Source: Ruegeria arenilitoris
GTDB taxonomy: Bacteria > Pseudomonadota > Alphaproteobacteria > Rhodobacterales > Rhodobacteraceae
DNA length: 64,000 nt
Assembly (NCBI RefSeq): GCF_013035315.1
Contig: NZ_WQHP01000002.1
Span: forward strand, 528,149 to 592,148
Direction of reading: 5' to 3'
Of the stretch, positions 1-64,000 are shown piece by piece (positions within the stretch are counted from its first letter, which is position 1; every line of letters starts with the position of its first letter). The position numbers were made by a program, and so were the translations under genes. Below the pieces are notes generated by a model. It did not search any database, was not told the origin of the DNA, and saw only the letters and a program-made list of their open reading frames with translations.

Positions 1-248
1 TGGTCGCCGTACGCCCGCACCGGGTCACGCCGATCCGAACATCCGACGCGGATGTTGAACTGACGGGCAGGGTGATCGTGACCGAATTGTCGGGCTCGGA
101 TTCCAGTGCGCATTTCCGCCATGGCGCGGATGACTGGGTGTCTCTGGCTGCCGGCGTGCACCCTTATCAGGTCGGTGAGGATCACAGTTTCTACATGAAC
201 CCGGCGCATTGCCGATATTTCGGCCAAGACGGCCAAAGGGTCGCGTGA
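1..248 (+). CDS. glpS: ABC transporter ATP-binding protein, C-terminal part (GlpS-like), 5' truncated by window
   Basis: Open frame from base 3 to a TGA at 246-248, with no start inside the window. The visible 81 residues carry no Walker motifs and look like the TOBE-type C-terminal domain of a sugar or polyol importer ATPase, with a run of beta-prone residues and an ending in DGQRVA. The next ATPase gene starts one base after the stop. Two adjacent ATPases followed by two permeases and a DUF2160 protein is the arrangement of the glycerol importer GlpSTPQV described in Rhizobium, so this should be the first ATPase. The name rests on context rather than on this fragment. Confidence 0.75.
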   Translation, partial: VAVRPHRVTPIRTSDADVELTGRVIVTELSGSDSSAHFRHGADDWVSLAAGVHPYQVGEDHSFYMNPAHCRYFGQDGQRVA

Positions 249-249
249 C

Positions 250-1323
250 ATGGCACAGATCAAGCTTTCTAACCTGCGACACAGCTATATGTCCGCGCCG
301 AAAGGCCCCGAGGATTATGCGCTGAAGGAAATCGATGTCACCTGGCGCGACGGTGGGGCCTATGCACTGCTGGGTCCGTCGGGTTGCGGCAAATCCACGT
401 TGCTGAACATCATCTCGGGTCTGCTGACCCCGTCCGAAGGGCAGATTCTGTTCGACGGGCAGGACGTGACCGCCTTGCCCCCTGATCAGCGCAACATCGC
501 GCAGGTGTTCCAGTTCCCGGTGATCTACGACACGATGACCGTGGGCGAGAACCTGGCCTTTCCGCTGAAGAACCGCGGCGTTGACCCGGCAACGATCAAG
601 CGCCGCGTCGACGAGATTGCCGAGATGCTGGACGTCACGGATATGCTGAATACCCGCGCCAGCGGCCTAAGCCCTGACAACAAGCAGAAAATCTCGATGG
701 GGCGCGGGTTGGTCCGTGATGACGTGAATGCGGTGATGTTCGATGAGCCGCTGACTGTGATCGACCCGCATCTAAAGTGGAAACTGCGGTCCAAGCTGAA
801 AGAACTGCATCAGCGTGTTCAGGCCACGATGATCTATGTGACCCACGACCAGACCGAAGCCCTGACCTTCGCGGACGAGGTGGTTGTGATGCAGGAAGGC
901 GAGGTGGTGCAGATCGGAACTCCGGTCGAGCTGTTCGAGCGCCCTCAGCACACGTTCGTCGGCCACTTCATTGGCTCGCCGGGAATGAACGTTCTGCCGT
1001 GTGAGGCCAAGGGCGACCGCGCGGTGTTCGAAGGCCATGAGGTCATGCTGGAGGGTCCCACCCATGGCGACGGAGGTCGCACCGATCTGGGTATCCGCCC
1101 AGAATATGTGGGCTTTGGCGACAGCGGTATCCCGGCGCATGTGACCAAGGTGTCCGACATCGGCCGCCACTATGTGGTCAGCGCCGTGGTCGGCAACACT
1201 GCGCTGAAGGCTGTGACGGAACATGAGGTGCCCGAGCCGGGATCCGAGGTCTTTCTGCAATTCAAACCTGAACAATCCCGCGTCTACCGCGACGGCTGGA
1301 TCGCAACCGAGGAGCGCCGCTGA
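250..1323 (+). CDS. glpT: ABC transporter ATP-binding protein, GlpT-like (glycerol import)
   Basis: 357 residues. Cytoplasmic ATPase of a CUT1-like importer. It has Walker A GPSGCGKST near residues 41-49, a Q-loop (FQFPVIYD), Walker B VMFDEP, an H-loop (VTHDQTEA), and a C-terminal TOBE-like half from about residue 240. The ABC signature is degenerate: where LSGGQ is expected the protein has LSPDNKQK followed by ISMGRGLVR. This matches my recollection of the GlpT partner of the GlpS/GlpT heterodimer and differs from E. coli GlpT, an unrelated permease. The stop codon overlaps the start of the first permease (ATGA-type junction at 1320-1325), so translation is probably coupled. Substrate assigned by locus similarity. 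Confidence 0.85.
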   Translation: MAQIKLSNLRHSYMSAPKGPEDYALKEIDVTWRDGGAYALLGPSGCGKSTLLNIISGLLTPSEGQILFDGQDVTALPPDQRNIAQVFQFPVIYDTMTVGENLAFPLKNRGVDPATIKRRVDEIAEMLDVTDMLNTRASGLSPDNKQKISMGRGLVRDDVNAVMFDEPLTVIDPHLKWKLRSKLKELHQRVQATMIYVTHDQTEALTFADEVVVMQEGEVVQIGTPVELFERPQHTFVGHFIGSPGMNVLPCEAKGDRAVFEGHEVMLEGPTHGDGGRTDLGIRPEYVGFGDSGIPAHVTKVSDIGRHYVVSAVVGNTALKAVTEHEVPEPGSEVFLQFKPEQSRVYRDGWIATEERR

Positions 1324-2186
1324 TGAGAACCGAAAACCAAAAGGCGTGGTTCTTTGTCCTGCCAGTGTTGGCACTGGTCGCGTTCAACGCGCTGGTGCCG
1401 ATGATGACAGTGGTCAACTACTCGGTGCAGGAAACCTTTGGCAACAACCAGTTCTTCTGGGAAGGGCTGGGCTGGTTCGAGCAGATTCTTCGGTCGGACC
1501 GGTTTCAGGCGGCCCTCGGTCGGCAGTTCCTCTTTACCTTCCTGATCCTGCTGATCGAGGTGCCCTTGGGCATCATCGTCGCCCTGTCGATGCCGCGCAA
1601 AGGGTTCTGGGTGCCGGTCTGTCTGGTGCTGATGGCCCTGCCGATGCTGATCCCGTGGAACGTGGTCGGGTCGATGTGGAACATCTTTACCCTGCCGAAA
1701 ATCGGTCTGATGGGCTACTTCCTGAATGACGTTCTGGGCATCAACTATGACATGACGCAGCAGCCGTTGTCGGCCTGGATCACCATTGTCATCATGGATG
1801 TGTGGCACTGGACGTCGCTGGTTGTTCTGCTGTGCTATGCAGGCCTCGTTTCGATCCCGGACGCTTATTATCAGGCCGCCAAGATCGACGGTGCCAGCCC
1901 ATGGTCGGTGTTCCGCTATATCCAGTTGCCTAAGATGAAAACCGTCCTGACCATCGCCGTTCTGCTGCGGTTCATGGACAGTTTCAACATCTATACCGAG
2001 CCCTTCGTTCTGACCGGCGGCGGCCCCGGAAACTCAACCACCTTGCTATCGATCGACCTTGTGAAGATCGCGCTGGGACAGTTCGACCTTGGCCCTGCGG
2101 CCGCGATGAGCCTGATCTACTTCGCCATCACGCTACTGGTCAGCTGGGTCTTCTACACTCTGATGACAAAGGATGACGCGCAATGA
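1323..2186 (+). CDS. glpP: ABC transporter permease, GlpP-like
   Basis: 287 residues, a polytopic inner-membrane protein of the MalF/UgpA type with about six hydrophobic segments. The cytoplasmic EAA loop is present as YYQAAKIDGASPWSVFRYI followed by LPKMK, the surface that docks on the ATPases. An FVLTGGGPGNSTTLLSI segment after it is typical of binding-protein-dependent sugar and polyol permeases. It overlaps the upstream ATPase stop and ends with a 4-base overlap into the second permease, so it sits in one operon with both. Part of the proposed glycerol importer. Confidence 0.85.
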   Translation: MRTENQKAWFFVLPVLALVAFNALVPMMTVVNYSVQETFGNNQFFWEGLGWFEQILRSDRFQAALGRQFLFTFLILLIEVPLGIIVALSMPRKGFWVPVCLVLMALPMLIPWNVVGSMWNIFTLPKIGLMGYFLNDVLGINYDMTQQPLSAWITIVIMDVWHWTSLVVLLCYAGLVSIPDAYYQAAKIDGASPWSVFRYIQLPKMKTVLTIAVLLRFMDSFNIYTEPFVLTGGGPGNSTTLLSIDLVKIALGQFDLGPAAAMSLIYFAITLLVSWVFYTLMTKDDAQ

Positions 2187-2980
2187 AGAAGCGGTCCCTT
2201 ATCCCGATCCTCTATATCGCGTTCCTGATGCTGCCGATCTATTGGCTGGTGGCGATGTCCTTCAAGACCACGAACGAGATCCTGTCAGGCTTTTCCCTGT
2301 TCCCTCAGACCTTCACGCTGGAGAACTATATCACCATCTTCACCGACCCGACGTGGTACTGGGGCTATATCAACTCGATCATTTACGTGACGATCAACAC
2401 GGTGCTGTCAGTCTGTGTCGCCTTGCCTGCGGCTTACGCGTTCTCGCGCTATCGGTTCCTGGGTGACAAGCAGCTGTTCTTCTGGCTGCTGACCAACCGG
2501 ATGGCCCCGGCGGCCGTGTTCGCGTTGCCGTTCTTCCAGCTCTATTCGTCGATCCACCTGTTCGACACCTATCTGGCTGTGGCACTGGCTCACACGCTGT
2601 TCAACGTGCCGCTGGCGGTCTGGATTTTGGAAGGCTTCATGCGCGGCATCCCGAAGGAACTGGACGAGACGGCCTATGTCGACGGTTATTCCTTCCCGCG
2701 CTTCTTCGTGACGATCTTTTTGCCGAACATCAAAGCGGGCGTCGGCGTCGCAGCCTTCTTCTGCTTCATGTTCTCATGGGTCGAGATGTTGCTGGCCAAA
2801 ACCCTGACTGCGGTCGAGGCGAAACCCATCGCCGCCGTAATGACCCGCACCGCCTCCAGCGCGGGGTATGAGCTGGGCCTGCTGGCCGCTGCCGGAACAC
2901 TGACCATCATCCCCGGAGCCATCGTCATCTGGTTTGTCCGCAACTACATCGCGCGCGGTTTCGCGATGGGACGTGTGTGA
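2183..2980 (+). CDS. glpQ: ABC transporter permease, GlpQ-like
   Basis: 265 residues, MalG/UgpE-type inner-membrane subunit with about six membrane spans. Its EAA loop reads ELDETAYVDGYSFPRFFVTI followed by FLPNIK. The start ATG overlaps the stop of the preceding permease (ATGA), which favours coupled translation and a GlpP/GlpQ heterodimer. The C-terminus (RNYIARGFAMGRV) is typical for these permeases. It should form the second half of the translocation pathway with the upstream permease. The glycerol assignment follows from the whole block. Confidence 0.85.
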   Translation: MKKRSLIPILYIAFLMLPIYWLVAMSFKTTNEILSGFSLFPQTFTLENYITIFTDPTWYWGYINSIIYVTINTVLSVCVALPAAYAFSRYRFLGDKQLFFWLLTNRMAPAAVFALPFFQLYSSIHLFDTYLAVALAHTLFNVPLAVWILEGFMRGIPKELDETAYVDGYSFPRFFVTIFLPNIKAGVGVAAFFCFMFSWVEMLLAKTLTAVEAKPIAAVMTRTASSAGYELGLLAAAGTLTIIPGAIVIWFVRNYIARGFAMGRV

Positions 2981-2988
2981 GGTTCGAT

Positions 2989-3390
2989 ATGCGCAAGTTT
3001 CTTCTCTCCCTCTTTTTCCTGCCCTCCATGGCCGTGGCCCAACAGGCAGGTTGGGGCAATGTCGGCCAGCAAGAGGAAAAGGGCTTTTCCTGGACCGATC
3101 CTCTGTGGCCCGATTTCTGGATGGCCTGGACCCCGGCCACGCTGGCTCTGTTCGTGGGCATCTTTTCGGCTATTGCCCTGATCGGTGTGCTGGAAGGGTT
3201 CAAGTATCGCGACGGTATCGAACGGCGCGGCGTGCTGGGACTGACCACCACTTTGGGCGACCGGCTGTTCATCACTCTGCTGGGCTCGGCCTATATCTTT
3301 TTGGCCTGGCTGGGACTGGTCGGACAACCGGTCTGGACCCCTCTGTTCCTGTCCATAGGTTGGGGCGTTTTTGTCTTCTGGAAAGTTTAG
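2989..3390 (+). CDS. DUF2160 small membrane protein of the glycerol importer locus
   Basis: 133 residues from the ATG at 2989, which has GAGG six bases upstream. A GTG at 2977 that overlaps the permease stop is an alternative start and would add four residues. The N-terminus (MRKFLLSLFFLPSMAVAQQ) looks like a signal peptide or first membrane span. Two or three further hydrophobic segments follow, with the family-like stretches DFWMAWTPATL and TTLGDRLFITLLGSAYIFLA. DUF2160 proteins are found inside GlpSTPQ-type operons between the second permease and the binding protein; their role is unknown. Here the operon ends with this gene and no binding-protein gene follows. Confidence 0.8.
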   Translation: MRKFLLSLFFLPSMAVAQQAGWGNVGQQEEKGFSWTDPLWPDFWMAWTPATLALFVGIFSAIALIGVLEGFKYRDGIERRGVLGLTTTLGDRLFITLLGSAYIFLAWLGLVGQPVWTPLFLSIGWGVFVFWKV

Positions 3391-3437
3391 GCTTTGCGAA
3401 ACAGTGAAAGGATGCTTGTCTAACGGGCATATCAAGA

Positions 3438-3851
3438 ATGGCGACACAAGACCCGATGCGTAAGAAAAAAACCACAAATCTGATGACCGAAGTAGAGCTG
3501 GAGTTCATGAATGAACTCTGGGCGCTAGGCGAGGGGTCCGTTCGGGACGTCCTGAGCCGCCTGCCATCAGAACGCAATCTGGCCTACACATCCGGCGCAA
3601 CCATTCTGCGTATTCTTGATGAGAAGGGCTTTGTCGAAAGCCGCAAGGACGGCAAAACCCTGATCTATAAACCGCTGCTTGAGAAAGACAGATACCAGGC
3701 GCGGTCGTTGCAAAACCTGTCTCGTACACTGTTTGACGACACCCCTGCGACACTGGTCGCGCGGCTGGTCGATGATGCAGGGCTGAGCGAATCCGATCTT
3801 GAGGAAATTCGGGCACTGGTAGAAAGGAGACTGCAAAATGACGGCGGTTAA
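3438..3851 (+). CDS. BlaI/MecI/CopY family transcriptional repressor
   Basis: 137 residues. Winged-helix DNA-binding protein: TEVELEFMNELWALGEGSVRDVLSRLP is the first helical part, LAYTSGATILRILDEKGFVE the recognition helix region, and KTLIYKPLLEKDRYQ the wing. The C-terminal third is helical and likely forms the dimer interface that is cleaved in BlaI-type systems. The gene overlaps the next one by 14 bases, and the partner is an M56 protease. That is the regulator/sensor-protease pairing known from beta-lactam resistance, but no beta-lactamase gene is adjacent. The true target is unknown. Confidence 0.85.
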   Translation: MATQDPMRKKKTTNLMTEVELEFMNELWALGEGSVRDVLSRLPSERNLAYTSGATILRILDEKGFVESRKDGKTLIYKPLLEKDRYQARSLQNLSRTLFDDTPATLVARLVDDAGLSESDLEEIRALVERRLQNDGG

Positions 3852-4935
3852 ACCGGTTCTCGATGCGTTTCTCGAGTTGAATATCGTGCTGGGCTTGTCC
3901 TCAATTGCCTGGCTGGCCGTGCGGGCTGTGCTGGGCCGGACCTCGATGCGATATGGCTTTGCGGCGCAGTTGCGTGTGTTCAAGACGCTGTGCATCTGCG
4001 TTGTCCTGAGCCCGCTTCTGGCGCTGGGTGTTTCAACGCTTGCCGGGTTGCTTTGGCCGGGACGTGCCGTAGCGTTGGGGGACATTGCCGTGGCGGCCTA
4101 CCTGCGTGGTGAGATTGCGATGCCGGCCGCACAATTTGAATCCCTGCTGAATACTCGTGCGCGTTGGCTTGATCATGTTCTCTCCGGCGGCAATGGCGTT
4201 GTGACAAGCGTGCTGGTGGTGCTGGCGCTGGTTTCATCGCTGTTGGCAATCCGTGTGCTGCGAGACGCCTGGGCGATCCGGCAGGCTGTGAAAGGCAGTT
4301 TCTTGTGGCGGCAGTCGCCCAAGGTGGACATTCGCCTGTCCGACAGGATCACCGTACCGTTCGCAGTGCGCGGGCTGTTTCGGCGGCATGTGGTTCTGCC
4401 CAGCCACCTGTTGAACCGGCCGCGCGAGTTGCGCTTCGCGCTGGCGCATGAGTTTCAGCATATCCGCGCCAGAGACGTCGAGTGGGAGCTGGGGTTCGAA
4501 CTTTTGCGCCCGGTCCTGTTCTGGAACCCGGCCTATCTGATCCTGAAGCATCAATTCGACAGGCTACGTGAATTGGCTTGCGATCAGTCCGTTGTATGGC
4601 GCAAAGGGATCGACGCCCAAGACTACACGACCTGCCTGCTGGACTATTGCGCGCAGTCCGTAGCGCAGAGCAATCCGCGTGTTCTGCATGTTGGTCTGGT
4701 CAACGGAAGCAAATCTAAACACGTGCTGCGTCAACGTGTGCTTGCGCTGACAGAACGCTCCATCATCGGGACACTGTCCCCTGCGATGTTCATGGGTCTG
4801 ACATTGGCACTGGCTTCGGTCTTGGCCATAGGCGCCGCATCTGTCCGCCAGACGCAGGATTGGAGTCATGACCGACTGATGCTGTCGACAGTCGTAAACC
4901 TGGAAAGACTAGAAGCGCGCAATCAGGCGAACTGA
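3838..4935 (+). CDS. M56 family metallopeptidase (BlaR1-like, short form)
   Basis: 365 residues. Integral membrane zinc protease with hydrophobic segments at about 10-30, 50-72, 120-140 and 313-335. The zinc motif is HEFQH at 204-208, with a likely third ligand E245 in LRELACD. The protein ends about 30 residues after the last membrane segment, so it lacks the large extracytoplasmic penicillin-binding sensor of BlaR1. It overlaps the BlaI-type repressor gene, so it most likely inactivates that repressor by proteolysis in response to an unknown signal. The start ATG sits inside the end of the repressor gene and supports coupled expression. Confidence 0.82.
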   Translation: MTAVKPVLDAFLELNIVLGLSSIAWLAVRAVLGRTSMRYGFAAQLRVFKTLCICVVLSPLLALGVSTLAGLLWPGRAVALGDIAVAAYLRGEIAMPAAQFESLLNTRARWLDHVLSGGNGVVTSVLVVLALVSSLLAIRVLRDAWAIRQAVKGSFLWRQSPKVDIRLSDRITVPFAVRGLFRRHVVLPSHLLNRPRELRFALAHEFQHIRARDVEWELGFELLRPVLFWNPAYLILKHQFDRLRELACDQSVVWRKGIDAQDYTTCLLDYCAQSVAQSNPRVLHVGLVNGSKSKHVLRQRVLALTERSIIGTLSPAMFMGLTLALASVLAIGAASVRQTQDWSHDRLMLSTVVNLERLEARNQAN

Positions 4936-5461
4936 CACCGACCATCGCGAATCAACGCATAGGACACTGCACTCCCTCACTTTGGCTTTTTGCAGACCCG
5001 CCGTTTGCATTTAGTTTATGGCGGCGTTGATTGGAGTTGTTATGAGTGATGGTACGATTTGGCTGACGGATCTGCCCCATTTTGTGATGGGGTTTTCAGC
5101 GATGAAGATGATGTCGTTGCTGCGCAGTTGGAATTGGGCTGCGAGCGTGAGTTGTGCGGCGTCTCGGGTGCTTGCTTGGTTGAGTGGTTACATGTTTCCG
5201 CAAGCGGTATCAGAACACGGCTCCGAGTATGGGCAACCAAATCTTGATTATTTAACATAACATTGATTACGAAGCTTTACTTTGCAACAGCTCGGCTGAC
5301 TGCTCAGCACATGTTAGCAGAACCACTGCGATTCAACAATGCGCTAGAATGCCTCCAACCCTTTGCTTCTCCGACCATTTTGCGCCGTCTTGTTGGTTTT
5401 TATGGGCGGCCAAAAAACGTAGCCGTCAAACAAACTGAACAGTAAGATACAGACCTTTCCC
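4936..5461 (+). other. Intergenic stretch, no supported gene
   Basis: About 520 bases. Short open frames near 5018-5260 exist on both strands, but they overlap each other, have unusual composition and show no family features I recognise, so I do not call them. The stretch is richer in T and G runs than its neighbours and could be a decayed mobile or horizontally acquired fragment. The last 100 bases are A/T-richer and may hold the promoter of the broken AraC gene that follows. Confidence 0.5.
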
Positions 5462-5977
5462 ATGAAGACCACATTATCCAAAAAGGACCAGGTGCCTAAC
5501 CATTGGCTCCGGTCCATCCTAGCCCTGCCCCAACATGCCGACCATGCGTCCTGGGTTCTGGACCAGGTCGGACTGCCCCAGAACATCCTGGGCGAAATTG
5601 GCGCCCCCGTGCCCCACGGTACCGAGGCTTCGGTTCTGAACCTCTTGGCCCACAGGACAGGCACGCCGTATCTTGGAGCGGAAACCCGTCTTTCCATCAA
5701 AATGAACAACGGCGCGCTGTTGACCTACATGCTGTTCAACTCGGACAATCTTGCGGACGCCTTGGGCTACATCGAACGGTTCACATCGATCACCCGCCCG
5801 CGTGCCCGGGTTACGTTGCACAAAACCGAAGACCATCTGGACGTTGTCCTAGATGAAATCGGCACGACTATGATGGCGGAAATCCAATGGATCGAATTCA
5901 CGATCGGAGCGATGCTAACCGCGTTCAGAGCAGCAACGGGGGTCACGTATCTGCTGACACAAACGTCACCACGGTGA
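5462..5977 (+). pseudogene. AraC-family regulator remnant: ligand-binding half only
   Basis: 171 residues resembling the N-terminal arabinose-binding-type domain of AraC regulators (AxxVLDQVGLPQNIL, then VLNLLAHRTGTPYLGAETRL, then ADALGYIERFTSI). The protein stops where a full-length family member of about 330 residues would continue into linker and two helix-turn-helix motifs. No AraC DNA-binding domain is found in any frame after it. The next open frame (about 5887-6102) ends in an acidic tail, LTRSNLEADPNNPILDDTGL, that belongs to no AraC domain. A deletion that joined two genes is the simplest reading. A stand-alone ligand-binding domain with a role of its own is less likely. Confidence 0.6.
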
Positions 5978-6110
5978 TCGGTCTTCAGGCCGAAGACCTG
6001 ACCCGTTCCAATCTGGAGGCGGATCCCAACAATCCCATTTTGGATGACACCGGATTGCTCTTTGAGCAATTGACCGAGCTGGGCTTCGACCCCCTTGCCT
6101 GACGCTCGGA

Positions 6111-6134
6111 GCGGGGGCGGTCGCCTGCCCCCGC
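6111..6134. terminator. Hairpin between convergent units
   Basis: Perfect 8-bp stem GCGGGGGC (6111-6118) / GCCCCCGC (6127-6134) with an 8-base loop. It lies between the forward AraC remnant and the reverse TetR gene. There is no long T tract, so it may be a bidirectional transcription barrier rather than a classical terminator. Confidence 0.55.
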
Positions 6135-6144
6135 CAACCTCGGC

Positions 6145-6756
6145 CTAGTTGTCTTGAGTGATACGGCCAATAAGGTGGTTCAGCATTTCGGTCATATCTT
6201 CGGCGGTGACGGGCATCCCTGAAACGCTTTGCTGGATGAAGTACCGGTAGGCCCCGTCCAAAATGACATAGATCTCGACGCCCGAGACGTTCTTAGCAGC
6301 AAATTTCCTGCCCAACTCGTCGCAGATCTCGATGAACCGGGCCTCGACGTCGGCAACGCGACCTCTGAGCTGGCTGTCGAACATGGCCTGATTGCGGATG
6401 TCATACCAAAGCCGGTGCATGTTCGCGTGATTGGTAATCGAGTAGGCAAACAGTTCGACATAGGCACTGCGCGCCGCATCCGGGGTGAGGTCGGCATCAA
6501 GAATCTCAGTCAGCTGCCCGGTAAAGCGGTCGACGGACAGGTCGATACAATACAGCAGAAGCCCCTCTTTTTCGGGGAAGTAGTACTGAATTTTTCCCAG
6601 CGAAACCCCGGTCGAGGCCGCAATGTCCCGCAGGGTCGTGTTGGCATACCCGATCTGTGCGATCGTTTTAATCGCATTTTCGGCAAGTTCGCGGCGTTTG
6701 TGTTCTCGGTTTCTGTCACGCAGCTTGGCGCGATTCTCGGGCATATTTTGGATCAT
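6145..6756 (-). CDS. TetR family transcriptional regulator
   Basis: 203 residues from the ATG at 6756; the frame stays open far upstream, but that extension has no regulator features. An ATG at 6744 is an alternative start. The N-terminal helix-turn-helix reads ELAENAIKTIAQIGYANTTL with RDIAASTGVSLGKIQYYFPE after it, typical of TetR/BetI-like repressors. The C-terminal part is an all-helical ligand and dimerisation domain with no assignable ligand. The upstream side of the gene contains ATTGTC-N6-GACAAT and a TTGTACAA palindrome that could be its operators. Possible targets are the gene itself and the outer-membrane protein gene 770 bases away. Confidence 0.8.
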   Translation of the reverse strand: MIQNMPENRAKLRDRNREHKRRELAENAIKTIAQIGYANTTLRDIAASTGVSLGKIQYYFPEKEGLLLYCIDLSVDRFTGQLTEILDADLTPDAARSAYVELFAYSITNHANMHRLWYDIRNQAMFDSQLRGRVADVEARFIEICDELGRKFAAKNVSGVEIYVILDGAYRYFIQQSVSGMPVTAEDMTEMLNHLIGRITQDN

Positions 6757-7528
6757 CAGCCTCTCATAGCGCAGTTTCCGCGGAAGTGTGAGGGGTGGCC
6801 CCAACTTCACAAAACGTGGGCGAAAGCGCTGAAAATACAACATTTGCGGCGCAAGAAAGTTACAAATCAGTTGTACAATACAAGCGTATTGAAAAGAATC
6901 AAATTTTGTGCAACAAAAGATTGTCACAAACGACAATAAAGCCAGCCCACTGGCAAGCAATAGGGATAGAACCATGACCAATCCGAGATTCGTCCGGATC
7001 ATTGGCGGGTGTCGTGCATGACAGTTTAGTCCGATGCGCCGCGCAGTTTCAGGAGGGAAACGGAGTTCGCGATCGGGCTGATTACTCACCAAATTCAAAC
7101 AAGCGACGAGGAGATAACAGACCGGTGCGTCGTGCACCACGATAACAAAGACCAAAAACCGGCCTGAGACTGGGCTGCAAGAACGACAGGGAAAATGAAA
7201 AAACGCGCAACCGGCCTTGGGCCGAACCAATTGGTATTGCCTGCTGCATACCTGCCTGCTCACGGGGCACAAGGCGGCTTTCAAACGGAAGATCACGCTC
7301 CGTTTTCGCAAAACATTGCAATGCCGTCCCTCTGCGCGCTTCCCTACTGCACTGCTCAGAAACCCACAAGCCGGAAACCGCACTCGATTGAGGACACGTT
7401 CGTCGATCCGGTGCCCAAGAACACGCCGTTCGCGGCCCGTGTAACAGACGGCCGGGCGTATTGCGCAACGGTCACATCGATTCCTCTGGGTCGCTTCGCG
7501 GGCTGACACCAGAGAAAGGGAGGGAAGT
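6757..7528. other. Long intergenic region between TetR gene and outer-membrane protein gene
   Basis: About 770 bases. The first 200 are A/T-rich and hold the inverted repeats noted separately and probably the TetR promoter. The rest is GC-rich. It contains overlapping frames on both strands, for example 7195-7506 forward, that begin plausibly but show no recognisable domain, signal or membrane pattern, so none is called. A ribosome-binding stretch (AGGGAGGGAAG) precedes the ATG at 7529. An untranslated leader or small RNA cannot be excluded. Confidence 0.45.
6920..6937. promoter_or_regulatory. Inverted repeat, candidate TetR operator
   Basis: ATTGTC (6920-6925), six bases, GACAAT (6932-6937): perfect 6-bp arms in an A/T-rich segment about 165 bases upstream of the TetR start. 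A second small palindrome TTGTACAA lies at 6871-6878. Size and position suit a TetR-dimer site, but this is inference. Confidence 0.4.
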
Positions 7529-8593
7529 ATGAAAAAGATTGCAACACTGGCATTGGGCGCGGGCCTGATTTCAAGCCCCGTTCTTGCGGGCGGGATCGAG
7601 GGGTTTCCATCCGAAACCCGGTTCCTGTTCGAACAGGGCCGCTATGTCGAGATCACCGGGGGGTGGGCTGACGGCAAAACCGAGGGCACAGAGTTCGGCC
7701 AGCCCACGGGCGACGTTACGCCCAGCATCAGTGGCTTGTCGCTGGCCTACAAACAGGACCTGGGCGAAAAGTGGGTTTTCGCGATCCGCGGGTTCAATTC
7801 GATCAACTATAAACTGCAGTATCCTACGGGAACGGGCGCTCCTTCTGCGGGAACAAACGTCCGCTATCGCGGCACCGAAGTCGCACTTATGGCACGCTAT
7901 AAGTTCAACGGGAACATTAGCGCCTATGCGGGTATTCGCTTCGAAAAGCTGAACGACTTCAGCGGCGCTCTGATCAACCCCTCCCTCAGCTATTCGCTGG
8001 ACTCCGAAGGCGGCTACAACCCCGGTTTTCTTGTGGGTGCAGCGTACGAGATCCCGTCGCTCGCATTTCGTGCCGACCTGACCTATTACTCGAAGATCGA
8101 TCACGATTTGGACGGGGTCGAGCAGCTTCAACCGCTGGCACCAACCGACGTGACAACCGAGTTGACCACGCCACAGACAGTTGCGCTAAACGTGCAAAGT
8201 TCGATCAGCGGCCCGTGGGGCGCCTTCGGGTCGATACGTTGGAGAAACTGGGATGACACCGCAGTGCAATCGCCTGCGCTTGGTGGTCCGTTGGCAGAGT
8301 TCGCAGAAAACTCGGTCGATTATCAGCTGGGGGTCGGATACTTGCTGAACCCAAAATGGTACTTCTACGGCATCCTGTCGCGGTCTCAGCCTGAAGGCGG
8401 TTTTGTCGGGTTCGATTATCAGGGCGGCGGCAAAGGGATCACTCTGGGGGCCGTGCACTCGATCGGTCAGACCCGCATCCTGGTTGATTTCACATACGGA
8501 ACGCTTGGCGATGTCAACGAACCGGATGCCGGTCTGCAGGTCCGGAACGTGTCCGGTACCGCTGTTCGGGTGAGTGTTTCGCACAACTTCTAA
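7529..8593 (+). CDS. Outer-membrane beta-barrel protein, FadL/OmpP1-like
   Basis: 354 residues. A signal peptide (MKKIATLALGAGLISSPVLA, cleavage after about residue 20) is followed by an N-terminal segment and then regular alternating hydrophobic/polar strands rich in Tyr, Phe and Gly. It ends in VSVSHNF, with the terminal aromatic residue needed for barrel assembly. Length and strand pattern fit the FadL/TodX group, which passes hydrophobic compounds across the outer membrane, although it is shorter than E. coli FadL. A strong Shine-Dalgarno (GGGAGG) lies upstream. It faces away from the TetR gene, which might control it. The substrate is not predictable. Confidence 0.72.
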   Translation: MKKIATLALGAGLISSPVLAGGIEGFPSETRFLFEQGRYVEITGGWADGKTEGTEFGQPTGDVTPSISGLSLAYKQDLGEKWVFAIRGFNSINYKLQYPTGTGAPSAGTNVRYRGTEVALMARYKFNGNISAYAGIRFEKLNDFSGALINPSLSYSLDSEGGYNPGFLVGAAYEIPSLAFRADLTYYSKIDHDLDGVEQLQPLAPTDVTTELTTPQTVALNVQSSISGPWGAFGSIRWRNWDDTAVQSPALGGPLAEFAENSVDYQLGVGYLLNPKWYFYGILSRSQPEGGFVGFDYQGGGKGITLGAVHSIGQTRILVDFTYGTLGDVNEPDAGLQVRNVSGTAVRVSVSHNF

Positions 8594-8607
8594 TTATGTA
8601 CCCACCC

Positions 8608-8652
8608 GCAAATGGCCGCTGTCACGCGTCCGATGTATCGGCGGCCATTTGC
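8608..8652 (+). terminator. 12-bp inverted repeat downstream of the outer-membrane protein gene
   Basis: Perfect arms GCAAATGGCCGC (8608-8619) and GCGGCCATTTGC (8641-8652) with a 21-base loop, starting 15 bases after the stop codon. A weak T-rich stretch (TTGCTTGTT) overlaps and follows the second arm. The best reading is a transcription terminator or an mRNA 3'-end stabiliser. Confidence 0.6.
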
Positions 8653-8690
8653 TTGTTCGGGGCTTTGGAAGTTGAAAAAGCCTGACAACT

Positions 8691-8736
8691 TTGACAAAAA
8701 ACTCAGGGTGTGATCTTGTGTGAGTGATCGTTCACT
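8691..8736 (+). promoter_or_regulatory. Promoter-like TTGACA with adjacent AGTGA/TCACT inverted repeat
   Basis: TTGACA at 8691-8696 resembles a -35 box; a poor -10 (TCTTGT) lies 17 bases on. Just downstream is AGTGA-TCGT-TCACT (8723-8736), a small operator-like inverted repeat of the kind bound by TetR regulators. It precedes the small membrane protein gene at 8917. No dedicated regulator can be assigned. Confidence 0.4.
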
Positions 8737-8764
8737 ATAGCAGGCTTTAAGGAGACCCAAAAGG

Positions 8765-8917
8765 ATGGTCTGTCGGCTGGAATTCGGCGGATCCGCAAAG
8801 CAAACGGCGTTGCCAACGGCATTTTGCCTGACGGGCTCATCTTTTGACCCCGCAAAAGTACTGACGTCACCCACGTATCATATGCGGGCAGCAAGCCCCA
8901 TCAAAACGAGAACCTAA
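8765..8917 (+). CDS. Possible 50-residue leader ORF
   Basis: ATG at 8765 with AAGGAG about ten bases upstream. The frame runs 50 codons and its TAA overlaps the next ATG (TAATG at 8915-8919), the layout of translational coupling. The peptide (MVCRLEFGGSAKQTALPTAF at the start) has no membrane or domain features. It may be a genuine small protein, a translated leader for the membrane-protein gene, or chance. No homolog recognised. Confidence 0.25.
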   Translation: MVCRLEFGGSAKQTALPTAFCLTGSSFDPAKVLTSPTYHMRAASPIKTRT

Positions 8918-9189
8918 TGCAATACATCAAATCCAACCCGTTTTCCTGGATCGTCTTCGTATGCCTGCTGCTGGCAACATGGTTTCAGGTCTTTTCGATC
9001 TGGGGCGCACTCTTCATGTGGTGGGCCATCTCGTCCTTCATGACCGGACAGGCCTTCCTGATCGAGACCATTGACCGCCAGGAAAACCCACCCCTCTTCT
9101 ACGCCATCACGACCATGTGGTTCCTGTTCGGTCTGCTGTACGTCGTGCAGGATCTGGCGTGGCGTCTGTTCGGAATTTACATCGGTTAA
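8917..9189 (+). CDS. Small integral membrane protein of unknown function
   Basis: 90 residues with two long hydrophobic segments at about 9-36 and 60-85, rich in Trp and Phe (FSIWGALFMWWAISSFMTG), separated by a short charged loop (IETIDRQENPP). No catalytic or known family motif is recognised. It probably sits in the inner membrane as a two-helix hairpin. The next gene, an exported DUF2141-type protein, starts 19 bases after its stop, so the two are likely co-transcribed. Confidence 0.65.
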   Translation: MQYIKSNPFSWIVFVCLLLATWFQVFSIWGALFMWWAISSFMTGQAFLIETIDRQENPPLFYAITTMWFLFGLLYVVQDLAWRLFGIYIG

Positions 9190-9207
9190 CTGTTCAGGAG
9201 ACTCTCA

Positions 9208-9638
9208 ATGACCAAGACTGCTTTTTTCGCTGGTTTTATGGCCCTTGTGGCATCTCAGGCTGCGGCGGGGATATTCAGGTCGACATCTCTGGCGTTGATG
9301 CCGGACGCGGTGGGGTCATCCACGTCCTCGCGTTTGATGACAAGGCCGCATTTGACCAAAGCCAAATGGCCAAGATCGTGGGCTACGCAAAGATTCCGGC
9401 CACGGGCAGTTCGGTATCGGGAACGCTCAAGAACCAGAAACCGGGGCAGCTGGCGATCATGATCCACCATGACGCAAACGACAACGGCCAGTTCGAGATG
9501 AAGGGCCCGGTTCCACAGGAAGGCTGGGCCTATACCAAAGGGGCCGGCACCCGGTCTGTCCCCGTGTTCGAGGACGCGGCGATTGACTATGACGGCAACA
9601 ACTCTTCGGTCGGACTGAAGATGAACTACGCCAACTAA
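9208..9638 (+). pseudogene. DUF2141-type exported protein, interrupted by a frameshift
   Basis: The ATG at 9208 (CAGGAG upstream) opens a clean signal peptide, MTKTAFFAGFMALVASQAAA, but that frame then becomes arginine-rich nonsense. The +2 frame from about base 9270 gives GDIQVDISGVDAGRGGVIHV and continues to NNSSVGLKMNYAN at 9638, the typical DUF2141 body (IMIHHDANDNGQFE, then GWAYTKGAG). One missing base in the GGGG run at 9267-9270 explains everything. It is either a real loss of function or a base-call error in a short homopolymer. DUF2141 proteins are small periplasmic or surface beta-sandwich proteins of unknown role. Confidence 0.8.
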
Positions 9639-9664
9639 AGCCGACCTGAAACTTGGACCCCGAC

Positions 9665-9690
9665 TGCCCCGGAAACGGGGCATTTTTTTT
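9665..9690 (+). terminator. Rho-independent terminator
   Basis: Stem TGCCCCG (9665-9671), GAAA loop, CGGGGCA (9676-9682), then eight T. It ends the unit containing the DUF2141 gene. Confidence 0.85.
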
Positions 9691-9803
9691 GCCTGTCGCC
9701 GAGTCTGAGGGTTGAAAGATGTGAATTGGCTTTTAAATTGTCCTTTGTGACAATTAATGAGTCTTTTCTGCCATCTAATTCAGATTTCAAGGACAGCGAG
9801 CAC

Positions 9804-11576
9804 ATGCAGACATCTCTGGAAGACACCAGTCGGTTTTTGATGCAGGCCACGCTAGGGGCGGATCAAACTCTGCTGCAACAGGTCAGCAAGATCGGCCCGG
9901 AACGCTGGCTGGATGATCAGTTGGGCGCCCGTATTGCGACCAAAGGTCCGTTTGAAAAGTCCACGCGCAAGATCTGGAAAAGCTTCCGTAAGCGCCTGAA
10001 GCGCGCGCATGGGGGATGGGCGATCAATGGCGACGGCAACAACCCCGCCCTGCCCTACAAGTGGTACTTCCACATGGCTTGGTGGAACCACACCCTGACC
10101 GAGCGGGACGACCTGCTGCGTCAGCGTGTGGCGCAAGCATTGTCTGAAATTCTGGTGATCTCGGACGCCTCCTCGCTTGAGCTGGATGCCATCGGAATGG
10201 CGAATTATTACGACCTGCTCTACAAACATGCGTTCGGCAGCTATGCGGACCTTTTGTACGACGTGTCGATGCACCCGATGATGGGCATCTACCTGTCGCA
10301 TATGACCAACCAGAAGGCGAACAAACCCAAAAACATCCACCCCGACGAAAACTATGCGCGTGAAATCATGCAGCTGTTTTCAATTGGCCTGTTCGAGTTG
10401 AACCCTGACGGGACCGAGAAACTGGATGCCGGTGGCGACCCGATCCCGACCTATGACAACCGCGACATCAAGGAACTGGCGCGCGTCTTCACCGGCCTGC
10501 TGCCTGCCGCCTATGAATATGAATGGAATACCTCGTTCTGGGAAAGCAGCTATAACGGTTATCCCGTGGCCTTCGATGACGGGATCGAAAAGGCCTATAA
10601 AACCGTGCCCTTCATCGACGCAACCAAACCGATGGTTGTTGAGGAAGAGTATCACGACCGCGGTGCCAAATCCCTGCTGAACGGTCGCCTCAGCCTGCCC
10701 GGCAATCAGTCTGGCCCGAAGGAAATCCGCTCGACCGTCAATCAACTGGTGGCCCATCCGACGACCGCGCCCTTTATCGCGACCCATTTGATCAACCGGC
10801 TGGTCACCTCCAACCCCTCACCGGCTTATGTCGAGGCTGTCTCGCGCGCATTTGGCCCGAACGGCGATCTGAAAAACGCAGTTCGCACCATCCTGACCTA
10901 CCCGCTGACCAACGAAGTTGCGGCCAAGCGTCTGCCGTCGGCCTACAAGACCTCGGCCAAGATCGTGCAGTCCCAAAAGCTGAAATCACCCCTGCATCGG
11001 GTGACGCAGGTCTTGCTGGCGTTCGGTGCGCATAACCAAAGCGGCAAGTTGTGGTTGCTGGGGGATGACATTCAGGACGCATTGCAGATGCATCCCCTGT
11101 CCGCTCCCACGGTGTTTAACTTCTACAAACCCGATTTCACTCCGCACGGCGCCCTTCAGAAAATGGGCCTGCGCGCGCCCGAGTTCGAGTTGCATACGGC
11201 CGCGACTTCGGTCGCTTATGTCAACAACATCTACTACTGGTTCTTCGGGGGCTATCTGCCTCTGGTCTCGAACCAGATCGGGTCCGGTCCCGAACAGATG
11301 ATGGTGATGGAGATGGACCCCGACACCCTCTGGGCCAACACCAAGAACGCCCTGCAGTTCGATCTGAGCGAAGAGATCAAGATCGCCCAAAACCGGGGCC
11401 GGCATGATGAGCTGATCGATCGGATCTCGGTCCTGTTGACCGGGCAGACGAATGCGGCGGCGCGCAAGCGGATCAAACAGGCATACGTGCAATATGCCGA
11501 CAATCCAGAATGGGTGGTGCAGACCATCGCCTTCATGATCGCCGTTTCCCCAGAATTCACCGTGCAGGAGGCCTGA
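9804..11576 (+). CDS. DUF1800 family protein
   Basis: 590 residues from the ATG at 9804 (AGGA ten bases upstream). The frame is open from 9726, but the extra 26 residues lack family character. The family opening, SRFLMQATLGADQTLLQQVS, is followed by ENYAREIMQLFSIGLFELN, which matches the conserved NYARELMELFTLG-type block, and later by YTVQ-like helical repeats and FNFYKPDFTP. DUF1800 proteins are typically encoded directly before a DUF1501 protein, as here with 4 bases between genes. Their biochemical role is unknown; export or surface association is suspected. No obvious signal peptide is seen at the chosen start, so it may travel with its Tat-exported partner. Confidence 0.82.
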   Translation: MQTSLEDTSRFLMQATLGADQTLLQQVSKIGPERWLDDQLGARIATKGPFEKSTRKIWKSFRKRLKRAHGGWAINGDGNNPALPYKWYFHMAWWNHTLTERDDLLRQRVAQALSEILVISDASSLELDAIGMANYYDLLYKHAFGSYADLLYDVSMHPMMGIYLSHMTNQKANKPKNIHPDENYAREIMQLFSIGLFELNPDGTEKLDAGGDPIPTYDNRDIKELARVFTGLLPAAYEYEWNTSFWESSYNGYPVAFDDGIEKAYKTVPFIDATKPMVVEEEYHDRGAKSLLNGRLSLPGNQSGPKEIRSTVNQLVAHPTTAPFIATHLINRLVTSNPSPAYVEAVSRAFGPNGDLKNAVRTILTYPLTNEVAAKRLPSAYKTSAKIVQSQKLKSPLHRVTQVLLAFGAHNQSGKLWLLGDDIQDALQMHPLSAPTVFNFYKPDFTPHGALQKMGLRAPEFELHTAATSVAYVNNIYYWFFGGYLPLVSNQIGSGPEQMMVMEMDPDTLWANTKNALQFDLSEEIKIAQNRGRHDELIDRISVLLTGQTNAAARKRIKQAYVQYADNPEWVVQTIAFMIAVSPEFTVQEA

Positions 11577-11580
11577 GCCC

Positions 11581-12963
11581 ATGCTGACCAAATCCTTCAC
11601 CCGCCGTCAGTTCCTGGCCTCGACCGGCGTGGCCGCCACCGGTGCCATGATGGGGGCCGCCCTGCCCGGTCTGGCGCAGGCCGGAACCGGCATGATCAAA
11701 CCCGCCCGCAAGGCGCTTGTCTTTGTGATGCTTGATGGGGGCAATGACAGCTTCAATATGCTGGTGCCAAGTGACAAGATCGCCCATGGCCAATATGCGG
11801 AAACCCGCGCCAACCTGGCCCTGTCACGGGGCGAGTTGCTGGATCTGGACACACCCAAGGACCGGCTGGGCCGCAGCTTTGGTCTGCATCCGTCGATGCC
11901 CGAGGTGGCCGAGCTGTTCAATCAGAAACGCCTGTCCTTCGTCTCGAATGTCGGCCCGCTGGTCGAACGCGTGCGCAAGGAACAATTCTACGATGGCTCT
12001 GCCGCGCTGCCCTTGGGATTGCTAAGCCACGCCGACCAGTTCAAGCACTGGCAAACCTCGCGCCCCGATCTGCGGGTCAATGACGGCTGGTTCGGTTTCT
12101 TTGCCGACGATCTGCAGCCGTCGAAATCGGCGCATGAGATTGGGATGAACATCTCTCTGGCCGGGAACAATATTGCTCAGAACGGCAAGATCGACCTGCC
12201 CTATGCAATCACCGATCAGGGCAGCGTCGGACTATATGTGAAAGAGGAAAGAAGCCAGCTGAACGATCTGTTGCTGGACAGTTTCAACCGGATGATGAAC
12301 GCCGATCACGGCGGCGATCCTTTCCGCGAGACCTATCTGAACCTGACGCGCGATGCACAGGCCAAGCATGAGACGTTCAAATCCGCGACCCGCGGGATCA
12401 AGATACCACGGTCCTTCCCGTCCTCGGATCTGGCGCAGCAATTGCGTATGGTTGCCAAGACGATTGCCGCCTCGGACCGGTTGGGTCACGAACAGCAGAC
12501 CTTCTTTGTGCGCTACATTGGCTGGGACCATCATGATGAATTGTTGGCCAACCATGGCCGCATGCTGCGCGTCCTGTCCGAGGCCTTGGGCGCGTTTCAG
12601 GCCACGCTGGACGACATGGGGCTTGCGGATCGCGTCGTGACCTTCACCGGATCGGATTTCGGCCGCACGCTGACGTCGAACGGCAACGGCACCGATCACG
12701 GCTGGGGTGGCAACACGCTGGTCATGGGTAACTCGGTCAAAGGCGGGCAGATTTTGGGGGATTACCCCGAACTGGGTCTGGCCAGCGACAACGCACTGGA
12801 TGTTGGGGATGGGGTACTGATCCCGACAACCTCGACCGATCAGCTTTACGCGGATCTGTCCCTTTGGTTCGGTGTGCAGCCTTCGGCCCTGACGACCCTG
12901 TTCCCGAATCTTGAGCGGTTCGCGGATGTGGCGGGCGGCGAGCGGCTTGGCCTGTTCACCTGA
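11581..12963 (+). CDS. DUF1501 family protein, Tat-exported
   Basis: 460 residues. A twin-arginine signal (FTRRQFLAS at residues 6-14, then a hydrophobic stretch ending ALPGLAQAG) marks export in folded form. The body has the sulfatase/phosphatase-like features of DUF1501: KALVFVMLDGGNDSFNMLVP near the start and VVTFTGSDFGRTLTSNGNGT followed by DHGWGG near the end, where Asp, His and Gly residues could bind metal. It is paired with the DUF1800 gene immediately upstream. The pair is widespread, and a joint extracytoplasmic function is inferred. A strong hairpin follows the gene. Confidence 0.85.
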   Translation: MLTKSFTRRQFLASTGVAATGAMMGAALPGLAQAGTGMIKPARKALVFVMLDGGNDSFNMLVPSDKIAHGQYAETRANLALSRGELLDLDTPKDRLGRSFGLHPSMPEVAELFNQKRLSFVSNVGPLVERVRKEQFYDGSAALPLGLLSHADQFKHWQTSRPDLRVNDGWFGFFADDLQPSKSAHEIGMNISLAGNNIAQNGKIDLPYAITDQGSVGLYVKEERSQLNDLLLDSFNRMMNADHGGDPFRETYLNLTRDAQAKHETFKSATRGIKIPRSFPSSDLAQQLRMVAKTIAASDRLGHEQQTFFVRYIGWDHHDELLANHGRMLRVLSEALGAFQATLDDMGLADRVVTFTGSDFGRTLTSNGNGTDHGWGGNTLVMGNSVKGGQILGDYPELGLASDNALDVGDGVLIPTTSTDQLYADLSLWFGVQPSALTTLFPNLERFADVAGGERLGLFT

Positions 12964-12971
12964 ACCCACCA

Positions 12972-13004
12972 CCCCGAGCACCCTGCCCACCGGGGTGCTC
13001 GGGG
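12972..13004. terminator. Strong hairpin between convergent genes
   Basis: Perfect 12-bp stem CCCCGAGCACCC (12972-12983) / GGGTGCTCGGGG (12993-13004) with a 9-base loop, no T tract. It lies between the DUF1501 gene and the converging quinone oxidoreductase gene and probably serves both strands. Confidence 0.7.
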
Positions 13005-13041
13005 CCTAAGTCTAGCGGCCTTGATGCCGGTTTCCGGTCGG

Positions 13042-14037
13042 TCAGTCGAAGCTCAGCACCAGTTTGCCGGTGGTTTCACCCGCTTCCAAACGACGGTGCG
13101 CTTCGGCGGCCTCGGCGATGGGCAGCGTGGTGATGTTAGGGCGCAGAACGCCTTCCTGCAGAAGACCAAACACGGTCGCCATGTCGGCACTGAATTCCTC
13201 TGGCCGGTTGACAAAATAGGTGTAGATATCGCTGCCCCGGACTGCGACGGATTTCTGGAAATGCTTGATTAGATCTTCGGCAAAGCTGCCTGCGGGCGGA
13301 CCGGCAAGGAACCCAAACAGAACGGCGGTGCCCAGCGGTGCAAGCGCATCGAGGTCGGACTTGAGCGACTCGCCCGAGATCGGGTTCAGCGTCAGATCCA
13401 CGCCGCGCCCGTGGGTGAGTTCCATCACCCGTACGGTGACATCCTCAGTACGATAGTCGATGACGTGGTCCGCGCCCTGATCCTTGGCATACCCGACCTT
13501 GTCGGTGCTGGCCGAGGCGATCACGGTCATGCCCAGATGCTTGGCGATATGCAGGATCATCGTGCCGACACCCCCTGCCGCTGCGTGCACCAGAACGGAT
13601 TTACCCGCCGCCGCGCCGCCCAGATTGACCAGCATGTGATAGGCGGTCATCGCGTTGACCGGGATCGAAGCCCCGGTGTTAAAACCGACCGTATCGGCCA
13701 GCCGGGTCACATAAGGCGCCCCGATGACCGAGTGTGTGCCATATCCACCGGCACCGATCGGTCCCATCCAGGCGACCCGATCACCCACAGCAAGGCCTTT
13801 GACGCCGGCACCAAGGGCCTCGATAACCCCGGCCCCTTCCACACCCGGCACATGAGGCAGATCGGGCATCATCCCCTCGGGCATCTCACCCCGGCGGATG
13901 ATCGTGTCGATAAAGTTGACCGCCGCGGCGTGGTTGCGGATCAGAACCTCATTTGTACCGGGGGTCGGAACCGCAAGATCGATTTTGCGCAGCACGTCCG
14001 GGCCGCCGGTCTGAGTGATTTCAATAGCGAATGACAT
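13042..14037 (-). CDS. NADPH:quinone oxidoreductase family protein (zinc-independent MDR)
   Basis: 331 residues. Medium-chain dehydrogenase/reductase without the structural or catalytic zinc cysteines. It has a GroES-like N-terminal half (HVPGVEGAGVIEALGAGVKG), then the nucleotide-binding motif HAAAGGVGTMILHIAKHLGM and SASTDKVGYAKDQGADHVID. Family members reduce quinones or enones with NADPH in the cytoplasm. AAGGAG lies seven bases upstream of the start. A LysR gene diverges 92 bases away and is the likely regulator. The substrate is not predictable from sequence. Confidence 0.87.
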   Translation of the reverse strand: MSFAIEITQTGGPDVLRKIDLAVPTPGTNEVLIRNHAAAVNFIDTIIRRGEMPEGMMPDLPHVPGVEGAGVIEALGAGVKGLAVGDRVAWMGPIGAGGYGTHSVIGAPYVTRLADTVGFNTGASIPVNAMTAYHMLVNLGGAAAGKSVLVHAAAGGVGTMILHIAKHLGMTVIASASTDKVGYAKDQGADHVIDYRTEDVTVRVMELTHGRGVDLTLNPISGESLKSDLDALAPLGTAVLFGFLAGPPAGSFAEDLIKHFQKSVAVRGSDIYTYFVNRPEEFSADMATVFGLLQEGVLRPNITTLPIAEAAEAHRRLEAGETTGKLVLSFD

Positions 14038-14128
14038 GGTGTGTCTCCTTCTGTTGAGCAGAAGGTAGAATTTCGTACGTGTGGTGATAATAGTTGATTT
14101 TGGAAGATATCATCCCAAAAATAGAACA

Positions 14129-14965
14129 ATGATCTATAATGACCTTGTCCTTTTCACGGTGGTTGCCAACCACCTTAGCTTTTCCAAGGCGGCCCAGCGG
14201 TTGGGGATGCCGCTCAGCCGGGTCAGTCGTCGGGTGGCCGAATTAGAGGACCATCTGGGCACCAAACTTTTCGAAAGGACAACCCGACAGGTTCGCCTGA
14301 CCGAAGAAGGCCGCCGCCTTCTGGATCGCTGTCAGGACCCGATCGAAGCACTGCAGGGCGTGGCGGGGTTTTCTGACGACACAAGGCGTCATGTCATTCG
14401 GATCACTGCGCCGCCGCTGGCCGCCCGAACGACGATTGGCCCCCGGTTGCTGGACTTTGCCCAGCAGAACCCGGACGTTGAACTGGATCTGACCACGACG
14501 AATGTCATGATGGATTTCTTTCGCGATAACATTGATCTGGCGTTTCGCGTTGGCCCGTTGACGGATTCCAGCCTTGTGGCCAAACGGCTCTGGTCAATCC
14601 CTTACTGCTTTTGTGCTGGGCTGGGGTTTATTGAGGATCAGGGGTTGAATGATCCGATAATGCGCAAGCGCTTCTTGGGCCTGCCGGCGCTTTCCGCTGG
14701 TCAGCCTTGGGTGCTTGCAAGCGGTGAAACGCTTCAGCCCTCTCATGTCTCACACAGCTTTGCCGATCTGGAGGTTGTTGCCCAGGCAGTACGCCGCAAT
14801 CTGGGTGTCGCCATGCTGCCGCTAGACATGATGGGCGACGGGCTGCAGTCCCTGACGATTGAGGGCACAACCCCGCTGACCCGGGAGATGTTTGCCGTCT
14901 ATCCCGGCCGCCGCCTTTTGCCGGCGCGGATCAGGACGCTGATTGATTTCATGGCACCGGGATAG
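14129..14965 (+). CDS. LysR family transcriptional regulator
   Basis: 278 residues from the ATG at 14129; the 16 residues that an upstream start at 14081 would add are not family-like. The N-terminal winged helix reads DLVLFTVVANHLSFSKAAQR and MPLSRVSRRVAELEDHLGTK, and the C-terminal part is a periplasmic-binding-protein-like effector domain. It diverges from the quinone oxidoreductase gene. The short shared spacer contains TGAT-N10-ATCA (14095-14112), a weak candidate site. It probably controls the oxidoreductase and itself; the inducer is unknown. Confidence 0.85.
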   Translation: MIYNDLVLFTVVANHLSFSKAAQRLGMPLSRVSRRVAELEDHLGTKLFERTTRQVRLTEEGRRLLDRCQDPIEALQGVAGFSDDTRRHVIRITAPPLAARTTIGPRLLDFAQQNPDVELDLTTTNVMMDFFRDNIDLAFRVGPLTDSSLVAKRLWSIPYCFCAGLGFIEDQGLNDPIMRKRFLGLPALSAGQPWVLASGETLQPSHVSHSFADLEVVAQAVRRNLGVAMLPLDMMGDGLQSLTIEGTTPLTREMFAVYPGRRLLPARIRTLIDFMAPG

Positions 14966-14967
14966 CC

Positions 14968-15660
14968 CTACCAGTCGATCGCCCGACCATCGCGAAAGAA
15001 CCCACCCGTCGGGCCGGTCGTGGGCAAGGTTGCAGCCCAGACGACGCCTTTGGCTCCGTCAGGTACGGGACGGCCCCCACCGCCCATATCCGTGGCGACC
15101 CAACCGGGGCAAACGGCGTTGACCAGAATGCCATAGGGTTTCAGCTCGGCCGCCGTCTTGATGGTCAGTGCGTTCAGCGCCGCCTTGGACACGCCATATC
15201 CCGCCGTGCCCGCAGACATATCGGACAATGCGCCCGCTCCAGACGACACGTTGACGATCCGCGCGTCCTGACCGCGCCGCAACAGCGGAACCGCGGCGAT
15301 CGTCATGTCCCAGGGGCCGAAGAGGTTGGTATCAAAAGCGCGGCGCACGCGGTTCAGATCGGCGCGATGCGCTTCTTGATCGGTGTCGTAATCGACGCCT
15401 GCGTTGTTCACCAGAATGTCGAGACGTCCATATTCGGCTTTGATCTGCGCACAGGCCTCCGCAACCGATACAGGATCAGAGACATCCAGCTGCAGAGCGT
15501 CCGCGCCATGCCCGACCTCTTGCGCTGCCCTTTGGCCCTTGGCCAGATCGCGCGACCCCAGAAGGACTTTCAGCCCATGGTCGCGCGCCAGTTGCAAGGC
15601 GACCTCTTTGCCGATACCGCGGTTGGCACCGGTCACCAGGGCAATGCGTAGGTTCGTCAT
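14968..15660 (-). CDS. Short-chain dehydrogenase/reductase (SDR)
   Basis: 230 residues. Classical SDR: cofactor motif TGANRGIGKEVA near residue 11, NNAG, catalytic Ser in NVSSGAG, and YGVSKAAL for the Tyr/Lys pair. A cytoplasmic NAD(P)H-dependent oxidoreductase, similar in style to carbonyl-reductase-like SDRs. It is the last gene of a reverse-strand series with two exported NTF2-like proteins and an exported hydrolase. It converges with the LysR gene, with three bases between stops. The substrate is unknown. Confidence 0.87.
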   Translation of the reverse strand: MTNLRIALVTGANRGIGKEVALQLARDHGLKVLLGSRDLAKGQRAAQEVGHGADALQLDVSDPVSVAEACAQIKAEYGRLDILVNNAGVDYDTDQEAHRADLNRVRRAFDTNLFGPWDMTIAAVPLLRRGQDARIVNVSSGAGALSDMSAGTAGYGVSKAALNALTIKTAAELKPYGILVNAVCPGWVATDMGGGGRPVPDGAKGVVWAATLPTTGPTGGFFRDGRAIDW

Positions 15661-15678
15661 CTGGTCACCCTTTAAAGG

Positions 15679-16056
15679 TCAATCAGCGTATTGCAGGGAC
15701 ATCTTGGTGATCTTGCCGTCGTCATTCCACCAATAATGGTAATGCGCGATCCAGCTGGCCCAATTCACTTCGGTTTTGGCATAGCCGGGATCGCTTTTGA
15801 GGATCTGCCGGTGCTTGAAGCTTTGGCCACCGGGCATGACCTCACGTTCGGCCCAGGCTCGGATGGCGTCCTTGCCCTGAAATGTTCGGCTGACGTCGAT
15901 CATCTCGGCGTCGTCTGTGAAGCACGCCATATAGGCTTCGATATCTTTGCTATTGGTCGCAGTCTGGTAGCAACTGATGGCCGCAGGCAAAGCGTTTTCA
16001 GCTAGGGCCGGAGCGGCCATGGCCAGCACTGCAACGGGGATAAACTTGCGTAGCAT
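15679..16056 (-). CDS. Exported NTF2/SnoaL-like protein
   Basis: 125 residues. Signal peptide MLRKFIPVAVLAMAAPALAE, then a cone-shaped alpha+beta domain of the SnoaL/DUF4440 type (AISCYQTATNSKDIEAYMAC, then DDAEMIDVSRTFQGKDAIRAW). Such domains bind small hydrophobic ligands or act as isomerases or hydrolases; export to the periplasm is the unusual feature. The SDR gene starts 18 bases downstream and a second exported NTF2-like gene ends 25 bases upstream, so one operon is likely. Confidence 0.72.
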   Translation of the reverse strand: MLRKFIPVAVLAMAAPALAENALPAAISCYQTATNSKDIEAYMACFTDDAEMIDVSRTFQGKDAIRAWAEREVMPGGQSFKHRQILKSDPGYAKTEVNWASWIAHYHYWWNDDGKITKMSLQYAD

Positions 16057-16081
16057 GGGGTAATCCGTTCAGGTTTCGGGT

Positions 16082-16591
16082 TCAGTTGGCTTCGGTCGCG
16101 CGCTCGCCAGCAAGAGCGACAAGGCCCCGGTCACCGGTTTCCCACAACGCGGTCATGGTCATTGAGGTGACAACCCAGCGGTCATCCGATTTCTCAAGCG
16201 CATAGTCATATCGGCCACCCAGGACCCACAGATCGTCATCCAGACGATGTGTCGCGGTGAAATCGGCTTGCGCCGTGGCCGTATCGTCGGACAGCGCGGT
16301 GATCGCGTGGTTTGTCACCATGTGGTGCGTGCTGTCGAAGCCGGGCAGAAAGGCAGCCCATGCCGCAACAAGTGCATCAGCGGGTTGCGTTGCAGGCTCG
16401 CCGCCCCAAAGGCTGGTGTAGTCGATGGTGACAGTGTCGGCAAAAGCGCCGCGCACCCGGTCCCAGTCATGGCGGTCGGCACCGGCGGCGATATCGGTGA
16501 TCGCGGTTGAAATCGCGACGTGCTGTTCCGCAAAGGCCGCGCTGCTGATCAGTGTTGCGGCGGCGATGGTGGTTGTGAGTTTCTTACACAT
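16082..16591 (-). CDS. Exported SnoaL-like nuclear transport factor 2 family protein
   Basis: 169 residues from the ATG at 16591 (GGAGC six bases upstream); a longer frame exists but lacks a signal. The signal peptide MCKKLTTTIAAATLISSAAF is followed by a SnoaL-type domain (DIAAGADRHDWDRVRGAFAD, then STHHMVTNHAITALSDDTAT). It differs enough from its neighbour to be an old duplication or an independent member. Both are predicted periplasmic and encoded with an exported alpha/beta hydrolase, suggesting joint handling of a small ligand outside the cytoplasm. The function is not known. Confidence 0.72.
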   Translation of the reverse strand: MCKKLTTTIAAATLISSAAFAEQHVAISTAITDIAAGADRHDWDRVRGAFADTVTIDYTSLWGGEPATQPADALVAAWAAFLPGFDSTHHMVTNHAITALSDDTATAQADFTATHRLDDDLWVLGGRYDYALEKSDDRWVVTSMTMTALWETGDRGLVALAGERATEAN

Positions 16592-16655
16592 TTGGTTGCT
16601 CCGAGGGGATGGAGGGAACGGCGCCGAAGGCTGCTCCGGCGCCTGCAAGGGGGTC

Positions 16656-17609
16656 TTAGTTTTCCAAACCGGCGCGGAAGTGGTCGGCGACCGTGTCAGC
16701 CGCGCGAGTCACGTCCTCGGGGTTGTCGTAGAAGTCGAACTGCGTGACGCCTTCCAGCCATTGCGCGGTTGCGTCACCGGCAAACCCGGCAAGAAAGGTT
16801 TGAACGCCCTGAGGGATCGCTGCGCTTTCCGAATGAACAATGGCCAGAGGCTTGTCCAAGCGCTGCGGGTTGTCCGCAGGGTGATAGGTTAACCAGCCTT
16901 CCCAGCCCGCATTGTTCCACTTGTCGTCATATTCCGGGATCGCACCGCGGTCGGCCTCGTAATAGTAACCACCGATCGGCATCAGCACGCCTTCGGCCCC
17001 TTCAGGACCTGCGGCGGGGATGATCTGGCCGCCCGCAGCTTCGGCTGCGTGGGACACTTCGATCAGCCCGGCGACGCCTTCTTTACCGCCATAGACGGCT
17101 TCGACGATGTTTTCATTCTGCAGCCAGGGGGCGACCAGACCGACACGCTCAACCAGCGAGTTGCCTGACACTGCGTCGACCATGTAACCAGCCGAGGCGC
17201 AGATCCCCAGACCGTTGATGTGATTGGCGTCCACTTCGGGAAGGGTCGACACGAACTGGATTGCAGCCTTGATGTCCGAAGTTTTCGCCTCGGGGCTTTC
17301 GACAAAGCGCACGTTGTTCGGAAGGTCACCCGATTTGCCCCAGCCGCGGAAATCGAAGGTAAAGGCCGCAAAGCCCCTCTCGGCCATTTCACGCGCGTAG
17401 TTGGCTGGCATTTGTTCCTGCACGGATGTCCAGGCACCGGTGACAACAACAACAGGCAGGGGCTCGTCGCTACGCTCTTCGGGCAGGTACAGCGTGCCGG
17501 ACAGGGTCGCGCCCTCATTCTCGAATGTCACGGTGCGGGTCTCGACTTGCGCGATGGCTGCGGTCGACGCCAGCAGCGTGGCGGCAGTGGTGAGTGCAAA
17601 GGTTTTCAT
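16656..17609 (-). CDS. Exported alpha/beta hydrolase, dienelactone-hydrolase-like elbow
   Basis: 317 residues with a signal peptide (MKTFALTTAATLLASTAAIA). Alpha/beta fold: VVVVTGAW for the oxyanion-side strand, FTFDFRGWGKSG, and a nucleophile elbow GICASAG at 135-141. The elbow offers C137 (GxCxS, as in dienelactone hydrolase) or S139, not a standard GxSxG. A late Asp (QFDFYDNPED) and His (VADHF) can complete a triad. It is the first gene of the reverse-strand operon with two exported NTF2-like proteins and an SDR. It may act on esters or lactones in the periplasm. Confidence 0.75.
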   Translation of the reverse strand: MKTFALTTAATLLASTAAIAQVETRTVTFENEGATLSGTLYLPEERSDEPLPVVVVTGAWTSVQEQMPANYAREMAERGFAAFTFDFRGWGKSGDLPNNVRFVESPEAKTSDIKAAIQFVSTLPEVDANHINGLGICASAGYMVDAVSGNSLVERVGLVAPWLQNENIVEAVYGGKEGVAGLIEVSHAAEAAGGQIIPAAGPEGAEGVLMPIGGYYYEADRGAIPEYDDKWNNAGWEGWLTYHPADNPQRLDKPLAIVHSESAAIPQGVQTFLAGFAGDATAQWLEGVTQFDFYDNPEDVTRAADTVADHFRAGLEN

Positions 17610-17768
17610 AATAGCATCTCCGTTGGTCTGACTGGCTGGGCAATTGCCCGATGACCAAAGAGATACGACGCGCCGCTCCGGAATTATTGCACCGGACTGC
17701 GCGCTTTTTGAATGATCCTGCTTAGCGGGTAGCTCGGTTGGGGTCAGCGCCGCGCGTACCCATGGCAG

Positions 17769-18401
17769 CTACCTCAGCATCCTCTCGGACACGTCCTCAA
17801 GCAGGCTGTGAAGCTCGAATTCCTTGCCTTTGTCGGCAAGACCGTGGTCGCGCAGGATGAAGGACAGGCCGTGCACAAAGCTCCACATCAAGAAGCTTCG
17901 CTTGCGCACGTCTTCTGTGACCTCCGATTCTCCCATACATTTCGCGACCTCTGACAGCAGAATGCCAAAGCTCTGCTGCCCGCCTTCTTCCAGGCGGGGG
18001 TCGGCAATGCGATCGGTGAACCCCCCGAACTTGAGCCGAAAGATACCCGGCTCGTTCAAGGCAAAGGCAACATATTCCATGCCGATTGCGGTGACGCGTT
18101 CTGGCGATCCTTCGGGGATGCCCTCCAGTGCGGCCAGCATGTTTCCCCGCAGCCGTACCATCCCTTCCAGAACGGCGGCTGACAGCATTTCTGTCTTGTC
18201 TTTGAAGTGTTTATACGGGGCCGCAGTGGATACCCCTGCCCGGCGGCAAGCCTCGGAAACCGAAAAACTGTCCGGGCCTTTTTCCTCGACCAGTTGTCGC
18301 GTCGCTTCGATGAGGGCGGCGCGAAGATCGCCGTGGTGATACGCTTTTTTACCCGCGGTCGGCTGGCTGGTATTTTCTTCAAATTTTTTTGTGCTCGTCA
18401 T
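17769..18401 (-). CDS. TetR family regulator (WHG-domain type), likely repressor of the RND operon
   Basis: 210 residues from the ATG at 18401. The helix-turn-helix is GPDSFSVSEACRRAGVSTAA followed by PYKHFKDKTEML. The C-terminal part includes MWSFVHGLSFIL, the Trp-x-x-x-His-Gly feature of the WHG subgroup. It diverges from an RND efflux operon, with a perfect 16-bp palindrome in the shared spacer overlapping the efflux promoter. This is the classic arrangement for a drug- or solvent-responsive repressor that also controls itself. The ligand is unknown. Confidence 0.87.
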   Translation of the reverse strand: MTSTKKFEENTSQPTAGKKAYHHGDLRAALIEATRQLVEEKGPDSFSVSEACRRAGVSTAAPYKHFKDKTEMLSAAVLEGMVRLRGNMLAALEGIPEGSPERVTAIGMEYVAFALNEPGIFRLKFGGFTDRIADPRLEEGGQQSFGILLSEVAKCMGESEVTEDVRKRSFLMWSFVHGLSFILRDHGLADKGKEFELHSLLEDVSERMLR

Positions 18402-18430
18402 GATCCAACATGTGGCAGATCGCGTATCCC

Positions 18431-18463
18431 TTGTCAAAGTGAGAAGTTCTAACATATGTTAGA
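18431..18463 (+). promoter_or_regulatory. Efflux promoter with TetR palindrome
   Basis: TTGTCA (18431-18436), 18 bases, TATGTT (18455-18460) form a promoter-like pair. The perfect palindrome TCTAACATATGTTAGA (18448-18463) covers the -10 box, so a bound repressor would block polymerase. On the reverse strand TTGACA at 18437-18432 could serve the TetR gene. Confidence 0.7.
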
Positions 18464-18488
18464 GATGCTAACTTGATGAGGTCCCAAA

Positions 18489-19649
18489 ATGCAGAACCCT
18501 GCGCCATCCCCTTCTGAGACCACTCAGCCCAGCCTGATTTTGCGCCTGTTGCGCGGCACCGTTCGGCTTGGCGTTACCGTCAGTTTCATCGCGGTTGCAG
18601 CCGCCGCCGTGTATTTCGGAGCGTCCGAGTTGACGCGCAGGGCAGAGGCCGTTCCGCCGCCAGATGCCGCCGCAGTGACCCCGGTTTCGGTGACGCCGAT
18701 CACCTCCGAAAGCGAATACGTCGTGGACCGTGTCTTTATCGGGCAGGTCGAACCGCAGCGCTCGGCCAATGTGTCGTTCGAGCTGAATGGCCAACTGGAC
18801 CAGATCCTGGTCGACGAAGGGGACGAAGTTGCAAAGGGTCAGCTTTTGGCCACGTTGGACACCGCCTTGCTTGAGGTTGAACGAGACCGGCTGACCGCCT
18901 CGCGCGATGCCATCGCGGCGCAGTTGTCCTTTGCCCAGAAAACAGTCGAGCGAAATGCCAAGCTGATCGAGCAGGGCTTTACCAGCCAGGCGCGTCTGGA
19001 CGAAGCCGTGGCACAGCAGGACGAGTTGCTGTCCCGGATTGGCGAGTTGGACGCCGGGCTGCGCGACGTGACAGTTCGGATCGAAAAATCCAGCATCGAG
19101 GCACCCTTTGCCGGCCAGATCACCGCCCGCCACGTGGATGGGGGCGAGACCCTGCGGGCGGGCGAGTTGGTGTTGGGTATGGTCGAGGTTGTATCGCCAC
19201 AAGTACGGATCGGGATTCCTCTGGACGTCGATCCAATGCTGCTGACGGATGTCGAGATCGAAATCGCGGGCCAAAGCTATCGCACTGAACTTGCGACGCT
19301 GCGCCCGGATGTGGACCCGGTTACCCGCACCCGAACCGCGCTGTTCAACCTGCAGGACGGGCCGGACGTCACATTTGGCCAAACGGCCCGTGTCCACGTG
19401 CTTGACCCGGTTCAAAGCGCCGGGACGTGGGTGCCCACCACCGCGTTGAAGGAAGGGACGCGCGGGCAGTGGACCATGCTGGTGGCCGATGCGCAGAAAA
19501 CAGTGCGTCTGGCGGTCGTCGAAGTGCTGCACGCCGAGAATGACCGGGTCTTTGTGCGCGGGGCCTTTCCCGAAGGCACCGTTCTGATCGACCAGGGGCC
19601 TCAGCGCGTCACGGTCGGACAGCGCGTCGCCTTTAGCGCAGCCGAGTAA
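18489..19649 (+). CDS. RND efflux periplasmic adaptor (membrane fusion) subunit
   Basis: 386 residues. A single N-terminal membrane anchor (about 25-50) is followed by the adaptor pattern: first lipoyl half NVSFELNGQLDQILVDEGDE with VAKGQLLATLD, a coiled-coil hairpin (about 125-180), second lipoyl half IEAPFAGQITARHVDGGETL, then beta-barrel and membrane-proximal domains. It bridges the inner-membrane pump and an outer-membrane channel, which is not encoded here. The pump gene starts 13 bases later. Expression should be controlled by the divergent TetR. Confidence 0.88.
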   Translation: MQNPAPSPSETTQPSLILRLLRGTVRLGVTVSFIAVAAAAVYFGASELTRRAEAVPPPDAAAVTPVSVTPITSESEYVVDRVFIGQVEPQRSANVSFELNGQLDQILVDEGDEVAKGQLLATLDTALLEVERDRLTASRDAIAAQLSFAQKTVERNAKLIEQGFTSQARLDEAVAQQDELLSRIGELDAGLRDVTVRIEKSSIEAPFAGQITARHVDGGETLRAGELVLGMVEVVSPQVRIGIPLDVDPMLLTDVEIEIAGQSYRTELATLRPDVDPVTRTRTALFNLQDGPDVTFGQTARVHVLDPVQSAGTWVPTTALKEGTRGQWTMLVADAQKTVRLAVVEVLHAENDRVFVRGAFPEGTVLIDQGPQRVTVGQRVAFSAAE

Positions 19650-19661
19650 CGGAGCTGACCC

Positions 19662-22600
19662 ATGGAAACCCTGACCTTTCGCCATCCCAGACTCGTTGCC
19701 CTGATCATATTGGTACTGGTCTCAGCCGGATTGTCTTCGCTCCTGTCGCTTGGCCGTCAAGAAGACCCGACAATCACCAATCTTTTCGCGACCGTAACAA
19801 CCCAGTTCCCCGGCGCAGACCCCGAGCGGGTCGAGGCGTTGGTCACAGCGGAAATCGAAGAAGAACTTCGCAAGATCGCCGAGGTTGACGAGGTCAGTTC
19901 CGTCTCGCGCTCGGGCGTGTCGGTCGTGTCGATCGAACTGCTAGAAACGCTGGACGAGGCCACCATCGAACAGGTTTGGGCCGAGGCACGGGACGCGGTC
20001 GACGATGCCAGTCAGAACTTTCCTGCGGGCGCCCTGCCCCCGGAATTCGATGCCGAGGGGATTTCGGCCTATTCCGCCGTGATCGCAGTGGCCGCTGACA
20101 GTGCCGACTTTCCGGTGACCCTGCTGTCGCGCCATGCCGAAGCCCTGGGTGACCGCCTGCGGGCGATCCCGGCAACGCGGGCCGTCGAGTATTTTGGCCA
20201 GCCGGAAGAAGAGGTCCTGGTCAGTGTTGATATGGACAGCGCCGCAGCGCTGGGGCTCAGCGCGGCCGAAATCTCAACGCGGATCGCAGAAGCGGATGGC
20301 AAGGTACAGTCGGGGCGACTGCAATCCGATGTCGATCTGACGATCAACATCAGCGGCGAAATAGAAACGCTGGACCGCATTCGCAACATTGTTCTGCGCG
20401 AAAGCGCAGATGGGGCGGTGGTGCAACTGGGTGATATTGCCCGCATCGACCGGGGTGCGCGCGACCCGCAATCCTCGATCGCATTTGCCAATGGCAAGCC
20501 CGCCGTTCTGGTCGGCGTTCTGGCCCAGGACGGAGTGCAGATCGACCGCTGGACCAGCTTTGTGCGCGAGGAATTGCAGGCCGGTGCCGCCTCGGTCCCG
20601 GTGGGGGTTCAGGAAATCCTTCTGTTTGACCAAAGCCAGTACACGACCGAGCGCCTGACTGAGGTCGGCGTGAACATGGCCATCGGCGTGGCGCTGGTGG
20701 TGGGTGTGCTGTTCATCACGCTGGGGGTGCGGGCGGCTGCGATTGTGGCGCTGGTGCTGCCGGTTGTTTCGCTGGCAACGCTGGCAACCATGAACATGAT
20801 CGGCCTGCCCATTCATCAGATGTCAGTGACGGGCCTGATTGTGGCGTTGGGTCTGCTGGTCGACGCGGCAATCGTGATGACGGACGAAATCCGCCGCCGG
20901 CTGCAGGACGGGATGCAGCGTCTTGCGGCCGTGCGGGATGCTGTTCGCCGCCTCGCCGCTCCGCTTTTGGCGTCGACCGTCACGACGGCGCTGGCCTTTA
21001 CGCCGATGATCCTGCTGCCTGGCCCGGCCGGGGACTTTGTTGGTGCCATCGCCATCGCCGTGGTTCTGATGCTGGTGTGGTCACTGGTGGTTGCCCTGAC
21101 GGTCACGCCCGCGCTGGCCGGTTGGGTTCTGTCAGATCGCACAGACGCCGGTGTCCTGAGCCGGGGCCTCAGCATTCCGCCGCTGGCCCGTTTGTTCGAA
21201 GCTTCAATCCGGTTGTCTGTGGCCAACCCGATCCGATCCATCGCCTTGGCGCTGGTCCTGCCGGTCCTGGGATTTGCGGCCTTTCCGACCCTGACCGCGC
21301 AGTTCTTTCCCGGTGTGGACCGCAACCAGTTCTACATCGAAGTTGACATGCCCGGCGGCACGTCAATCGCCAGCACCGAGGCCACCGCGCGCCAGATCGA
21401 CGACATTTTGCTGGCCGATGACGGTGTTCAAAGCGTCTATTGGACAGTGGGTGAGTCCGGTCCGGCCTTTTACTACAACATCGTCGGCAACCGCTCGCGC
21501 GAGCCCGGATTTGCGCAGGCCATGATCACGACCGAAACGGCGGACGACGCCGCACGGCTTGTCGCCGCGCTGCAAAGCCAGTTGGATACCGCCTTTCCCG
21601 ATGCCCAGATCATCGTGCGAAATCTGGTTCAGGGTCCACCGGTTGCAGCCCCGGTCGAGGTCAAAATCCAGGGGCAGGACATTACGGTCCTGCGCAACCT
21701 GGGCGACGAGGTACGCTCGGTCATGGCGAACCTGGATCTGGTTACCCAGGCCCGCGCCAGCGTGAATGGCGGAAACCCCCAGATCCGGTTCGAGATTGAT
21801 GAGGTCAAAGCCCGATTGCTGGGTCTGGACGTGGCCGATATCGCCGGTCAGCTGGATACGGCGCTGGTCGGCGTCACCGGCGGTTCGTTGATCGAGGGGA
21901 CCGAGCAACTGCCGGTACGCGTGCGATTGGGCGACAGTGTGCGTTCTGACCTCAACACAATTGTCAGTATGCCGATCCTTCTGCCGAACGCAGCCGCGGT
22001 CTCGGCGACCGGAGTGTTTCCTGCCGTCCCGCTGTCAGAGCTGGCCCGCCCGGTCATTGAACCTGCGGAAAGCGTCATAACTCGGACAGACGGCATTCGG
22101 GAGAACACGATTCAGGCCTTCATCGTACCGGGTGTCTTGCCCGAAGAGGCCCTGCAGGACGTTCTGCAAGCATTGGACGCCTCTGGGTTTGTCCTGCCGC
22201 AGGGGTATTCGATGTCCTTGGGTGGGGACAGCGACGCGCGCTCGAACACTGTGGGCAATCTGCTGGCCTCGGTTGGTCTGATCGTCACCTTGTCGATTGC
22301 GACTATTGTTCTGACGTTCAATTCCTTCCGGCTGACTTTGGTCACTCTGGTTGTCTGCGTTTTGTCCGCAGGCCTGTCGATGCTGTCCCTTGCGATCATG
22401 CAATTCCCGTTTGGCATTACGGCGATTATCGGTGTCATCGGCTCGATCGGTGTATCGATCAACGCGGCCATCATCATCCTGACCGGCCTGCAACAGGACC
22501 CCGAGGCCAGTCGCGGCGACCGTGCCGCCATGGCGCGGGTCGTGTCCGGGTCCAGCCGTCACATCATCTCGACAACGGTCACAACCTTTGGCGGGTTCCT

Positions 22601-22805
22601 TCCGCTGATCCTGGGTGGCGGTGCGTTCTGGCCCCCCTTCGCGGTCGCCATCGCCGGTGGCGTTCTGTTGTCGACGGTTGTGTCGTTCTACTTCACCCCG
22701 CCGGTTTTCGCCTTGGTGTATCGGGGCCGGTTCAGAGAGCGTTCAGTGCCCACTCATCAACCCGCCGAAGCCGACAAGGCGGTTGTCGCGCTGGTCGCAG
22801 AATGA
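19662..22805 (+). CDS. RND family efflux permease
   Basis: 1047 residues, the usual length, with twelve predicted membrane helices and two large periplasmic loops. The N-terminus (FRHPRLVALIILVLVSAGLS) and PGADPERVEALVTAEIEEEL are typical of the HAE1/AcrB-like group. In membrane helix 4 the usual adjacent aspartates are replaced by a single Asp followed by Ala (VDAAIVMTDE, D401-A402), so proton relay differs from AcrB. It is cotranscribed with the adaptor. Substrates are unknown; solvents, drugs or lipid-like compounds are typical. Confidence 0.9.
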   Translation: METLTFRHPRLVALIILVLVSAGLSSLLSLGRQEDPTITNLFATVTTQFPGADPERVEALVTAEIEEELRKIAEVDEVSSVSRSGVSVVSIELLETLDEATIEQVWAEARDAVDDASQNFPAGALPPEFDAEGISAYSAVIAVAADSADFPVTLLSRHAEALGDRLRAIPATRAVEYFGQPEEEVLVSVDMDSAAALGLSAAEISTRIAEADGKVQSGRLQSDVDLTINISGEIETLDRIRNIVLRESADGAVVQLGDIARIDRGARDPQSSIAFANGKPAVLVGVLAQDGVQIDRWTSFVREELQAGAASVPVGVQEILLFDQSQYTTERLTEVGVNMAIGVALVVGVLFITLGVRAAAIVALVLPVVSLATLATMNMIGLPIHQMSVTGLIVALGLLVDAAIVMTDEIRRRLQDGMQRLAAVRDAVRRLAAPLLASTVTTALAFTPMILLPGPAGDFVGAIAIAVVLMLVWSLVVALTVTPALAGWVLSDRTDAGVLSRGLSIPPLARLFEASIRLSVANPIRSIALALVLPVLGFAAFPTLTAQFFPGVDRNQFYIEVDMPGGTSIASTEATARQIDDILLADDGVQSVYWTVGESGPAFYYNIVGNRSREPGFAQAMITTETADDAARLVAALQSQLDTAFPDAQIIVRNLVQGPPVAAPVEVKIQGQDITVLRNLGDEVRSVMANLDLVTQARASVNGGNPQIRFEIDEVKARLLGLDVADIAGQLDTALVGVTGGSLIEGTEQLPVRVRLGDSVRSDLNTIVSMPILLPNAAAVSATGVFPAVPLSELARPVIEPAESVITRTDGIRENTIQAFIVPGVLPEEALQDVLQALDASGFVLPQGYSMSLGGDSDARSNTVGNLLASVGLIVTLSIATIVLTFNSFRLTLVTLVVCVLSAGLSMLSLAIMQFPFGITAIIGVIGSIGVSINAAIIILTGLQQDPEASRGDRAAMARVVSGSSRHIISTTVTTFGGFLPLILGGGAFWPPFAVAIAGGVLLSTVVSFYFTPPVFALVYRGRFRERSVPTHQPAEADKAVVALVAE

Positions 22806-22847
22806 AGCGTTCGGCTGATCTGGGTTCAACACCACATGCAACTGCAC

Positions 22848-23999
22848 TCAAGGGGCCGCAGGGTCAAGCATATGGTGGCCCTGCCGACCTGAGTGTCCGT
22901 CACTTTGCGCAGGTTTATCAAGCACTTCGGTGGTCTCTGTCTGGATCTGCAGATCGGCCATTGCGTTCTCGACCTTGAACCTTGGCATCTCTGCGAGGCA
23001 GGGGCGCGCACCGGCTTTTATGTTGCTGGGTTCTCTCAGAAGCGCGCGGCACATGACCCCTGGTACGAAGGGTCCGTGACCATTTTCGGCGATCAGTTTC
23101 CATTGGCGCGTTACGCTCTGCTTGCCCAGTCTGCCGGAGACGCTCACCACCATGCCGCCACGGTCGCTCCCAAAGGGATAGAGCGCTTTTGAAAGCAGGT
23201 AGAGGCCCGCGTAACCCACGTCCGGTACATCAAATCGCCCGTATTGCCGCAGCTTGGCCAGAAACTGCAAAGCCCGGTTCATCACCGAAAGCTCCAGCCC
23301 TGCGCGAAACATGACGCTTTTTGCGCCGGTCCAGCTCGGTAACAGCGCGATGTCGGGAACATCCACGCTGTACCCGGCGCGGTTCAAGCCCGGTTCCAAC
23401 TGGTACAGCTTGCGATCCGTCCAACCGGTGGCGCTCTGCCAACTGCCGTCACGCCATATGTGATAAGGTCGCCCGACGCCGCTGACGATGCTTTTGATGA
23501 CGGACATGCCGCGCGGTGCCCGATTGCCCGGCAGGATTGCGATGTCGATCAGGTCGATTTCGTCAAGACCGGTGATCAGGTCCGCGACGATACTCGAGGA
23601 CAGGCCCGGCACGCTGGATGCACCAGAAAGCGAGAAGACACCTGCGGCACAGGCCTCGGCGTCCAGGTAAACGATACCTTGGGTGAATTTGGCGCTGTCG
23701 GACAGGTCCAGGTAATGACAGCCGCGGGAGATGCAGAGCTTGGGAACCCGGTAGGGATCGCTGCCATAGTTTTGGAAGGGACCCGCAGCATCGATAACCA
23801 CGTCCGGCTGGGCGTCGAACAAAACCTCTGGCGCCGTGCCTATATCCACCGCCAGCGTTTGCGCCCCGAGTTCTTTCGCCAAAGCGCGACCTTTGTCAGG
23901 GTGCCGCCCGGCCAGCCATATTCTGTGGCCGTCGCGGCTTAGCAATCGTGCGGTCAGGGACCCAAAGACCCCGTACCCGCCGATAATCACGACCTTCAT
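22848..23999 (-). CDS. Saccharopine-dehydrogenase-like NAD(P)-binding protein
   Basis: 383 residues. N-terminal Rossmann fold (VVIIGGYGVFGSLTARLLSR, then DVVIDAAGPFQNYG) as in saccharopine dehydrogenase and related reductases. The C-terminal part has hydrophobic stretches (VGYAGLYLLSKALYPFGSDR) that suggest membrane association. Its start overlaps the end of the DUF4166 gene by four bases (ATGA). The pair DUF4166 plus such a dehydrogenase is a recurrent association; the reaction is not known to me. It is the last gene of the GbsR-led operon. Confidence 0.75.
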   Translation of the reverse strand: MKVVIIGGYGVFGSLTARLLSRDGHRIWLAGRHPDKGRALAKELGAQTLAVDIGTAPEVLFDAQPDVVIDAAGPFQNYGSDPYRVPKLCISRGCHYLDLSDSAKFTQGIVYLDAEACAAGVFSLSGASSVPGLSSSIVADLITGLDEIDLIDIAILPGNRAPRGMSVIKSIVSGVGRPYHIWRDGSWQSATGWTDRKLYQLEPGLNRAGYSVDVPDIALLPSWTGAKSVMFRAGLELSVMNRALQFLAKLRQYGRFDVPDVGYAGLYLLSKALYPFGSDRGGMVVSVSGRLGKQSVTRQWKLIAENGHGPFVPGVMCRALLREPSNIKAGARPCLAEMPRFKVENAMADLQIQTETTEVLDKPAQSDGHSGRQGHHMLDPAAP

Positions 24000-24697
24000 G
24001 ACGGTAAACCTCCGACAATCTCGGCGTCGTGGAAAACTGCGTCCTGCCAGATCAGTTCACCGAACAGCGGATGCGCCAGTTCCAAGGTGAATCGAAACTG
24101 CCCCCCGCCCAGTTCTTCGTGGCCCGCAACCAATCCGCCCGGACAGACCCATCGTGGCAATGAGATGCGCCGTTGGCCCAGTTTCATGAAGTATCGGTCG
24201 CTGATAAAGTAAAGCCCGGTTGAGGTGCTTTTCAGTCGCAACGAGATGCCGATGCCGAAACCGATGTATTCTTCCAACCCGGTTGGCCCGGCAAACCGTT
24301 TTGAGCTGCCAACCATCTGCGGGAACCCGGCGGCCCTGCCATATTGCCGGATCCAATACTGCCCGCCGGTCGCCGCATCTTCGGTCACGGTCACCACTGC
24401 GGAGCGGCCGACAGAGGTGCGATCAAACGGCAGCGGCGCACCCAGGGCGCGCAGGGCAAAGGCCAGTGCGCGCCCAACAGGGTTCATCCGCATCTGGGTC
24501 ACGCGGCCCTGATAAGCCAGGCTGGCATCACCCAGCAGGCGTTTACTGAAACGGCGTTGGATCGCCTTGGGCAAACGCGCCCACGCAGTGGCACCCAGCA
24601 GGGTTTTGAACCGATCGTCCCGGCAACTGGCTGAATCGGTTTTCGTGTGACCCGGCTTTAGGTCGGGCGGTGCAGGATTGGCGTTATTTTCGATCAT
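23996..24697 (-). CDS. DUF4166 domain protein
   Basis: 233 residues from the ATG at 24697; a TTG at 24733 is a possible alternative start. The C-terminal 170 residues show the DUF4166 pattern: GLYFISDRYFMKLGQRRISL with PRW, then a Gly-rich turn, then FTLELAHPLFGELIWQDAVF. No catalytic motif is evident. It is followed, with a 4-base overlap, by the saccharopine-dehydrogenase-like gene and preceded by a GbsR/MarR-type regulator. The three genes form a compact operon that might modify a lipid or pigment precursor, but this is a guess. Confidence 0.72.
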   Translation of the reverse strand: MIENNANPAPPDLKPGHTKTDSASCRDDRFKTLLGATAWARLPKAIQRRFSKRLLGDASLAYQGRVTQMRMNPVGRALAFALRALGAPLPFDRTSVGRSAVVTVTEDAATGGQYWIRQYGRAAGFPQMVGSSKRFAGPTGLEEYIGFGIGISLRLKSTSTGLYFISDRYFMKLGQRRISLPRWVCPGGLVAGHEELGGGQFRFTLELAHPLFGELIWQDAVFHDAEIVGGLPS

Positions 24698-24739
24698 TCT
24701 GTTATTTCCGTTGTAAGAGAAATTAGATGTCAAAATTTT

Positions 24740-25303
24740 TTATCCGCTCTTTTTGCCTCCGGTGAAATTGAGGAGAGAGACAACTTTGGTTCCCATTTTC
24801 ATCAACATCACAAGCTTAGGACGGGGCACCGTCAGCATGTCGCGAAACCAGGTGTCAGCCGTCGCAAGAAAGTCCTGCATGTCTTGCATCCGTTGCAACG
24901 CGACCGGGTCCAGCCCGCTTTCGGTTTCAGCCTGTGCCACGCAGGCGCGCAAGGCTTGTGTGGCCGGATCGATCTCGCGCTCTTTTCGTCCTTGCGCAAT
25001 GCGGATCCCCATTTCCCAGACATCGACCTCGGCCTCATAGTGCTCTCGCCTGTCCCCGGGAACGGGAACGCGCCGGATGAGCCGCCAGCTCACCAATTCC
25101 TTGAGCGAGTTGGACACATTGGATCGCGCAATGCCCAGAGCCACGGCGATCTGTTCGGCATTAAGGGGCTTTGCGCTGAGATAGAGCAGCGCATGAATCT
25201 GCGCGACCGAGCGGTTGACGCCCCATTGATTGCCCATGTCACCCCAGTACAAAATAAACTGGCTAGCCGCGTTTGATTTCGTTATGTCTATTGTTTCTGT
25301 CAT
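24740..25303 (-). CDS. GbsR/MarR-type transcriptional regulator
   Basis: 187 residues from the ATG at 25303. The winged helix reads NRSVAQIHALLYLSAKPLNA with EQIAVALGIARSNVSNSLKE after it, then a basic wing (RRVPVPGDRREHYEAE); the C-terminal part is helical. This is the GbsR subgroup of MarR-like proteins. Its own start codon lies in the centre of a perfect 18-bp palindrome, which suggests tight autoregulation. It heads the operon with the DUF4166 and saccharopine-dehydrogenase-like genes. Confidence 0.8.
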   Translation of the reverse strand: MTETIDITKSNAASQFILYWGDMGNQWGVNRSVAQIHALLYLSAKPLNAEQIAVALGIARSNVSNSLKELVSWRLIRRVPVPGDRREHYEAEVDVWEMGIRIAQGRKEREIDPATQALRACVAQAETESGLDPVALQRMQDMQDFLATADTWFRDMLTVPRPKLVMLMKMGTKVVSLLNFTGGKKSG

Positions 25304-25311
25304 GACAGAAA
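25294..25311. promoter_or_regulatory. 18-bp perfect palindrome over the regulator's start codon
   Basis: TTTCTGTCATGACAGAAA, perfectly self-complementary; the reverse-strand ATG at 25303-25301 lies in its middle. Likely operator of the GbsR-type regulator, blocking transcription or, as RNA, hiding the start codon. Confidence 0.65.
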
Positions 25312-25460
25312 TATCAGATAAAGCTGGTTGAAAATCAAGACTGAATCTGTTTCCTGAACCTGTGATCCCGAGGGACTGTTGCGGCGTGTGGGTTATGTTG
25401 GCGATAAGATATTGGCAAATAAACAATTTTTGCGCCCACCAGTCTAGGTCCGGGTGATAA

Positions 25461-26351
25461 TCACCTATTTTCGGTTGCGCCGGGTTTCACCCCCTTCGTC
25501 AACCACTCGACCACTTGGCGAACTTCCTGTCGCGATTCCCTACCGTCGCGCACCTCAAGAAAATATCCATGTGTTGGGGCGATGTTTTCGTCGAAGACGC
25601 GAACGACCCGATGTTCCGACAGATCCTGATCGATCAGTGGCAGCCACCCAACCACCACGCCTTGCCCTGCGGCGGCGCCCCGCAACAGTACATTCGCATC
25701 CTCGAACACGGGACCCTGTAGTGGCTTGTCCAAAGGCACACCCATCGCGGCAAACCAATCCAGCCAGCCCCAGTGGTTTTTTTGATGCAGCAAGGGCAGG
25801 TCCAGCAGGTCAGCGGGGTACTTGATCGGCCCATGTTTGGTGAGAAAATCTTGGGATGCAATTGCCACCGGGTTCAGTTCCAACAGCTTGATGGCGGCTT
25901 CATCCGCCCCTGCCAAACGATCCCAGCGGATCACGATGTCGACGTTTTCCCGAATGTGCGTTCCGGGCTGGAATGAGGGGACGACTTCCAGTTCGACGTC
26001 CTGATGCGCCTCCCAGAAATCACTGATCTGTGGCATAAGCCATCGGGCGGTCAAGATCGGCCCGGCCGAGACGCGAACGGCCTTGCGCGCGCTGTTCTGC
26101 AGGGCGAGAACAGCATCATCTAACAGCCCAAAGGCCTGCCGCGTGGCCTTGGCAAGTCGCCTGCCGTGTTCTGTCAGGGCAACGTCGCGCCCTTCCCGCT
26201 CGAAAAGTGTCAGGCCAAGTTGGCTTTCCAGACCGCGAATATGGTGGCTGATCGCTGTGGGCGTCACCGACAAGTCTTCGGCAGCGGCCCGGAAACTGCC
26301 CTGCCGGGCGGCGGCGTCAAAGGCGCGTAGCGCTGGAAGAGAAGGTCTCAT
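25461..26351 (-). CDS. LysR family regulator, GcvA-like
   Basis: 296 residues. The N-terminus MRPSLPALRAFDAAARQGSF, then RAAAEDLSVTPTAISHHIRG, is the GcvA-type DNA-binding domain. The effector domain includes FQPGTHIRENVDIVIRWDRL and the GAAAGQGVVVGW stretch usual for this subgroup. It diverges from the methyltransferase-aminotransferase-dehydrogenase operon and is the obvious candidate to control it. GcvA itself regulates glycine cleavage, which fits control of folate-linked one-carbon genes. The inducer is unknown. Confidence 0.87.
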   Translation of the reverse strand: MRPSLPALRAFDAAARQGSFRAAAEDLSVTPTAISHHIRGLESQLGLTLFEREGRDVALTEHGRRLAKATRQAFGLLDDAVLALQNSARKAVRVSAGPILTARWLMPQISDFWEAHQDVELEVVPSFQPGTHIRENVDIVIRWDRLAGADEAAIKLLELNPVAIASQDFLTKHGPIKYPADLLDLPLLHQKNHWGWLDWFAAMGVPLDKPLQGPVFEDANVLLRGAAAGQGVVVGWLPLIDQDLSEHRVVRVFDENIAPTHGYFLEVRDGRESRQEVRQVVEWLTKGVKPGATENR

Positions 26352-26373
26352 CAGAACCTATAGATAAGTTTTA

Positions 26374-26389
26374 CTCATTATTCGATGAG
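26374..26389. promoter_or_regulatory. CTCAT-N6-ATGAG inverted repeat, candidate LysR site
   Basis: Arms CTCAT (26374-26378) and ATGAG (26385-26389) lie 23 bases from the LysR start and 71 bases before the methyltransferase gene, in the divergent spacer. Size and position suit a LysR dimer half-operator. Confidence 0.45.
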
Positions 26390-26459
26390 AAAGTTGCTTT
26401 TGTAAATGCGTTGATTTCTCGGGCAAGGTGATAGCGAATGAAACTGAGCTCATGAGTCG

Positions 26460-28004
26460 ATGCCCACAACGAACCGCCGGCGCGGCCGCAAAGAACGCCT
26501 GATGCAAGGATCGGAGGTTGACCCCAGCCCCCCTGTTTGGCCCGGGGTGGTCGGAGGGCGTCTGAAACCCCTGTCGCCCGAGGAAGAGGCGCGGGTCGAA
26601 GAAGCGGCTCTGACCATCCTGGAGGATCTGGGGCTTAGCCAGGCCATCCCGTCAATGATCGAGAAAGTCACCGCGGCTGGCGGCTCCATGACTGAAGACG
26701 GCCGGCTGCTGTTCCCACGCGCTCTGGTCAAATGGGCGATCGACGGGGCCCAGCGTGGATTTACCTTGTGTGGGCAACGGCCCGAGAATGACCTGAAGAT
26801 CGAAGCCGCCCGGGTTCACATGTCGACCGGCGGCGCGGCGCCGGGTGTGTTTGATCTGGACACACATGAATACCGCGAATCCTCTTTGCAGGATCTCTAC
26901 GACGCCGCCCGGATCGTCGACACGATGGACAATATCCACCATTTCAGTCGGTCGGTTGTCGCACGCGACATCGAAGACAACACCTTGTTGGATATCAACA
27001 CGGCATATGCCTGTCTGGCGGGCACGTCCAAGCATGTCTCGATCTCGATCACCGAGCCGCAGAATGTCGCTGACATTGCTGCGCTCTGCTACAGTATCGC
27101 AGGTGGCGAGGCGGCGTTTCGGGCCCGACCCTTTCTGACGGTGATGGTGTGCCACGTCGTTCCGCCCATGCGGTTCGCCGAAGAGGCTTGTGAAGTTCTG
27201 GAACTGGCCATTGAGGCAGGCTTTCCAGTGCAGTTGATCAGCGCGGGTCAGGCGGGTGCGACCAGCCCGGCCACGATTGCGGGGTCACTGGTGCAGGCTG
27301 TGGCCGAGACGCTGGCGGGCCTTGTGTTCGCCCGTCTGGTTGATCCCAAGGTCAAAGCCATTTTTGCCCCCAAGCCCCTGGTCGCCGATCTGCGCACCGG
27401 TTCGATGAGCGGCGGCGGCGGAGAACAGGCCATTCTGATGGCCGGTGCCGCGCAAATGGGTCGGCGCTGGGATCTGCCGACCAGTTCGATTGCCGGGATA
27501 ACGGATTCCAAGCGCCTGGATGCGCAATACGGGGCCGAAAAGTCTCTGGCGGTGACCATGGCAGCCCATGCCGGGTCCAATCTGATCACACAGGCAGCGG
27601 GCATGATGTCCAGCCTTCTGGGTGTCAGCCACGCGGCTTATGTCAGCGACAACGATCTGTTGGGCAATATCCTGCGCACGATCCGGGGCATCGAGGCGAC
27701 GCCGGACAACATAGCGGCGGAGGTCATTGCCGAAGTGTGCCGTGGCGAGGGACACTATCTTGGCGAACAGCACACGTTCAGCCGTATGAAATCCGACTAT
27801 TTCTACCCCGAGATCGGAGATCGCCGCGCCCCCGCAGACTGGCAGGATGACGGTGCCCTGCGTGTCGGCGACGTTGCGCGTGAAAAGACCCGCGAGATCC
27901 TGAGCACCAGTTTCCCAGACCATTTGCCGGATGCCGTGGATCAAGGGCTGCGACAACGGTTCGACATTCGCCTGACGCGGGCACAGATGGGACGACCGGA
28001 ATGA
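26460..28004 (+). CDS. Trimethylamine methyltransferase (MttB) family protein, non-pyrrolysine
   Basis: 514 residues. MttB-superfamily TIM barrel: a basic N-terminal tail, EEARVEEAALTILEDLGLSQ, MSTGGAAPGVFDLDTHEYRE, DMSP-unrelated strands such as TSKHVSISITEPQNVADIAA, and GSMSGGGGEQAILMAGAAQM. There is no in-frame amber codon, so no pyrrolysine. Non-Pyl members such as MtgB demethylate glycine betaine or related quaternary amines and pass the methyl group to a corrinoid protein. No corrinoid-binding protein is encoded in this window. First gene of an overlapping operon behind the LysR gene; its stop overlaps the aminotransferase start by four bases. The substrate is inferred to be an N-methylated compound. 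Confidence 0.85.
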   Translation: MPTTNRRRGRKERLMQGSEVDPSPPVWPGVVGGRLKPLSPEEEARVEEAALTILEDLGLSQAIPSMIEKVTAAGGSMTEDGRLLFPRALVKWAIDGAQRGFTLCGQRPENDLKIEAARVHMSTGGAAPGVFDLDTHEYRESSLQDLYDAARIVDTMDNIHHFSRSVVARDIEDNTLLDINTAYACLAGTSKHVSISITEPQNVADIAALCYSIAGGEAAFRARPFLTVMVCHVVPPMRFAEEACEVLELAIEAGFPVQLISAGQAGATSPATIAGSLVQAVAETLAGLVFARLVDPKVKAIFAPKPLVADLRTGSMSGGGGEQAILMAGAAQMGRRWDLPTSSIAGITDSKRLDAQYGAEKSLAVTMAAHAGSNLITQAAGMMSSLLGVSHAAYVSDNDLLGNILRTIRGIEATPDNIAAEVIAEVCRGEGHYLGEQHTFSRMKSDYFYPEIGDRRAPADWQDDGALRVGDVAREKTREILSTSFPDHLPDAVDQGLRQRFDIRLTRAQMGRPE

Positions 28005-29290
28005 AAAACCATGATCTGAGTACACGCGCGCGGTCCGCTTTGCCGGGCGGCGTCAGCCATGAGCTGCGTTATCGCGATCCACATCCTGTGTTCATTGACC
28101 GCGCCCTGGGGGCCGAAAAATGGGACCGGGAAGGCCGGCGATACGTTGATTTCAAGATGGGCAGCGCCAGTCAGATGCTGGGGCATTGCCATCCAACGAT
28201 TGTGGACGCGATACAAAAACAGGCCGCCCGTTCGGTTTTCACCGCTGACTGTCATGAGGCAGAGATCGAATGGGCCGAATGGGTCAATCGCCTGTATCCC
28301 TCGGCCGAACTGACCCGGTTTACCGCGTCGGGCACCGAGGCCACGATGCTGGCCCTGCGATTGGCGCGCGCCTATTCCGGCAAGGATCATGTCTTGCGCG
28401 TGGATGGTCACTTTCATGGGTGGCACGATCACGCGCTGAAAGGGGCGAAACCCGGCAGCGAACAGGCTCCGTCGCTTGGGATTCCCGATGCAATCAATGA
28501 TCTGATCCACATCTGCGCCGCTGACCCACAGGCGATGGAAAGCGCGCTGCAGGACGAACGTATTGGCACGGTCATCATTGAAGTGTCCGGCGCAAATTAT
28601 GGCTGTGTGCCCCTGTCCACCGATACGCTGCAGGCGTTGCATGACGTAGCGCGGGCCGCAGGCGTGGTTCTGATCTTCGATGAGATCATGACCGGTTTCC
28701 GCTGGTTACCCGGCGGACGACAGGCCCGGGACGGGATTGTTCCGGACCTCACCACTCTGGCCAAGATTGTCACCGGTGGTTTGCCGGGTGGTGCCCTTTG
28801 TGGTCGGGCGACGATCATGGAGCTTTTGAGCAATGCCACTGTGCGCAACGGGCTGGGTCCGGCTGTCAGTCACAAGGGGACGTTCAACGGCTCACCTCTG
28901 GTGGCGGCGGCGGCCTGTGCGGCGATGCCCCTATTGGCCAGTGGCGAGGCGCAGGCGCAGGCCGATGCCACGGCCGCGCAAATGCGGGATGGCATGAACG
29001 CTGCGCTAGCAGAGCTTGGCGTAGCTGGAATAGCTTATGGCGACAGCTCGATCTTTCATGTCTATTTCGGCGCTGAAACCGTGGATGGGCTCAGTCCGGC
29101 GGAAATCCGGGGGCTGCCCAAGTCAACTGTCAGGGCTTATCGCGACGGCATGCTGTCGCGCGGGGTGGATATCATGTCCTACACCTCTGGTCTGACCTCT
29201 GCCGCGCATACGCCCGAGTTGATCGACGAGGCTCTGGCAGCGTTCCGCGCAACTCTTTCCGACATGATCCGCGACGGAGTACTGCAATGA
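28001..29290 (+). CDS. Class III aminotransferase, glutamate-1-semialdehyde-aminomutase-like
   Basis: 429 residues, PLP fold type I. Motifs: FKMGSASQMLGHCHPTIVDA, FTASGTEATMLALRLARAYS, GHFHGWHD, the PLP Asp in VLIFDEIMTGFRW, and the Schiff-base Lys in LTTLAKIVTGGLPGGALCGR. It resembles glutamate-1-semialdehyde 2,1-aminomutase, but the catabolic setting argues for transamination or amine shift on a pathway intermediate rather than haem synthesis. It overlaps both neighbours by four bases. The substrate is unknown. Confidence 0.87.
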   Translation: MKNHDLSTRARSALPGGVSHELRYRDPHPVFIDRALGAEKWDREGRRYVDFKMGSASQMLGHCHPTIVDAIQKQAARSVFTADCHEAEIEWAEWVNRLYPSAELTRFTASGTEATMLALRLARAYSGKDHVLRVDGHFHGWHDHALKGAKPGSEQAPSLGIPDAINDLIHICAADPQAMESALQDERIGTVIIEVSGANYGCVPLSTDTLQALHDVARAAGVVLIFDEIMTGFRWLPGGRQARDGIVPDLTTLAKIVTGGLPGGALCGRATIMELLSNATVRNGLGPAVSHKGTFNGSPLVAAAACAAMPLLASGEAQAQADATAAQMRDGMNAALAELGVAGIAYGDSSIFHVYFGAETVDGLSPAEIRGLPKSTVRAYRDGMLSRGVDIMSYTSGLTSAAHTPELIDEALAAFRATLSDMIRDGVLQ

Positions 29291-31686
29291 CCCTTCCCTC
29301 AGCTGCGCGTACCGTTGTGATCGGTGGCGGTGTTATCGGCTGCTCGATCGCCTACCATCTGGCCCGAGAGGGGCGCAAAGATATCGTGGTGCTGGAGCGT
29401 TCAAAGCTGACCAGCGGAACAACCTGGCATGCCGCCGGTCTGGTGCGACGCCTGCGGCCTTCGGCAACGCTGACCAAGCTGATCAACTACTCGATTGACC
29501 TCTATGGCGAGTTGGAACGCGAGACCGGGCAAGCCACCGGCTGGACGCAAACCGGATCGCTGACACTGGCCACCAACCAGGACCGGCTGACCAATATCAA
29601 ACGGCAAGTCTCGCTGGGCCGTGCCTTCGGGCTTGAAGCCGAAGTGGTCGATGCCGCCCGCGCGAAAGAGCTTTGGCCGCTGATCGAAACAGATGACGTG
29701 ATCGGCGCGGTTTGGTCCCCGGCGGATGGGCGGGTGAACCCTTCGGACGTGGCGCTGGCGCTGTCGAAAGGCGCACGGGCGCGCGGGGTTCGAATTTTCG
29801 AGGATACCGCCGTGACGGGCCTGCAAAAGAAGGGCGGGCGCGTCTCGAGCGTTGAGATCGGGGAGCGTGTGATTGAGGCCGACGAGGTGGTGATCGCCTG
29901 TGGTCTGTGGTCCCGCGAAGTGGCGGCGATGGCGGGCGCGCATATGCCGCTGTATGCGTGCGAACACTTCTACATCCTGACGAAACCACTGGCCGAGGTG
30001 CAGGCGCTTTGCAAGGGCGCACATCTGCCGACGCTGAATGATCAGGACGCGTTCCTTTATGCGCGCGACGATGTCGAAGGATTGCTGGTGGGCTGTTTCG
30101 AACCCCACGCCAAAGGAATTTCCACCCGCGACCTACCCGCCGATTTCAGCTTTGATCTGCTGGACGAGGACTGGGACCATTTCATGCCGATGATGGAAAA
30201 TGCCCTGCGCCGAATTCCTGCGCTGGAAAGGGCCGAAGTGCGGATGCTGCTGAACGGGCCTGAAAGTTTCACCCTCGACAGCCAGTTCATGCTGGGTGAA
30301 AGCCCCGAGGTGCCGGGGCTGTTTCTGATGGGTGGCATGAATTCTACCGGCATCGCCTTAGCTGGCGGCGCGGGCAAGGCGATGGCCGAATGGATCATCG
30401 CGGGCGAGCCGACGATGGAGCTGAACGAGGCCGACATCCGCCGCTTTGGCCCTGAAATGAACGTTTTGGGCGCGCTTGAGGCCCGCATCCCCGAGGTTTT
30501 GGGCCGTCACTATGACAATCCCTATCCGGGGCGGGCGATGGAAACAGCGCGCGGTCAGCGCCGCTCGCCCATTCACGCCGGGCTTGTTGCGGCGGGCGCG
30601 CAGTTCGAAAGCCGGGGTGGCTGGGAACGGGCGGTGCATTTCGGCGGCGAGGCCGCGCATTTGCCTTTGTCATTCGGTGTTCCCGCCTGGCGCGCTCAGG
30701 TTGGGACTGAGGTCGAAGCCTGCCGCAACGGGGCAGCTATTCTGGATCAATCCGCCTTTGGTAAGATCATGGTGCAAGGCCCCGACGCCTGCGCGTTTCT
30801 CAACTATCTTTGCGCGGCACAGATGAACATCCCCGAGGGGCGCATCGCATATACCCAGATCCTGAACGCGCTCGGCGGGGTGGAAAGCGATCTCACCGTT
30901 CAACGACACGGGCCCGAAACCTATCTGCTGATCGTCGGTGCGGGCGAAGTTGTGCGCGACCTCAAACGCATGCGGGAATCCCGCGGCGAGTTCCGCGTTG
31001 AGTTCACCGACATGACCAGCGGTTATGCCATTCTGGGACTGGCTGGTGCAAAGGCGCGCGATGTGTTGCAAGCGACCTCGAACACACCCGTGCCTGACCT
31101 GAAACGCTTTCACTTCGCGCCGGTTGAAATCGGGCTGGCGCGTGGCTGGGCCGGGCGGTTGAGCTTTACCGGCGAAGAAGGCTTTGAACTTTACATCCCC
31201 GCCGACATGGCCATGACCGCCTATGAGGCGCTGCTGGCCGCCGGGGCCGGTCATGCGGGGCTATATGCCAGTGGCAGTTTGCGCATCGAAAGCGGGTTTC
31301 GTGCCTTCGGCCATGAACTGACCCCGGGCACCACCCCTCATGAGGCCGGTTTGGATGCGTTCTGCGCCATGGGCACCGGGTTTGTCGGCGAAGAGGCGCT
31401 GCGCAATCACATACCCGCGCGCCGGATCGTATCACTGCTGTTCGACAACCCGGATGCTATCCCGATCCATGACGAGCCGGTTTACTTCGGCGGTGCGGTC
31501 GTTGGGCAAATCACCTCGGCCGCGTGGAGCTATCGTTTCGGGCGCTCTGTTGCGTTGGCGATGATCAACGCGCCGCTTGATCAACTGGCCGCAAACCAGG
31601 TCGTCGCGGGGTTCGAGGTCGAAATCGCCTGCACCCGCTACAGCGCCCGCGCTGCGTTTCAACCCGCCAAAGAGGCGTTCCAATGA
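29287..31686 (+). CDS. FAD-dependent dimethylglycine/sarcosine-dehydrogenase-like enzyme with GcvT domain (A1)
   Basis: 799 residues. N-terminal FAD domain (VVIGGGVIGCSIAYHLAREG) with the covalent-flavin motif TSGTTWHAAGL, flavin His H48, as in dimethylglycine dehydrogenase. A DUF-type linker follows from about residue 380, then a GcvT-like folate domain from about residue 440. The GcvT part retains ILNALGGVESDLTVQR, with the Asp of aminomethyltransferase, and LSFTGEEGFELYIP. These enzymes oxidise an N-methyl group and hand formaldehyde to tetrahydrofolate. It overlaps the aminotransferase and the next paralog by four bases each. The substrate is unknown. Confidence 0.87.
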   Translation: MTLPSAARTVVIGGGVIGCSIAYHLAREGRKDIVVLERSKLTSGTTWHAAGLVRRLRPSATLTKLINYSIDLYGELERETGQATGWTQTGSLTLATNQDRLTNIKRQVSLGRAFGLEAEVVDAARAKELWPLIETDDVIGAVWSPADGRVNPSDVALALSKGARARGVRIFEDTAVTGLQKKGGRVSSVEIGERVIEADEVVIACGLWSREVAAMAGAHMPLYACEHFYILTKPLAEVQALCKGAHLPTLNDQDAFLYARDDVEGLLVGCFEPHAKGISTRDLPADFSFDLLDEDWDHFMPMMENALRRIPALERAEVRMLLNGPESFTLDSQFMLGESPEVPGLFLMGGMNSTGIALAGGAGKAMAEWIIAGEPTMELNEADIRRFGPEMNVLGALEARIPEVLGRHYDNPYPGRAMETARGQRRSPIHAGLVAAGAQFESRGGWERAVHFGGEAAHLPLSFGVPAWRAQVGTEVEACRNGAAILDQSAFGKIMVQGPDACAFLNYLCAAQMNIPEGRIAYTQILNALGGVESDLTVQRHGPETYLLIVGAGEVVRDLKRMRESRGEFRVEFTDMTSGYAILGLAGAKARDVLQATSNTPVPDLKRFHFAPVEIGLARGWAGRLSFTGEEGFELYIPADMAMTAYEALLAAGAGHAGLYASGSLRIESGFRAFGHELTPGTTPHEAGLDAFCAMGTGFVGEEALRNHIPARRIVSLLFDNPDAIPIHDEPVYFGGAVVGQITSAAWSYRFGRSVALAMINAPLDQLAANQVVAGFEVEIACTRYSARAAFQPAKEAFQ

Positions 31687-34094
31687 CTGACACCACCCGC
31701 ACCACACAGGTCGCCATCATCGGCGGCGGGATCATGGGCGTTGCGGCCCAATTCCAGCTCGCTGAAAATGGCTGGACCGATACGATCCTGTTCGAAAAGG
31801 CCGAGCTGACCTCGGGGTCGACATGGCACGCGGCCGGGCAGATCGCGCATGCGGTGGGCAGCCGGATCGCGGGCTGGATCAACAAAACCTCGATCGAAAC
31901 CTACAAGCGCGTCGAAGCAGAAACCGGCCAGAGCATCGGCTGGCACGAGGTCGGTGGGTTCCGCTTCGCCACCACGGATGACGAAGTCGACTGGATGAAG
32001 TCGATCATGGGTGTCGGGAAACTGCTGGACCTGCCAATGGAACTGGTCGGGCCGGACGAGGTAGCCAAGGGCAACCCGTTCTACAGAACCTCTGACATCA
32101 AGGCCGCTGTTCAGACCTTTGAAGACGGTCACATCGACCCATCCGGCGTCACCATGGCGTTGGCCGCCGCCACCCGCGCGCGGGGTGCCAAGATCGAGCG
32201 GCACAATCGGGTCATCGGGGCTTCGCGCAAGGGCGGCATGTGGTTGCTGAAGACCGAGAAGGGCGATGTGTTGGCCGAACACGTGGTGATCGCCGCAGGC
32301 TCTTACGCCAATCAGGTCGGTGAATGGTTCGGGCTGAAAATCCCCTCGGTCTCTTGCCTGCATCACTATCTGGTCACAGATACTGTGCCCGAGTTTCTGG
32401 ACCGCCCCGAACTGCCGGTCATGCGCGACAATGCCTTTGGTGGATACATTCGGCAGGAACAGAAATCGGGCCTGATCGGGATCTACGAAGGCCATGTCTG
32501 CCCCACTGTCTGGGAAATGCCGCAGGGCGCGCCCTGGGCAGCCGAGAATGAGCTGTTCGAGGCCGACTACGACTCGATTGGCGATTTTCTGATGGTGGCC
32601 TTCGACAAGATGCCCATTCTGGCCGAGCTGGGGATCAAGCGCGTGGTGCGCGGGGCAATCACCCACACGCCGGATGGCGGGATGCTGGTCGGCCCGTCCG
32701 GCGCGCCGAATGTCTGGCTGTCCTGCGGGTCGTCCATTGGCCTCGCTTGGGGCGGCGGGGCCGGTAAAGTGCTGGCCGACTGGATGGTGCATGGCGAAAC
32801 CCAGATCAACACCCGTGGGATGGACCCGCGCCGTTACGGTGATTTCAGTACGGACAGTTTCATCGTCGAGCGCACCAAGGATGAGTTCATGCGCCGCCAC
32901 GACACGCCCTGCCCCGGCAAACAGTTCGAAAGCCTGCGCCCGCTGAACCGCCACCCTCTCTATGACCGGCTGGCCGCCAAGGGTGCAGTGTTTGGTGAAG
33001 TGGCGGGCTGGGAACGCCCGCGCTATTTCGGTCAGGTGGGTGAGGTCGAACAGATCGGTTGGGGCCACCAGAACTGGCACGAGAACGCCCTGGCCGAGGC
33101 CAAGGCCACACGCGCCGCTGCCGGCGTGATCGACCTCTGCGCCTTTGCCCAGTTCGAGATCACCGGCAAGGATGCGGGCGCTTTGCTTGATCGTCTGTCG
33201 GCCAACAAAATCCCGGCGCGTGACGGGCGGATCAGCCTGAACCACCTGCTGACAGATAAAGGACGCTTCGAGACCGAGATCACCATCTGGCGCATCGCTG
33301 AGGATCGGTATTTCACCGGTTCAGCCATTGCGCGGTCCAAGCCGGATTTCGACTGGATCAAGTCCCATATCCGGCCCGACGAAGACGTGCAGATGACCAA
33401 TCTGTCTTCCGATTGGGGGATGCTCGCGCTGTCCGGTCCCGCGTCGCGCCGGATCATGGCAGAGCTGACTGAGGCGGACCTCAGCAACGCGGCTTTCCCT
33501 TGGCTTTCAGGGCAAGAAATCAAGGTGGCAGGCATCCCGTGCCATGCGTTGCGCGTGTCCTTTGTTGGCGAACTTGGCTGGGAATTGCACGCGCCACTGG
33601 ACCGGATCGCGGAACTCTATGATGCGCTGTTCGACGCTGGTGCTAAGCACGGTCTGGTCGATCTGGGCTCTTACGCGTTCAACGGAATGCGGATGGAAAA
33701 GGCCTATCGTGCAAGTGGCGAGTTGACCACGGATGTCGGCCCGTTCGACGTCGGGTTGGACCGGTTTGTACGCACCGAGGGGCGCGACTTTGTCGGCAAA
33801 GACGCTCTGTTGGCCCGCCGCCCGGACTGGCAGCTGTACTACGCCGAACTTCATGCCGACGACATCGACATTCATGGCGGAGAGCCCGTTTTGCTGGACG
33901 GCAAGCCCGTTGGTCTGACCACTTCGGGCGGGTATGGATATACGGTCGGAAAATCTCTTGGCTGGCTGTTCGTGCGAAATGGAACCCCGCCCGAGGGGCT
34001 GAGCGTACAAATCCTGAACCGCTCAATCCCTGTAACCGTCCATGACGACGCCATTTTTGACCCGCAGAACCTGCGCCCCCGATCCGAGGACTAA
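31683..34094 (+). CDS. FAD-dependent dimethylglycine-dehydrogenase-like enzyme with GcvT domain (A2)
   Basis: 803 residues, same architecture as its neighbour: VAIIGGGIMGVAAQFQLAEN, covalent-flavin motif TSGSTWHAAGQ (H49), DGHIDPSGVTMALAAATRAR, then the GcvT domain with LRVSFVGELGWELHAP. In the Asp position of GcvT it has LLTDKGRFETEITIWR, with Glu, as in many dimethylglycine dehydrogenases. It resembles the third paralog near 42.6 kb more than its immediate neighbour. Four bases overlap upstream; five bases separate its stop from the ThDP enzyme. Probably the second demethylation step of the pathway. Confidence 0.87.
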   Translation: MTDTTRTTQVAIIGGGIMGVAAQFQLAENGWTDTILFEKAELTSGSTWHAAGQIAHAVGSRIAGWINKTSIETYKRVEAETGQSIGWHEVGGFRFATTDDEVDWMKSIMGVGKLLDLPMELVGPDEVAKGNPFYRTSDIKAAVQTFEDGHIDPSGVTMALAAATRARGAKIERHNRVIGASRKGGMWLLKTEKGDVLAEHVVIAAGSYANQVGEWFGLKIPSVSCLHHYLVTDTVPEFLDRPELPVMRDNAFGGYIRQEQKSGLIGIYEGHVCPTVWEMPQGAPWAAENELFEADYDSIGDFLMVAFDKMPILAELGIKRVVRGAITHTPDGGMLVGPSGAPNVWLSCGSSIGLAWGGGAGKVLADWMVHGETQINTRGMDPRRYGDFSTDSFIVERTKDEFMRRHDTPCPGKQFESLRPLNRHPLYDRLAAKGAVFGEVAGWERPRYFGQVGEVEQIGWGHQNWHENALAEAKATRAAAGVIDLCAFAQFEITGKDAGALLDRLSANKIPARDGRISLNHLLTDKGRFETEITIWRIAEDRYFTGSAIARSKPDFDWIKSHIRPDEDVQMTNLSSDWGMLALSGPASRRIMAELTEADLSNAAFPWLSGQEIKVAGIPCHALRVSFVGELGWELHAPLDRIAELYDALFDAGAKHGLVDLGSYAFNGMRMEKAYRASGELTTDVGPFDVGLDRFVRTEGRDFVGKDALLARRPDWQLYYAELHADDIDIHGGEPVLLDGKPVGLTTSGGYGYTVGKSLGWLFVRNGTPPEGLSVQILNRSIPVTVHDDAIFDPQNLRPRSED

Positions 34095-34098
34095 GATC

Positions 34099-35772
34099 AT
34101 GACCAATATCACTGGCGGCGAGGCCGTCAATCGCGTGCTCAAGGCCAACGGGATCGACACTGTGTTCGGGCTGTTGGGTGGCTCGATGCTGGAACTCTAT
34201 GACGCCATGTATCAGGGCGGCGAGGTCGCCTATGTCGGTGCCCGGGATGAACGCGCGGCGGGACACATGGCGGATGCCTGGGCGCGGATGACTGGCAAAC
34301 CCGGCGTCGTTCTGGGCGCGCAGGCGGGGCCGGGTGTGGTCAATATCGTGACGGCCGTGGCCGAAGCACAACTGGCCTATTCCCCGCTGGTGGTCATTGC
34401 AGGGGCGATCACGCGGGCGGATCAGCACAAGGACACCTTTCAAGAGGTCGATCAGGTGGCGCTGTTTGCCCCGATCTGCAAGCGCTCGGTCATGGTCACC
34501 GACCCGTCGCGCCTTGCGCCGATGCTGGAAGATGCGATCCGGCTGGCCAACTCGGGCCGTCGTGGGCCGGTCGTTTTGCACGTGCCGCGCGATCTGTTTG
34601 CAGCCGAAGTGCCCACGATTGAGCCCGCGCCGGTGAACATCGCACGCCCCGGACCCGCGTCACCCGCAGACGTAGCCGCAATTGCAGAGCTTTTGCACGG
34701 CGCGAAACGCCCGGTGATCTTTGCGGGCGGCGGTTTCAAGTGGGGCCAGGGGCGCGACGCTCTGACCGCTTTGGCCGAGGCGATGGAGATACCGGTCGTC
34801 GCCTCGACCGGTCATGCCGACGTGATGCGCCACGGCCATCCGTGGTTTGCGGGGCAAGCCGGGCCACGCGGAAACCGGGTGGCCAGCCGACTGACGAAAC
34901 AAGCCGATGTGATGGTCGTTCTGGGCGCACGGTTGGGTTTCAACTCGACCTTCCACAGCAATGACTACGTGGGGGCCGAGACCCGCATCGCCCATGTGGA
35001 CATAGATGGATCGGCAGTCGGGCGTTACTTCCCCGCCGAGGTCGCAGTTCAAGCCGATGCGCGCATGACGGCTGAGGCATTGACCGCGGCGACGGCCAGA
35101 CCCAATTGCGATGCCTGGCGCACGCAGTTCAAAGCCGATATGGACAGCCTGCGGGCCGAACGCGCGGAAGAGGCCGTAATCGAGACTCTGCCGATGCATC
35201 CCCGACGCGCGCTGGCTGAGCTTCGCGATGCGCTGCCCACAAACGCGATTGTCACACTGGATACCGGCAATACCTGCCTTCAGGCCGCCGATCGTCTGGC
35301 CCACTACGAACCCCGGTCGCTGATTACTCCGTTGGATTTCGGTCTGGTCGGATTTGGTCTGTCTGCCGCAATTGGTGCCAAAGCGGCGGCACCGGATCGC
35401 CCGGTTGTGGCGGTCATGGGCGACGGCGCTGTGGGCTATACGATGATCGAAATCCAGACCGCCGTCTCCAATGATCTTCCGGTGATTATCGTGGTTCTGG
35501 ATAACGAGGCCTGGGGGGCCGAAAAAGCCTATCAGCAAGAGTTTTATGGCGGCCGTCTGCTGGGCGCGGAAATTCAAAGCCCGCGCTATGACAAATTCGC
35601 GGAGCTATGCGGCGGCAAAGGCATCTGGGTTGATGGTCCGGGCGGCATGGGTCCGGCGTTGACCAAGGCGATAGAGTCCGGGCAAACAACTGTCATACAG
35701 GCAAAAATTGATCCCGGAGCGTTGATGACACTGCGCAAGGATCTGTTCAAATCACCACAGAACGACGCCTGA
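34099..35772 (+). CDS. Thiamine-diphosphate-dependent enzyme, acetolactate-synthase-like
   Basis: 557 residues from the ATG at 34099; the open frame extends into the previous gene. The three ThDP-enzyme domains are visible: a Pyr domain with the catalytic-type Glu in GARDERAAGHMADAWARMTG, a central domain (RPVIFAGGGFKWGQGRDALT), and a PP domain with GDGAVGYTMIEIQTAVSNDL ending at DNEAWG (GDG...N for Mg-ThDP). The family includes acetolactate synthase, benzaldehyde lyase and sulfoacetaldehyde acetyltransferase. Placement after two demethylating dehydrogenases suggests cleavage or ligation of a 2-keto or aldehyde product. Convergent with the AraC gene. Confidence 0.87.
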   Translation: MTNITGGEAVNRVLKANGIDTVFGLLGGSMLELYDAMYQGGEVAYVGARDERAAGHMADAWARMTGKPGVVLGAQAGPGVVNIVTAVAEAQLAYSPLVVIAGAITRADQHKDTFQEVDQVALFAPICKRSVMVTDPSRLAPMLEDAIRLANSGRRGPVVLHVPRDLFAAEVPTIEPAPVNIARPGPASPADVAAIAELLHGAKRPVIFAGGGFKWGQGRDALTALAEAMEIPVVASTGHADVMRHGHPWFAGQAGPRGNRVASRLTKQADVMVVLGARLGFNSTFHSNDYVGAETRIAHVDIDGSAVGRYFPAEVAVQADARMTAEALTAATARPNCDAWRTQFKADMDSLRAERAEEAVIETLPMHPRRALAELRDALPTNAIVTLDTGNTCLQAADRLAHYEPRSLITPLDFGLVGFGLSAAIGAKAAAPDRPVVAVMGDGAVGYTMIEIQTAVSNDLPVIIVVLDNEAWGAEKAYQQEFYGGRLLGAEIQSPRYDKFAELCGGKGIWVDGPGGMGPALTKAIESGQTTVIQAKIDPGALMTLRKDLFKSPQNDA

Positions 35773-35784
35773 GCGCGGACGGAT

Positions 35785-36795
35785 CTACGACTGGACCTCC
35801 GCCCGAAAGGCCGTTGGTGTCATCCCTGTCTGACGCTGGAAAAAGCGTGTGAAATGGGACTTGTCCGAATAGCCCAATAACAGCCCGATGTCGCCCACGG
35901 TCTTGTCGCCGTTTCTAAGGTGTTCCTTGGCGACGTCGACTTTCAGGCGTTTGACCTCGCGCGGCATCGTTGTGCCCTGTTGCCTGAGCGCCTTAACAAG
36001 CCGATCCGCCTGAATGCCCAACAAGTCCGCCACAACCCGCGGTCCCAGATCCGGCTCATCCAGTTTGTCGCGTAACACGGACCTCATCGCTGCAACGACC
36101 GTGACCTGCTCGTCCTGAGGCGCGCTGACATAGGGTTTGGAAGCGGTCTCTGGCGTCAGATTGATGAACAACCAGTTGACGGGAAAACTGATTTGCATAC
36201 CCGGGCTGGTGCCCAGGCCGACCTCGACACCTTTGTAATTGATCGGCAAGCCATTTATGAACCTGCTTTCCCACCGCACGACCGATGGATCCCAGGATTT
36301 ACCAACCACGGCTTGCAGAAGACGGATGTAGATCGCGGCCCCGAAGCCTGTGACTTGTATCGGCGGCACGGCAGGTTCCTGTTGCCGCTCGATCCGATAG
36401 GTCGCCTTGTCTGCATCCACGATCAGCCGGTGACGAACCGAGCTGGATTCCTGCGGCACAAGCCGAACGAAACGGGTGAAGAATTCAAACAGTGTCTTTG
36501 ACTCTTGCTGCGCCTGCGCGAACGGAGGCCAGCCCTGCAAGTCGAACGTCTCCCCAACATGAAGTCCCAGATAGCGGTCTCCTGCCAAATCGGAAAAGGC
36601 ATTCAACAGTCCGTAGACCAGTTCCGAATGCACATACACGGACGGGTCCGACAAAAGCTCGGCTTTCAGCCCGACCTGATCCAACGCGGGCTGGGGATCT
36701 ATCCTGCGCTCAGTGAGGTATTGCAGGAAGGGTCCCGCCAAAGCCAGCCGGACAAAGCCTTCGCTGTGGTCTTGTGGGGTCGAGTTGAAAGGCAT
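35785..36795 (-). CDS. AraC family transcriptional regulator
   Basis: 336 residues from the ATG at 36795 (AGGTGG upstream); a GTG nine bases further out is possible. An arabinose-binding-type N-terminal domain (RRIDPQPALDQVGLKAELLS, YLGLHVGETFDLQGW) and a C-terminal double helix-turn-helix, AKEHLRNGDKTVGDIGLLLG with YSDKSHFTRFFQRQTGMTPT. It diverges from the amidohydrolase/DUF3299/OprB genes and likely controls them. Unlike the truncated relative at 5.5 kb it is complete. Confidence 0.87.
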   Translation of the reverse strand: MPFNSTPQDHSEGFVRLALAGPFLQYLTERRIDPQPALDQVGLKAELLSDPSVYVHSELVYGLLNAFSDLAGDRYLGLHVGETFDLQGWPPFAQAQQESKTLFEFFTRFVRLVPQESSSVRHRLIVDADKATYRIERQQEPAVPPIQVTGFGAAIYIRLLQAVVGKSWDPSVVRWESRFINGLPINYKGVEVGLGTSPGMQISFPVNWLFINLTPETASKPYVSAPQDEQVTVVAAMRSVLRDKLDEPDLGPRVVADLLGIQADRLVKALRQQGTTMPREVKRLKVDVAKEHLRNGDKTVGDIGLLLGYSDKSHFTRFFQRQTGMTPTAFRAEVQS

Positions 36796-36831
36796 GTCAG
36801 CCACCTACAGCTTGAACAAAGCGTTGGGTCA

Positions 36832-36881
36832 GTTGCCATTTTTGACCCCATAATCGGACAACGTAGTGAAAAAGTGGCAAC
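36832..36881. promoter_or_regulatory. Separated inverted repeat GTTGCCA ... TGGCAAC
   Basis: GTTGCCA (36832-36838) and TGGCAAC (36875-36881) lie in the divergent spacer before the amidohydrolase gene, with T- and A-runs next to them. AraC regulators often bind such spaced sites; the call is tentative. Confidence 0.35.
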
Positions 36882-36937
36882 CGGACCAGATGTTTTCAAG
36901 CTAACGTTAGACAAATCTGAATGTAATAAGGTGTATC

Positions 36938-38335
36938 ATGTCCGCATTACGCAGCTCACTTTTTTCGGCGTCGTTCATTGCAGCGACTTTATCCTATGCC
37001 CTGCCCGCCTCGGCTCAGGACGAGACGGCCCCTCAAACGCTGTTTACCAACGTGCATGTCTTCGACGGTGTGAATGAGCAACGCATTGAGAATGCCAGTG
37101 TTCTGGTCGAGGGCAATCTGATCAAGTCCGTCTCAACCGATGCCATTAATGCGCCGAGTGCGAAGGTTATCGACGGTGGCGGACGCACTCTGACACCGGG
37201 CTTTATCGAGAATCACGCGCATCTGATGCTCATGGGGCCATCGATTGCCGAGATGGAAACCAACTCGACCTGGGAGGATTTCGCCATCCACGGGACACGG
37301 ATGGCCGAAATGTACCTGATGCAGGGCTTCACGACCGTTCGCGATGCCGGGGGCGCTGGCGGCGGGCTGCGGCGCGCAATAGACGCCGGCCAGATCGTCG
37401 GCCCCCGCTTTTACCCTTCCGGGGCATTTCTCGGAACACGTGGTGGTCACGCCGATTTCGCATCCTTCACATCTCCGCCGGGCGGGGTGACCAATTTTGG
37501 CACTCTGAATATGGCCCAACAGGTCAACGGTGTTGATGAAATTTACATGTATGGCCGCAACAACTTGCGCATGGGTGCCACGCAACTGAAGTTCATGCAA
37601 TCGGGTGGGGTGATTTCGGCATTCGATCCATGGCAGTTGCTCGCCGGTTCGAAGGAAGAGATTGAGGCCGCTGTTCAGGTTGCCAACGAGTACGGCACCT
37701 ATGTCATGGCACATTCCTACCGCAAAGAAGCGATCATCAATGCCCTGAATGCAGGGGTCAGAACCATTGAACACGGATTTCACTTTGACTGTGAGATTTC
37801 TGCTTTGATGAAAGAAAAAGGAGCGTACATCACGACGAACATCACAGCATTTGATCCAGGCCTACTTGATGTTCCGTCCGTGAAAAACAACCCCAACAGT
37901 TTGAGGAAGGCCAAATCGGCCTCGGCGACCTTCGAAGCCTATATTCCCAGCATGAAGGAATGCCCGGCGCCGCGCGGGTTCCAAACCGATTGCGTGGGCT
38001 CAGTCGAGGCGTGCAACATTCAGATCGCCTACGAGAAGCATCTGAACAACCATTTCTTCGGCCCCTATGCGTCGATGGTAACCTTGACTTCGGTAGGCGG
38101 CGAGATCGCGGCACTTAGCGGTGATTTCATGAACCCCTATCCAGAAGGCAAACTGGGTGTGATCGAAGCAGGCGCCTATGCCGACATCCTACTGATAGAC
38201 GGCAACCCCCTCGAAGACTTCTCGGTCGTCGGCACGGGCGACCAGTGGTTCGGAGCCGACCCGAGACCTGAGAGCCCTGAAACCATTCGACTGATTATGA
38301 AAGATGGTGTGATATACAAAAACACGCTGGAATAA
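36938..38335 (+). CDS. Exported metal-dependent amidohydrolase (imidazolonepropionase/prolidase-like)
   Basis: 465 residues. Signal peptide ending SYALPASAQ, then an amidohydrolase TIM barrel with a complete metal site: HAH at 93-95 (FIENHAHL), a carboxylated-Lys candidate in TQLKFMQSGGV, His in YVMAHSYRKEA and IEHGF, and the catalytic Asp in GFQTDCVGS. The C-terminal beta-sandwich reads GKLGVIEAGAYADILLIDGN. Related enzymes cleave N-acylated amino acids or dipeptides. Export suggests action on an external substrate before uptake. AAGGTG precedes the start; the DUF3299 gene follows 26 bases after its stop, so this is probably one operon. Confidence 0.85.
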   Translation: MSALRSSLFSASFIAATLSYALPASAQDETAPQTLFTNVHVFDGVNEQRIENASVLVEGNLIKSVSTDAINAPSAKVIDGGGRTLTPGFIENHAHLMLMGPSIAEMETNSTWEDFAIHGTRMAEMYLMQGFTTVRDAGGAGGGLRRAIDAGQIVGPRFYPSGAFLGTRGGHADFASFTSPPGGVTNFGTLNMAQQVNGVDEIYMYGRNNLRMGATQLKFMQSGGVISAFDPWQLLAGSKEEIEAAVQVANEYGTYVMAHSYRKEAIINALNAGVRTIEHGFHFDCEISALMKEKGAYITTNITAFDPGLLDVPSVKNNPNSLRKAKSASATFEAYIPSMKECPAPRGFQTDCVGSVEACNIQIAYEKHLNNHFFGPYASMVTLTSVGGEIAALSGDFMNPYPEGKLGVIEAGAYADILLIDGNPLEDFSVVGTGDQWFGADPRPESPETIRLIMKDGVIYKNTLE

Positions 38336-38361
38336 TCGGGACAGACAGCCGGAGAGTGGTT

Positions 38362-39126
38362 ATGGGCAATTGGTTTCGTTTCGCAGTGTTCGCGGGAATG
38401 GTCTGGGGCGCGCAACCCGCCTTTGCGACACCGGGGACGGTGCTTGACTGGACAGACCTGCCGGATCCGTCCGTTCAGGTCTTTGAGGACCCTTATCGCG
38501 ATCTTGGTCCGGAACAGTTCGACGATCTCCTCTACGTCGTTCGCTTGCGCGGCAGGTTGCAGCAGGATGCTGGCAGCGCTGAGGACAGGCAGAAATGGCA
38601 GGAGCTTTTGACCGAGACCGAGGACGCCTTGGCGGACGGAGGGATTGATGTCGACTGGCTGTTGGATCAGCGAGAGGTCGTGACCGAACGGCGCAGAAAG
38701 GCGGGCACCTATGGAAACCCGCAGATCGACGGTCAAACAGTCACTGTGGCAGGGTTTGCCATTCCGGCCCCCGCCGATCCAGACGGGCGACCGGTGGCTT
38801 ATCTGGTGCCGCAGCGCGGAATGTGCAGCCATTTGCCCCCGCCCCCGCCCAACCAGATGATCCGCGTGCGATTGAACGACGATTGGACGCCCAGTTATTT
38901 CCACGAGCCAGTGCGTCTGACAGGCGTCCTGACCATCTCACCGTCCGAACAAAGCATGATGGTCGTGGATGGTTTTATGCCCATGCACGCGACCTTTCAG
39001 CTGGACACGGACAGCGTTGAAACGCTGGAAACGCAGGGCGATCAACTGGAATGGAGCGACAGCGCGGCGGATCGCTTTCGCGCCGCACGGCAACGTAAAA
39101 CAGGTGGAGCACCAACATCCCAATGA
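38362..39126 (+). CDS. DUF3299 domain exported protein
   Basis: 254 residues from the ATG at 38362 (GGAGAG upstream); a GTG six bases earlier is possible. Signal peptide MGNWFRFAVFAGMVWGAQPA, a helical region, then the DUF3299 block with GFAIPAPADPDGRPVAYLVP followed by GMCSHLPPPPPNQMIRV. DUF3299 proteins are small periplasmic or lipoprotein-like domains found near transporters; their role is unknown. The stop overlaps the OprB-like porin start (ATGA), so production is coupled. Confidence 0.8.
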   Translation: MGNWFRFAVFAGMVWGAQPAFATPGTVLDWTDLPDPSVQVFEDPYRDLGPEQFDDLLYVVRLRGRLQQDAGSAEDRQKWQELLTETEDALADGGIDVDWLLDQREVVTERRRKAGTYGNPQIDGQTVTVAGFAIPAPADPDGRPVAYLVPQRGMCSHLPPPPPNQMIRVRLNDDWTPSYFHEPVRLTGVLTISPSEQSMMVVDGFMPMHATFQLDTDSVETLETQGDQLEWSDSAADRFRAARQRKTGGAPTSQ

Positions 39127-40304
39127 TAAGGCCCCTGATTGCTGCGCTTTTGACCTTTGCAACTGTCCAAGCGGCCTCGGCCCAAGGTCTGTCGGGGCCT
39201 TCCTCTGTCGGGGCCGAGCTTGAGCCCGGAGACGGCTTGACCGATCCGCAATATCGATCGGACTTTCCACGCAACATCGCGCCGGGTTGGTTCAATTGGA
39301 AGGATCGGTTGGCTGAAAACGGATTCCGCTTCAACTTTGACTATCTGGCACTGGGCCAAACGTCGGATGCCAATCTTGGAACAGGCGAAGCTGCTGGTGG
39401 TATCGCTAGGTTTTACGGAAACTGGCAGGCGACCGAGCGTGGCTCTGTGACGTTCAAGATCGAGGACAGGCATAGCTATACGGATGTGGCCCCTCAGTTT
39501 CTTGGACTGAATGGAGGGGCTTTGTCGATTACCGGGACCGCGTTCAACGACTCTGGATTGCTTCTCACCAACCTGTTTTGGACGCAGAGGGCCAGCAACG
39601 GTGCATGGACCCTTCAAATCGGGCAGATCGACGTGACGGATTTCGTTGATATCTATGGTCTTGTCAGCCCTTACAGCGGGTTTCAAAACCTTGCGTTCAA
39701 CACCAGCCCAACGATCAACACGCCAAATCAGGGCTTGGGTATTGCCGGGGGCCTGAAGCTCAACAACAACCTGTACCTTGTGGCCAGTTTGGCCGACGCG
39801 AACGCCGACCCGTCTGATCCTAACTTTGACGTTTTCAGTGACGGCAACCTCTTTAAATCGCTCGAGCTTGGGTACACGTCCGGGTTTGATCGTATCTACT
39901 TTGACAACATCCATCTGACGCTTTGGCATGCCGATGCCGCCGACGATGGCTCGCGCGCCGAAGACTATGGCGGGGCGTTTTCAGCCGCTTGGTTCATTGA
40001 CAATAAGTGGATGCCGTTTTTTCGCGCGGGGGTCTCCAAGGGAACTGCAGCGCTTTATCAGCGATCGGTTTCCACCGGCATAGGTTATTATGGTCGAAAC
40101 ACCGACCTTGCCGGGGTGGGCCTGAACTGGGCCGAAGCGCGCGGGATCAGCGGTGATCAGTTCACTGTTGAGGCTTTCTATCGTTTCTCGATCTCTCCGG
40201 GTCTGCAGGTCACGCCGTCTGTGCAGTTCATCTCAAACCCGCTGCAAAACCCGGATCAGGACAGTATCGCACTGTTCGGCCTTAGAACCCGCATCGTGTT
40301 CTGA
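39123..40304 (+). CDS. OprB-family carbohydrate-selective porin-like protein
   Basis: 393 residues. A signal peptide (MIRPLIAALLTFATVQAASA) is followed by an OprB-like body (DRLAENGFRFNFDYLALGQT, RFYGNWQATERGSVTFKIED, SPGLQVTPSVQFISNPLQNP) and a C-terminal strand ending in RTRIVF, the terminal Phe expected of a barrel. OprB porins pass sugars and other small solutes through the outer membrane. With the exported amidohydrolase and the DUF3299 protein it forms a surface-to-periplasm unit. The substrate is not given by sequence. Confidence 0.82.
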   Translation: MIRPLIAALLTFATVQAASAQGLSGPSSVGAELEPGDGLTDPQYRSDFPRNIAPGWFNWKDRLAENGFRFNFDYLALGQTSDANLGTGEAAGGIARFYGNWQATERGSVTFKIEDRHSYTDVAPQFLGLNGGALSITGTAFNDSGLLLTNLFWTQRASNGAWTLQIGQIDVTDFVDIYGLVSPYSGFQNLAFNTSPTINTPNQGLGIAGGLKLNNNLYLVASLADANADPSDPNFDVFSDGNLFKSLELGYTSGFDRIYFDNIHLTLWHADAADDGSRAEDYGGAFSAAWFIDNKWMPFFRAGVSKGTAALYQRSVSTGIGYYGRNTDLAGVGLNWAEARGISGDQFTVEAFYRFSISPGLQVTPSVQFISNPLQNPDQDSIALFGLRTRIVF

Positions 40305-40686
40305 GGCCGTTTTCCACGCGCGACATCGGGCTCAGCCGAAGACGTTCTTGTTTGATTGTGGTGGTGCCTATCGCACAGCACACCCAGCTAGAGCATCGGC
40401 GGTTTCGGTCCGGTCGCGCGCGCTTCAGCACTCGACTGGCTGATTTTTGATGCCCCATAGAAATCAGGGGCACCTGTTCATTGGCTTTGGTAAATCGCGG
40501 ATGTGTTGCGGGTGTTTCTTGCACGTAAAGAAGTTTGAAGACGGTGGTCATCATGCCGATAGATCGGCAAGCCCGCCGCTGTGCGGTTGGCATCTGCGCA
40601 ACGCCCTATGGTCGCTTTTTCCGTTGCCCGATTGTTGCTGACGGTCGCTGCGCAGAATATACAAGGCATTGTCGAGGAGTAACAAA
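40305..40686. other. Intergenic region upstream of the XRE-cupin regulator
   Basis: About 380 bases, GC-rich, with only short frames that show no domain. It should contain the end of the porin transcript and the promoter of the regulator, which has AGGAG at the expected distance from its ATG at 40687. No clear hairpin terminator or palindrome was found. Confidence 0.45.
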
Positions 40687-41325
40687 ATGGCGGACAAACC
40701 AAAGTCGGAGGCGACCGCGCGAGGTAAATCCGCTGGGCGAAATGCAGGCATCGGGCACGAGATCCGAGCAATGCGGCGCGCCATGGGAATGACGTTGAAC
40801 GACTGTGCCGAGGCCGCCTCGCTTTCGGTAGGATTCCTCAGCCTTGTCGAGCGCGGTCAAAAGCAACCCTCGTTGGAAGCACTGCAACGCATCAGTGCCG
40901 CCTTGGGCGTCGAAATCGGCTGGTTGTTCCCGCCCTCGCCAAACGATGATCCGATCGAAAACCAGTATATTGTGCGAAAAGGTTTTAGGCGGCGCATCGA
41001 TTATTCGCGGCTGTCCGGCACCGACTATCTTGGCGAGGTCGACTATCTGCTGTCTCCGTCAGTCGATGGCCAACTGGCCATGTCGCTGATGCAGTTCTCG
41101 CCCGGAGGACATTCCGGCGACAACCCTCTGTCCCATGAGGGCGAAGAAGTCGGCTATGTGCTGTCCGGTCAGCTGACCCTTGAGGTGGATGGCCATACAT
41201 TCGTGTTGGAGGAAGGCGACAGTTTCGGTTTTCCCGGACACAAGCCGCATCGGTACTGCAACAAAGGAATGGCCGATTTGCAGATCATACACACCAACAC
41301 GCCGGTCATTATGAAGGCCCGTTAA
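40687..41325 (+). CDS. XRE-family regulator with C-terminal cupin domain
   Basis: 212 residues from the ATG at 40687 (AGGAG eight bases upstream). Helix-turn-helix at about 25-80 (IRAMRRAMGMTLNDCAEAAS, LSVGFLSLVERGQKQPSLEA) and a cupin sensor domain (SHEGEEVGYVLSGQLTLEVD, GDSFGFPGHKPHRYCN). Such regulators often control polyamine, betaine or amino-acid catabolism by sensing a small ligand in the cupin. It converges with the Rieske gene. The palindrome at 42578-42603 between the Rieske and dehydrogenase genes is the best candidate site. Confidence 0.85.
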   Translation: MADKPKSEATARGKSAGRNAGIGHEIRAMRRAMGMTLNDCAEAASLSVGFLSLVERGQKQPSLEALQRISAALGVEIGWLFPPSPNDDPIENQYIVRKGFRRRIDYSRLSGTDYLGEVDYLLSPSVDGQLAMSLMQFSPGGHSGDNPLSHEGEEVGYVLSGQLTLEVDGHTFVLEEGDSFGFPGHKPHRYCNKGMADLQIIHTNTPVIMKAR

Positions 41326-41331
41326 ACTGGG

Positions 41332-42534
41332 TTATGCCGGTAAATCTTCGCCGTCCGCCATCAGCTCAATGATCTTTTGCGAATAGCTGAGCGTTGGCCC
41401 CTCCCAATGCGGTGAGAGACGGCCACCATCATAGCCTGAACATCTGCGGCCCTGCTGCAGCCCTTTGAGAACAAAAATATCCTCTTTGTTCAGGTCATCC
41501 CACATCTGGATGAGATCGGTACGTTCTTTTTCGTACCTCTCACCCGTCGCGGCTTCGTCGCCGATGACGAACACATGCAGTTCTTCCCGGCAATGGTCGG
41601 GCGCTTCGGGATAGGCGACAAGCACCGTGAACTGGTCCGGGTAAACCTCGACTGCGAAATGCGGCATGGTCAGGAACCACTGCCCTTTCATGCTGTCCTC
41701 TTCCGAGAGCCCTGGATAATGCGGCAGGCCCATGCCGCGCCCCTCTTCCAGCTTCGGAAAGCGATAGCCGTTGACGAAGGTACTGCCGCGCCACTCACCG
41801 GACCAGCGCACATCCATCGGCGCAAACTCGAGCAGACGGGGGTGAAGGGCGAAGACATGGTAGCCTTCCATGTAATTTTCATAGACCAGCTTCCAGTTGG
41901 CCTCGACGTCAAAATCCCGTTTGCCCGCCCATCGGATTGCGGACAGGTCATACCCTCTGAGTTGGTCCAGAACGGGCTTCATCCAAACGTCTAAAGGCTC
42001 AGCCGTACCCGAGACGTTGATGAACAGGCAACCAAAGAACTCTTCAACCCGAACCGGGATCAGATTCAGTTTGTCTCCGCCGCCATCCTTGAAAATCCCG
42101 GCTTCATTCGGGCCGTCAAAATGCGGACGGGCGCGCAGTTTGCCATCCAGCCCGTAGGCCCAACGGTGATAAGGGCAAGTGAGCGTCGCCTTTTTGCACG
42201 GTTCGGTAACCAACTGCATGCCCCTGTGGCGGCAAACGTTCTGAAACCCCCGAATGACACCGTCGCGCCCGTGGACCAGAACAATCGGCGTACCGGCAAT
42301 TTCGATCGGTTTCATGGCACCGGGATCAGCGATCTCGGCCCGCGCGCCTGCAAACACCCAGGATCGCCGAAAGATCAGTTCCTGCTCCATCTGGAACCAT
42401 TCTTCGGACCAGTAGGCTTGGTTGGGCAGGCCTGCGGCCCGATCAATGGATCGAAACAGCTGTGCGTACCCTTCTTCCCCGAGGATACGACGCATACGGT
42501 CAAGGTTGGTCTCCTTGGGGACTGCTCCGTTCAT
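41332..42534 (-). CDS. Rieske non-haem iron oxygenase, alpha subunit (GbcA/Stc2-like group)
   Basis: 400 residues from the ATG at 42534 (GGAG eight bases upstream). Rieske [2Fe-2S] ligands C101-x-H103 and C120-x2-H123 (NVCRHRGMQ, TCPYHRW). The mononuclear iron site has H226 and H231 in NWKLVYENYMEGYHVFALHP and a late Asp/Glu in DLNKEDIFVL. Size and spacing fit oxygenases that demethylate quaternary amines such as glycine betaine or stachydrine, or that hydroxylate carnitine. No ferredoxin-type reductase is encoded in the window, so electrons must come from elsewhere. It diverges from the FAD/GcvT dehydrogenase at 42.6 kb. Confidence 0.85.
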   Translation of the reverse strand: MNGAVPKETNLDRMRRILGEEGYAQLFRSIDRAAGLPNQAYWSEEWFQMEQELIFRRSWVFAGARAEIADPGAMKPIEIAGTPIVLVHGRDGVIRGFQNVCRHRGMQLVTEPCKKATLTCPYHRWAYGLDGKLRARPHFDGPNEAGIFKDGGGDKLNLIPVRVEEFFGCLFINVSGTAEPLDVWMKPVLDQLRGYDLSAIRWAGKRDFDVEANWKLVYENYMEGYHVFALHPRLLEFAPMDVRWSGEWRGSTFVNGYRFPKLEEGRGMGLPHYPGLSEEDSMKGQWFLTMPHFAVEVYPDQFTVLVAYPEAPDHCREELHVFVIGDEAATGERYEKERTDLIQMWDDLNKEDIFVLKGLQQGRRCSGYDGGRLSPHWEGPTLSYSQKIIELMADGEDLPA

Positions 42535-42577
42535 TTTCCGTCTCCGAATCAAGTCGCCTGTCTGAAAGTATCCTTTT

Positions 42578-42603
42578 GGAAAAATTATGGACAAAATTTT
42601 TCC
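42578..42603. promoter_or_regulatory. 9-bp inverted repeat in the Rieske/dehydrogenase divergent spacer
   Basis: GGAAAAATT (42578-42586) and AATTTTTCC (42595-42603), perfect arms with an 8-base spacer, 44 bases from the Rieske start and 38 bases before the dehydrogenase start. The best candidate operator for the nearby XRE-cupin regulator. Confidence 0.6.
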
Positions 42604-42640
42604 TTGAGGAATGGTTTTCCCAGGAAGCGTGGAGTTGAAA

Positions 42641-45085
42641 ATGATGGATTCGGCTCGAGTGGTCGTGATTGGCGGCGGCAACATGGGGGCCAGCGTGCTG
42701 TATCATCTGGCCAGAGAGGGCTGGACCGACGTTGTTCTGATCGAAAAGGCCGAGCTGACTTCTGGGGCGACCTGGCATGCCGCCGGGCTGGTCAGCCGGA
42801 TGACACCGGGTCACGCGTTAGGCGTTTGTCACGACTATGCGGTCGATCTGTACAAGACCATCGAGGAAGAGACCGAACAGGGTGTCAGCTGGCACAATTG
42901 CGGATCCTTGCGGGTGGCAGCGACCGAGGATCACCGCGCCTGGCTGATGCACACGCGCGACGCGGTCTTGGCACGGGGTCAAGAATGTCACTGGGTTAAC
43001 CCGGAAGAGATCGGCGCGCTGAACCCGATCTCTGACACGTCGCAAATCATCGGCGGGATTTACACGCCCGATGATGGCCACGTTGACCCGTCCGGCACCT
43101 GTCAGGCCATGGCCAAGGGCGCGCGGCAGCGGGGGGCCAAGGTGATACGCCGCAACCGGGTGACGGATGTCCAGCAGACGCCCTCGGGCGAGTGGAAAGT
43201 GGTGACCGAACAGGGCGATATTCTGTGCGAGCATGTGGTCAACGCGGGCGGCTACCACGCGCGCCAGATCGGTGCCTTTAGCGGGCTGGACCTGCCAATT
43301 GTTCCCATGCAGCACCACTACGTGGTCACGGATACTGTGCACGAGTTCGAAGCGATGGATCACGAAATTCCGGTGACGCGCGACGATTATTTCACCGGCT
43401 ATCTGCGCCGCGAACAGGGTGGCGCGCTGATCGGGCTGTATGACACCCATGATGCTTTGGCCAAATGGCGCGATGGCTGCCCCTGGGACAGCGAGAATGA
43501 ACTGTTCGAGCCGGATTACGACCGGATCACCCCGTGGCTGGAAAAGTGCTTTGAACGGTATCCCGCGCTGATGGAGCGCGGCATCAAGCGGATCGTCAAC
43601 GGGGCGATCACCTATACACCGGACGGGCACCCACTGGTCGGGCCCGCGCCGGGGCTGCGCAATCACTGGCTGGCCTGCGGAGCGACGGTAGGCATTGCCT
43701 GGGGGCCGGGTCTGGGCCGGGCGTTGGCGCAGTGGATGGTGCATGGCACGGCTGAAATCTCGATGCGTGGCTTTGATCCGCGCCGCTTCCATAGTCGCGT
43801 GGACGAGGAATATGCCCATCAGCGCTGCCGCGAAAATTATATGACGCGCCTGTCCCTGCCCTACCCGCAGTTGCAGTATGAAACCTGCCGCGAGATCCGT
43901 ACGTCCGGCGTTCATGACCGCACCAAGGCCCTACATGCGGTGTTCGAAGAGGCGGGCGGTTGGGAACGTCCCCGCGTCTATGGCAAGCCCGAGTGGGAAG
44001 GCAATGAACCGAAATCGTGGAAGCGCGGCCCTTCTTGGGAGGCGGCACTCGCCGAGGCGTGTGCTGTGCATAAGGGCGTCGGCATCGGAGATTTCTCGGC
44101 CTTCTCGAAGTTTGAGATCACCGGGCCAGAGGCCGAAGACTATCTGAACCGCCTCTGCGCCAACCGGATTCCGAAAAAGACTGGCGGCACCTGTCTGACG
44201 CTGCTGCTAAATGAACAGGGCACGATCGAGGGCGAGGCCACGATTGCGCGGCTAGCCGAAGATCGGTTCTGGTTCGTGACCGGCGGCCCATCCGAACGGC
44301 GCATCTGGGACTGGATCACCGTTCATCAGCGCGGGACCGAGGATGTGACGGTTAAAAACCTGTCCGACGAATGGGGCATCCTGACTGTCGCGGGCCCCAA
44401 GGCCCGCGCAGTTCTCGCGCCGCTGATGGATGCCTCACTGAAGAACGCAGATTTTGGTTGGCTCAAGGCGCGCGAGATGACTGTTGCAGGCGTGGACCTG
44501 ATCGCTCTGCGCCTGTCTTTCTCGGGCGAATTGGCGTGGGAGCTGCACGCACCGATGGGTCAGCTTGGCACGCTATGGGACGCGCTTTGGGACGCGGGCC
44601 AGCCGCACGGCATGGTTCCCTTCGGCTCAAAAGCTCTGGAAATGATGCGAATGGAAAAAGCCTATCGCGGGGGGCATGAACTGGCCAATGACGCCAGCCC
44701 TGTCCACACCGATCAGATGCGTTTCGTGAAGTTCGACAAGGATTTCGTGGGGAAAGAGGCGCTGGCAAAACTGGTCGAAACGGACAGCTCCTCGGTCATT
44801 GCCTATCTCGATATCGAGATGGAGGGCACGGATGTTCTGGGCGGCGAGGCTGTCTATCTGAATGGCGAGAAGGTGGGCTCAATCTCATCGGGCGGCTTTG
44901 GTCCCGTGACCAGGCGCAATCTGGGATTTGCGTTCGTCAAACCCCATGCGGCCATGCCGGGCACCGAATTGGAAGTGATCGTCTTTGGCCAGATGCACAA
45001 GGCGACAGTTTTGGCCGACGCGGTACTTGATCCGCAAAACCTGCGACTGCGCGATGTAGCAGCCACCTTAGAGGTAGCGAAATGA
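42641..45085 (+). CDS. FAD-dependent dimethylglycine-dehydrogenase-like enzyme with GcvT domain (B)
   Basis: 814 residues from the ATG at 42641 (GGAG six bases upstream); a start at 42611 would add ten residues. FAD motif VVVIGGGNMGASVLYHLARE, covalent-flavin motif TSGATWHAAGL with H46, PDDGHVDPSGTCQAMAKGAR, then a GcvT domain with LRLSFSGELAWELHAP. The GcvT Asp is replaced (LLNEQGTIEGEATIARL). Its stop overlaps the M24 gene start by four bases. With the divergent Rieske oxygenase it suggests stepwise removal of N-methyl groups, with the formaldehyde equivalents passed to tetrahydrofolate. Substrate likely dimethylglycine or a similar tertiary amine. Confidence 0.87.
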   Translation: MMDSARVVVIGGGNMGASVLYHLAREGWTDVVLIEKAELTSGATWHAAGLVSRMTPGHALGVCHDYAVDLYKTIEEETEQGVSWHNCGSLRVAATEDHRAWLMHTRDAVLARGQECHWVNPEEIGALNPISDTSQIIGGIYTPDDGHVDPSGTCQAMAKGARQRGAKVIRRNRVTDVQQTPSGEWKVVTEQGDILCEHVVNAGGYHARQIGAFSGLDLPIVPMQHHYVVTDTVHEFEAMDHEIPVTRDDYFTGYLRREQGGALIGLYDTHDALAKWRDGCPWDSENELFEPDYDRITPWLEKCFERYPALMERGIKRIVNGAITYTPDGHPLVGPAPGLRNHWLACGATVGIAWGPGLGRALAQWMVHGTAEISMRGFDPRRFHSRVDEEYAHQRCRENYMTRLSLPYPQLQYETCREIRTSGVHDRTKALHAVFEEAGGWERPRVYGKPEWEGNEPKSWKRGPSWEAALAEACAVHKGVGIGDFSAFSKFEITGPEAEDYLNRLCANRIPKKTGGTCLTLLLNEQGTIEGEATIARLAEDRFWFVTGGPSERRIWDWITVHQRGTEDVTVKNLSDEWGILTVAGPKARAVLAPLMDASLKNADFGWLKAREMTVAGVDLIALRLSFSGELAWELHAPMGQLGTLWDALWDAGQPHGMVPFGSKALEMMRMEKAYRGGHELANDASPVHTDQMRFVKFDKDFVGKEALAKLVETDSSSVIAYLDIEMEGTDVLGGEAVYLNGEKVGSISSGGFGPVTRRNLGFAFVKPHAAMPGTELEVIVFGQMHKATVLADAVLDPQNLRLRDVAATLEVAK

Positions 45086-46293
45086 ACAAACATGAAGAAA
45101 TTTCCCAGTTTTCCAAGGCCGTTTTGCCCGCGCCGGAAATCGACTGGACCAAGCTGAACGATTACCGCATGGGCCGCATCCGCGAGGCGATGGCGGAACG
45201 GGATGTGGAACTGGCAGTGATAACCAATCCGCTCACCATGCGCTACGCGGTGAACTATCACGAATACATGCAGTTTCAGGCGCGCATCCCGCTGATGATG
45301 CTGATGGTCTTTGCCGATGGTCCGGTGGTGTTCAGCGGGGCGTTCATCAAGGATCTGGACCATGTGACCGAGTACATCCCGATGTTCGGTCTGGCCCCGT
45401 TCCTTGCGGGTTTTGACCAAACGGAGAATACCCGCAAATTCGTGGATTTCGTCAAAAGCCGGTTGCAGGGTAAAGGACGCTGCCGCGTGGCTCTGGATCG
45501 GTTGGATGCCTCAGCCGTTCAGGGATTGATGCAGGCCGGGTTTGAGGTTGTCGATGCCCCCGGTTTTCTGGAAAAGGCGCGGTCGATCAAGTCGGCCGAA
45601 GAGATCACGCTTTGCCGCTATGCTATCGACGTGGCGCAACTGGGCATTTCCCGGATGCACGAGGCGTTTCAGCCCGGCATTTCAGAGAATGAGCTGTGGA
45701 GCATTCTGAGCCAGGTCAATATCGCCCATGGCGGCCTGTGGTCTGAGGCGCGGATGCTGGCCTCGGGGGAGCGGACGAACCCGTGGCTGCAAGAGGCCGG
45801 CGAGCGGCGGGTGCAAAAGGGCGAGTTGCTTGGGTTCGATACCGACATGGTCGGCCCGTTTGGGTACATGTCCGACATCTCGCGCACCTGGTATTGCGGC
45901 GCGGGCAAAGCGCCGGATGCGTTCCGCGATCTCTATAAACGCGCTTTGGACGAGATCGAGCACAACAAGGCCAACGTGCGCCCCGGTGTGACGTTCAAGG
46001 AACTGGTCGACAACAGCTTCCGCCACCCCGAAGAGTTCGTTGCCCACCGGTACCCCTGCATCATGCATGGCGTGGGGATGTGCGATGAATACCCCTATGT
46101 CCCCTATCCGCAGGATTGGGATGACATCGGTTATGACGGGATCATCGAAGAGAACATGATGATCTGCGTCGAGGGCTATGTCGGTTCCGATCGCGGCGGC
46201 AGCGGCGTCAAGATCGAGCATCAGTTTCTGGTCACAGCAGATGGTCTGGAACAACTCGACAGCTATCCCTATGACGAAAACCTGATGCGCTAG
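45082..46293 (+). CDS. M24 metallopeptidase-fold protein, DddP-like
   Basis: 403 residues. Creatinase/aminopeptidase-P fold. Putative metal ligands D253, D255, D265 (GFDTDMVGPFGYMSD), H329 (IMHGVG), E364 (ICVEG) and E379 (KIEHQF), plus D335 in MCDEYP. By memory, the DMSP lyase DddP has its ligands at 295, 297, 307, 371, 406 and 421 with catalytic Asp377; every spacing here is identical with an offset of 42. ASGERTNPWLQEAGERRVQK and the C-terminal SYPYDENLM also resemble DddP. It is encoded in an overlapping pair with the FAD/GcvT dehydrogenase. Alternatives: a DddP paralog hydrolysing or cleaving a betaine-like compound, or a creatinase-type enzyme. Confidence 0.8.
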   Translation: MNKHEEISQFSKAVLPAPEIDWTKLNDYRMGRIREAMAERDVELAVITNPLTMRYAVNYHEYMQFQARIPLMMLMVFADGPVVFSGAFIKDLDHVTEYIPMFGLAPFLAGFDQTENTRKFVDFVKSRLQGKGRCRVALDRLDASAVQGLMQAGFEVVDAPGFLEKARSIKSAEEITLCRYAIDVAQLGISRMHEAFQPGISENELWSILSQVNIAHGGLWSEARMLASGERTNPWLQEAGERRVQKGELLGFDTDMVGPFGYMSDISRTWYCGAGKAPDAFRDLYKRALDEIEHNKANVRPGVTFKELVDNSFRHPEEFVAHRYPCIMHGVGMCDEYPYVPYPQDWDDIGYDGIIEENMMICVEGYVGSDRGGSGVKIEHQFLVTADGLEQLDSYPYDENLMR

Positions 46294-46427
46294 GCGCGGG
46301 TGTCGCACCAAAACGCTGGACGAGAAACGCTGCTGACACACTGCGGGCGAGCTGCCGTGACGTGGAGCACCCCGTCAGACAGCGCGCTCACATGACTTTT
46401 GTGCTCTATCGCTCCCGAATCCAGAAC

Positions 46428-47945
46428 TCATTTCTTTCCCGCAACAATACGGTCAAGGATGAGCGCGCAGAACAAAATTGCCAGACCGGCCAGAATACCC
46501 TGACCCGCCGCAGCGTATTGCAGCGCTTCCAGCACGTCTTCGCCCAGGCCCTTGGCGCCGATCAGAGATGCGACAACAACCATCGCAAGCGACATCAGAA
46601 TGGTTTGGTTTACCCCGGCCATGATCGTCTTGTGCGCCAGCGGCAGATCAACTCTCCACAACAGATAACGTGGTGTCGCGCCAAAGGCCAATGCAGCCTC
46701 GCGCACTGTCTCGGGCACTTGCTGCAGGCCCAGAACAGTAAAGCGGATGACCGGCGGGCTGCCGAAGATCATCGTCGCCACGACGCCCGCTGGTTTGCCG
46801 GACCCGATGAAAGCGACAACCGGGATCAGGTACACGAATGACGGCATCGACTGCATGAAGTCCAGAATTGGTCGCACAATCGCAAAAGCGCGCGGACGCC
46901 GTGCGCAATAGATGCCGAGCGGAATACCCAGCGTGATGGAAATCAGCGCCGCAGCCCCCAGCAAGGCGATTGTTGTCATTGCCTTTTCCCAGAAATCCAG
47001 CAGCCCGAGATAGGCCAGCGCGGCACCGGTGAAGATCGCGACGCGCGGCCCTGCGGAAAGGTAAGCCAGCATGATGATCACCAGCGCAACCACCGGCCAC
47101 GGTGTGTCGACCAGCACCACCTCGATCCAGTCCAGCAGCGTGCGCATTCCATAGGTCAGCCCGTCAAAAAAGCCGCGGCCTGCGGTCTTTGTCCACTCAA
47201 ACACGGCCTGCACGCCATCGCCGACATTTAACCGCCAATCGCGGTTTGTCGGGAATGTTTTCAGAATGGCCAGCGCGTCCGGTTGCGCGAATTTGATGGT
47301 CGACAACACGACAACCACCAGAGTCAGCGCAGAGGCAACGACCATCCGGCTCACGGACCATCCATGCGCCACGCTGGAATCCGACCGCCAACGCGCGAAC
47401 TGGCCTTCCAAAGTCCAGTTCGCCAGTGAGGCCGCCAGAAACTTGACCGCCAGCAGCAAAACGATGCCAACTGCCAGATAGGTGATACCGGTGGAATCTG
47501 CGTTCTGGGCGGCTTCCTGTGCTCCGACCAATGCGCTTTCCAGCGACTCGGCCGCGCGCTTGAGTGAATCCAGTGATGCTGCACCGGACTGTTCTGCCGC
47601 TTCGATCTGTTGCCGTCGCAGCGACAGGGTTTGCTCGATCTGGTCGGCCCGTTCGCGGAATTCACGACCAAGATCGCCGAACAATCCCAATCCGATCTGA
47701 ATGTAGGCGAGCGTTTCAAGCACCAGAAAAGCCAAGAACCACGACCAGAGGCCACGTGCGCCGAACCAGATCGGGCCGAGAATGGCCGCGGCCTTGTTCA
47801 GAGTGAACCGATAGCCGGGTGCCTGCATCATATAGGCAAAGGTTTTCTGGTAGTAGGCTTGGCTCTGCCCGACAAAATCACCGATCAACCCTTCCAGACG
47901 GTCGGCGGTTTCAGGTTGGACCTGTTGTGCATCAACGTGTTTCAT
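46428..47945 (-). CDS. Glycine betaine/proline-type ABC permease with extra N-terminal domain
   Basis: 505 residues, about 150 more than typical ProW. Residues 20-90 (YYQKTFAYMMQAPGYRFTLN, KAAAILGPIWFGARGLWSWF) look like a DUF2628-type membrane segment. Residues 91-150 are a charged, probably coiled-coil stretch (REFRERADQIEQTLSLRRQQ). The ProW core follows, with TLGIPLGIYCARRPRAFAIV, PILDFMQSMPSFVYLIPVVA and the EAA loop EAALAFGATPRYLLWRVDLP. It ends the operon after the binding protein and ATPase. It imports a betaine-type osmolyte; DMSP or choline are also possible cargos. Confidence 0.85.
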   Translation of the reverse strand: MKHVDAQQVQPETADRLEGLIGDFVGQSQAYYQKTFAYMMQAPGYRFTLNKAAAILGPIWFGARGLWSWFLAFLVLETLAYIQIGLGLFGDLGREFRERADQIEQTLSLRRQQIEAAEQSGAASLDSLKRAAESLESALVGAQEAAQNADSTGITYLAVGIVLLLAVKFLAASLANWTLEGQFARWRSDSSVAHGWSVSRMVVASALTLVVVVLSTIKFAQPDALAILKTFPTNRDWRLNVGDGVQAVFEWTKTAGRGFFDGLTYGMRTLLDWIEVVLVDTPWPVVALVIIMLAYLSAGPRVAIFTGAALAYLGLLDFWEKAMTTIALLGAAALISITLGIPLGIYCARRPRAFAIVRPILDFMQSMPSFVYLIPVVAFIGSGKPAGVVATMIFGSPPVIRFTVLGLQQVPETVREAALAFGATPRYLLWRVDLPLAHKTIMAGVNQTILMSLAMVVVASLIGAKGLGEDVLEALQYAAAGQGILAGLAILFCALILDRIVAGKK

Positions 47946-47955
47946 CGTGGTCCCC

Positions 47956-49005
47956 TTATGCCTGACTGTCCTGGATCGCGCGGATGAGTCCCGCGCGGTT
48001 GATAACGCCTACGGTCTTGCCATCCTGTGTGACCGCCACAACGCCGTGTCCATCAACACAGAGGGTCATCAGGTCAGACAGGTCCATGTCCGGATGTGCC
48101 TCTTTGGCGTCGTCGGGAACCTCGCCATGATGCGCCTCGAACTCGTCCACCGGCTTCATAACCGCGTGGGCGAAAATCATGTTGAGCTTGGAGATGCCGG
48201 CAACGAAATCGGCAACGTAGTCGTCCGCCGGGTTCAGAATGATCTCTTCCGGCGTTCCGATCTGAACGATGCGCCCATCTTTCATGATCGCGATGCGATG
48301 ACCGATGCGGATCGCCTCATCGAGGTCATGGGTGATGAACATCGTGGTTTTGTTAAGCTTGTGGCTCAATTCCATGAACTGATCCTGCAATTGCTTGCGG
48401 ATCAGCGGATCGAGGGCCGAAAACGGCTCGTCCATCAGCAGGATTTCCGGGTCTGCGGCAATAGCGCGGGCAAGTCCGACACGCTGTTGCATGCCACCGG
48501 ACAGCTCATGCGCGTATTTGTCTTCCCAACCGCTGAGTTCCACCAGCTCAAGAACGCGATCCGCCTCTTCCCAGCGGCGTGCCTTGCCAGTGCCGCGAAT
48601 TTCCAGCGGCATGGCGACGTTATCGCGGACGGTTCTGTGGGGCATCAGGCCAAAGTTCTGGAACACCATGGCAACGCGCCGGTTCCGCAAATCGCGCAGG
48701 CCCTCATCGTTCAGGCCCATGACATCATCGCCATCCAGATAGATATGACCGTCGGTGGGTTCCAGCAGGCGGTTCACGTGACGTACCAGGGTCGATTTAC
48801 CCGACCCGGACAAACCCATGACGCAAAACAGCTCGCCGCGCTGGATCTCAAAGCTGGCATCAGCCACGCCGACGACGCAGTCGAACTGCTCCAGCACTTC
48901 GGCTTTGCTCAGCCCCTTGCGGTGAATGGCTTTCAGCGCTTCCTTTGCGCGTGCGCCGAACACCTTCCACACGCCGCGCGCATCAATTGCGATATCCGCC
49001 GTCAT
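47956..49005 (-). CDS. Glycine betaine/proline-type ABC ATPase (ProV-like)
   Basis: 349 residues. Walker A GLSGSGKST, Q-loop FQNFGLMPH, signature LSGGMQQRV, Walker B ILLMDEPFSALD, H-loop ITHDLDEA. An N-terminal extension before the ABC core (VWKVFGARAKEALKAIHRKG) is typical of ProV/OpuA. The C-terminal part (DLSDLMTLCVDGHGVVAVTQ) looks like a single CBS-type half. A hairpin separates it from the binding-protein gene; ten bases separate it from the permease gene. It energises betaine-type uptake. Confidence 0.9.
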   Translation of the reverse strand: MTADIAIDARGVWKVFGARAKEALKAIHRKGLSKAEVLEQFDCVVGVADASFEIQRGELFCVMGLSGSGKSTLVRHVNRLLEPTDGHIYLDGDDVMGLNDEGLRDLRNRRVAMVFQNFGLMPHRTVRDNVAMPLEIRGTGKARRWEEADRVLELVELSGWEDKYAHELSGGMQQRVGLARAIAADPEILLMDEPFSALDPLIRKQLQDQFMELSHKLNKTTMFITHDLDEAIRIGHRIAIMKDGRIVQIGTPEEIILNPADDYVADFVAGISKLNMIFAHAVMKPVDEFEAHHGEVPDDAKEAHPDMDLSDLMTLCVDGHGVVAVTQDGKTVGVINRAGLIRAIQDSQA

Positions 49006-49038
49006 ACTGGCCCCACTTTGGTCTAGCTTGTAAATTGA

Positions 49039-49062
49039 GCCCCCGGCGTACGGGCCGAGGGC
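49039..49062 (-). terminator. Intercistronic hairpin after the binding-protein gene
   Basis: 9-bp stem with one mismatch, GCCCCCGGC (49039-49047) / GCCGAGGGC (49054-49062), with a 6-base loop, inside the transporter operon. It probably attenuates transcription or protects the upstream binding-protein mRNA so that more binding protein is made than ATPase. Confidence 0.55.
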
Positions 49063-49071
49063 CTTTCGGTA

Positions 49072-50043
49072 TCAGTTGGTTTTCAGGCCAAGCCAGCCGT
49101 CGACCGTGTCACCGTTTGCGTTGATCCATTCGGCGACGACCTCATCGGTGTCGCGCCCTTTGACGACGACTTCATAGGTCAGGCCGCTCAGCTGACCGGC
49201 ATCCATGTCGATATTGGCAAGGAAAGACGCCGCAGCCGGGTTGCGCTGCTCCAGCGATTTCGAATGAGCAACGGTCACGGTTTTCACCGGCTCGCCAGTG
49301 CTGACATGCGATTTGTTGTACCAATCCGCATCCTGATCCGGCTGCACCATCTTGTAGGTTGCCGCGTCATGCTCGGGTTCTTCCAGAATGGTCACGTCGT
49401 ACAGGGCGTGCACATAGTGCGGTGCGTAGCAGTAGAAGGCAGCGCCCTTTTTCTGGTCGATCTGATCCTTGAGGCGGGAATAGAAAACGGTCTCATCCTC
49501 GGTGGTGGGCGTCAGGAAGGTTTCGATACCATAGTCACGCACCCGCACCTTGAAGGTGTTGGTCGAAGCCCAGCCGGACGCGCCAACCCAAACCTCGCCC
49601 ATGCCATCGCCATCCGAGTCAAACAGCTCTTGCGCCACTGGGGTCGCCAGATCGTAGATCGATTTGATGTTGTGATCCTCGACCATGTAGTTCGGAACGC
49701 AAATCCCTGCACGGCCTTCGTAGTTGCCGGACGACAGCGCGACGGTGCCTTTCTGATCGACGTATTCGTCGGTGAAGGACGACTGGTTCGGCAACCACAC
49801 GTCCGGATGCACGTCGATATCCCCGCGCCCGCCGTCCATGGCGGCAAAAATCACCGCATTCGCGCCCGGCGCGTAGCCGACCTCTCCGCCCAATCGCGTT
49901 TCGATCACCTGCCCGATGACACGGCTCATGATTTTGGCGCCAGGCCAGCTGGGCTCACCCACCATGACCTTTTCCTGGGCCATCACCGACGTGGCCCCCA
50001 AGGCCAAGGCCATTGTTGCTGTGAGTGTTGTCAGTCTTTTCAT
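49072..50043 (-). CDS. Glycine betaine/proline-type substrate-binding protein (ProX/OpuAC-like)
   Basis: 323 residues. Signal peptide MKRLTTLTATMALALGATSV ending before QEKVMV. The body has the pattern of periplasmic quaternary-amine receptors: EPSWPGAKIMSRVIGQVIET, AAMDGGRGDIDVHPDVWLPN, several Trp and Tyr residues that can build an aromatic cage (ASGWAST, DWYNKS, YCYAPHYV). GGGAGA precedes the start. It leads the ATPase and permease genes, and the DUF1989-GcvT fusion gene ends 36 bases upstream of its start. Ligand candidates are glycine betaine, dimethylglycine, proline betaine and DMSP. Confidence 0.88.
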   Translation of the reverse strand: MKRLTTLTATMALALGATSVMAQEKVMVGEPSWPGAKIMSRVIGQVIETRLGGEVGYAPGANAVIFAAMDGGRGDIDVHPDVWLPNQSSFTDEYVDQKGTVALSSGNYEGRAGICVPNYMVEDHNIKSIYDLATPVAQELFDSDGDGMGEVWVGASGWASTNTFKVRVRDYGIETFLTPTTEDETVFYSRLKDQIDQKKGAAFYCYAPHYVHALYDVTILEEPEHDAATYKMVQPDQDADWYNKSHVSTGEPVKTVTVAHSKSLEQRNPAAASFLANIDMDAGQLSGLTYEVVVKGRDTDEVVAEWINANGDTVDGWLGLKTN

Positions 50044-50079
50044 GTCTTTATCTCCCGTTGCGTGGTGTTGGTTGCGCCA

Positions 50080-52404
50080 TCAGGCGCGTGCCCGCTTGCG
50101 TTGCGGGTCTATGAAAGGAATGTCCGATACCGTTGCCCCCAAGCGTTTCATCCGCCCGTCGAGTTGCCCGATTTCCAGTTGGGTGCCGTTGTCTGCGTGC
50201 TCGACCGACAGGTGCGCAATTGCGATCGCGTGCTCCAACATCGGTGAGCGGGTGGCTGATGTGACGACGCCGATCTGCCGTTCGCCTGCAAAAACCGGGG
50301 TGCCGTGTGCCGGCACGTCATCGCACCCGATCAATAGCCCTTTGAGGGCGCGGCGCGGTTCGCGCGCGTTTCTTTCAAGGGCCGCTTTGCCCGTGAAATT
50401 GTTCTTGGTCAGATCGACGGCAAACCCCAACCCGGCCTCGAATGCATCAATACCCGGCGCGAACTCGGCGTTTGCCGCAGCCAGCCCGGCCTCGATCCGG
50501 ATGATCTCCAGCGCGGCGGACCCCATGGGGGTGACGCCAAACTCTTCACCCGCGCTCATGACCGCGTCCCAAATCGCCACCGCATCGGACTTGGCACAGA
50601 AAATCTCGTAGCCCAACTCGCCAGTGTAGCCCGACCGCGATAGCATGAACGGTGCCCCCTCGCGATCGTTGAGCCGCGCGATTGTGACGCCAAACCACTT
50701 CAGATCATCAAGCGATGGCACATGCGGTTGCGTGAAGGTGATCTTGCGCAGCAGATCGCGCGATTTTGGCCCCTGAATGGCGAGATTTGGCATCGCGTTC
50801 CGCACGGCATGGACACGAACCTGCAGATCCAGTTCCGATGCCAAGGCCTGCAATGTGCGGCCGCTTTCCTCGGACCCGCAGCACCAGCGGAAAAGCTCGG
50901 GCGCAAGCCGGAATAGGGTTCCGTCATCGATGACAGACCCGCTTTCGTCGCACATCAGAGTATATGACCCACGCCAAACCGGCAGTTTGGCTACATTGCG
51001 CGTTGTTGCCTGTTGCAACAGCTTCTCAGCGTCGGGTCCGACAATATCGAATTTGCGCAAACCGCTCATGTCCTGAACCGTGACCCGTTCGCGGCAGGCC
51101 CAGTATTCACCAAGCGTCCCATAGGCAGGAAAACTGACTGGCGTCCAAAGGTCGCGCGCAGGCGCGAACTGCTGAGTCAAAGGGGCAAGGCGGTCGTGAA
51201 ACGCGGATTCCTGACTGATCGACATCGGAGCATCTTCCTTTTCACGATAAGCAACCGCACGGCGGATTGGCGTTTCCGGGCGGTAGATGCGGACATGCAC
51301 ATCCGTCGGGTTCCAGCCATTGATTGGGTCAATGTCGTCCGGGCAGGCAGTCGAAACGCAGACCAAATCTTCCATCGCGCGCATGACGACGTAATCGCCG
51401 GGGCGAGAGTGAGACTCTTCCGTAAGAATGTGATGCGTTGTCGGATCGATCCACGTGTTCCAGAAAAAGTTGATCGCAGGCCACGCCGAACGACGTGCAA
51501 CGCCATAAGGTGCCAACGTATTGGACATATTGTCGGAACAGTTCACATGACCGGGGAAACCACGTTCTTCATAGCCGCGCGCGGTACAGGCCAGGCCAAA
51601 CGTGTCGTGACGCCCGCACGTGTCCTGAACGACGTTAAGAAGTGGCCGCATCTCTCGATCATAGAACTTGTCCAGCAATCCGGGACCAGGATAGGCGCGG
51701 CGCACCATCGATCGGGTTGCTGTCGAGTCGATCATCCACTCGGCCCCCTGATCCAACCCATCCGAGCGCAAGGCCATGAAATCCGAGCATTGCTGCCCTT
51801 CGATGTCGATGATCTGGACGAATTCGCCAGCTTTCAGTTCGTAGGCCAACCCGGTCCCACGCGGCACTGTGAACTCGTCCCGGGTATCGCCCAGAAGCGG
51901 CGGCAACAGAGGGTAATCCGGGTCAGCGTGTTTGTGGGAAACCGTGACACAGCCGCTGTCAGTTCCTTCGATCAAATCGACAACAGTCACGGATCGGATC
52001 AACCAGATCACCACGGGTGTGTCGGTGCGCAGAACGATGGACTCGGACGTTACCGGCAGCCTGCAACTGGGAATGCGTTCCGACTGCCCTCCCCCGTTTG
52101 ACGCGATCCATGACGTCAAACGTTCGCTGCTGAAGGTGTCCGGATCAACTGCCCCGCTGGCCTCCAGGCTCAGACAGGAAAGCGCGGGCTGACCATTTAG
52201 AAAAGCAACGATCTCGAGTGCACTGTGCCCCGAGGTCGCTTCAACCGAAAGCAGGTCGCCCACATTGAGATCAACGCAATCCGCGTCGCGTGGCGCAAGC
52301 GTTAGTTTCCGGGCGCCAGATGCTTTGGGAAAGCCAGGGAATCTGCGTCCCGGGCTGCTAAACCCAGTATTCGTGAACGCGTGTAGGACGGCCGAACCTT
52401 GCAT
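50080..52404 (-). CDS. DUF1989-aminomethyltransferase (GcvT) fusion protein
   Basis: 774 residues. Residues about 175-385 are a DUF1989 (urea-carboxylase-associated) domain: FTVPRGTGLAYELKAGEFVQ, IEGQQCSDFMAL, DTCGRHDTFG, FPGHVNCSDNM. Residues about 30-90 (LTLAPRDADCVDLNVGDLLS) look like a second, degenerate copy of that domain's first third. The C-terminal half is GcvT-like: VTVQDMSGLRKFDIVGPDAE, SGSVIDDGTLFRL with the catalytic-type Asp, and SRSGYTGELGYEIF. There is no FAD domain. The fusion probably links an unknown C-N bond reaction to folate. It shares a divergent operator region with the LacI gene and lies upstream of the ABC genes. Confidence 0.82.
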   Translation of the reverse strand: MQGSAVLHAFTNTGFSSPGRRFPGFPKASGARKLTLAPRDADCVDLNVGDLLSVEATSGHSALEIVAFLNGQPALSCLSLEASGAVDPDTFSSERLTSWIASNGGGQSERIPSCRLPVTSESIVLRTDTPVVIWLIRSVTVVDLIEGTDSGCVTVSHKHADPDYPLLPPLLGDTRDEFTVPRGTGLAYELKAGEFVQIIDIEGQQCSDFMALRSDGLDQGAEWMIDSTATRSMVRRAYPGPGLLDKFYDREMRPLLNVVQDTCGRHDTFGLACTARGYEERGFPGHVNCSDNMSNTLAPYGVARRSAWPAINFFWNTWIDPTTHHILTEESHSRPGDYVVMRAMEDLVCVSTACPDDIDPINGWNPTDVHVRIYRPETPIRRAVAYREKEDAPMSISQESAFHDRLAPLTQQFAPARDLWTPVSFPAYGTLGEYWACRERVTVQDMSGLRKFDIVGPDAEKLLQQATTRNVAKLPVWRGSYTLMCDESGSVIDDGTLFRLAPELFRWCCGSEESGRTLQALASELDLQVRVHAVRNAMPNLAIQGPKSRDLLRKITFTQPHVPSLDDLKWFGVTIARLNDREGAPFMLSRSGYTGELGYEIFCAKSDAVAIWDAVMSAGEEFGVTPMGSAALEIIRIEAGLAAANAEFAPGIDAFEAGLGFAVDLTKNNFTGKAALERNAREPRRALKGLLIGCDDVPAHGTPVFAGERQIGVVTSATRSPMLEHAIAIAHLSVEHADNGTQLEIGQLDGRMKRLGATVSDIPFIDPQRKRARA

Positions 52405-52425
52405 GTCGCTGACGGATTCTCAGTT

Positions 52426-52463
52426 ATGAAACTAGTTACAAAGGTTGATGAAACTAGTTTCAT
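52426..52463. promoter_or_regulatory. Two tandem LacI-type operator sites
   Basis: ATGAAACTAGTTACAA (52426-52441) and the perfect palindrome ATGAAACTAGTTTCAT (52448-52463) lie exactly 22 bases apart, two helical turns, in the divergent spacer between the GcvT fusion and LacI genes. The second site ends at the base before the LacI start codon. Confidence 0.7.
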
Positions 52464-53537
52464 ATGTCAACACTTTCGTTAGAAATCGGAAAATGGGTGC
52501 AAATTCAGGTGACGCAAAAAGACCCGACGCCAAAAAAGCGTGCAAACCTTCGAGACGTTGCAAAAGCTGCAGGCGTATCTGTTGCCACGGTGTCTCGCGT
52601 TCTGAATGAACCGGGGCTTGTCAAAAAGGACACGCTGGACCGCGTTCAAAAGGCAATCACTGAGCTTCGCTTCGTTCCAAGCGCTGCTGCAAGGGCAATC
52701 AACTCGGGCCGCACGCGTTTTGTCGGGGCATTGGTGCCCACTTTGGACAATGCCATTTTTGCCCGTTTTCTTGCCGCGCTGGAACGAAAGCTCTCAGAAA
52801 ATGACCTTTCACTTGTCGTCGCCACAACAGAGTCCGATCTGGAGGTTGAAGCCAAGAAGGCGAAGGGGCTTGTCGATATTGGTGCAGAAGGGCTGATCGT
52901 TACCGGAGCGGCACATACCGCCGAGTTCCACGATTTGTTGGATCGTACAATGATCCCCACGATCATCACGTCGTATTTTGATGACGCCAGTGCCTTGCCG
53001 ACGATTGGCTACGACAACAAGGCAGCAGCGCAGTTGGCTTTACGGCACCTTATCGAACTTGGGCATCGGCAAATCGCAGTCGTACATGGCCCGGTTCACA
53101 ACAACGACCGGACATTCGCCCGCCTCTCGGGGCTGCGCGAAATAGACTGGGAAGGTCAGCTTACAACAGTCGAGACCGAGATCAGCCTCCGTGGCGGAAC
53201 AGAAGCTGCTGCGCGTATTCTCAGTTATCCGACCAAACCCGATGCCATCCTGTGCCTTTCGGATGTCGTCGCGCTGGGGGTTCTGTTTGGCCTGCAGTCC
53301 AAAGGAATAAGTGTACCAAAAGAACTATCCTTGATGGGACTGGACGATTTGCCAAGCTCTGCTTGTTCGGTGCCTTCCTTAACAACGGTGCACCTTCCTG
53401 TTTCCCGGATGGGAGAAAGGGCAGCCGTTGCTTTGGAGCGGTGGATTTCCATTCAAGAAAAACCAAAAGCTGAAAGACTGGAAGTCAGGCTGATCGAGAG
53501 AGGCTCAACCATACCAAAGGTAGGTCACAGCAGGTAA
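52464..53537 (+). CDS. LacI family transcriptional regulator
   Basis: 357 residues. Helix-turn-helix with hinge (NLRDVAKAAGVSVATVSRVL, NEPGLVKKDTLDRVQKAITE) and a periplasmic-binding-like effector domain (VGALVPTLDNAIFARFLAAL, SLMGLDDLPSSACSVPSLTT). The ATG at 52464 has no obvious Shine-Dalgarno and directly abuts an operator palindrome, so a leaderless transcript or a GTG start at 52509 is possible. Likely autoregulatory and repressor of the divergent DUF1989-GcvT and betaine importer genes. Confidence 0.85.
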   Translation: MSTLSLEIGKWVQIQVTQKDPTPKKRANLRDVAKAAGVSVATVSRVLNEPGLVKKDTLDRVQKAITELRFVPSAAARAINSGRTRFVGALVPTLDNAIFARFLAALERKLSENDLSLVVATTESDLEVEAKKAKGLVDIGAEGLIVTGAAHTAEFHDLLDRTMIPTIITSYFDDASALPTIGYDNKAAAQLALRHLIELGHRQIAVVHGPVHNNDRTFARLSGLREIDWEGQLTTVETEISLRGGTEAAARILSYPTKPDAILCLSDVVALGVLFGLQSKGISVPKELSLMGLDDLPSSACSVPSLTTVHLPVSRMGERAAVALERWISIQEKPKAERLEVRLIERGSTIPKVGHSR

Positions 53538-54103
53538 GTCTTGGGCCCTTGCCTAGGTTTGTTTGGGTTGACCAAGCGCCGCGAAAGTTTCGCCTTTCAT
53601 GACGCGCTTGACCGCGGGGCTCTGCAACCAACCCTCAGACACTGGTCGTCGTTGACCAGCGGGTATGTCTCAGAATTCATCTGCTGTGACGGCCGGAATA
53701 GGCTCCCGCCGCCACATGTGCTTTGTTCGACCTGGCGTCGATGTGGTTACTTCATGTACCGGCTGACGCAGCTTTGGAAATAGGTCAGCGGAGATTCCGC
53801 GTGTGTGGGTGAGCATAAATAGCCCATAGTGCTGATTTTTGCGCCCATTTGAACGGTCTTTAATGCCCACAGATTCTTAAGGTACTGAAATAAAATAAAA
53901 AAGATTCCTTTAGAGTTTTGAGATTGTTCTGCTTTGGGCGACCATCGATAGCAATCGCGCTATTGACCAGGACCAGAAAATCTCAAGACTGTGGCCATGG
54001 AACCAAATCGTCTCATACGCGTCACACGCAAAAGCTGACCAGAATGTTGTACTTGCCCAGCAAAACCGCTCGGGCAGTTCCATGGCTATCGGATACCGAA
54101 TTT
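53538..54103. other. A/T-richer non-coding stretch
   Basis: About 560 bases after the LacI gene. Short frames occur, for example 53541-53783, but without recognisable features. The section 53880-53930 is A/T-rich (AAATAAAATAAAAAAG). From here on the base composition is visibly less GC-rich than before, which may mark the edge of an acquired segment. Confidence 0.45.
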
Positions 54104-54355
54104 ATGAAAAACAAATCGCCTATCGAGGATTCCCCTCAATACTCCGAATTGAACGCTCGATTTTCCCGTTTTCTGCTGGACTTCCGAAAGGAAAAACTCG
54201 CGCAGCAACTTGCCGGAGACGACGAAAACCGTGGCGAGATCACTCGCGGAGACTTTCAGTCATTCAAAGCGCGGATGACTGAGGGTTTAGAACTAACCGA
54301 TTACGATCTAGATCGTATTCACCGCCGAGTATTGTCTATACTTCTCCGCGCCTAG
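54104..54355 (+). CDS. Small hypothetical protein
   Basis: 83 residues from an in-frame ATG at 54104; the frame is open upstream but that part has no protein-like character. The peptide is charged and mostly helical (NARFSRFLLDFRKEKLAQQL, DYDLDRIHRRVLSILLRA), with no membrane segment and no family that I recognise. There is no strong Shine-Dalgarno. A regulatory or antitoxin-like role cannot be judged. The neighbours are the LacI gene and the converging cyclase gene. Confidence 0.5.
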   Translation: MKNKSPIEDSPQYSELNARFSRFLLDFRKEKLAQQLAGDDENRGEITRGDFQSFKARMTEGLELTDYDLDRIHRRVLSILLRA

Positions 54356-54681
54356 GCGGGCTCGGTGCTGCAAGACGAATGAGGCCGGAAGGCTTGAAAC
54401 TGGCGCGTAGACCGATCCGCTTTGACAATGAGTCAGTCCTGAATCTCACTTGAACGTCTACGGTTACTTCACTGCGCACTCTCCAGTGAAACAACAAACA
54501 CGTTGTTCTAAGCTACTCCCGCTCTTCTCTTCAATGCGCATCATCAGCGGGTCGCAGCCCAAACCAGACATTCAACAGCGATGTTTGTTGATCCCGAGGA
54601 GCGGATTGGTCCGTTCATGCAACGATGCTACCAAAAGTGGAAACCGCGCATACAGCCAGTATCCGGGATATGAAAACCTTT
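54356..54681. other. Spacer with a dispersed repeat copy
   Basis: About 325 bases between the small ORF and the cyclase gene end. It carries one copy of the short dispersed repeat found twice more downstream; nothing else is supported. Confidence 0.45.
54551..54574. repeat. Dispersed short repeat, copy 1
   Basis: TCGCAGCCCAAACCAGACAT continuing TCAA; compare the copies at 57459 and 63812. Copies share the core AGCCC-RA-GACATTCAA. Confidence 0.55.
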
Positions 54682-56562
54682 CTATTCGGGCAATCCACCA
54701 GCAACCATCGCACCAAAATACCGGTCCTGGTCCTCAGTATGCATAAAGGGTGTGTTTCTGTGTGTAGAAACACGGAAGTCCGGCCGGATTTCGAGTAATT
54801 TCTTTGCTTCAACCTGTGCATCTTCCAGACGTCCCATTTCAGCAAGAGTTGCGACCAAGATACGGCGCGGAGGAAGCGACTTTGGATAAGTTGAGATACC
54901 GGTTTTTGCCAGCAGAATTGCCTGTTTGTAATCTCTGATTAAGAAATGAGAAAGGGCCGCGTTAAAATTGTACCAGCCGGGATAACGCGGGTTGACCTTT
55001 TTTGCCTTGTTGTTCCACTCAATCGCTTCGGCTGGCTCACCCATAAGCGACCGTAGAAAGCCCATACCATATAGAACCTCAGGATCATTGGGGTTCTCCC
55101 GTATTGCCCGCTGAAATGCCTGGTATGCGAGTTGATGATCGTGGTCAGCAAACAAATGTAGCTGGCCCAAGCGGTGTTGAACGCGATAGTCCGATTGATC
55201 CAGTTCTAACGCACGCTGTGCGTGCCTGCGGGCTTTGTTCAGCGCGGTTTCTGGATCGTCCGACCCACCAAAGCGCCAAAGACTAAGGTAGCGACCGCTC
55301 AATTCAATATGTGCAGAAAGGTAGTCTGGATCGAGCACTATGGCTCGTTCCAGTAGTTCAATTGCCTCTTGCCGACTCGCAGTATTCAGCAGCTTGCTTT
55401 TGGCGACAGCCCTCAGAAAAAGTTCATACGCTTCTAGATCATCGGTTGGCCGTTTCCTAAGCGAAGCGATTTCTTCTTCCTCAACTACAATTTTTAGGGT
55501 GGATGCGATTTCCCGAATAAGGTCGGCCTGAGCGGAAAACAATTCTTCGACGCCAACGTCATATTGTTCCGACCATAGAGCGTGCCCCGACTCTGTCTCT
55601 ATCAGTGTTGAGTTAATCGAAATATTCTCGCCAACGCTCTGAACGCTACCTGACAGAACATATCGCACACCGAGCTCTCGACCTATTTCTCGCGGTTTGG
55701 CCAAGCTGTCCGCAAAGGTAATCGAAGTAGAACCAGCAATCACAAATAGCTGTGGAAACTTCGAAAGCTGCGTCGTGATTGCTGCTCCAAAACCTTCTGC
55801 CAGATAGCCGACCTCTTCAATTTTTGAGCGGTTCTCAAAGGGCAAAACGACGATGGACGGTTCGTCTGGGATGGCAAGCGCAAACTCCTCTTGTTCGGTC
55901 AGGGGTGCCGCATCTCTGGATCGCCACCATACGACCGAAACCAGCACCAAACAGATGCATGCTGCACCGATTAGAGTTGGCACCCACTTGGATATCGTTG
56001 GTTTCGTATGCGCAATTGGTTTTGATAAAGCCAAAGCCTTGGCCTGGTCATCCAGAACGATTTCGAAGGCTCGGACTGGTCTCTCTATGTTTTTGACTTC
56101 GGTCTCACCCAGATCCTCGAAATTCAGATCCAGCTTGTCCTGTACCTGGTCCCTTACGCTGCGGTGAATGCAAATACCTCCAGGCTCAGCCAAGCCTTCA
56201 AGTCGAGCGGCGACATTGACGCCATCACCATAAATGTCTCCATCCTCGGCAATCACATCTCCGATATTGATGCCGATCCGAAACACAATTCGTTCGCTTT
56301 CTGGAACGTCCGAATTTCGAGAGAGCATTTCGTTTTGAACAGAAACGGCAAATTTCATTGCCTGTACGGTGCTTTCGAACTCCAGTAGAGCACCATCACC
56401 TATCAATTTGATCGTCTTGCCACCATAACTCGCCGCAAAGGGGTCAATGAGTTCAGACCGATGCGACTTTAGTGCTGCCAGCGTCGCTGCCTCATCGCGT
56501 TCCATCAGTCGCGAGTAGCCCACGACGTCAATACTCAAGATAGTGGTAAGGCGGCGTTCCAC
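54682..56562 (-). CDS. Class III adenylate/guanylate cyclase with membrane anchor and TPR region
   Basis: 626 residues from a GTG at 56562. The N-terminal cyclase catalytic domain has metal-type Asp residues D12 (SIDVVGYSRLM) and D56 (LIGDGALLEF) and the transition-state region GDGVNVAARLEGLAEPGG. One membrane helix lies at about 193-213, then a TolB/FlgO-like domain (PSIVVLPFENRSKIEEVGYL, AEGFGAAITTQLSKF), then TPR-like repeats to the C-terminus, which ends YFGAMVAGGLPE. This architecture is common in alphaproteobacteria; the product is probably cAMP. The sensory input of the TPR part is unknown. Confidence 0.85.
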   Translation of the reverse strand: MERRLTTILSIDVVGYSRLMERDEAATLAALKSHRSELIDPFAASYGGKTIKLIGDGALLEFESTVQAMKFAVSVQNEMLSRNSDVPESERIVFRIGINIGDVIAEDGDIYGDGVNVAARLEGLAEPGGICIHRSVRDQVQDKLDLNFEDLGETEVKNIERPVRAFEIVLDDQAKALALSKPIAHTKPTISKWVPTLIGAACICLVLVSVVWWRSRDAAPLTEQEEFALAIPDEPSIVVLPFENRSKIEEVGYLAEGFGAAITTQLSKFPQLFVIAGSTSITFADSLAKPREIGRELGVRYVLSGSVQSVGENISINSTLIETESGHALWSEQYDVGVEELFSAQADLIREIASTLKIVVEEEEIASLRKRPTDDLEAYELFLRAVAKSKLLNTASRQEAIELLERAIVLDPDYLSAHIELSGRYLSLWRFGGSDDPETALNKARRHAQRALELDQSDYRVQHRLGQLHLFADHDHQLAYQAFQRAIRENPNDPEVLYGMGFLRSLMGEPAEAIEWNNKAKKVNPRYPGWYNFNAALSHFLIRDYKQAILLAKTGISTYPKSLPPRRILVATLAEMGRLEDAQVEAKKLLEIRPDFRVSTHRNTPFMHTEDQDRYFGAMVAGGLPE

Positions 56563-56770
56563 TCCCGTTCTCCCCTAGACCCAAGATTATCCATCCTGAT
56601 CTATTGAATCCATAGTTCTGCTATTCGCCCTATACCAAATCGCATATTTGAGGCGCCGGTCAGGCTTCGACAAAGTCAGATTTTTCATGACGGAGACCAA
56701 GCATGGTAACCAATAGACGCTGACACTGTGTGGGCGATGAGGTGGTGCGTGGCGGTGTGGAGTATTCGTC

Positions 56771-57403
56771 ATGCAAGCTTTAAATCTACCCGTCATTCGA
56801 GTTGGCCGATCTGCGTGGAACAAAGGTCGGGTTATTGGCCAGAAGCGCCCGCTTTTGCCAAGGCATGTCTGGGCAATACGCGTTCGCTTAGAAATTTCAG
56901 AAGATCATAGGAACTTAGCACTCTTCAATTTAGCAATAGATAGTAAGCTCCGTGGTTGCGATCTTGTTCGCCTTAAAGTTGCAGACGTATTTGCCGCTGG
57001 ACAAGTAAAGGAACGCGCGTCTGTCAACCAAAGCAAGACAAAGATACCCGTTCGTTTTGAAATTAGTAGTGGTACGCGAAACTCGCTTTTGAATTGGCTG
57101 AAACAACCTGCGATGAAAAGATCCGAGTACTTGTGGCCAGGGCGTTTTCAGCATCGGCTGCATATTTCTACTCGTCAGTACGCGAGGTTGGTTCAGTCAT
57201 GGGTCGCTTCGATTGGGCTTGATCCCAGCCAATATGGGACCCATTCAATGCGACGCACAAAAGTGGCGCAGATTTATCGTAGAACAGGTAACTTGCGAGC
57301 AGTGCAGCTATTGCTTGGTCACACCAAGATGGACAGTACAGTGCGTTACCTGGGTGTAGACATCGAAGACGCACTCGCCATCGCGGAAGCCACCGAGGTG
57401 TGA
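56771..57403 (+). CDS. Minimal tyrosine recombinase/integrase
   Basis: 210 residues, essentially only the catalytic domain. Candidate active-site residues: R61 (LRGCDLVRLKV), K89 (NQSKTKIP), H158 and R161 (HSMRR), H184 (LLGHTKMD) and nucleophile Y193 (VRYLG). No core-binding SAM-like domain precedes it. Such short integrases are frequent in Rhodobacteraceae. It sits between two reverse-strand cyclase genes and carries its own terminator, so it is an independent unit and may have moved here. Its recombination target is unknown. Confidence 0.85.
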   Translation: MQALNLPVIRVGRSAWNKGRVIGQKRPLLPRHVWAIRVRLEISEDHRNLALFNLAIDSKLRGCDLVRLKVADVFAAGQVKERASVNQSKTKIPVRFEISSGTRNSLLNWLKQPAMKRSEYLWPGRFQHRLHISTRQYARLVQSWVASIGLDPSQYGTHSMRRTKVAQIYRRTGNLRAVQLLLGHTKMDSTVRYLGVDIEDALAIAEATEV

Positions 57404-57410
57404 TCCATCA

Positions 57411-57434
57411 GGCCGCTTTCGAGCGGCCTTTTTT
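57411..57434 (+). terminator. Rho-independent terminator of the recombinase gene
   Basis: GGCCGCT (57411-57417), TTCG tetraloop, AGCGGCC (57422-57428), then six T. Confidence 0.9.
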
Positions 57435-57458
57435 GCGCGAACCCCGAGAGTAGAACTA

Positions 57459-57480
57459 TCAGCCCGAAGCGGACATTCAA
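57459..57480. repeat. Dispersed short repeat, copy 2
   Basis: TCAGCCCGAAGCGGACATTC then AA, just after the recombinase terminator. The core matches copies 1 and 3 with substitutions in the middle. Confidence 0.5.
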
Positions 57481-57553
57481 ATCCAAGCTTTGCAGCTACC
57501 GAGATGCGCGATCAAGCTGCCGGTTTTGCCAGCGCAACTTGGTTCCAGCACCG

Positions 57554-59251
57554 CTATTCTGGCAATCCTGCCCGGCGAAGCGCCTCAAAGTAGCGTTCAG
57601 CGCCTTCAGAACCGCCATAGTCCACGTTGCTACGCCACTTCGAGATCGTCTCACCAGGCTCCATTTGCAGCATTTGCACCAACGCCGCAGACGCTTTTTC
57701 AGGTTCCCCAAGCATTGCGTGAGCAGCGGCCCTCGTGCTGTGAAGTGCGGCATAGTTTTTTGAGAAGCGCAAACCTGCCTCTGCGTAGGCGATAGCATCA
57801 CGGTCTCGACCAAGCATGATGCAGGAGGTCGCGGCACCTCCGGAAGCACCCACGAAAACGGCTCCATATCGGCCCAATCGAAGCGCTGTCTGAAAACAGC
57901 TTAGTGCCATTTTTGGAAACCCGGCCCAGTTGTACCCCCACCCCATGAATAAATGGAGGCGCGCATCTAACGGCGCTCGTTGCCGGATTTGCTCCAGCGC
58001 CACGGAAAGGCGATCCGCGTCCCCGCCAACATTGTAGTCAGCCACTGCAACACTCAAATCAAGCGTTGGGCTTTGCCCCGCCATGTGTCGCCCGGCCTCG
58101 ATCCAGCGTGGCAACTTCTCATAGTAGGAAGACAGTTCGCGACGAAGATCATAGGTTCTCGCGCCATTCATTGTCCAAATAGCTTCGGCATAGGCGGCAG
58201 CGAGGGTTGGTTTGGCTTCGATGGCCCTGGCGTGGTACGACAACGTCTCTTCATAGCTGTCGATGCTGGCCTCCGACCATGTGATCATGCCCATCAAAAC
58301 GCACTGTTCGGCAGTCAGTTCTTCTTCAGGCAAAGCGGAGAGCTTTGCGGTCAGCGACTGGATCAAGATCCCACTAACCGCATCCAACAGCTTTTCTACA
58401 ACTTCGTCTTGCCAATCAAAGATAGCTTCGACCGAACCGTCGAACTTCTGAGTCCAGATTTCAGGACCAGAAGAGTCACTTAATCGGGCTTCCAGACGCA
58501 ATCGGTCGCCGTGTCCACGCAGCACGCAGCGAAGTGCATATCCCTCTGATGCTTCCGTGGAGGTTATTGCCGCGTTTAACCAGTTGATCGTTCGAAAATA
58601 AGAACCGAAATCTGAAGTGAGAGCTGCGGCCGTTTCCTTTAGCTCAGCGCGTTGGTCGCTGCACGTGACAGGATGGATGGATAGCTTTGGCAAGCTCGTC
58701 TCTGTGAAAGAATGCGACCTTTGCGATGCGCCAAGTTGCGGTCCATCGTGAATCCACACATCCAGGCTGCGCTGGATGTTCTTGAGCTTCTTCTTCCCAA
58801 CTGCTTTGAAAGCGTCTGCCAGAGTGTGTTCAAGGTTCAAGTGTACGGGTTCAGAAATTGCGATGCCACCGGTTGGTGCAATGCTCTCAAGCCGTGCGGC
58901 AATGTTTACACCGTCACCTAGGATGTCATCACCTTTTTCTGTGATGTCACCCACATGAACACCGATCCGCATGCTCATTAACGAGTGGTCAGCCAACTGC
59001 TCTTGTAGCTGCATTGCAGCAGTTACAGCTTGCGCGGCGCTGTCAAATTGCACCAGCCAACCATCGCCCATGCTCTTTACGACACGACCTGATTGGCCTG
59101 CTATCGTTGGGGTGATGATGTCGCTTTCCAGGTGATCAAGCATTAGAATTGTGGCTTGCTCATCTTGGTGCATAAGCGCCGAATACCCAACGACATCCGC
59201 GGCTAGAATTGCCGCCAACCTTCGTTGCAACTGTTGCCCCTTGTTCGACAT
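57554..59251 (-). CDS. Class III nucleotidyl cyclase with C-terminal repeat region
   Basis: 565 residues. The N-terminal cyclase domain has D19 (LAADVVGYSALM) and D63 (SMGDGWLVQFD), and DGVNIAARLESIAPTGG. Unlike the neighbour at 54.7 kb no clear membrane helix follows, so it may be cytoplasmic. The rest is a sensor-like middle region and helical TPR-like repeats, ending RYFEALRRAGLPE. That tail closely parallels the ending of the other cyclase, so the two are paralogs that flank the recombinase gene. The signal sensed is unknown. Confidence 0.82.
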   Translation of the reverse strand: MSNKGQQLQRRLAAILAADVVGYSALMHQDEQATILMLDHLESDIITPTIAGQSGRVVKSMGDGWLVQFDSAAQAVTAAMQLQEQLADHSLMSMRIGVHVGDITEKGDDILGDGVNIAARLESIAPTGGIAISEPVHLNLEHTLADAFKAVGKKKLKNIQRSLDVWIHDGPQLGASQRSHSFTETSLPKLSIHPVTCSDQRAELKETAAALTSDFGSYFRTINWLNAAITSTEASEGYALRCVLRGHGDRLRLEARLSDSSGPEIWTQKFDGSVEAIFDWQDEVVEKLLDAVSGILIQSLTAKLSALPEEELTAEQCVLMGMITWSEASIDSYEETLSYHARAIEAKPTLAAAYAEAIWTMNGARTYDLRRELSSYYEKLPRWIEAGRHMAGQSPTLDLSVAVADYNVGGDADRLSVALEQIRQRAPLDARLHLFMGWGYNWAGFPKMALSCFQTALRLGRYGAVFVGASGGAATSCIMLGRDRDAIAYAEAGLRFSKNYAALHSTRAAAHAMLGEPEKASAALVQMLQMEPGETISKWRSNVDYGGSEGAERYFEALRRAGLPE

Positions 59252-59444
59252 GTGTTCGACGATAGATGAAGCGGCCCTCTACTCCAACTACCTGAATACG
59301 AGGGTCGCTTGGGGCAAGTCCCTGAAGCTCTCTGCCTTTGTCGTCAGCTGATGCCAGCAGCTCGAAGCGGGTATCAAAACAAGCTATGCAGATTCCGATT
59401 TGCGGACAATCCAAACGTCCCGGCAAACCTACAGGCCAATCTAA

Positions 59445-60404
59445 TCAAAGTTGAGATTTTTCAGTCAGTGTCTTTTTTAACGTCTCAGACGGTAGCTCTC
59501 CGAACATTGATTGGTATTCTTTCGCAAAGTGGCCACCAGAAAAGAAGCCATGCATGAGTGCTGTGTCCTTGACCGACCTTGGTGTTGATACAACGTCTAG
59601 GAGATGCTCTCGGACAGAAGTCAAACGTCGCTTCAATATGTATTGCCAAGGCGATTCACCAAAAATCTCGACAAAGTTCTCGTGAAGTTGGCTTCGCCCC
59701 ACACCAGCAACTCGACACAGAGTTGAGATCGTTAGTTGGTCCGCAGGGATACGTGTGATCGCGCCCCGCGCCAACCTAACATTCTTGAAAGCTGCCTTGT
59801 CTAGAACATGTGTACAATCGGAAAGTAGGTTCAACGACAATATCCATTGCGCGATCTGAGCAAAAAATTCGCTTTCTACTCCGCGACTTATTCCAAATCG
59901 CCGCCCCCCTTGATCAAGAGGTGAAGCATTTTGGAAAGCTCGGCCAGCGATCTTTGATAGATTCTCAGCCGCCGCTAGACCAATTTGAAACTTGCTGTGC
60001 CCTTTGGGTAGCTCATCGTAGGTGCGCCTGCTTAAGGAAGCGACTTCTCTCGTCATTCGGCGGCGCTCGAAAGCAATGAACAGCACTTTCCGATCCTGAC
60101 CCACGTTGCAGTATTCGTACTCCCCGTCGAGCAGATAGACATCACCTGGATCGGAGTACCAACCATTTACGCGGTAATCCCCGTCCCAAGAAAGTGGCAA
60201 AATTAGTGCCATCAAATCCTGCCTTCCGAGCACTGTCCAAGAAGACCGGGCTTCACTGGAAGCGGTATTTACAAAACTGTTTTCTCCGTAGATCCAACAG
60301 TCCTTTAAATTGATGTCGCCAGGACCCAGCTGTACAAGTTCTGTTTCTCGAACCGGCGCATTCGTGAAGTGTTGCGCAAAACTCTTTATCGGTCGCAACT
60401 GCAT
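59445..60404 (-). CDS. AraC family regulator
   Basis: 319 residues. N-terminal sensor domain without a clear family, with a tight cupin-like run (GWYSDPGDVYLLDGEYEY). The C-terminal AraC helix-turn-helix pair reads TISTLCRVAGVGRSQLHENF, VEIFGESPWQYILKRRLTSV, then HGFFSGGHFAKEYQSMFGEL. It diverges from the exported amidohydrolase operon 324 bases away and is its probable regulator. Confidence 0.82.
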   Translation of the reverse strand: MQLRPIKSFAQHFTNAPVRETELVQLGPGDINLKDCWIYGENSFVNTASSEARSSWTVLGRQDLMALILPLSWDGDYRVNGWYSDPGDVYLLDGEYEYCNVGQDRKVLFIAFERRRMTREVASLSRRTYDELPKGHSKFQIGLAAAENLSKIAGRAFQNASPLDQGGRRFGISRGVESEFFAQIAQWILSLNLLSDCTHVLDKAAFKNVRLARGAITRIPADQLTISTLCRVAGVGRSQLHENFVEIFGESPWQYILKRRLTSVREHLLDVVSTPRSVKDTALMHGFFSGGHFAKEYQSMFGELPSETLKKTLTEKSQL

Positions 60405-60728
60405 AAGAACTCTCCAAGATGCGTGAAACCCATAGGTCCAATCTTAGTGCGCGGTCTTAAAAAATTAGTACACCGGATAAATTGAATACTATTTCATCGC
60501 GAGAATTTCGCCTAACCAAATAAGCTGTTCCCGAAATATTGTCGAAAGCGAAGCGGATTGAGGCTGCCGAACAAAGGATTTCGGAGCCAGATTTTTTGCA
60601 ATCCGTTAGGTGAAAAATGCCGCGATCTCGCGGACTAGAGGTGTCTTCGTCACTTCAAACTCCAAGCACATTGGGTCGATTGCGCACCAAGAACATCGAA
60701 ATATTATTGAAATATAAGGAGAAATAGT
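60405..60728. other. Divergent promoter region
   Basis: About 320 bases, A/T-rich, no gene. It should hold the promoters of the AraC gene and of the exported amidohydrolase; one candidate is listed separately. No strong palindrome was found. Confidence 0.45.
60680..60707 (+). promoter_or_regulatory. Weak promoter-like pair
   Basis: TTGCGC (60680-60685), 16 bases, TATTAT (60702-60707), 21 bases before the ATG at 60729, with AAGGAG in between. Speculative. Confidence 0.3.
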
Positions 60729-62453
60729 ATGAAAGCCCCATTGCTTCCTTACAAATCCGCTTTCCGGCCGGACAGGCGTGATGTATTGAAAACCGGGTCG
60801 CTTGCTGCTGTGGGGGCTCTTTTGCTTCCCTATCGAACAGCTATTGCCCAATCTGATGCAGCAGACGTGGTTTTCAGTGGCGGCAGTATCCTTACGATGG
60901 ACACCTCCAACCCGAAGGCTGAAGCGCTGGCAGTCCGTGATGGGCGGATCATCGCTGTTGGTAGCCAAGATGAAATCGACGCGCTGACTTCCAGCACGAC
61001 ACGCATCATTGATCTTGACGGCAGAACGCTAATGCCTGGCATGATCGACAGCCACGCGCATTCATATTCGGTGGTTAAGGACGACTTCATTATTATCAGT
61101 CCGACTGAAGTAGCCAGTTTCGACGAGGTAATGCAAAAACTGAACGAAGGTGCCGCCAAGTTGAAAGAAGGCGACTGGCTTCTGGCCGCTGATTATGACG
61201 GCGTCGTGACCCCCGGCGGAAGACAGTTCACTCTTGAAGATATGGACCGCATCGCCCCCAACAACCCGTTCTTGTTGCTGGAAGGAAGTGGTCATGCAGC
61301 TTATGCTAATTCACTTGCCTTCAAAATCGTTGGAATCGACGAGAACACTCCGGACCCAGTTGCGGCTCGCTACGTTAAAAACGACAAAGGGGAACTCACT
61401 GGTCGCTTGGAAGAGCTCCCGACTTTTGGCCCGTTTCTGAACGCTGCCCAACAACTGACCGATGAGGATATGGAGGCGCGAACACTCCGGTTTTTCAACT
61501 CGGGTGCCAAGGTCGGAATTACCACCTTTGGTGATCCAAGCGTCGGTCAAAACAAAGGCATAGAAGACCTCAGATTATTTGAACGCATCAAGGATCGCGC
61601 GCCGGTGCGGACGCGCGCCTTTCTAGTTTCAACCCTGATGGACGAATGGGCCGAAAACGGAATCGGTATGGGCTACGGCGACGACAAGATGCGCGTTGCC
61701 AAGATGAAGGCGTGGTCAGATGGCGCGACGCAGGCCTACAGCTCTTACTTGCGCGAGCCCTACCTTGGCACGGACAGCCGTGGAGCACTCAACTACACGG
61801 AAGACCAACTATACGAGGTGGTCAAACGGGCACATGGGGATGGTTTTTCTCTTGCCGTTCATGGCAACGGGGATGCGGCTATAGATCTAGTACTACGCGT
61901 GTACGAGCAGGTATTGGCGGAGAACCCGCGCGACGATCATCGGCACCGGATTGAACATTGCAGCGTCGGCCATCCTGAGCAGTACGACAAGATGAAGGAA
62001 CTCGGTGTTTCGCCAACTTACCTGTCCGGCCATATTCGATGGTGGGGCAAGGCGTTCCGAGATAATCTACTTGGTCCAGAAAGGGTCGAGTACTACGATG
62101 CCGCCGCCACAGCCGTTGAAAAAGGCATCCCGTTTTCAATGCACAGCGATTACTCGGTATCGCCGTTAGGTCCTCTGCGTTGCGTCCAAGACATGGTGAC
62201 CAGAGTCATGGCAGACGGTGGGGAAGTCTTCGCGCCCGACCAGCGTATTCCAGTAGAAGAAGCACTTAAAGGTGTTACGACGCATGCGGCCTGGCAACTG
62301 CATATGGATGACATTGCGGGGAGTTTGGAAGTTGGGAAATACGCTGATCTCACGGTTCTTGAAGACGACCCGACTTCTGTTGACCCAATGCAAATAGAAA
62401 ACATCGAAGTAAGTGGAACCTGGCTGGAAGGCAAAGAGACCAACGCGGCGTGA
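60729..62453 (+). CDS. Tat-exported amidohydrolase, YtcJ-like (amidohydrolase 3)
   Basis: 574 residues. Twin-arginine signal (DRRDVLKTGSLAAVGALLLP) at about 15-34. Amidohydrolase motifs: the first beta-sandwich part with DVVFSGGSILTMDTSNPKAE, HxH in GMIDSHAHSY, a long insertion typical of YtcJ, His in LAVHGNGDAAIDLVL and RIEHCSVGHPEQY, and an Asp in MHSDYSVSPLGP. YtcJ-like enzymes hydrolyse amides or carbamates. It is encoded with an exported unknown protein starting 45 bases downstream and faces an AraC regulator. AAGGAG precedes the ATG. Confidence 0.85.
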   Translation: MKAPLLPYKSAFRPDRRDVLKTGSLAAVGALLLPYRTAIAQSDAADVVFSGGSILTMDTSNPKAEALAVRDGRIIAVGSQDEIDALTSSTTRIIDLDGRTLMPGMIDSHAHSYSVVKDDFIIISPTEVASFDEVMQKLNEGAAKLKEGDWLLAADYDGVVTPGGRQFTLEDMDRIAPNNPFLLLEGSGHAAYANSLAFKIVGIDENTPDPVAARYVKNDKGELTGRLEELPTFGPFLNAAQQLTDEDMEARTLRFFNSGAKVGITTFGDPSVGQNKGIEDLRLFERIKDRAPVRTRAFLVSTLMDEWAENGIGMGYGDDKMRVAKMKAWSDGATQAYSSYLREPYLGTDSRGALNYTEDQLYEVVKRAHGDGFSLAVHGNGDAAIDLVLRVYEQVLAENPRDDHRHRIEHCSVGHPEQYDKMKELGVSPTYLSGHIRWWGKAFRDNLLGPERVEYYDAAATAVEKGIPFSMHSDYSVSPLGPLRCVQDMVTRVMADGGEVFAPDQRIPVEEALKGVTTHAAWQLHMDDIAGSLEVGKYADLTVLEDDPTSVDPMQIENIEVSGTWLEGKETNAA

Positions 62454-62497
62454 TTGAATCGCCTCATGACAAACAAAATCATTCTTGGGAGGTCAAG

Positions 62498-63565
62498 ATG
62501 ATAAAACGTATGTTTATTGCGGCCCTATCAGGCGCAGTATTGTCCGTCGTCATGGCCGCTACGACTGTGTACGCCTGTGCATTTCATAATTACATCCCGC
62601 AAGACACGGTGGTGGACAAGTTACTACGCAGTCAGGAAATTGCACTGGCAGTTCCTGTTATCGAAGATCCAAATGATCCGTTGCGGTATGATCCGATTGC
62701 AGCAATTGGCGCAACGCCCGAAGATATTGATATCCCTCAGCGCGTGGACGCAACCGCAATTCAGAGGCTTGGAAAAAATCCGGACGCTTACGCAATTTTC
62801 GGGCGAGAGAAGTACGGTGCTTGGACAAGACTTGCACTTGTCGACGGAGAATTGATCACAGTCTTTGATCAAATCATCGCTCGAATAGAGGACTGGCGTG
62901 GAGGGGATGAGAGTGACCGGTTAGTTTTTTTTGGCGCTTTGTTGGGCCACACCGACATTCGCATTCACCAGTTGGCGCTCCGTGAACTTGACCGCGTGGA
63001 ATATGGGACGTTGAAAAATCTAGGATTGAGCATCCCAGCGGAAGCGATCACCTCTGGATTGTATGCTGTCTCTGATCCGACACTCTTACCGATACAGGTT
63101 CTTCTACTTGGTCTTTCTAAAGACAGTAACGTCCAACGGCCGTTGCAAGCAGGGCTTAAAGTCTATTCAGCAAGGCCTGGTCCTGCCTTCGGTGCCTTCG
63201 CTACCGCTTTTGTCGAGCATGGTGGGCCAAGCGCCGCTACTGATTTGTCGATGCGTTACTTGGCAGATGTGACACTTCCGCTTGAAAACCGGGAACTGAT
63301 TGTTGAGGCATTCGCAATTCACAGTCTTTCCGGGGATGAAGAAACGCAAAATGTTATTCGAGGCGCTGTTGCGACGGTGTTGCAGAATGAACCATCGATT
63401 GCCCCGGTTGTTGCTCGTCAATTCGGAGGCCGTGAAGAATGGAGCCAAGCCAAGCTGCTTGCCGACCTCCTAAAGGCTGGGCACTTAACCTCGCCAGAAG
63501 ATATCATTACGGTGCGCGAATACGTGTCTCTGGCGGGTGAAGCACGGGCCTTGAAGATACAATAA
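62498..63565 (+). CDS. Exported protein of unknown function, helical repeats
   Basis: 355 residues from the ATG at 62498 (GGGAGG upstream); a GTG at 62450 would add 16 residues without a signal. The signal peptide MIKRMFIAALSGAVLSVVMA is followed by a Cys-His start of the mature part (ACAFHNYIPQD). The rest alternates helices that may be HEAT-like (DIRIHQLALRELDRVEYGTL, ENRELIVEAFAIHSLSGDEE). No family is recognised. Co-encoded with the Tat amidohydrolase, so probably a periplasmic partner. Confidence 0.62.
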   Translation: MIKRMFIAALSGAVLSVVMAATTVYACAFHNYIPQDTVVDKLLRSQEIALAVPVIEDPNDPLRYDPIAAIGATPEDIDIPQRVDATAIQRLGKNPDAYAIFGREKYGAWTRLALVDGELITVFDQIIARIEDWRGGDESDRLVFFGALLGHTDIRIHQLALRELDRVEYGTLKNLGLSIPAEAITSGLYAVSDPTLLPIQVLLLGLSKDSNVQRPLQAGLKVYSARPGPAFGAFATAFVEHGGPSAATDLSMRYLADVTLPLENRELIVEAFAIHSLSGDEETQNVIRGAVATVLQNEPSIAPVVARQFGGREEWSQAKLLADLLKAGHLTSPEDIITVREYVSLAGEARALKIQ

Positions 63566-64000
63566 GAAATTCGCGCGCAGAAATTCTGCTTGGAGCGTAC
63601 AACCACCACGTCGGCTACTGAGGATTGGTAAACGGAATAGTGTTGCACGTTCCGTTACATCTTCTGATTTTCTGCAACAAACCAACACCTGTGCCAATAA
63701 CCACTGCTTTCATAAGATGACCTGCATACAGCCCATTCCAAGAGGAGAGTTTTGATGAAGTCAGTATTGCCGCTCGCATTGCCGTTCTCCGCAGCAAGCA
63801 TGATTGGCTGATCGCAGCCCAAACCGGACATTCAATCCAGGACTTTGCAATTCCGGCTTAGCGGACAAAGTAGCCGTTTGGTTTCGCCACTCACTGACTA
63901 CCTTTCGTTGAAATGTAACTAAGACCTTTCGAAGAGCACTTTTCCATAAGTTGGGGGATGGCCCACTCACAAACCACCCCCCAGCCGCACTGGACTGCAA
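63566..64000. other. Window end, no supported gene
   Basis: About 435 bases with short frames only. A reverse frame at 63761-64000 is probably an artefact of the dispersed repeat. The stretch holds repeat copy 3 and otherwise nothing that I can support. Confidence 0.45.
63812..63839. repeat. Dispersed short repeat, copy 3
   Basis: TCGCAGCCCAAACCGGACAT continuing TCAATCCA. Almost identical to copy 1 over 24 bases. Confidence 0.55.

Follow-up and report, generated by a model that had tools for sequence, protein, structure and literature searches.

DddP is an enzyme that produces DMS, the gas behind the smell of the sea, and dddP is the most abundant DMSP lyase gene in the ocean. In M24 peptidases, the position equivalent to DddP Asp377 holds a His, which we take to be catalytic. 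The metal-ligand residues of DddP have been defined (PMC4108388), and its mechanism is set out in passages of PMC5395565 and PMC4108388. In the relevant passage of PMC5395565, the sulfur of DMSP is bound by a Trp that carries no residue number there; its assignment to Trp95 is our own.

The M24 Protein Has the Fold and Active-Site Residues of DddP

The window (the whole 64,000-nucleotide stretch of DNA analyzed here) encodes an M24 protein that scores 97.7 bits against Pfam PF00557 (Peptidase_M24; cut-off 23) and adopts the fold of RdDddP and RlDddP. As the first-pass annotation had proposed, the six metal ligands of DddP and the counterpart of Asp377 are all kept at an offset of 42, as is Tyr366 (Y324 and D335; Table 1). 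The metal ligands are at least 97% conserved across 218 rows of DddP and family members, and so are Tyr366, Asp377 and Lys419; at the latter three residues our outgroup, a further two M24 proteins from this genome, has S/R, H/H and R/R, respectively. Asp297 and Tyr366 are missing from the outgroup proteins and kept in the M24 protein.

Table 1. Positions of the M24 gene, its active-site codons and its neighbors in the window
Feature	Position	Strand	Remarks
HTH-cupin regulator	40669..41325	+	PuuR model 72.3 bits vs 211; within conserved module
Rieske oxygenase alpha subunit	41332..42534	-	400 aa from inferred start; longest ORF to 42684
DAO-GcvT fusion, dimethylglycine-dehydrogenase-like	42641..45085	+	start inferred from orthologs; longest ORF from 42611
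M24 protein (P0001)	45082..46293	+	403 aa; DddP-like family, not DddP
Loop F65 to I69, replacing DddP Trp95 to Asn99	45274..45288	+	
Metal-ligand codons D253-x-D255 (DddP Asp295, Asp297)	45838..45846	+	
Metal-ligand codon D265 (DddP Asp307)	45874..45876	+	
Codon Y324 (DddP Tyr366)	46051..46053	+	
Metal-ligand codon H329 (DddP His371)	46066..46068	+	
Codon D335 (DddP Asp377, proposed base)	46084..46086	+	His in two outgroup M24 proteins
Metal-ligand codon E364 (DddP Glu406)	46171..46173	+	
Metal-ligand codon E379 (DddP Glu421)	46216..46218	+	
Betaine/choline-type ABC importer (permease, ATPase, OpuAC binding protein)	46428..50043	-	local neighbor
Trimethylamine N-oxide demethylase-like protein (Tdm)	50080..52404	-	1071.8 bits vs cut-off 1100; local neighbor

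The residue at the Asp377 position separates the M24 protein from M24 Xaa-Pro peptidases, the ectoine hydrolase DoeA and creatinase; many members of the DddP-like family bear the database name Xaa-Pro peptidase, which conflicts with the Asp that they carry in place of the peptidase His. It also bears on a rival reading that we regard as unlikely, under which the protein would be a hydrolase of the creatinase or ectoine-hydrolase kind, dependent on metal, opening an amide, amidine or dipeptide of an N-methylated amino acid and feeding the demethylases: the outgroup His is Asp in at least 97% of DddP and family rows, the DoeA model (NCBIfam TIGR02993) gives 39.1 bits against a cut-off of 613, and DddP is nearer in fold by ∼10 Z units. 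The Asp335 position itself is Asn in two relatives (P0008 and P0092) and Gly in one from S. meliloti; the gene of the latter overlaps an isochorismatase-family gene, an arrangement that would fit hydrolysis. Of two signs that the first-pass annotation had named as speaking against kinship with DddP, placement among creatinases or aminopeptidases did not occur and is rejected, while the pocket residues of DddP are indeed partly lost.

A Lineage Distinct from DddP

On sequence grounds, the M24 protein forms a branch apart within a broad DddP-like M24 family, distinct from the DddP of its own genome. It scores 298.6 bits against the DddP equivalog model (NCBIfam NF043017; cut-off 600), and a bona fide DddP encoded elsewhere in the same genome, to which it is 33% identical, scores 920.7 bits. 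All 75 members in alignment A3 match the DddP model, the best of them no better than E 3.7e-101; the 21 DddPs of the genus all match it at E ≤ 1e-170. In the tree, the M24 protein falls outside the 35-row clade that contains all 34 Trp95 rows and DddP; forcing it into the Trp95 clade costs 84.75 lnL (p-AU 0.0186, from a quick tree and a group defined after the tree was viewed).

The substrate pocket differs as well. Where DddP has Trp95 and Asn99, the M24 protein has F65 and I69, and relative to the DddP structures (PDB 4b28, 4rzy, 4s00, 4s01) it has Tyr for Met92, Ala for Cys281 and Glu for His333, with a shorter N terminus. Activity as a DMSP or DMSOP lyase, co-expressed with N-methyl catabolism since the substrates occur together, would be in keeping with the DddP fold and the retention of all metal ligands, Tyr366 and Asp377. 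We nevertheless judge it improbable: the residue taken here as the sulfur-binding Trp of the PMC5395565 passage is Phe, the genome has its bona fide DddP, and relatives that lack Trp95 are also present in Bradyrhizobium, Mesorhizobium and Acidimicrobiales. Among 257 aligned rows, Trp95 occurs in 44, 43 of them with Asn99, and Asn99 occurs in none of the other 213. Rhizobial relatives inside Rieske/betaine clusters share this pair with DddP; it is therefore no marker of DMSP use, and we dropped it as such, which makes the reading favored below slightly less likely.

A Conserved Module of Overlapping Genes

The first-pass annotation had described the M24 gene as coupled to a dimethylglycine-dehydrogenase-like gene, and the two do share a 4-nt ATGA overlap. 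It had also named a Rieske oxygenase and a betaine importer as neighbors; the former belongs to a conserved module and the latter is local, outside it. The module, comprising the HTH-cupin, Rieske, DAO-GcvT and M24 genes, is found at five of the six loci whose M24 protein is 79 to 95% identical to that of the window, the module loci being the window, L025, L026, L040, L041 and L043. Neither the importer nor Tdm has a counterpart beside the M24 gene in the five other module loci, and both were set aside as parts of the mechanism for that reason. Another genome of the genus (G001) keeps the other three module genes while its M24 match stops after residue 81, which indicates that the M24 gene is dispensable.

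That the M24 protein is an unrelated housekeeping peptidase hitchhiking with the cluster appears very improbable. The remaining locus, L044, does carry an M24 protein (79% identical) with the module absent, and the many Xaa-Pro peptidase names would also fit; against this stand the Asp at the peptidase His position, low dN/dS and gene overlaps with three kinds of oxidoreductase gene. In the five comparisons with the window, dN/dS is 0.031 to 0.052 for M24 and 0.064 to 0.116 for DAO-GcvT. The order is not the same everywhere: among L040, L041 and L043 the Rieske gene is under tighter constraint (0.031 to 0.042) than M24 (0.052 to 0.058). In alphaproteobacterial loci, M24 genes overlap by 4 nt with DAO-GcvT genes at three loci, Rieske genes at three and HalD-like Fe/2OG genes at five, counts that rest on mechanically set gene starts.

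The DAO-GcvT neighbor matches dimethylglycine dehydrogenase (PDB 4p9s, 5l46) over its full length with 540 bits and is one of 15 long DAO-GcvT-type matches in the genome, itself included; its substrate assignment is putative. The Rieske neighbor has a Tyr and a bridging Glu at the positions of CntA Y203 and E205 (residues as given in passages of PMC7948474 and PMC10952381), a combination shared by 25 of the 32 Rieske proteins encoded in such clusters, the window's included. Compared with the Group V Rieske oxygenases (CntA, GbcA, Stc2), its best PDB match is CntA (134 bits) and it lacks the Cys pair; assignment as a GbcA-equivalog glycine betaine monooxygenase is unsupported (151.3 bits against 670). 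The Tdm-like protein is the only match at E ≤ 1e-60 in the genome. Betaine importers lie near some other members of the DddP-like family.

Gene Neighborhoods Across the Family

The amine gene neighborhood of the M24 protein is a further difference from DddP. A Rieske, DAO-GcvT or MttB gene lies within 8 kb at 16 of 45 non-Trp95 loci and at none of the 21 loci where the genus carries DddP (Fisher p 0.0013), a count that leaves out 37 of 82 non-Trp95 loci with flanks too short, sets the rest against controls that represent one orthologous place, and uses neighbor families defined from the DddP-like loci, which favors these loci over the control. When betaine-type ABC ATPases are added, a class so loose (80 bits) that the count is also given without it, the figures become 20/45 and 0/21 (Fisher p 0.0001); the other 25 flank-complete loci lack all four amine gene families over the same distance. 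A further 16 loci have no residue label; 12 of these have full flanks, with amine genes at four, among them the window and L026/L042 (one locus, present twice). Excluding the window and its close orthologs and pooling all residue labels gives 21 of 58.

Homologs that score 410 to 592 bits with the DddP model have amine or betaine genes nearby in 7 of 14 cases, one doubtful, and those above 600 bits in 0 of 6; this set of 20 with wider flanks includes five short stretches (L198, L203, L207, L209, L210), and the ABC matches of L200 are weak (29 to 39% identity). The M24 homologs of L199, L202, L209, L210 and L212, which have amine genes nearby, share 40 to 50% identity with the DddP of the window's own genome. 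Nine neighbor families recur around the DddP-like family, and none of them turned up in the 8-kb surroundings of the genus's 21 DddP loci; wiring of the locus to DMSP was set aside on this basis. In the open-access literature, we found no paper that joins DddP with Rieske, or DddP with M24, betaine and Rieske, and no matching cluster in that on homarine, stachydrine and proline-betaine.

Proposed Function and Origin of DddP

Two readings had been offered at the outset, DMSP cleavage wired into N-methyl catabolism and a DddP paralog with a betaine-like substrate. The second fits better and the first is disfavored, because the M24 protein lies outside the DddP clade, its Trp95/Asn99 pair is replaced, DddP is encoded elsewhere and the Rieske and dimethylglycine-dehydrogenase-like partners are conserved. 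Judged from sequence and gene context, we put at a little short of an even chance that the M24 protein cleaves a C–N or similar C–X bond in a carboxylated betaine-like amine, using DddP-type chemistry in a lineage of its own. The substrate would be one handled by the neighboring enzymes, with the Rieske protein attacking the quaternary amine and the DAO-GcvT fusion moving N-methyl groups onto folate. In the M24 enzyme, two predicted metals would hold the substrate carboxylate, and Asp335, the predicted base, would abstract the alpha proton, the amine departing in place of dimethyl sulfide.

Together, the neighborhoods and the branching order make amine catabolism a candidate for the older pathway of DddP. 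Were cleavage of an amine compound true, the DMS enzyme would have arisen from an older amine-handling family, as a later, derived member that turned to DMSP. More doubtfully, DddP may descend from a broad family of amine C–N lyases that serve the breakdown of betaines in terrestrial and marine settings alike, with the M24 protein a living member, and many dddP genes counted by a 40% identity rule may encode amine enzymes, not DMS producers. All 20 alphaproteobacterial homologs with wider flanks pass this rule, with the DddP of the window's own genome as yardstick in place of a ratified sequence, and seven, of which one is doubtful, have genes for amine demethylation or betaine import nearby.

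The window M24 protein lies outside the DddP clade

The M24 protein of the window (403 residues) scores 298.6 bits on the NCBIfam DddP model, below the curated cut-off of 600, and by that cut-off is not DddP; the bona fide R. arenilitoris DddP, encoded on contig C22, reaches 920.7 bits and shares 33% identity with it. Matches of this DddP class occur in 37/37 genomes (R. arenilitoris and 36 others of the genus; 33 to 36% identity to the window protein). The 20 other same-genus DddPs fetched are 89 to 99% identical to the R. arenilitoris DddP; counting that one, 21 of 21 reach E ≤ 1e-170 on the DddP model. Of the 36 same-genus genomes, 2 encode the window protein at 94 to 95% identity, and a third carries a 79-residue fragment (78% identity).

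In a 99-row tree (SH-aLRT support only), the window protein pairs with its homolog at locus L044, then with that at L045, and a 35-row clade containing DddP excludes it. Constraining the window protein and L044 to join the DddP clade lowers the likelihood by 84.75 log units (p-AU = 0.0186, the constraint group having been picked after inspection of the tree). Of the two readings raised by the first-pass annotation, that of a DddP paralog fits the tree and the model score better. Members without Trp at the DddP Trp95 column are not one clade; under the rooting used, the DddP side branches from within them, although the two outgroup branches are so long that the root is unsure.

Shared catalytic core, different loop

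We compared 16 DddP-side rows with 202 in which the Trp95 column holds Phe or Tyr. Over all 218 rows, conservation is at least 97% for the metal ligands, Tyr366, Asp377, and Lys419; at the last three of these positions, two other M24 proteins of the source genome carry Ser/Arg, His/His, and Arg/Arg. Conserved-but-different positions (DddP/window protein) include Met92/Tyr62, Trp95/Phe65, Asn99/Ile69, Asp116/Gly86, Cys281/Ala239, and His333/Glu291; therefore the catalytic core is shared while the loop is different. The metal ligands and Asp initially described as those of DddP are thus kept, as is Tyr366, but the pocket residues Trp95 and Asn99 are replaced. PMC5395565 describes DMSP sulfur bound by a Trp and a Tyr, with the alpha proton taken by an Asp; we take these to be Tyr366, Asp377, and, by our own inference, Trp95. 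Asn99 is present in 43 of 44 Trp95 rows and in 0 of 213 others (257 aligned rows). Since rhizobial relatives from Rieske and betaine clusters (L023, L190, L191, and L192) carry the Trp95/Asn99 pair, it follows clade rather than DMSP use.

The M24 gene belongs to a recurring module

Using 13 window genes as queries against the loci of relatives, we found the four-gene module (see table) in L025, L026, L040, L041, and L043, with differing flanks; identities to the window are 48 to 96% (regulator), 62 to 97% (Rieske), 83 to 94% (DAO-GcvT), and 93 to 95% (M24). L026 and L042 are one Ruegeria locus, and L044 has M24 alone (79% identity). Of the neighbors in the first-pass annotation's betaine-type cluster, the Rieske and DAO-GcvT genes belong to the module and the importer does not: the same search gave no counterpart of the permease, binding protein, or trimethylamine N-oxide demethylase (Tdm) in the five loci or L044, and L026 carries a different ABC ATPase (36% identity). 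One same-genus genome, G001, keeps the other module genes (78 to 92% identity), and its M24 match stops after residue 81.

Against the window, dN/dS is 0.031 to 0.052 for M24 and 0.064 to 0.116 for DAO-GcvT (dS 0.5 to 1.1); among L040, L041, and L043 it is 0.052 to 0.058 (M24), 0.067 to 0.073 (DAO-GcvT), and 0.031 to 0.042 (Rieske). M24 is therefore under strong purifying selection, though another module gene can be more constrained.

The best match of the DAO-GcvT protein is dimethylglycine dehydrogenase (540 bits), and that of the Rieske protein is carnitine monooxygenase CntA (134 bits). The window Rieske protein has a Tyr two residues ahead of the bridging Glu, arranged as in CntA Y203/E205, where according to PMC7948474 the Tyr binds the quaternary ammonium group; after clustering of the Rieske proteins from the loci, 25 of 32 carry both residues. 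The Cys pair that PMC10952381 ascribes to some group V enzymes is absent from the window Rieske. From the likenesses of both partners, the predicted substrate of the neighborhood is a quaternary amine.

Coordinates of module genes and other features (window positions unless a locus is named)
Location	Strand	Feature
40669-41325	+	HTH-cupin regulator (module)
41332-42534	-	Rieske oxygenase (module)
42641-45085	+	DAO-GcvT fusion (module)
45082-46293	+	M24 protein (module)
29287-35772		Two more DAO-GcvT-type proteins in tandem, then a TPP enzyme
36938-40304		Amidohydrolase, DUF3299 protein, OprB-type porin
50080-52404		Tdm-like protein behind betaine-type importer
54682-59251		Two adenylate/guanylate-cyclase proteins with TPR matches
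56771-57403		Short tyrosine-recombinase ORF between the cyclase proteins
L028:9084-9350		Truncated M24 match, G001
L166:1775-11357		Another Rieske and DAO-GcvT module, contig C2 of source genome
L191:18196-18807		Pfam DMSP_lyase cupin, Rhizobium plasmid

Amine-type genes near family members

At E ≤ 1e-20 the window protein has 3511 matches, probably including DddPs. The loci fetched were the best 80 of 545 public-genome loci, 8 plasmid loci, and 15 stretches from related genomes; 4 further rhizobial loci, fetched later, stand outside the counts. In this set, Rieske, DAO-GcvT, or MttB genes lie within 8 kb in 16 of 45 flank-complete non-Trp95 loci (20 of 45 with betaine-type ABC ATPases added). 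Such genes flank 4 of 8 other Trp95 loci and 0 of 21 genus DddP loci, a comparison that does not count independent events, because the 21 are one orthologous place. Among 20 alphaproteobacterial DddP-model matches sampled with wider flanks (five stretches short), amine-type genes are near none of the 6 that score above 600 bits and near 7 of the 14 at 410 to 592 bits, one of the 7 being doubtful.

In L202 a same-strand Rieske gene lies upstream of M24, with 58 bp between its end and M24, and in L212 MttB is at a distance of 15 bp; L200 has nothing beyond weak ABC matches. Several loci show 4-nt overlaps of M24 with DAO-GcvT, Rieske, or HalD-like Fe/2OG genes. Four Rhizobium loci have Rieske, reductase-type, and M24 genes in a row, three with a betaine importer and 4-hydroxyproline epimerase gene nearby; the fourth, on a plasmid, adds the DMSP_lyase cupin (186 bits), ETF, and formaldehyde-detoxification genes, placing two DMSP-lyase-related folds inside one N-methyl-type cluster. 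MR_MLE neighbors are similar to cis-3-hydroxyproline dehydratase, the highest score being 433 bits (cut-off 500). A Beta_elim_lyase (threonine-aldolase-type) gene directly adjoins M24 on the same strand in L076, L085, L097, L101, L104, and L117 (mostly gammaproteobacterial).

A proposed reaction and a possible origin of DddP

The window enzyme most likely cleaves a carboxylated amine at a C-N (or similar) bond, as DddP breaks C-S; lineage, residues, and context are observed, whereas the bond, the substrate, and elimination over hydrolysis are inferred. The substrate carboxylate would be held on two metals, Asp335 would act as base, and the amine would depart as leaving group. The main rival is a hydrolase rather than a lyase, to which isochorismatase-like and hydantoinase-like neighbors in some loci point.

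The Trp95 clade is nested in the tree as rooted, and some of its members other than bona fide DddPs have amine genes nearby. A simple reading of this would place the origin of DddP inside an amine-catabolic family, in line with the view in PMC5395565 that enzymes acting on DMSP were recruited from pathways of older date. The 40% identity rule for calling dddP, given in PMC10686828, is passed relative to the R. arenilitoris DddP by 20 of 20 fetched alphaproteobacterial homologs, 7 of which (one doubtful) have amine-type neighbors. The rule may thus count amine enzymes as dddP, and some of the 20 may well cleave DMSP. We found no open-access literature naming DddP with Rieske, or DddP, M24, betaine, and Rieske together; description elsewhere is possible.

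Other genes of the window and source genome

The tandem DAO-GcvT-type proteins (32% and 44% identity to that of the module) and the TPP enzyme, a relative of sulfoacetaldehyde acetyltransferase (399 bits vs. 676), form a probable second N-methyl-compound cluster. The Tdm-like protein scores 1071.8 against a TMAO demethylase cut-off of 1100 and is the sole match at E ≤ 1e-60 in the source genome. The amidohydrolase is related to the Xaa-Pro dipeptidase model (175.6 vs. 500); it and its two neighbors are kept in L025 and not in the other module loci. Contig C2 has no window M24 match among the matches listed; its Rieske and DAO-GcvT module is accompanied by three cis-3-hydroxy-L-proline dehydratase-like proteins.
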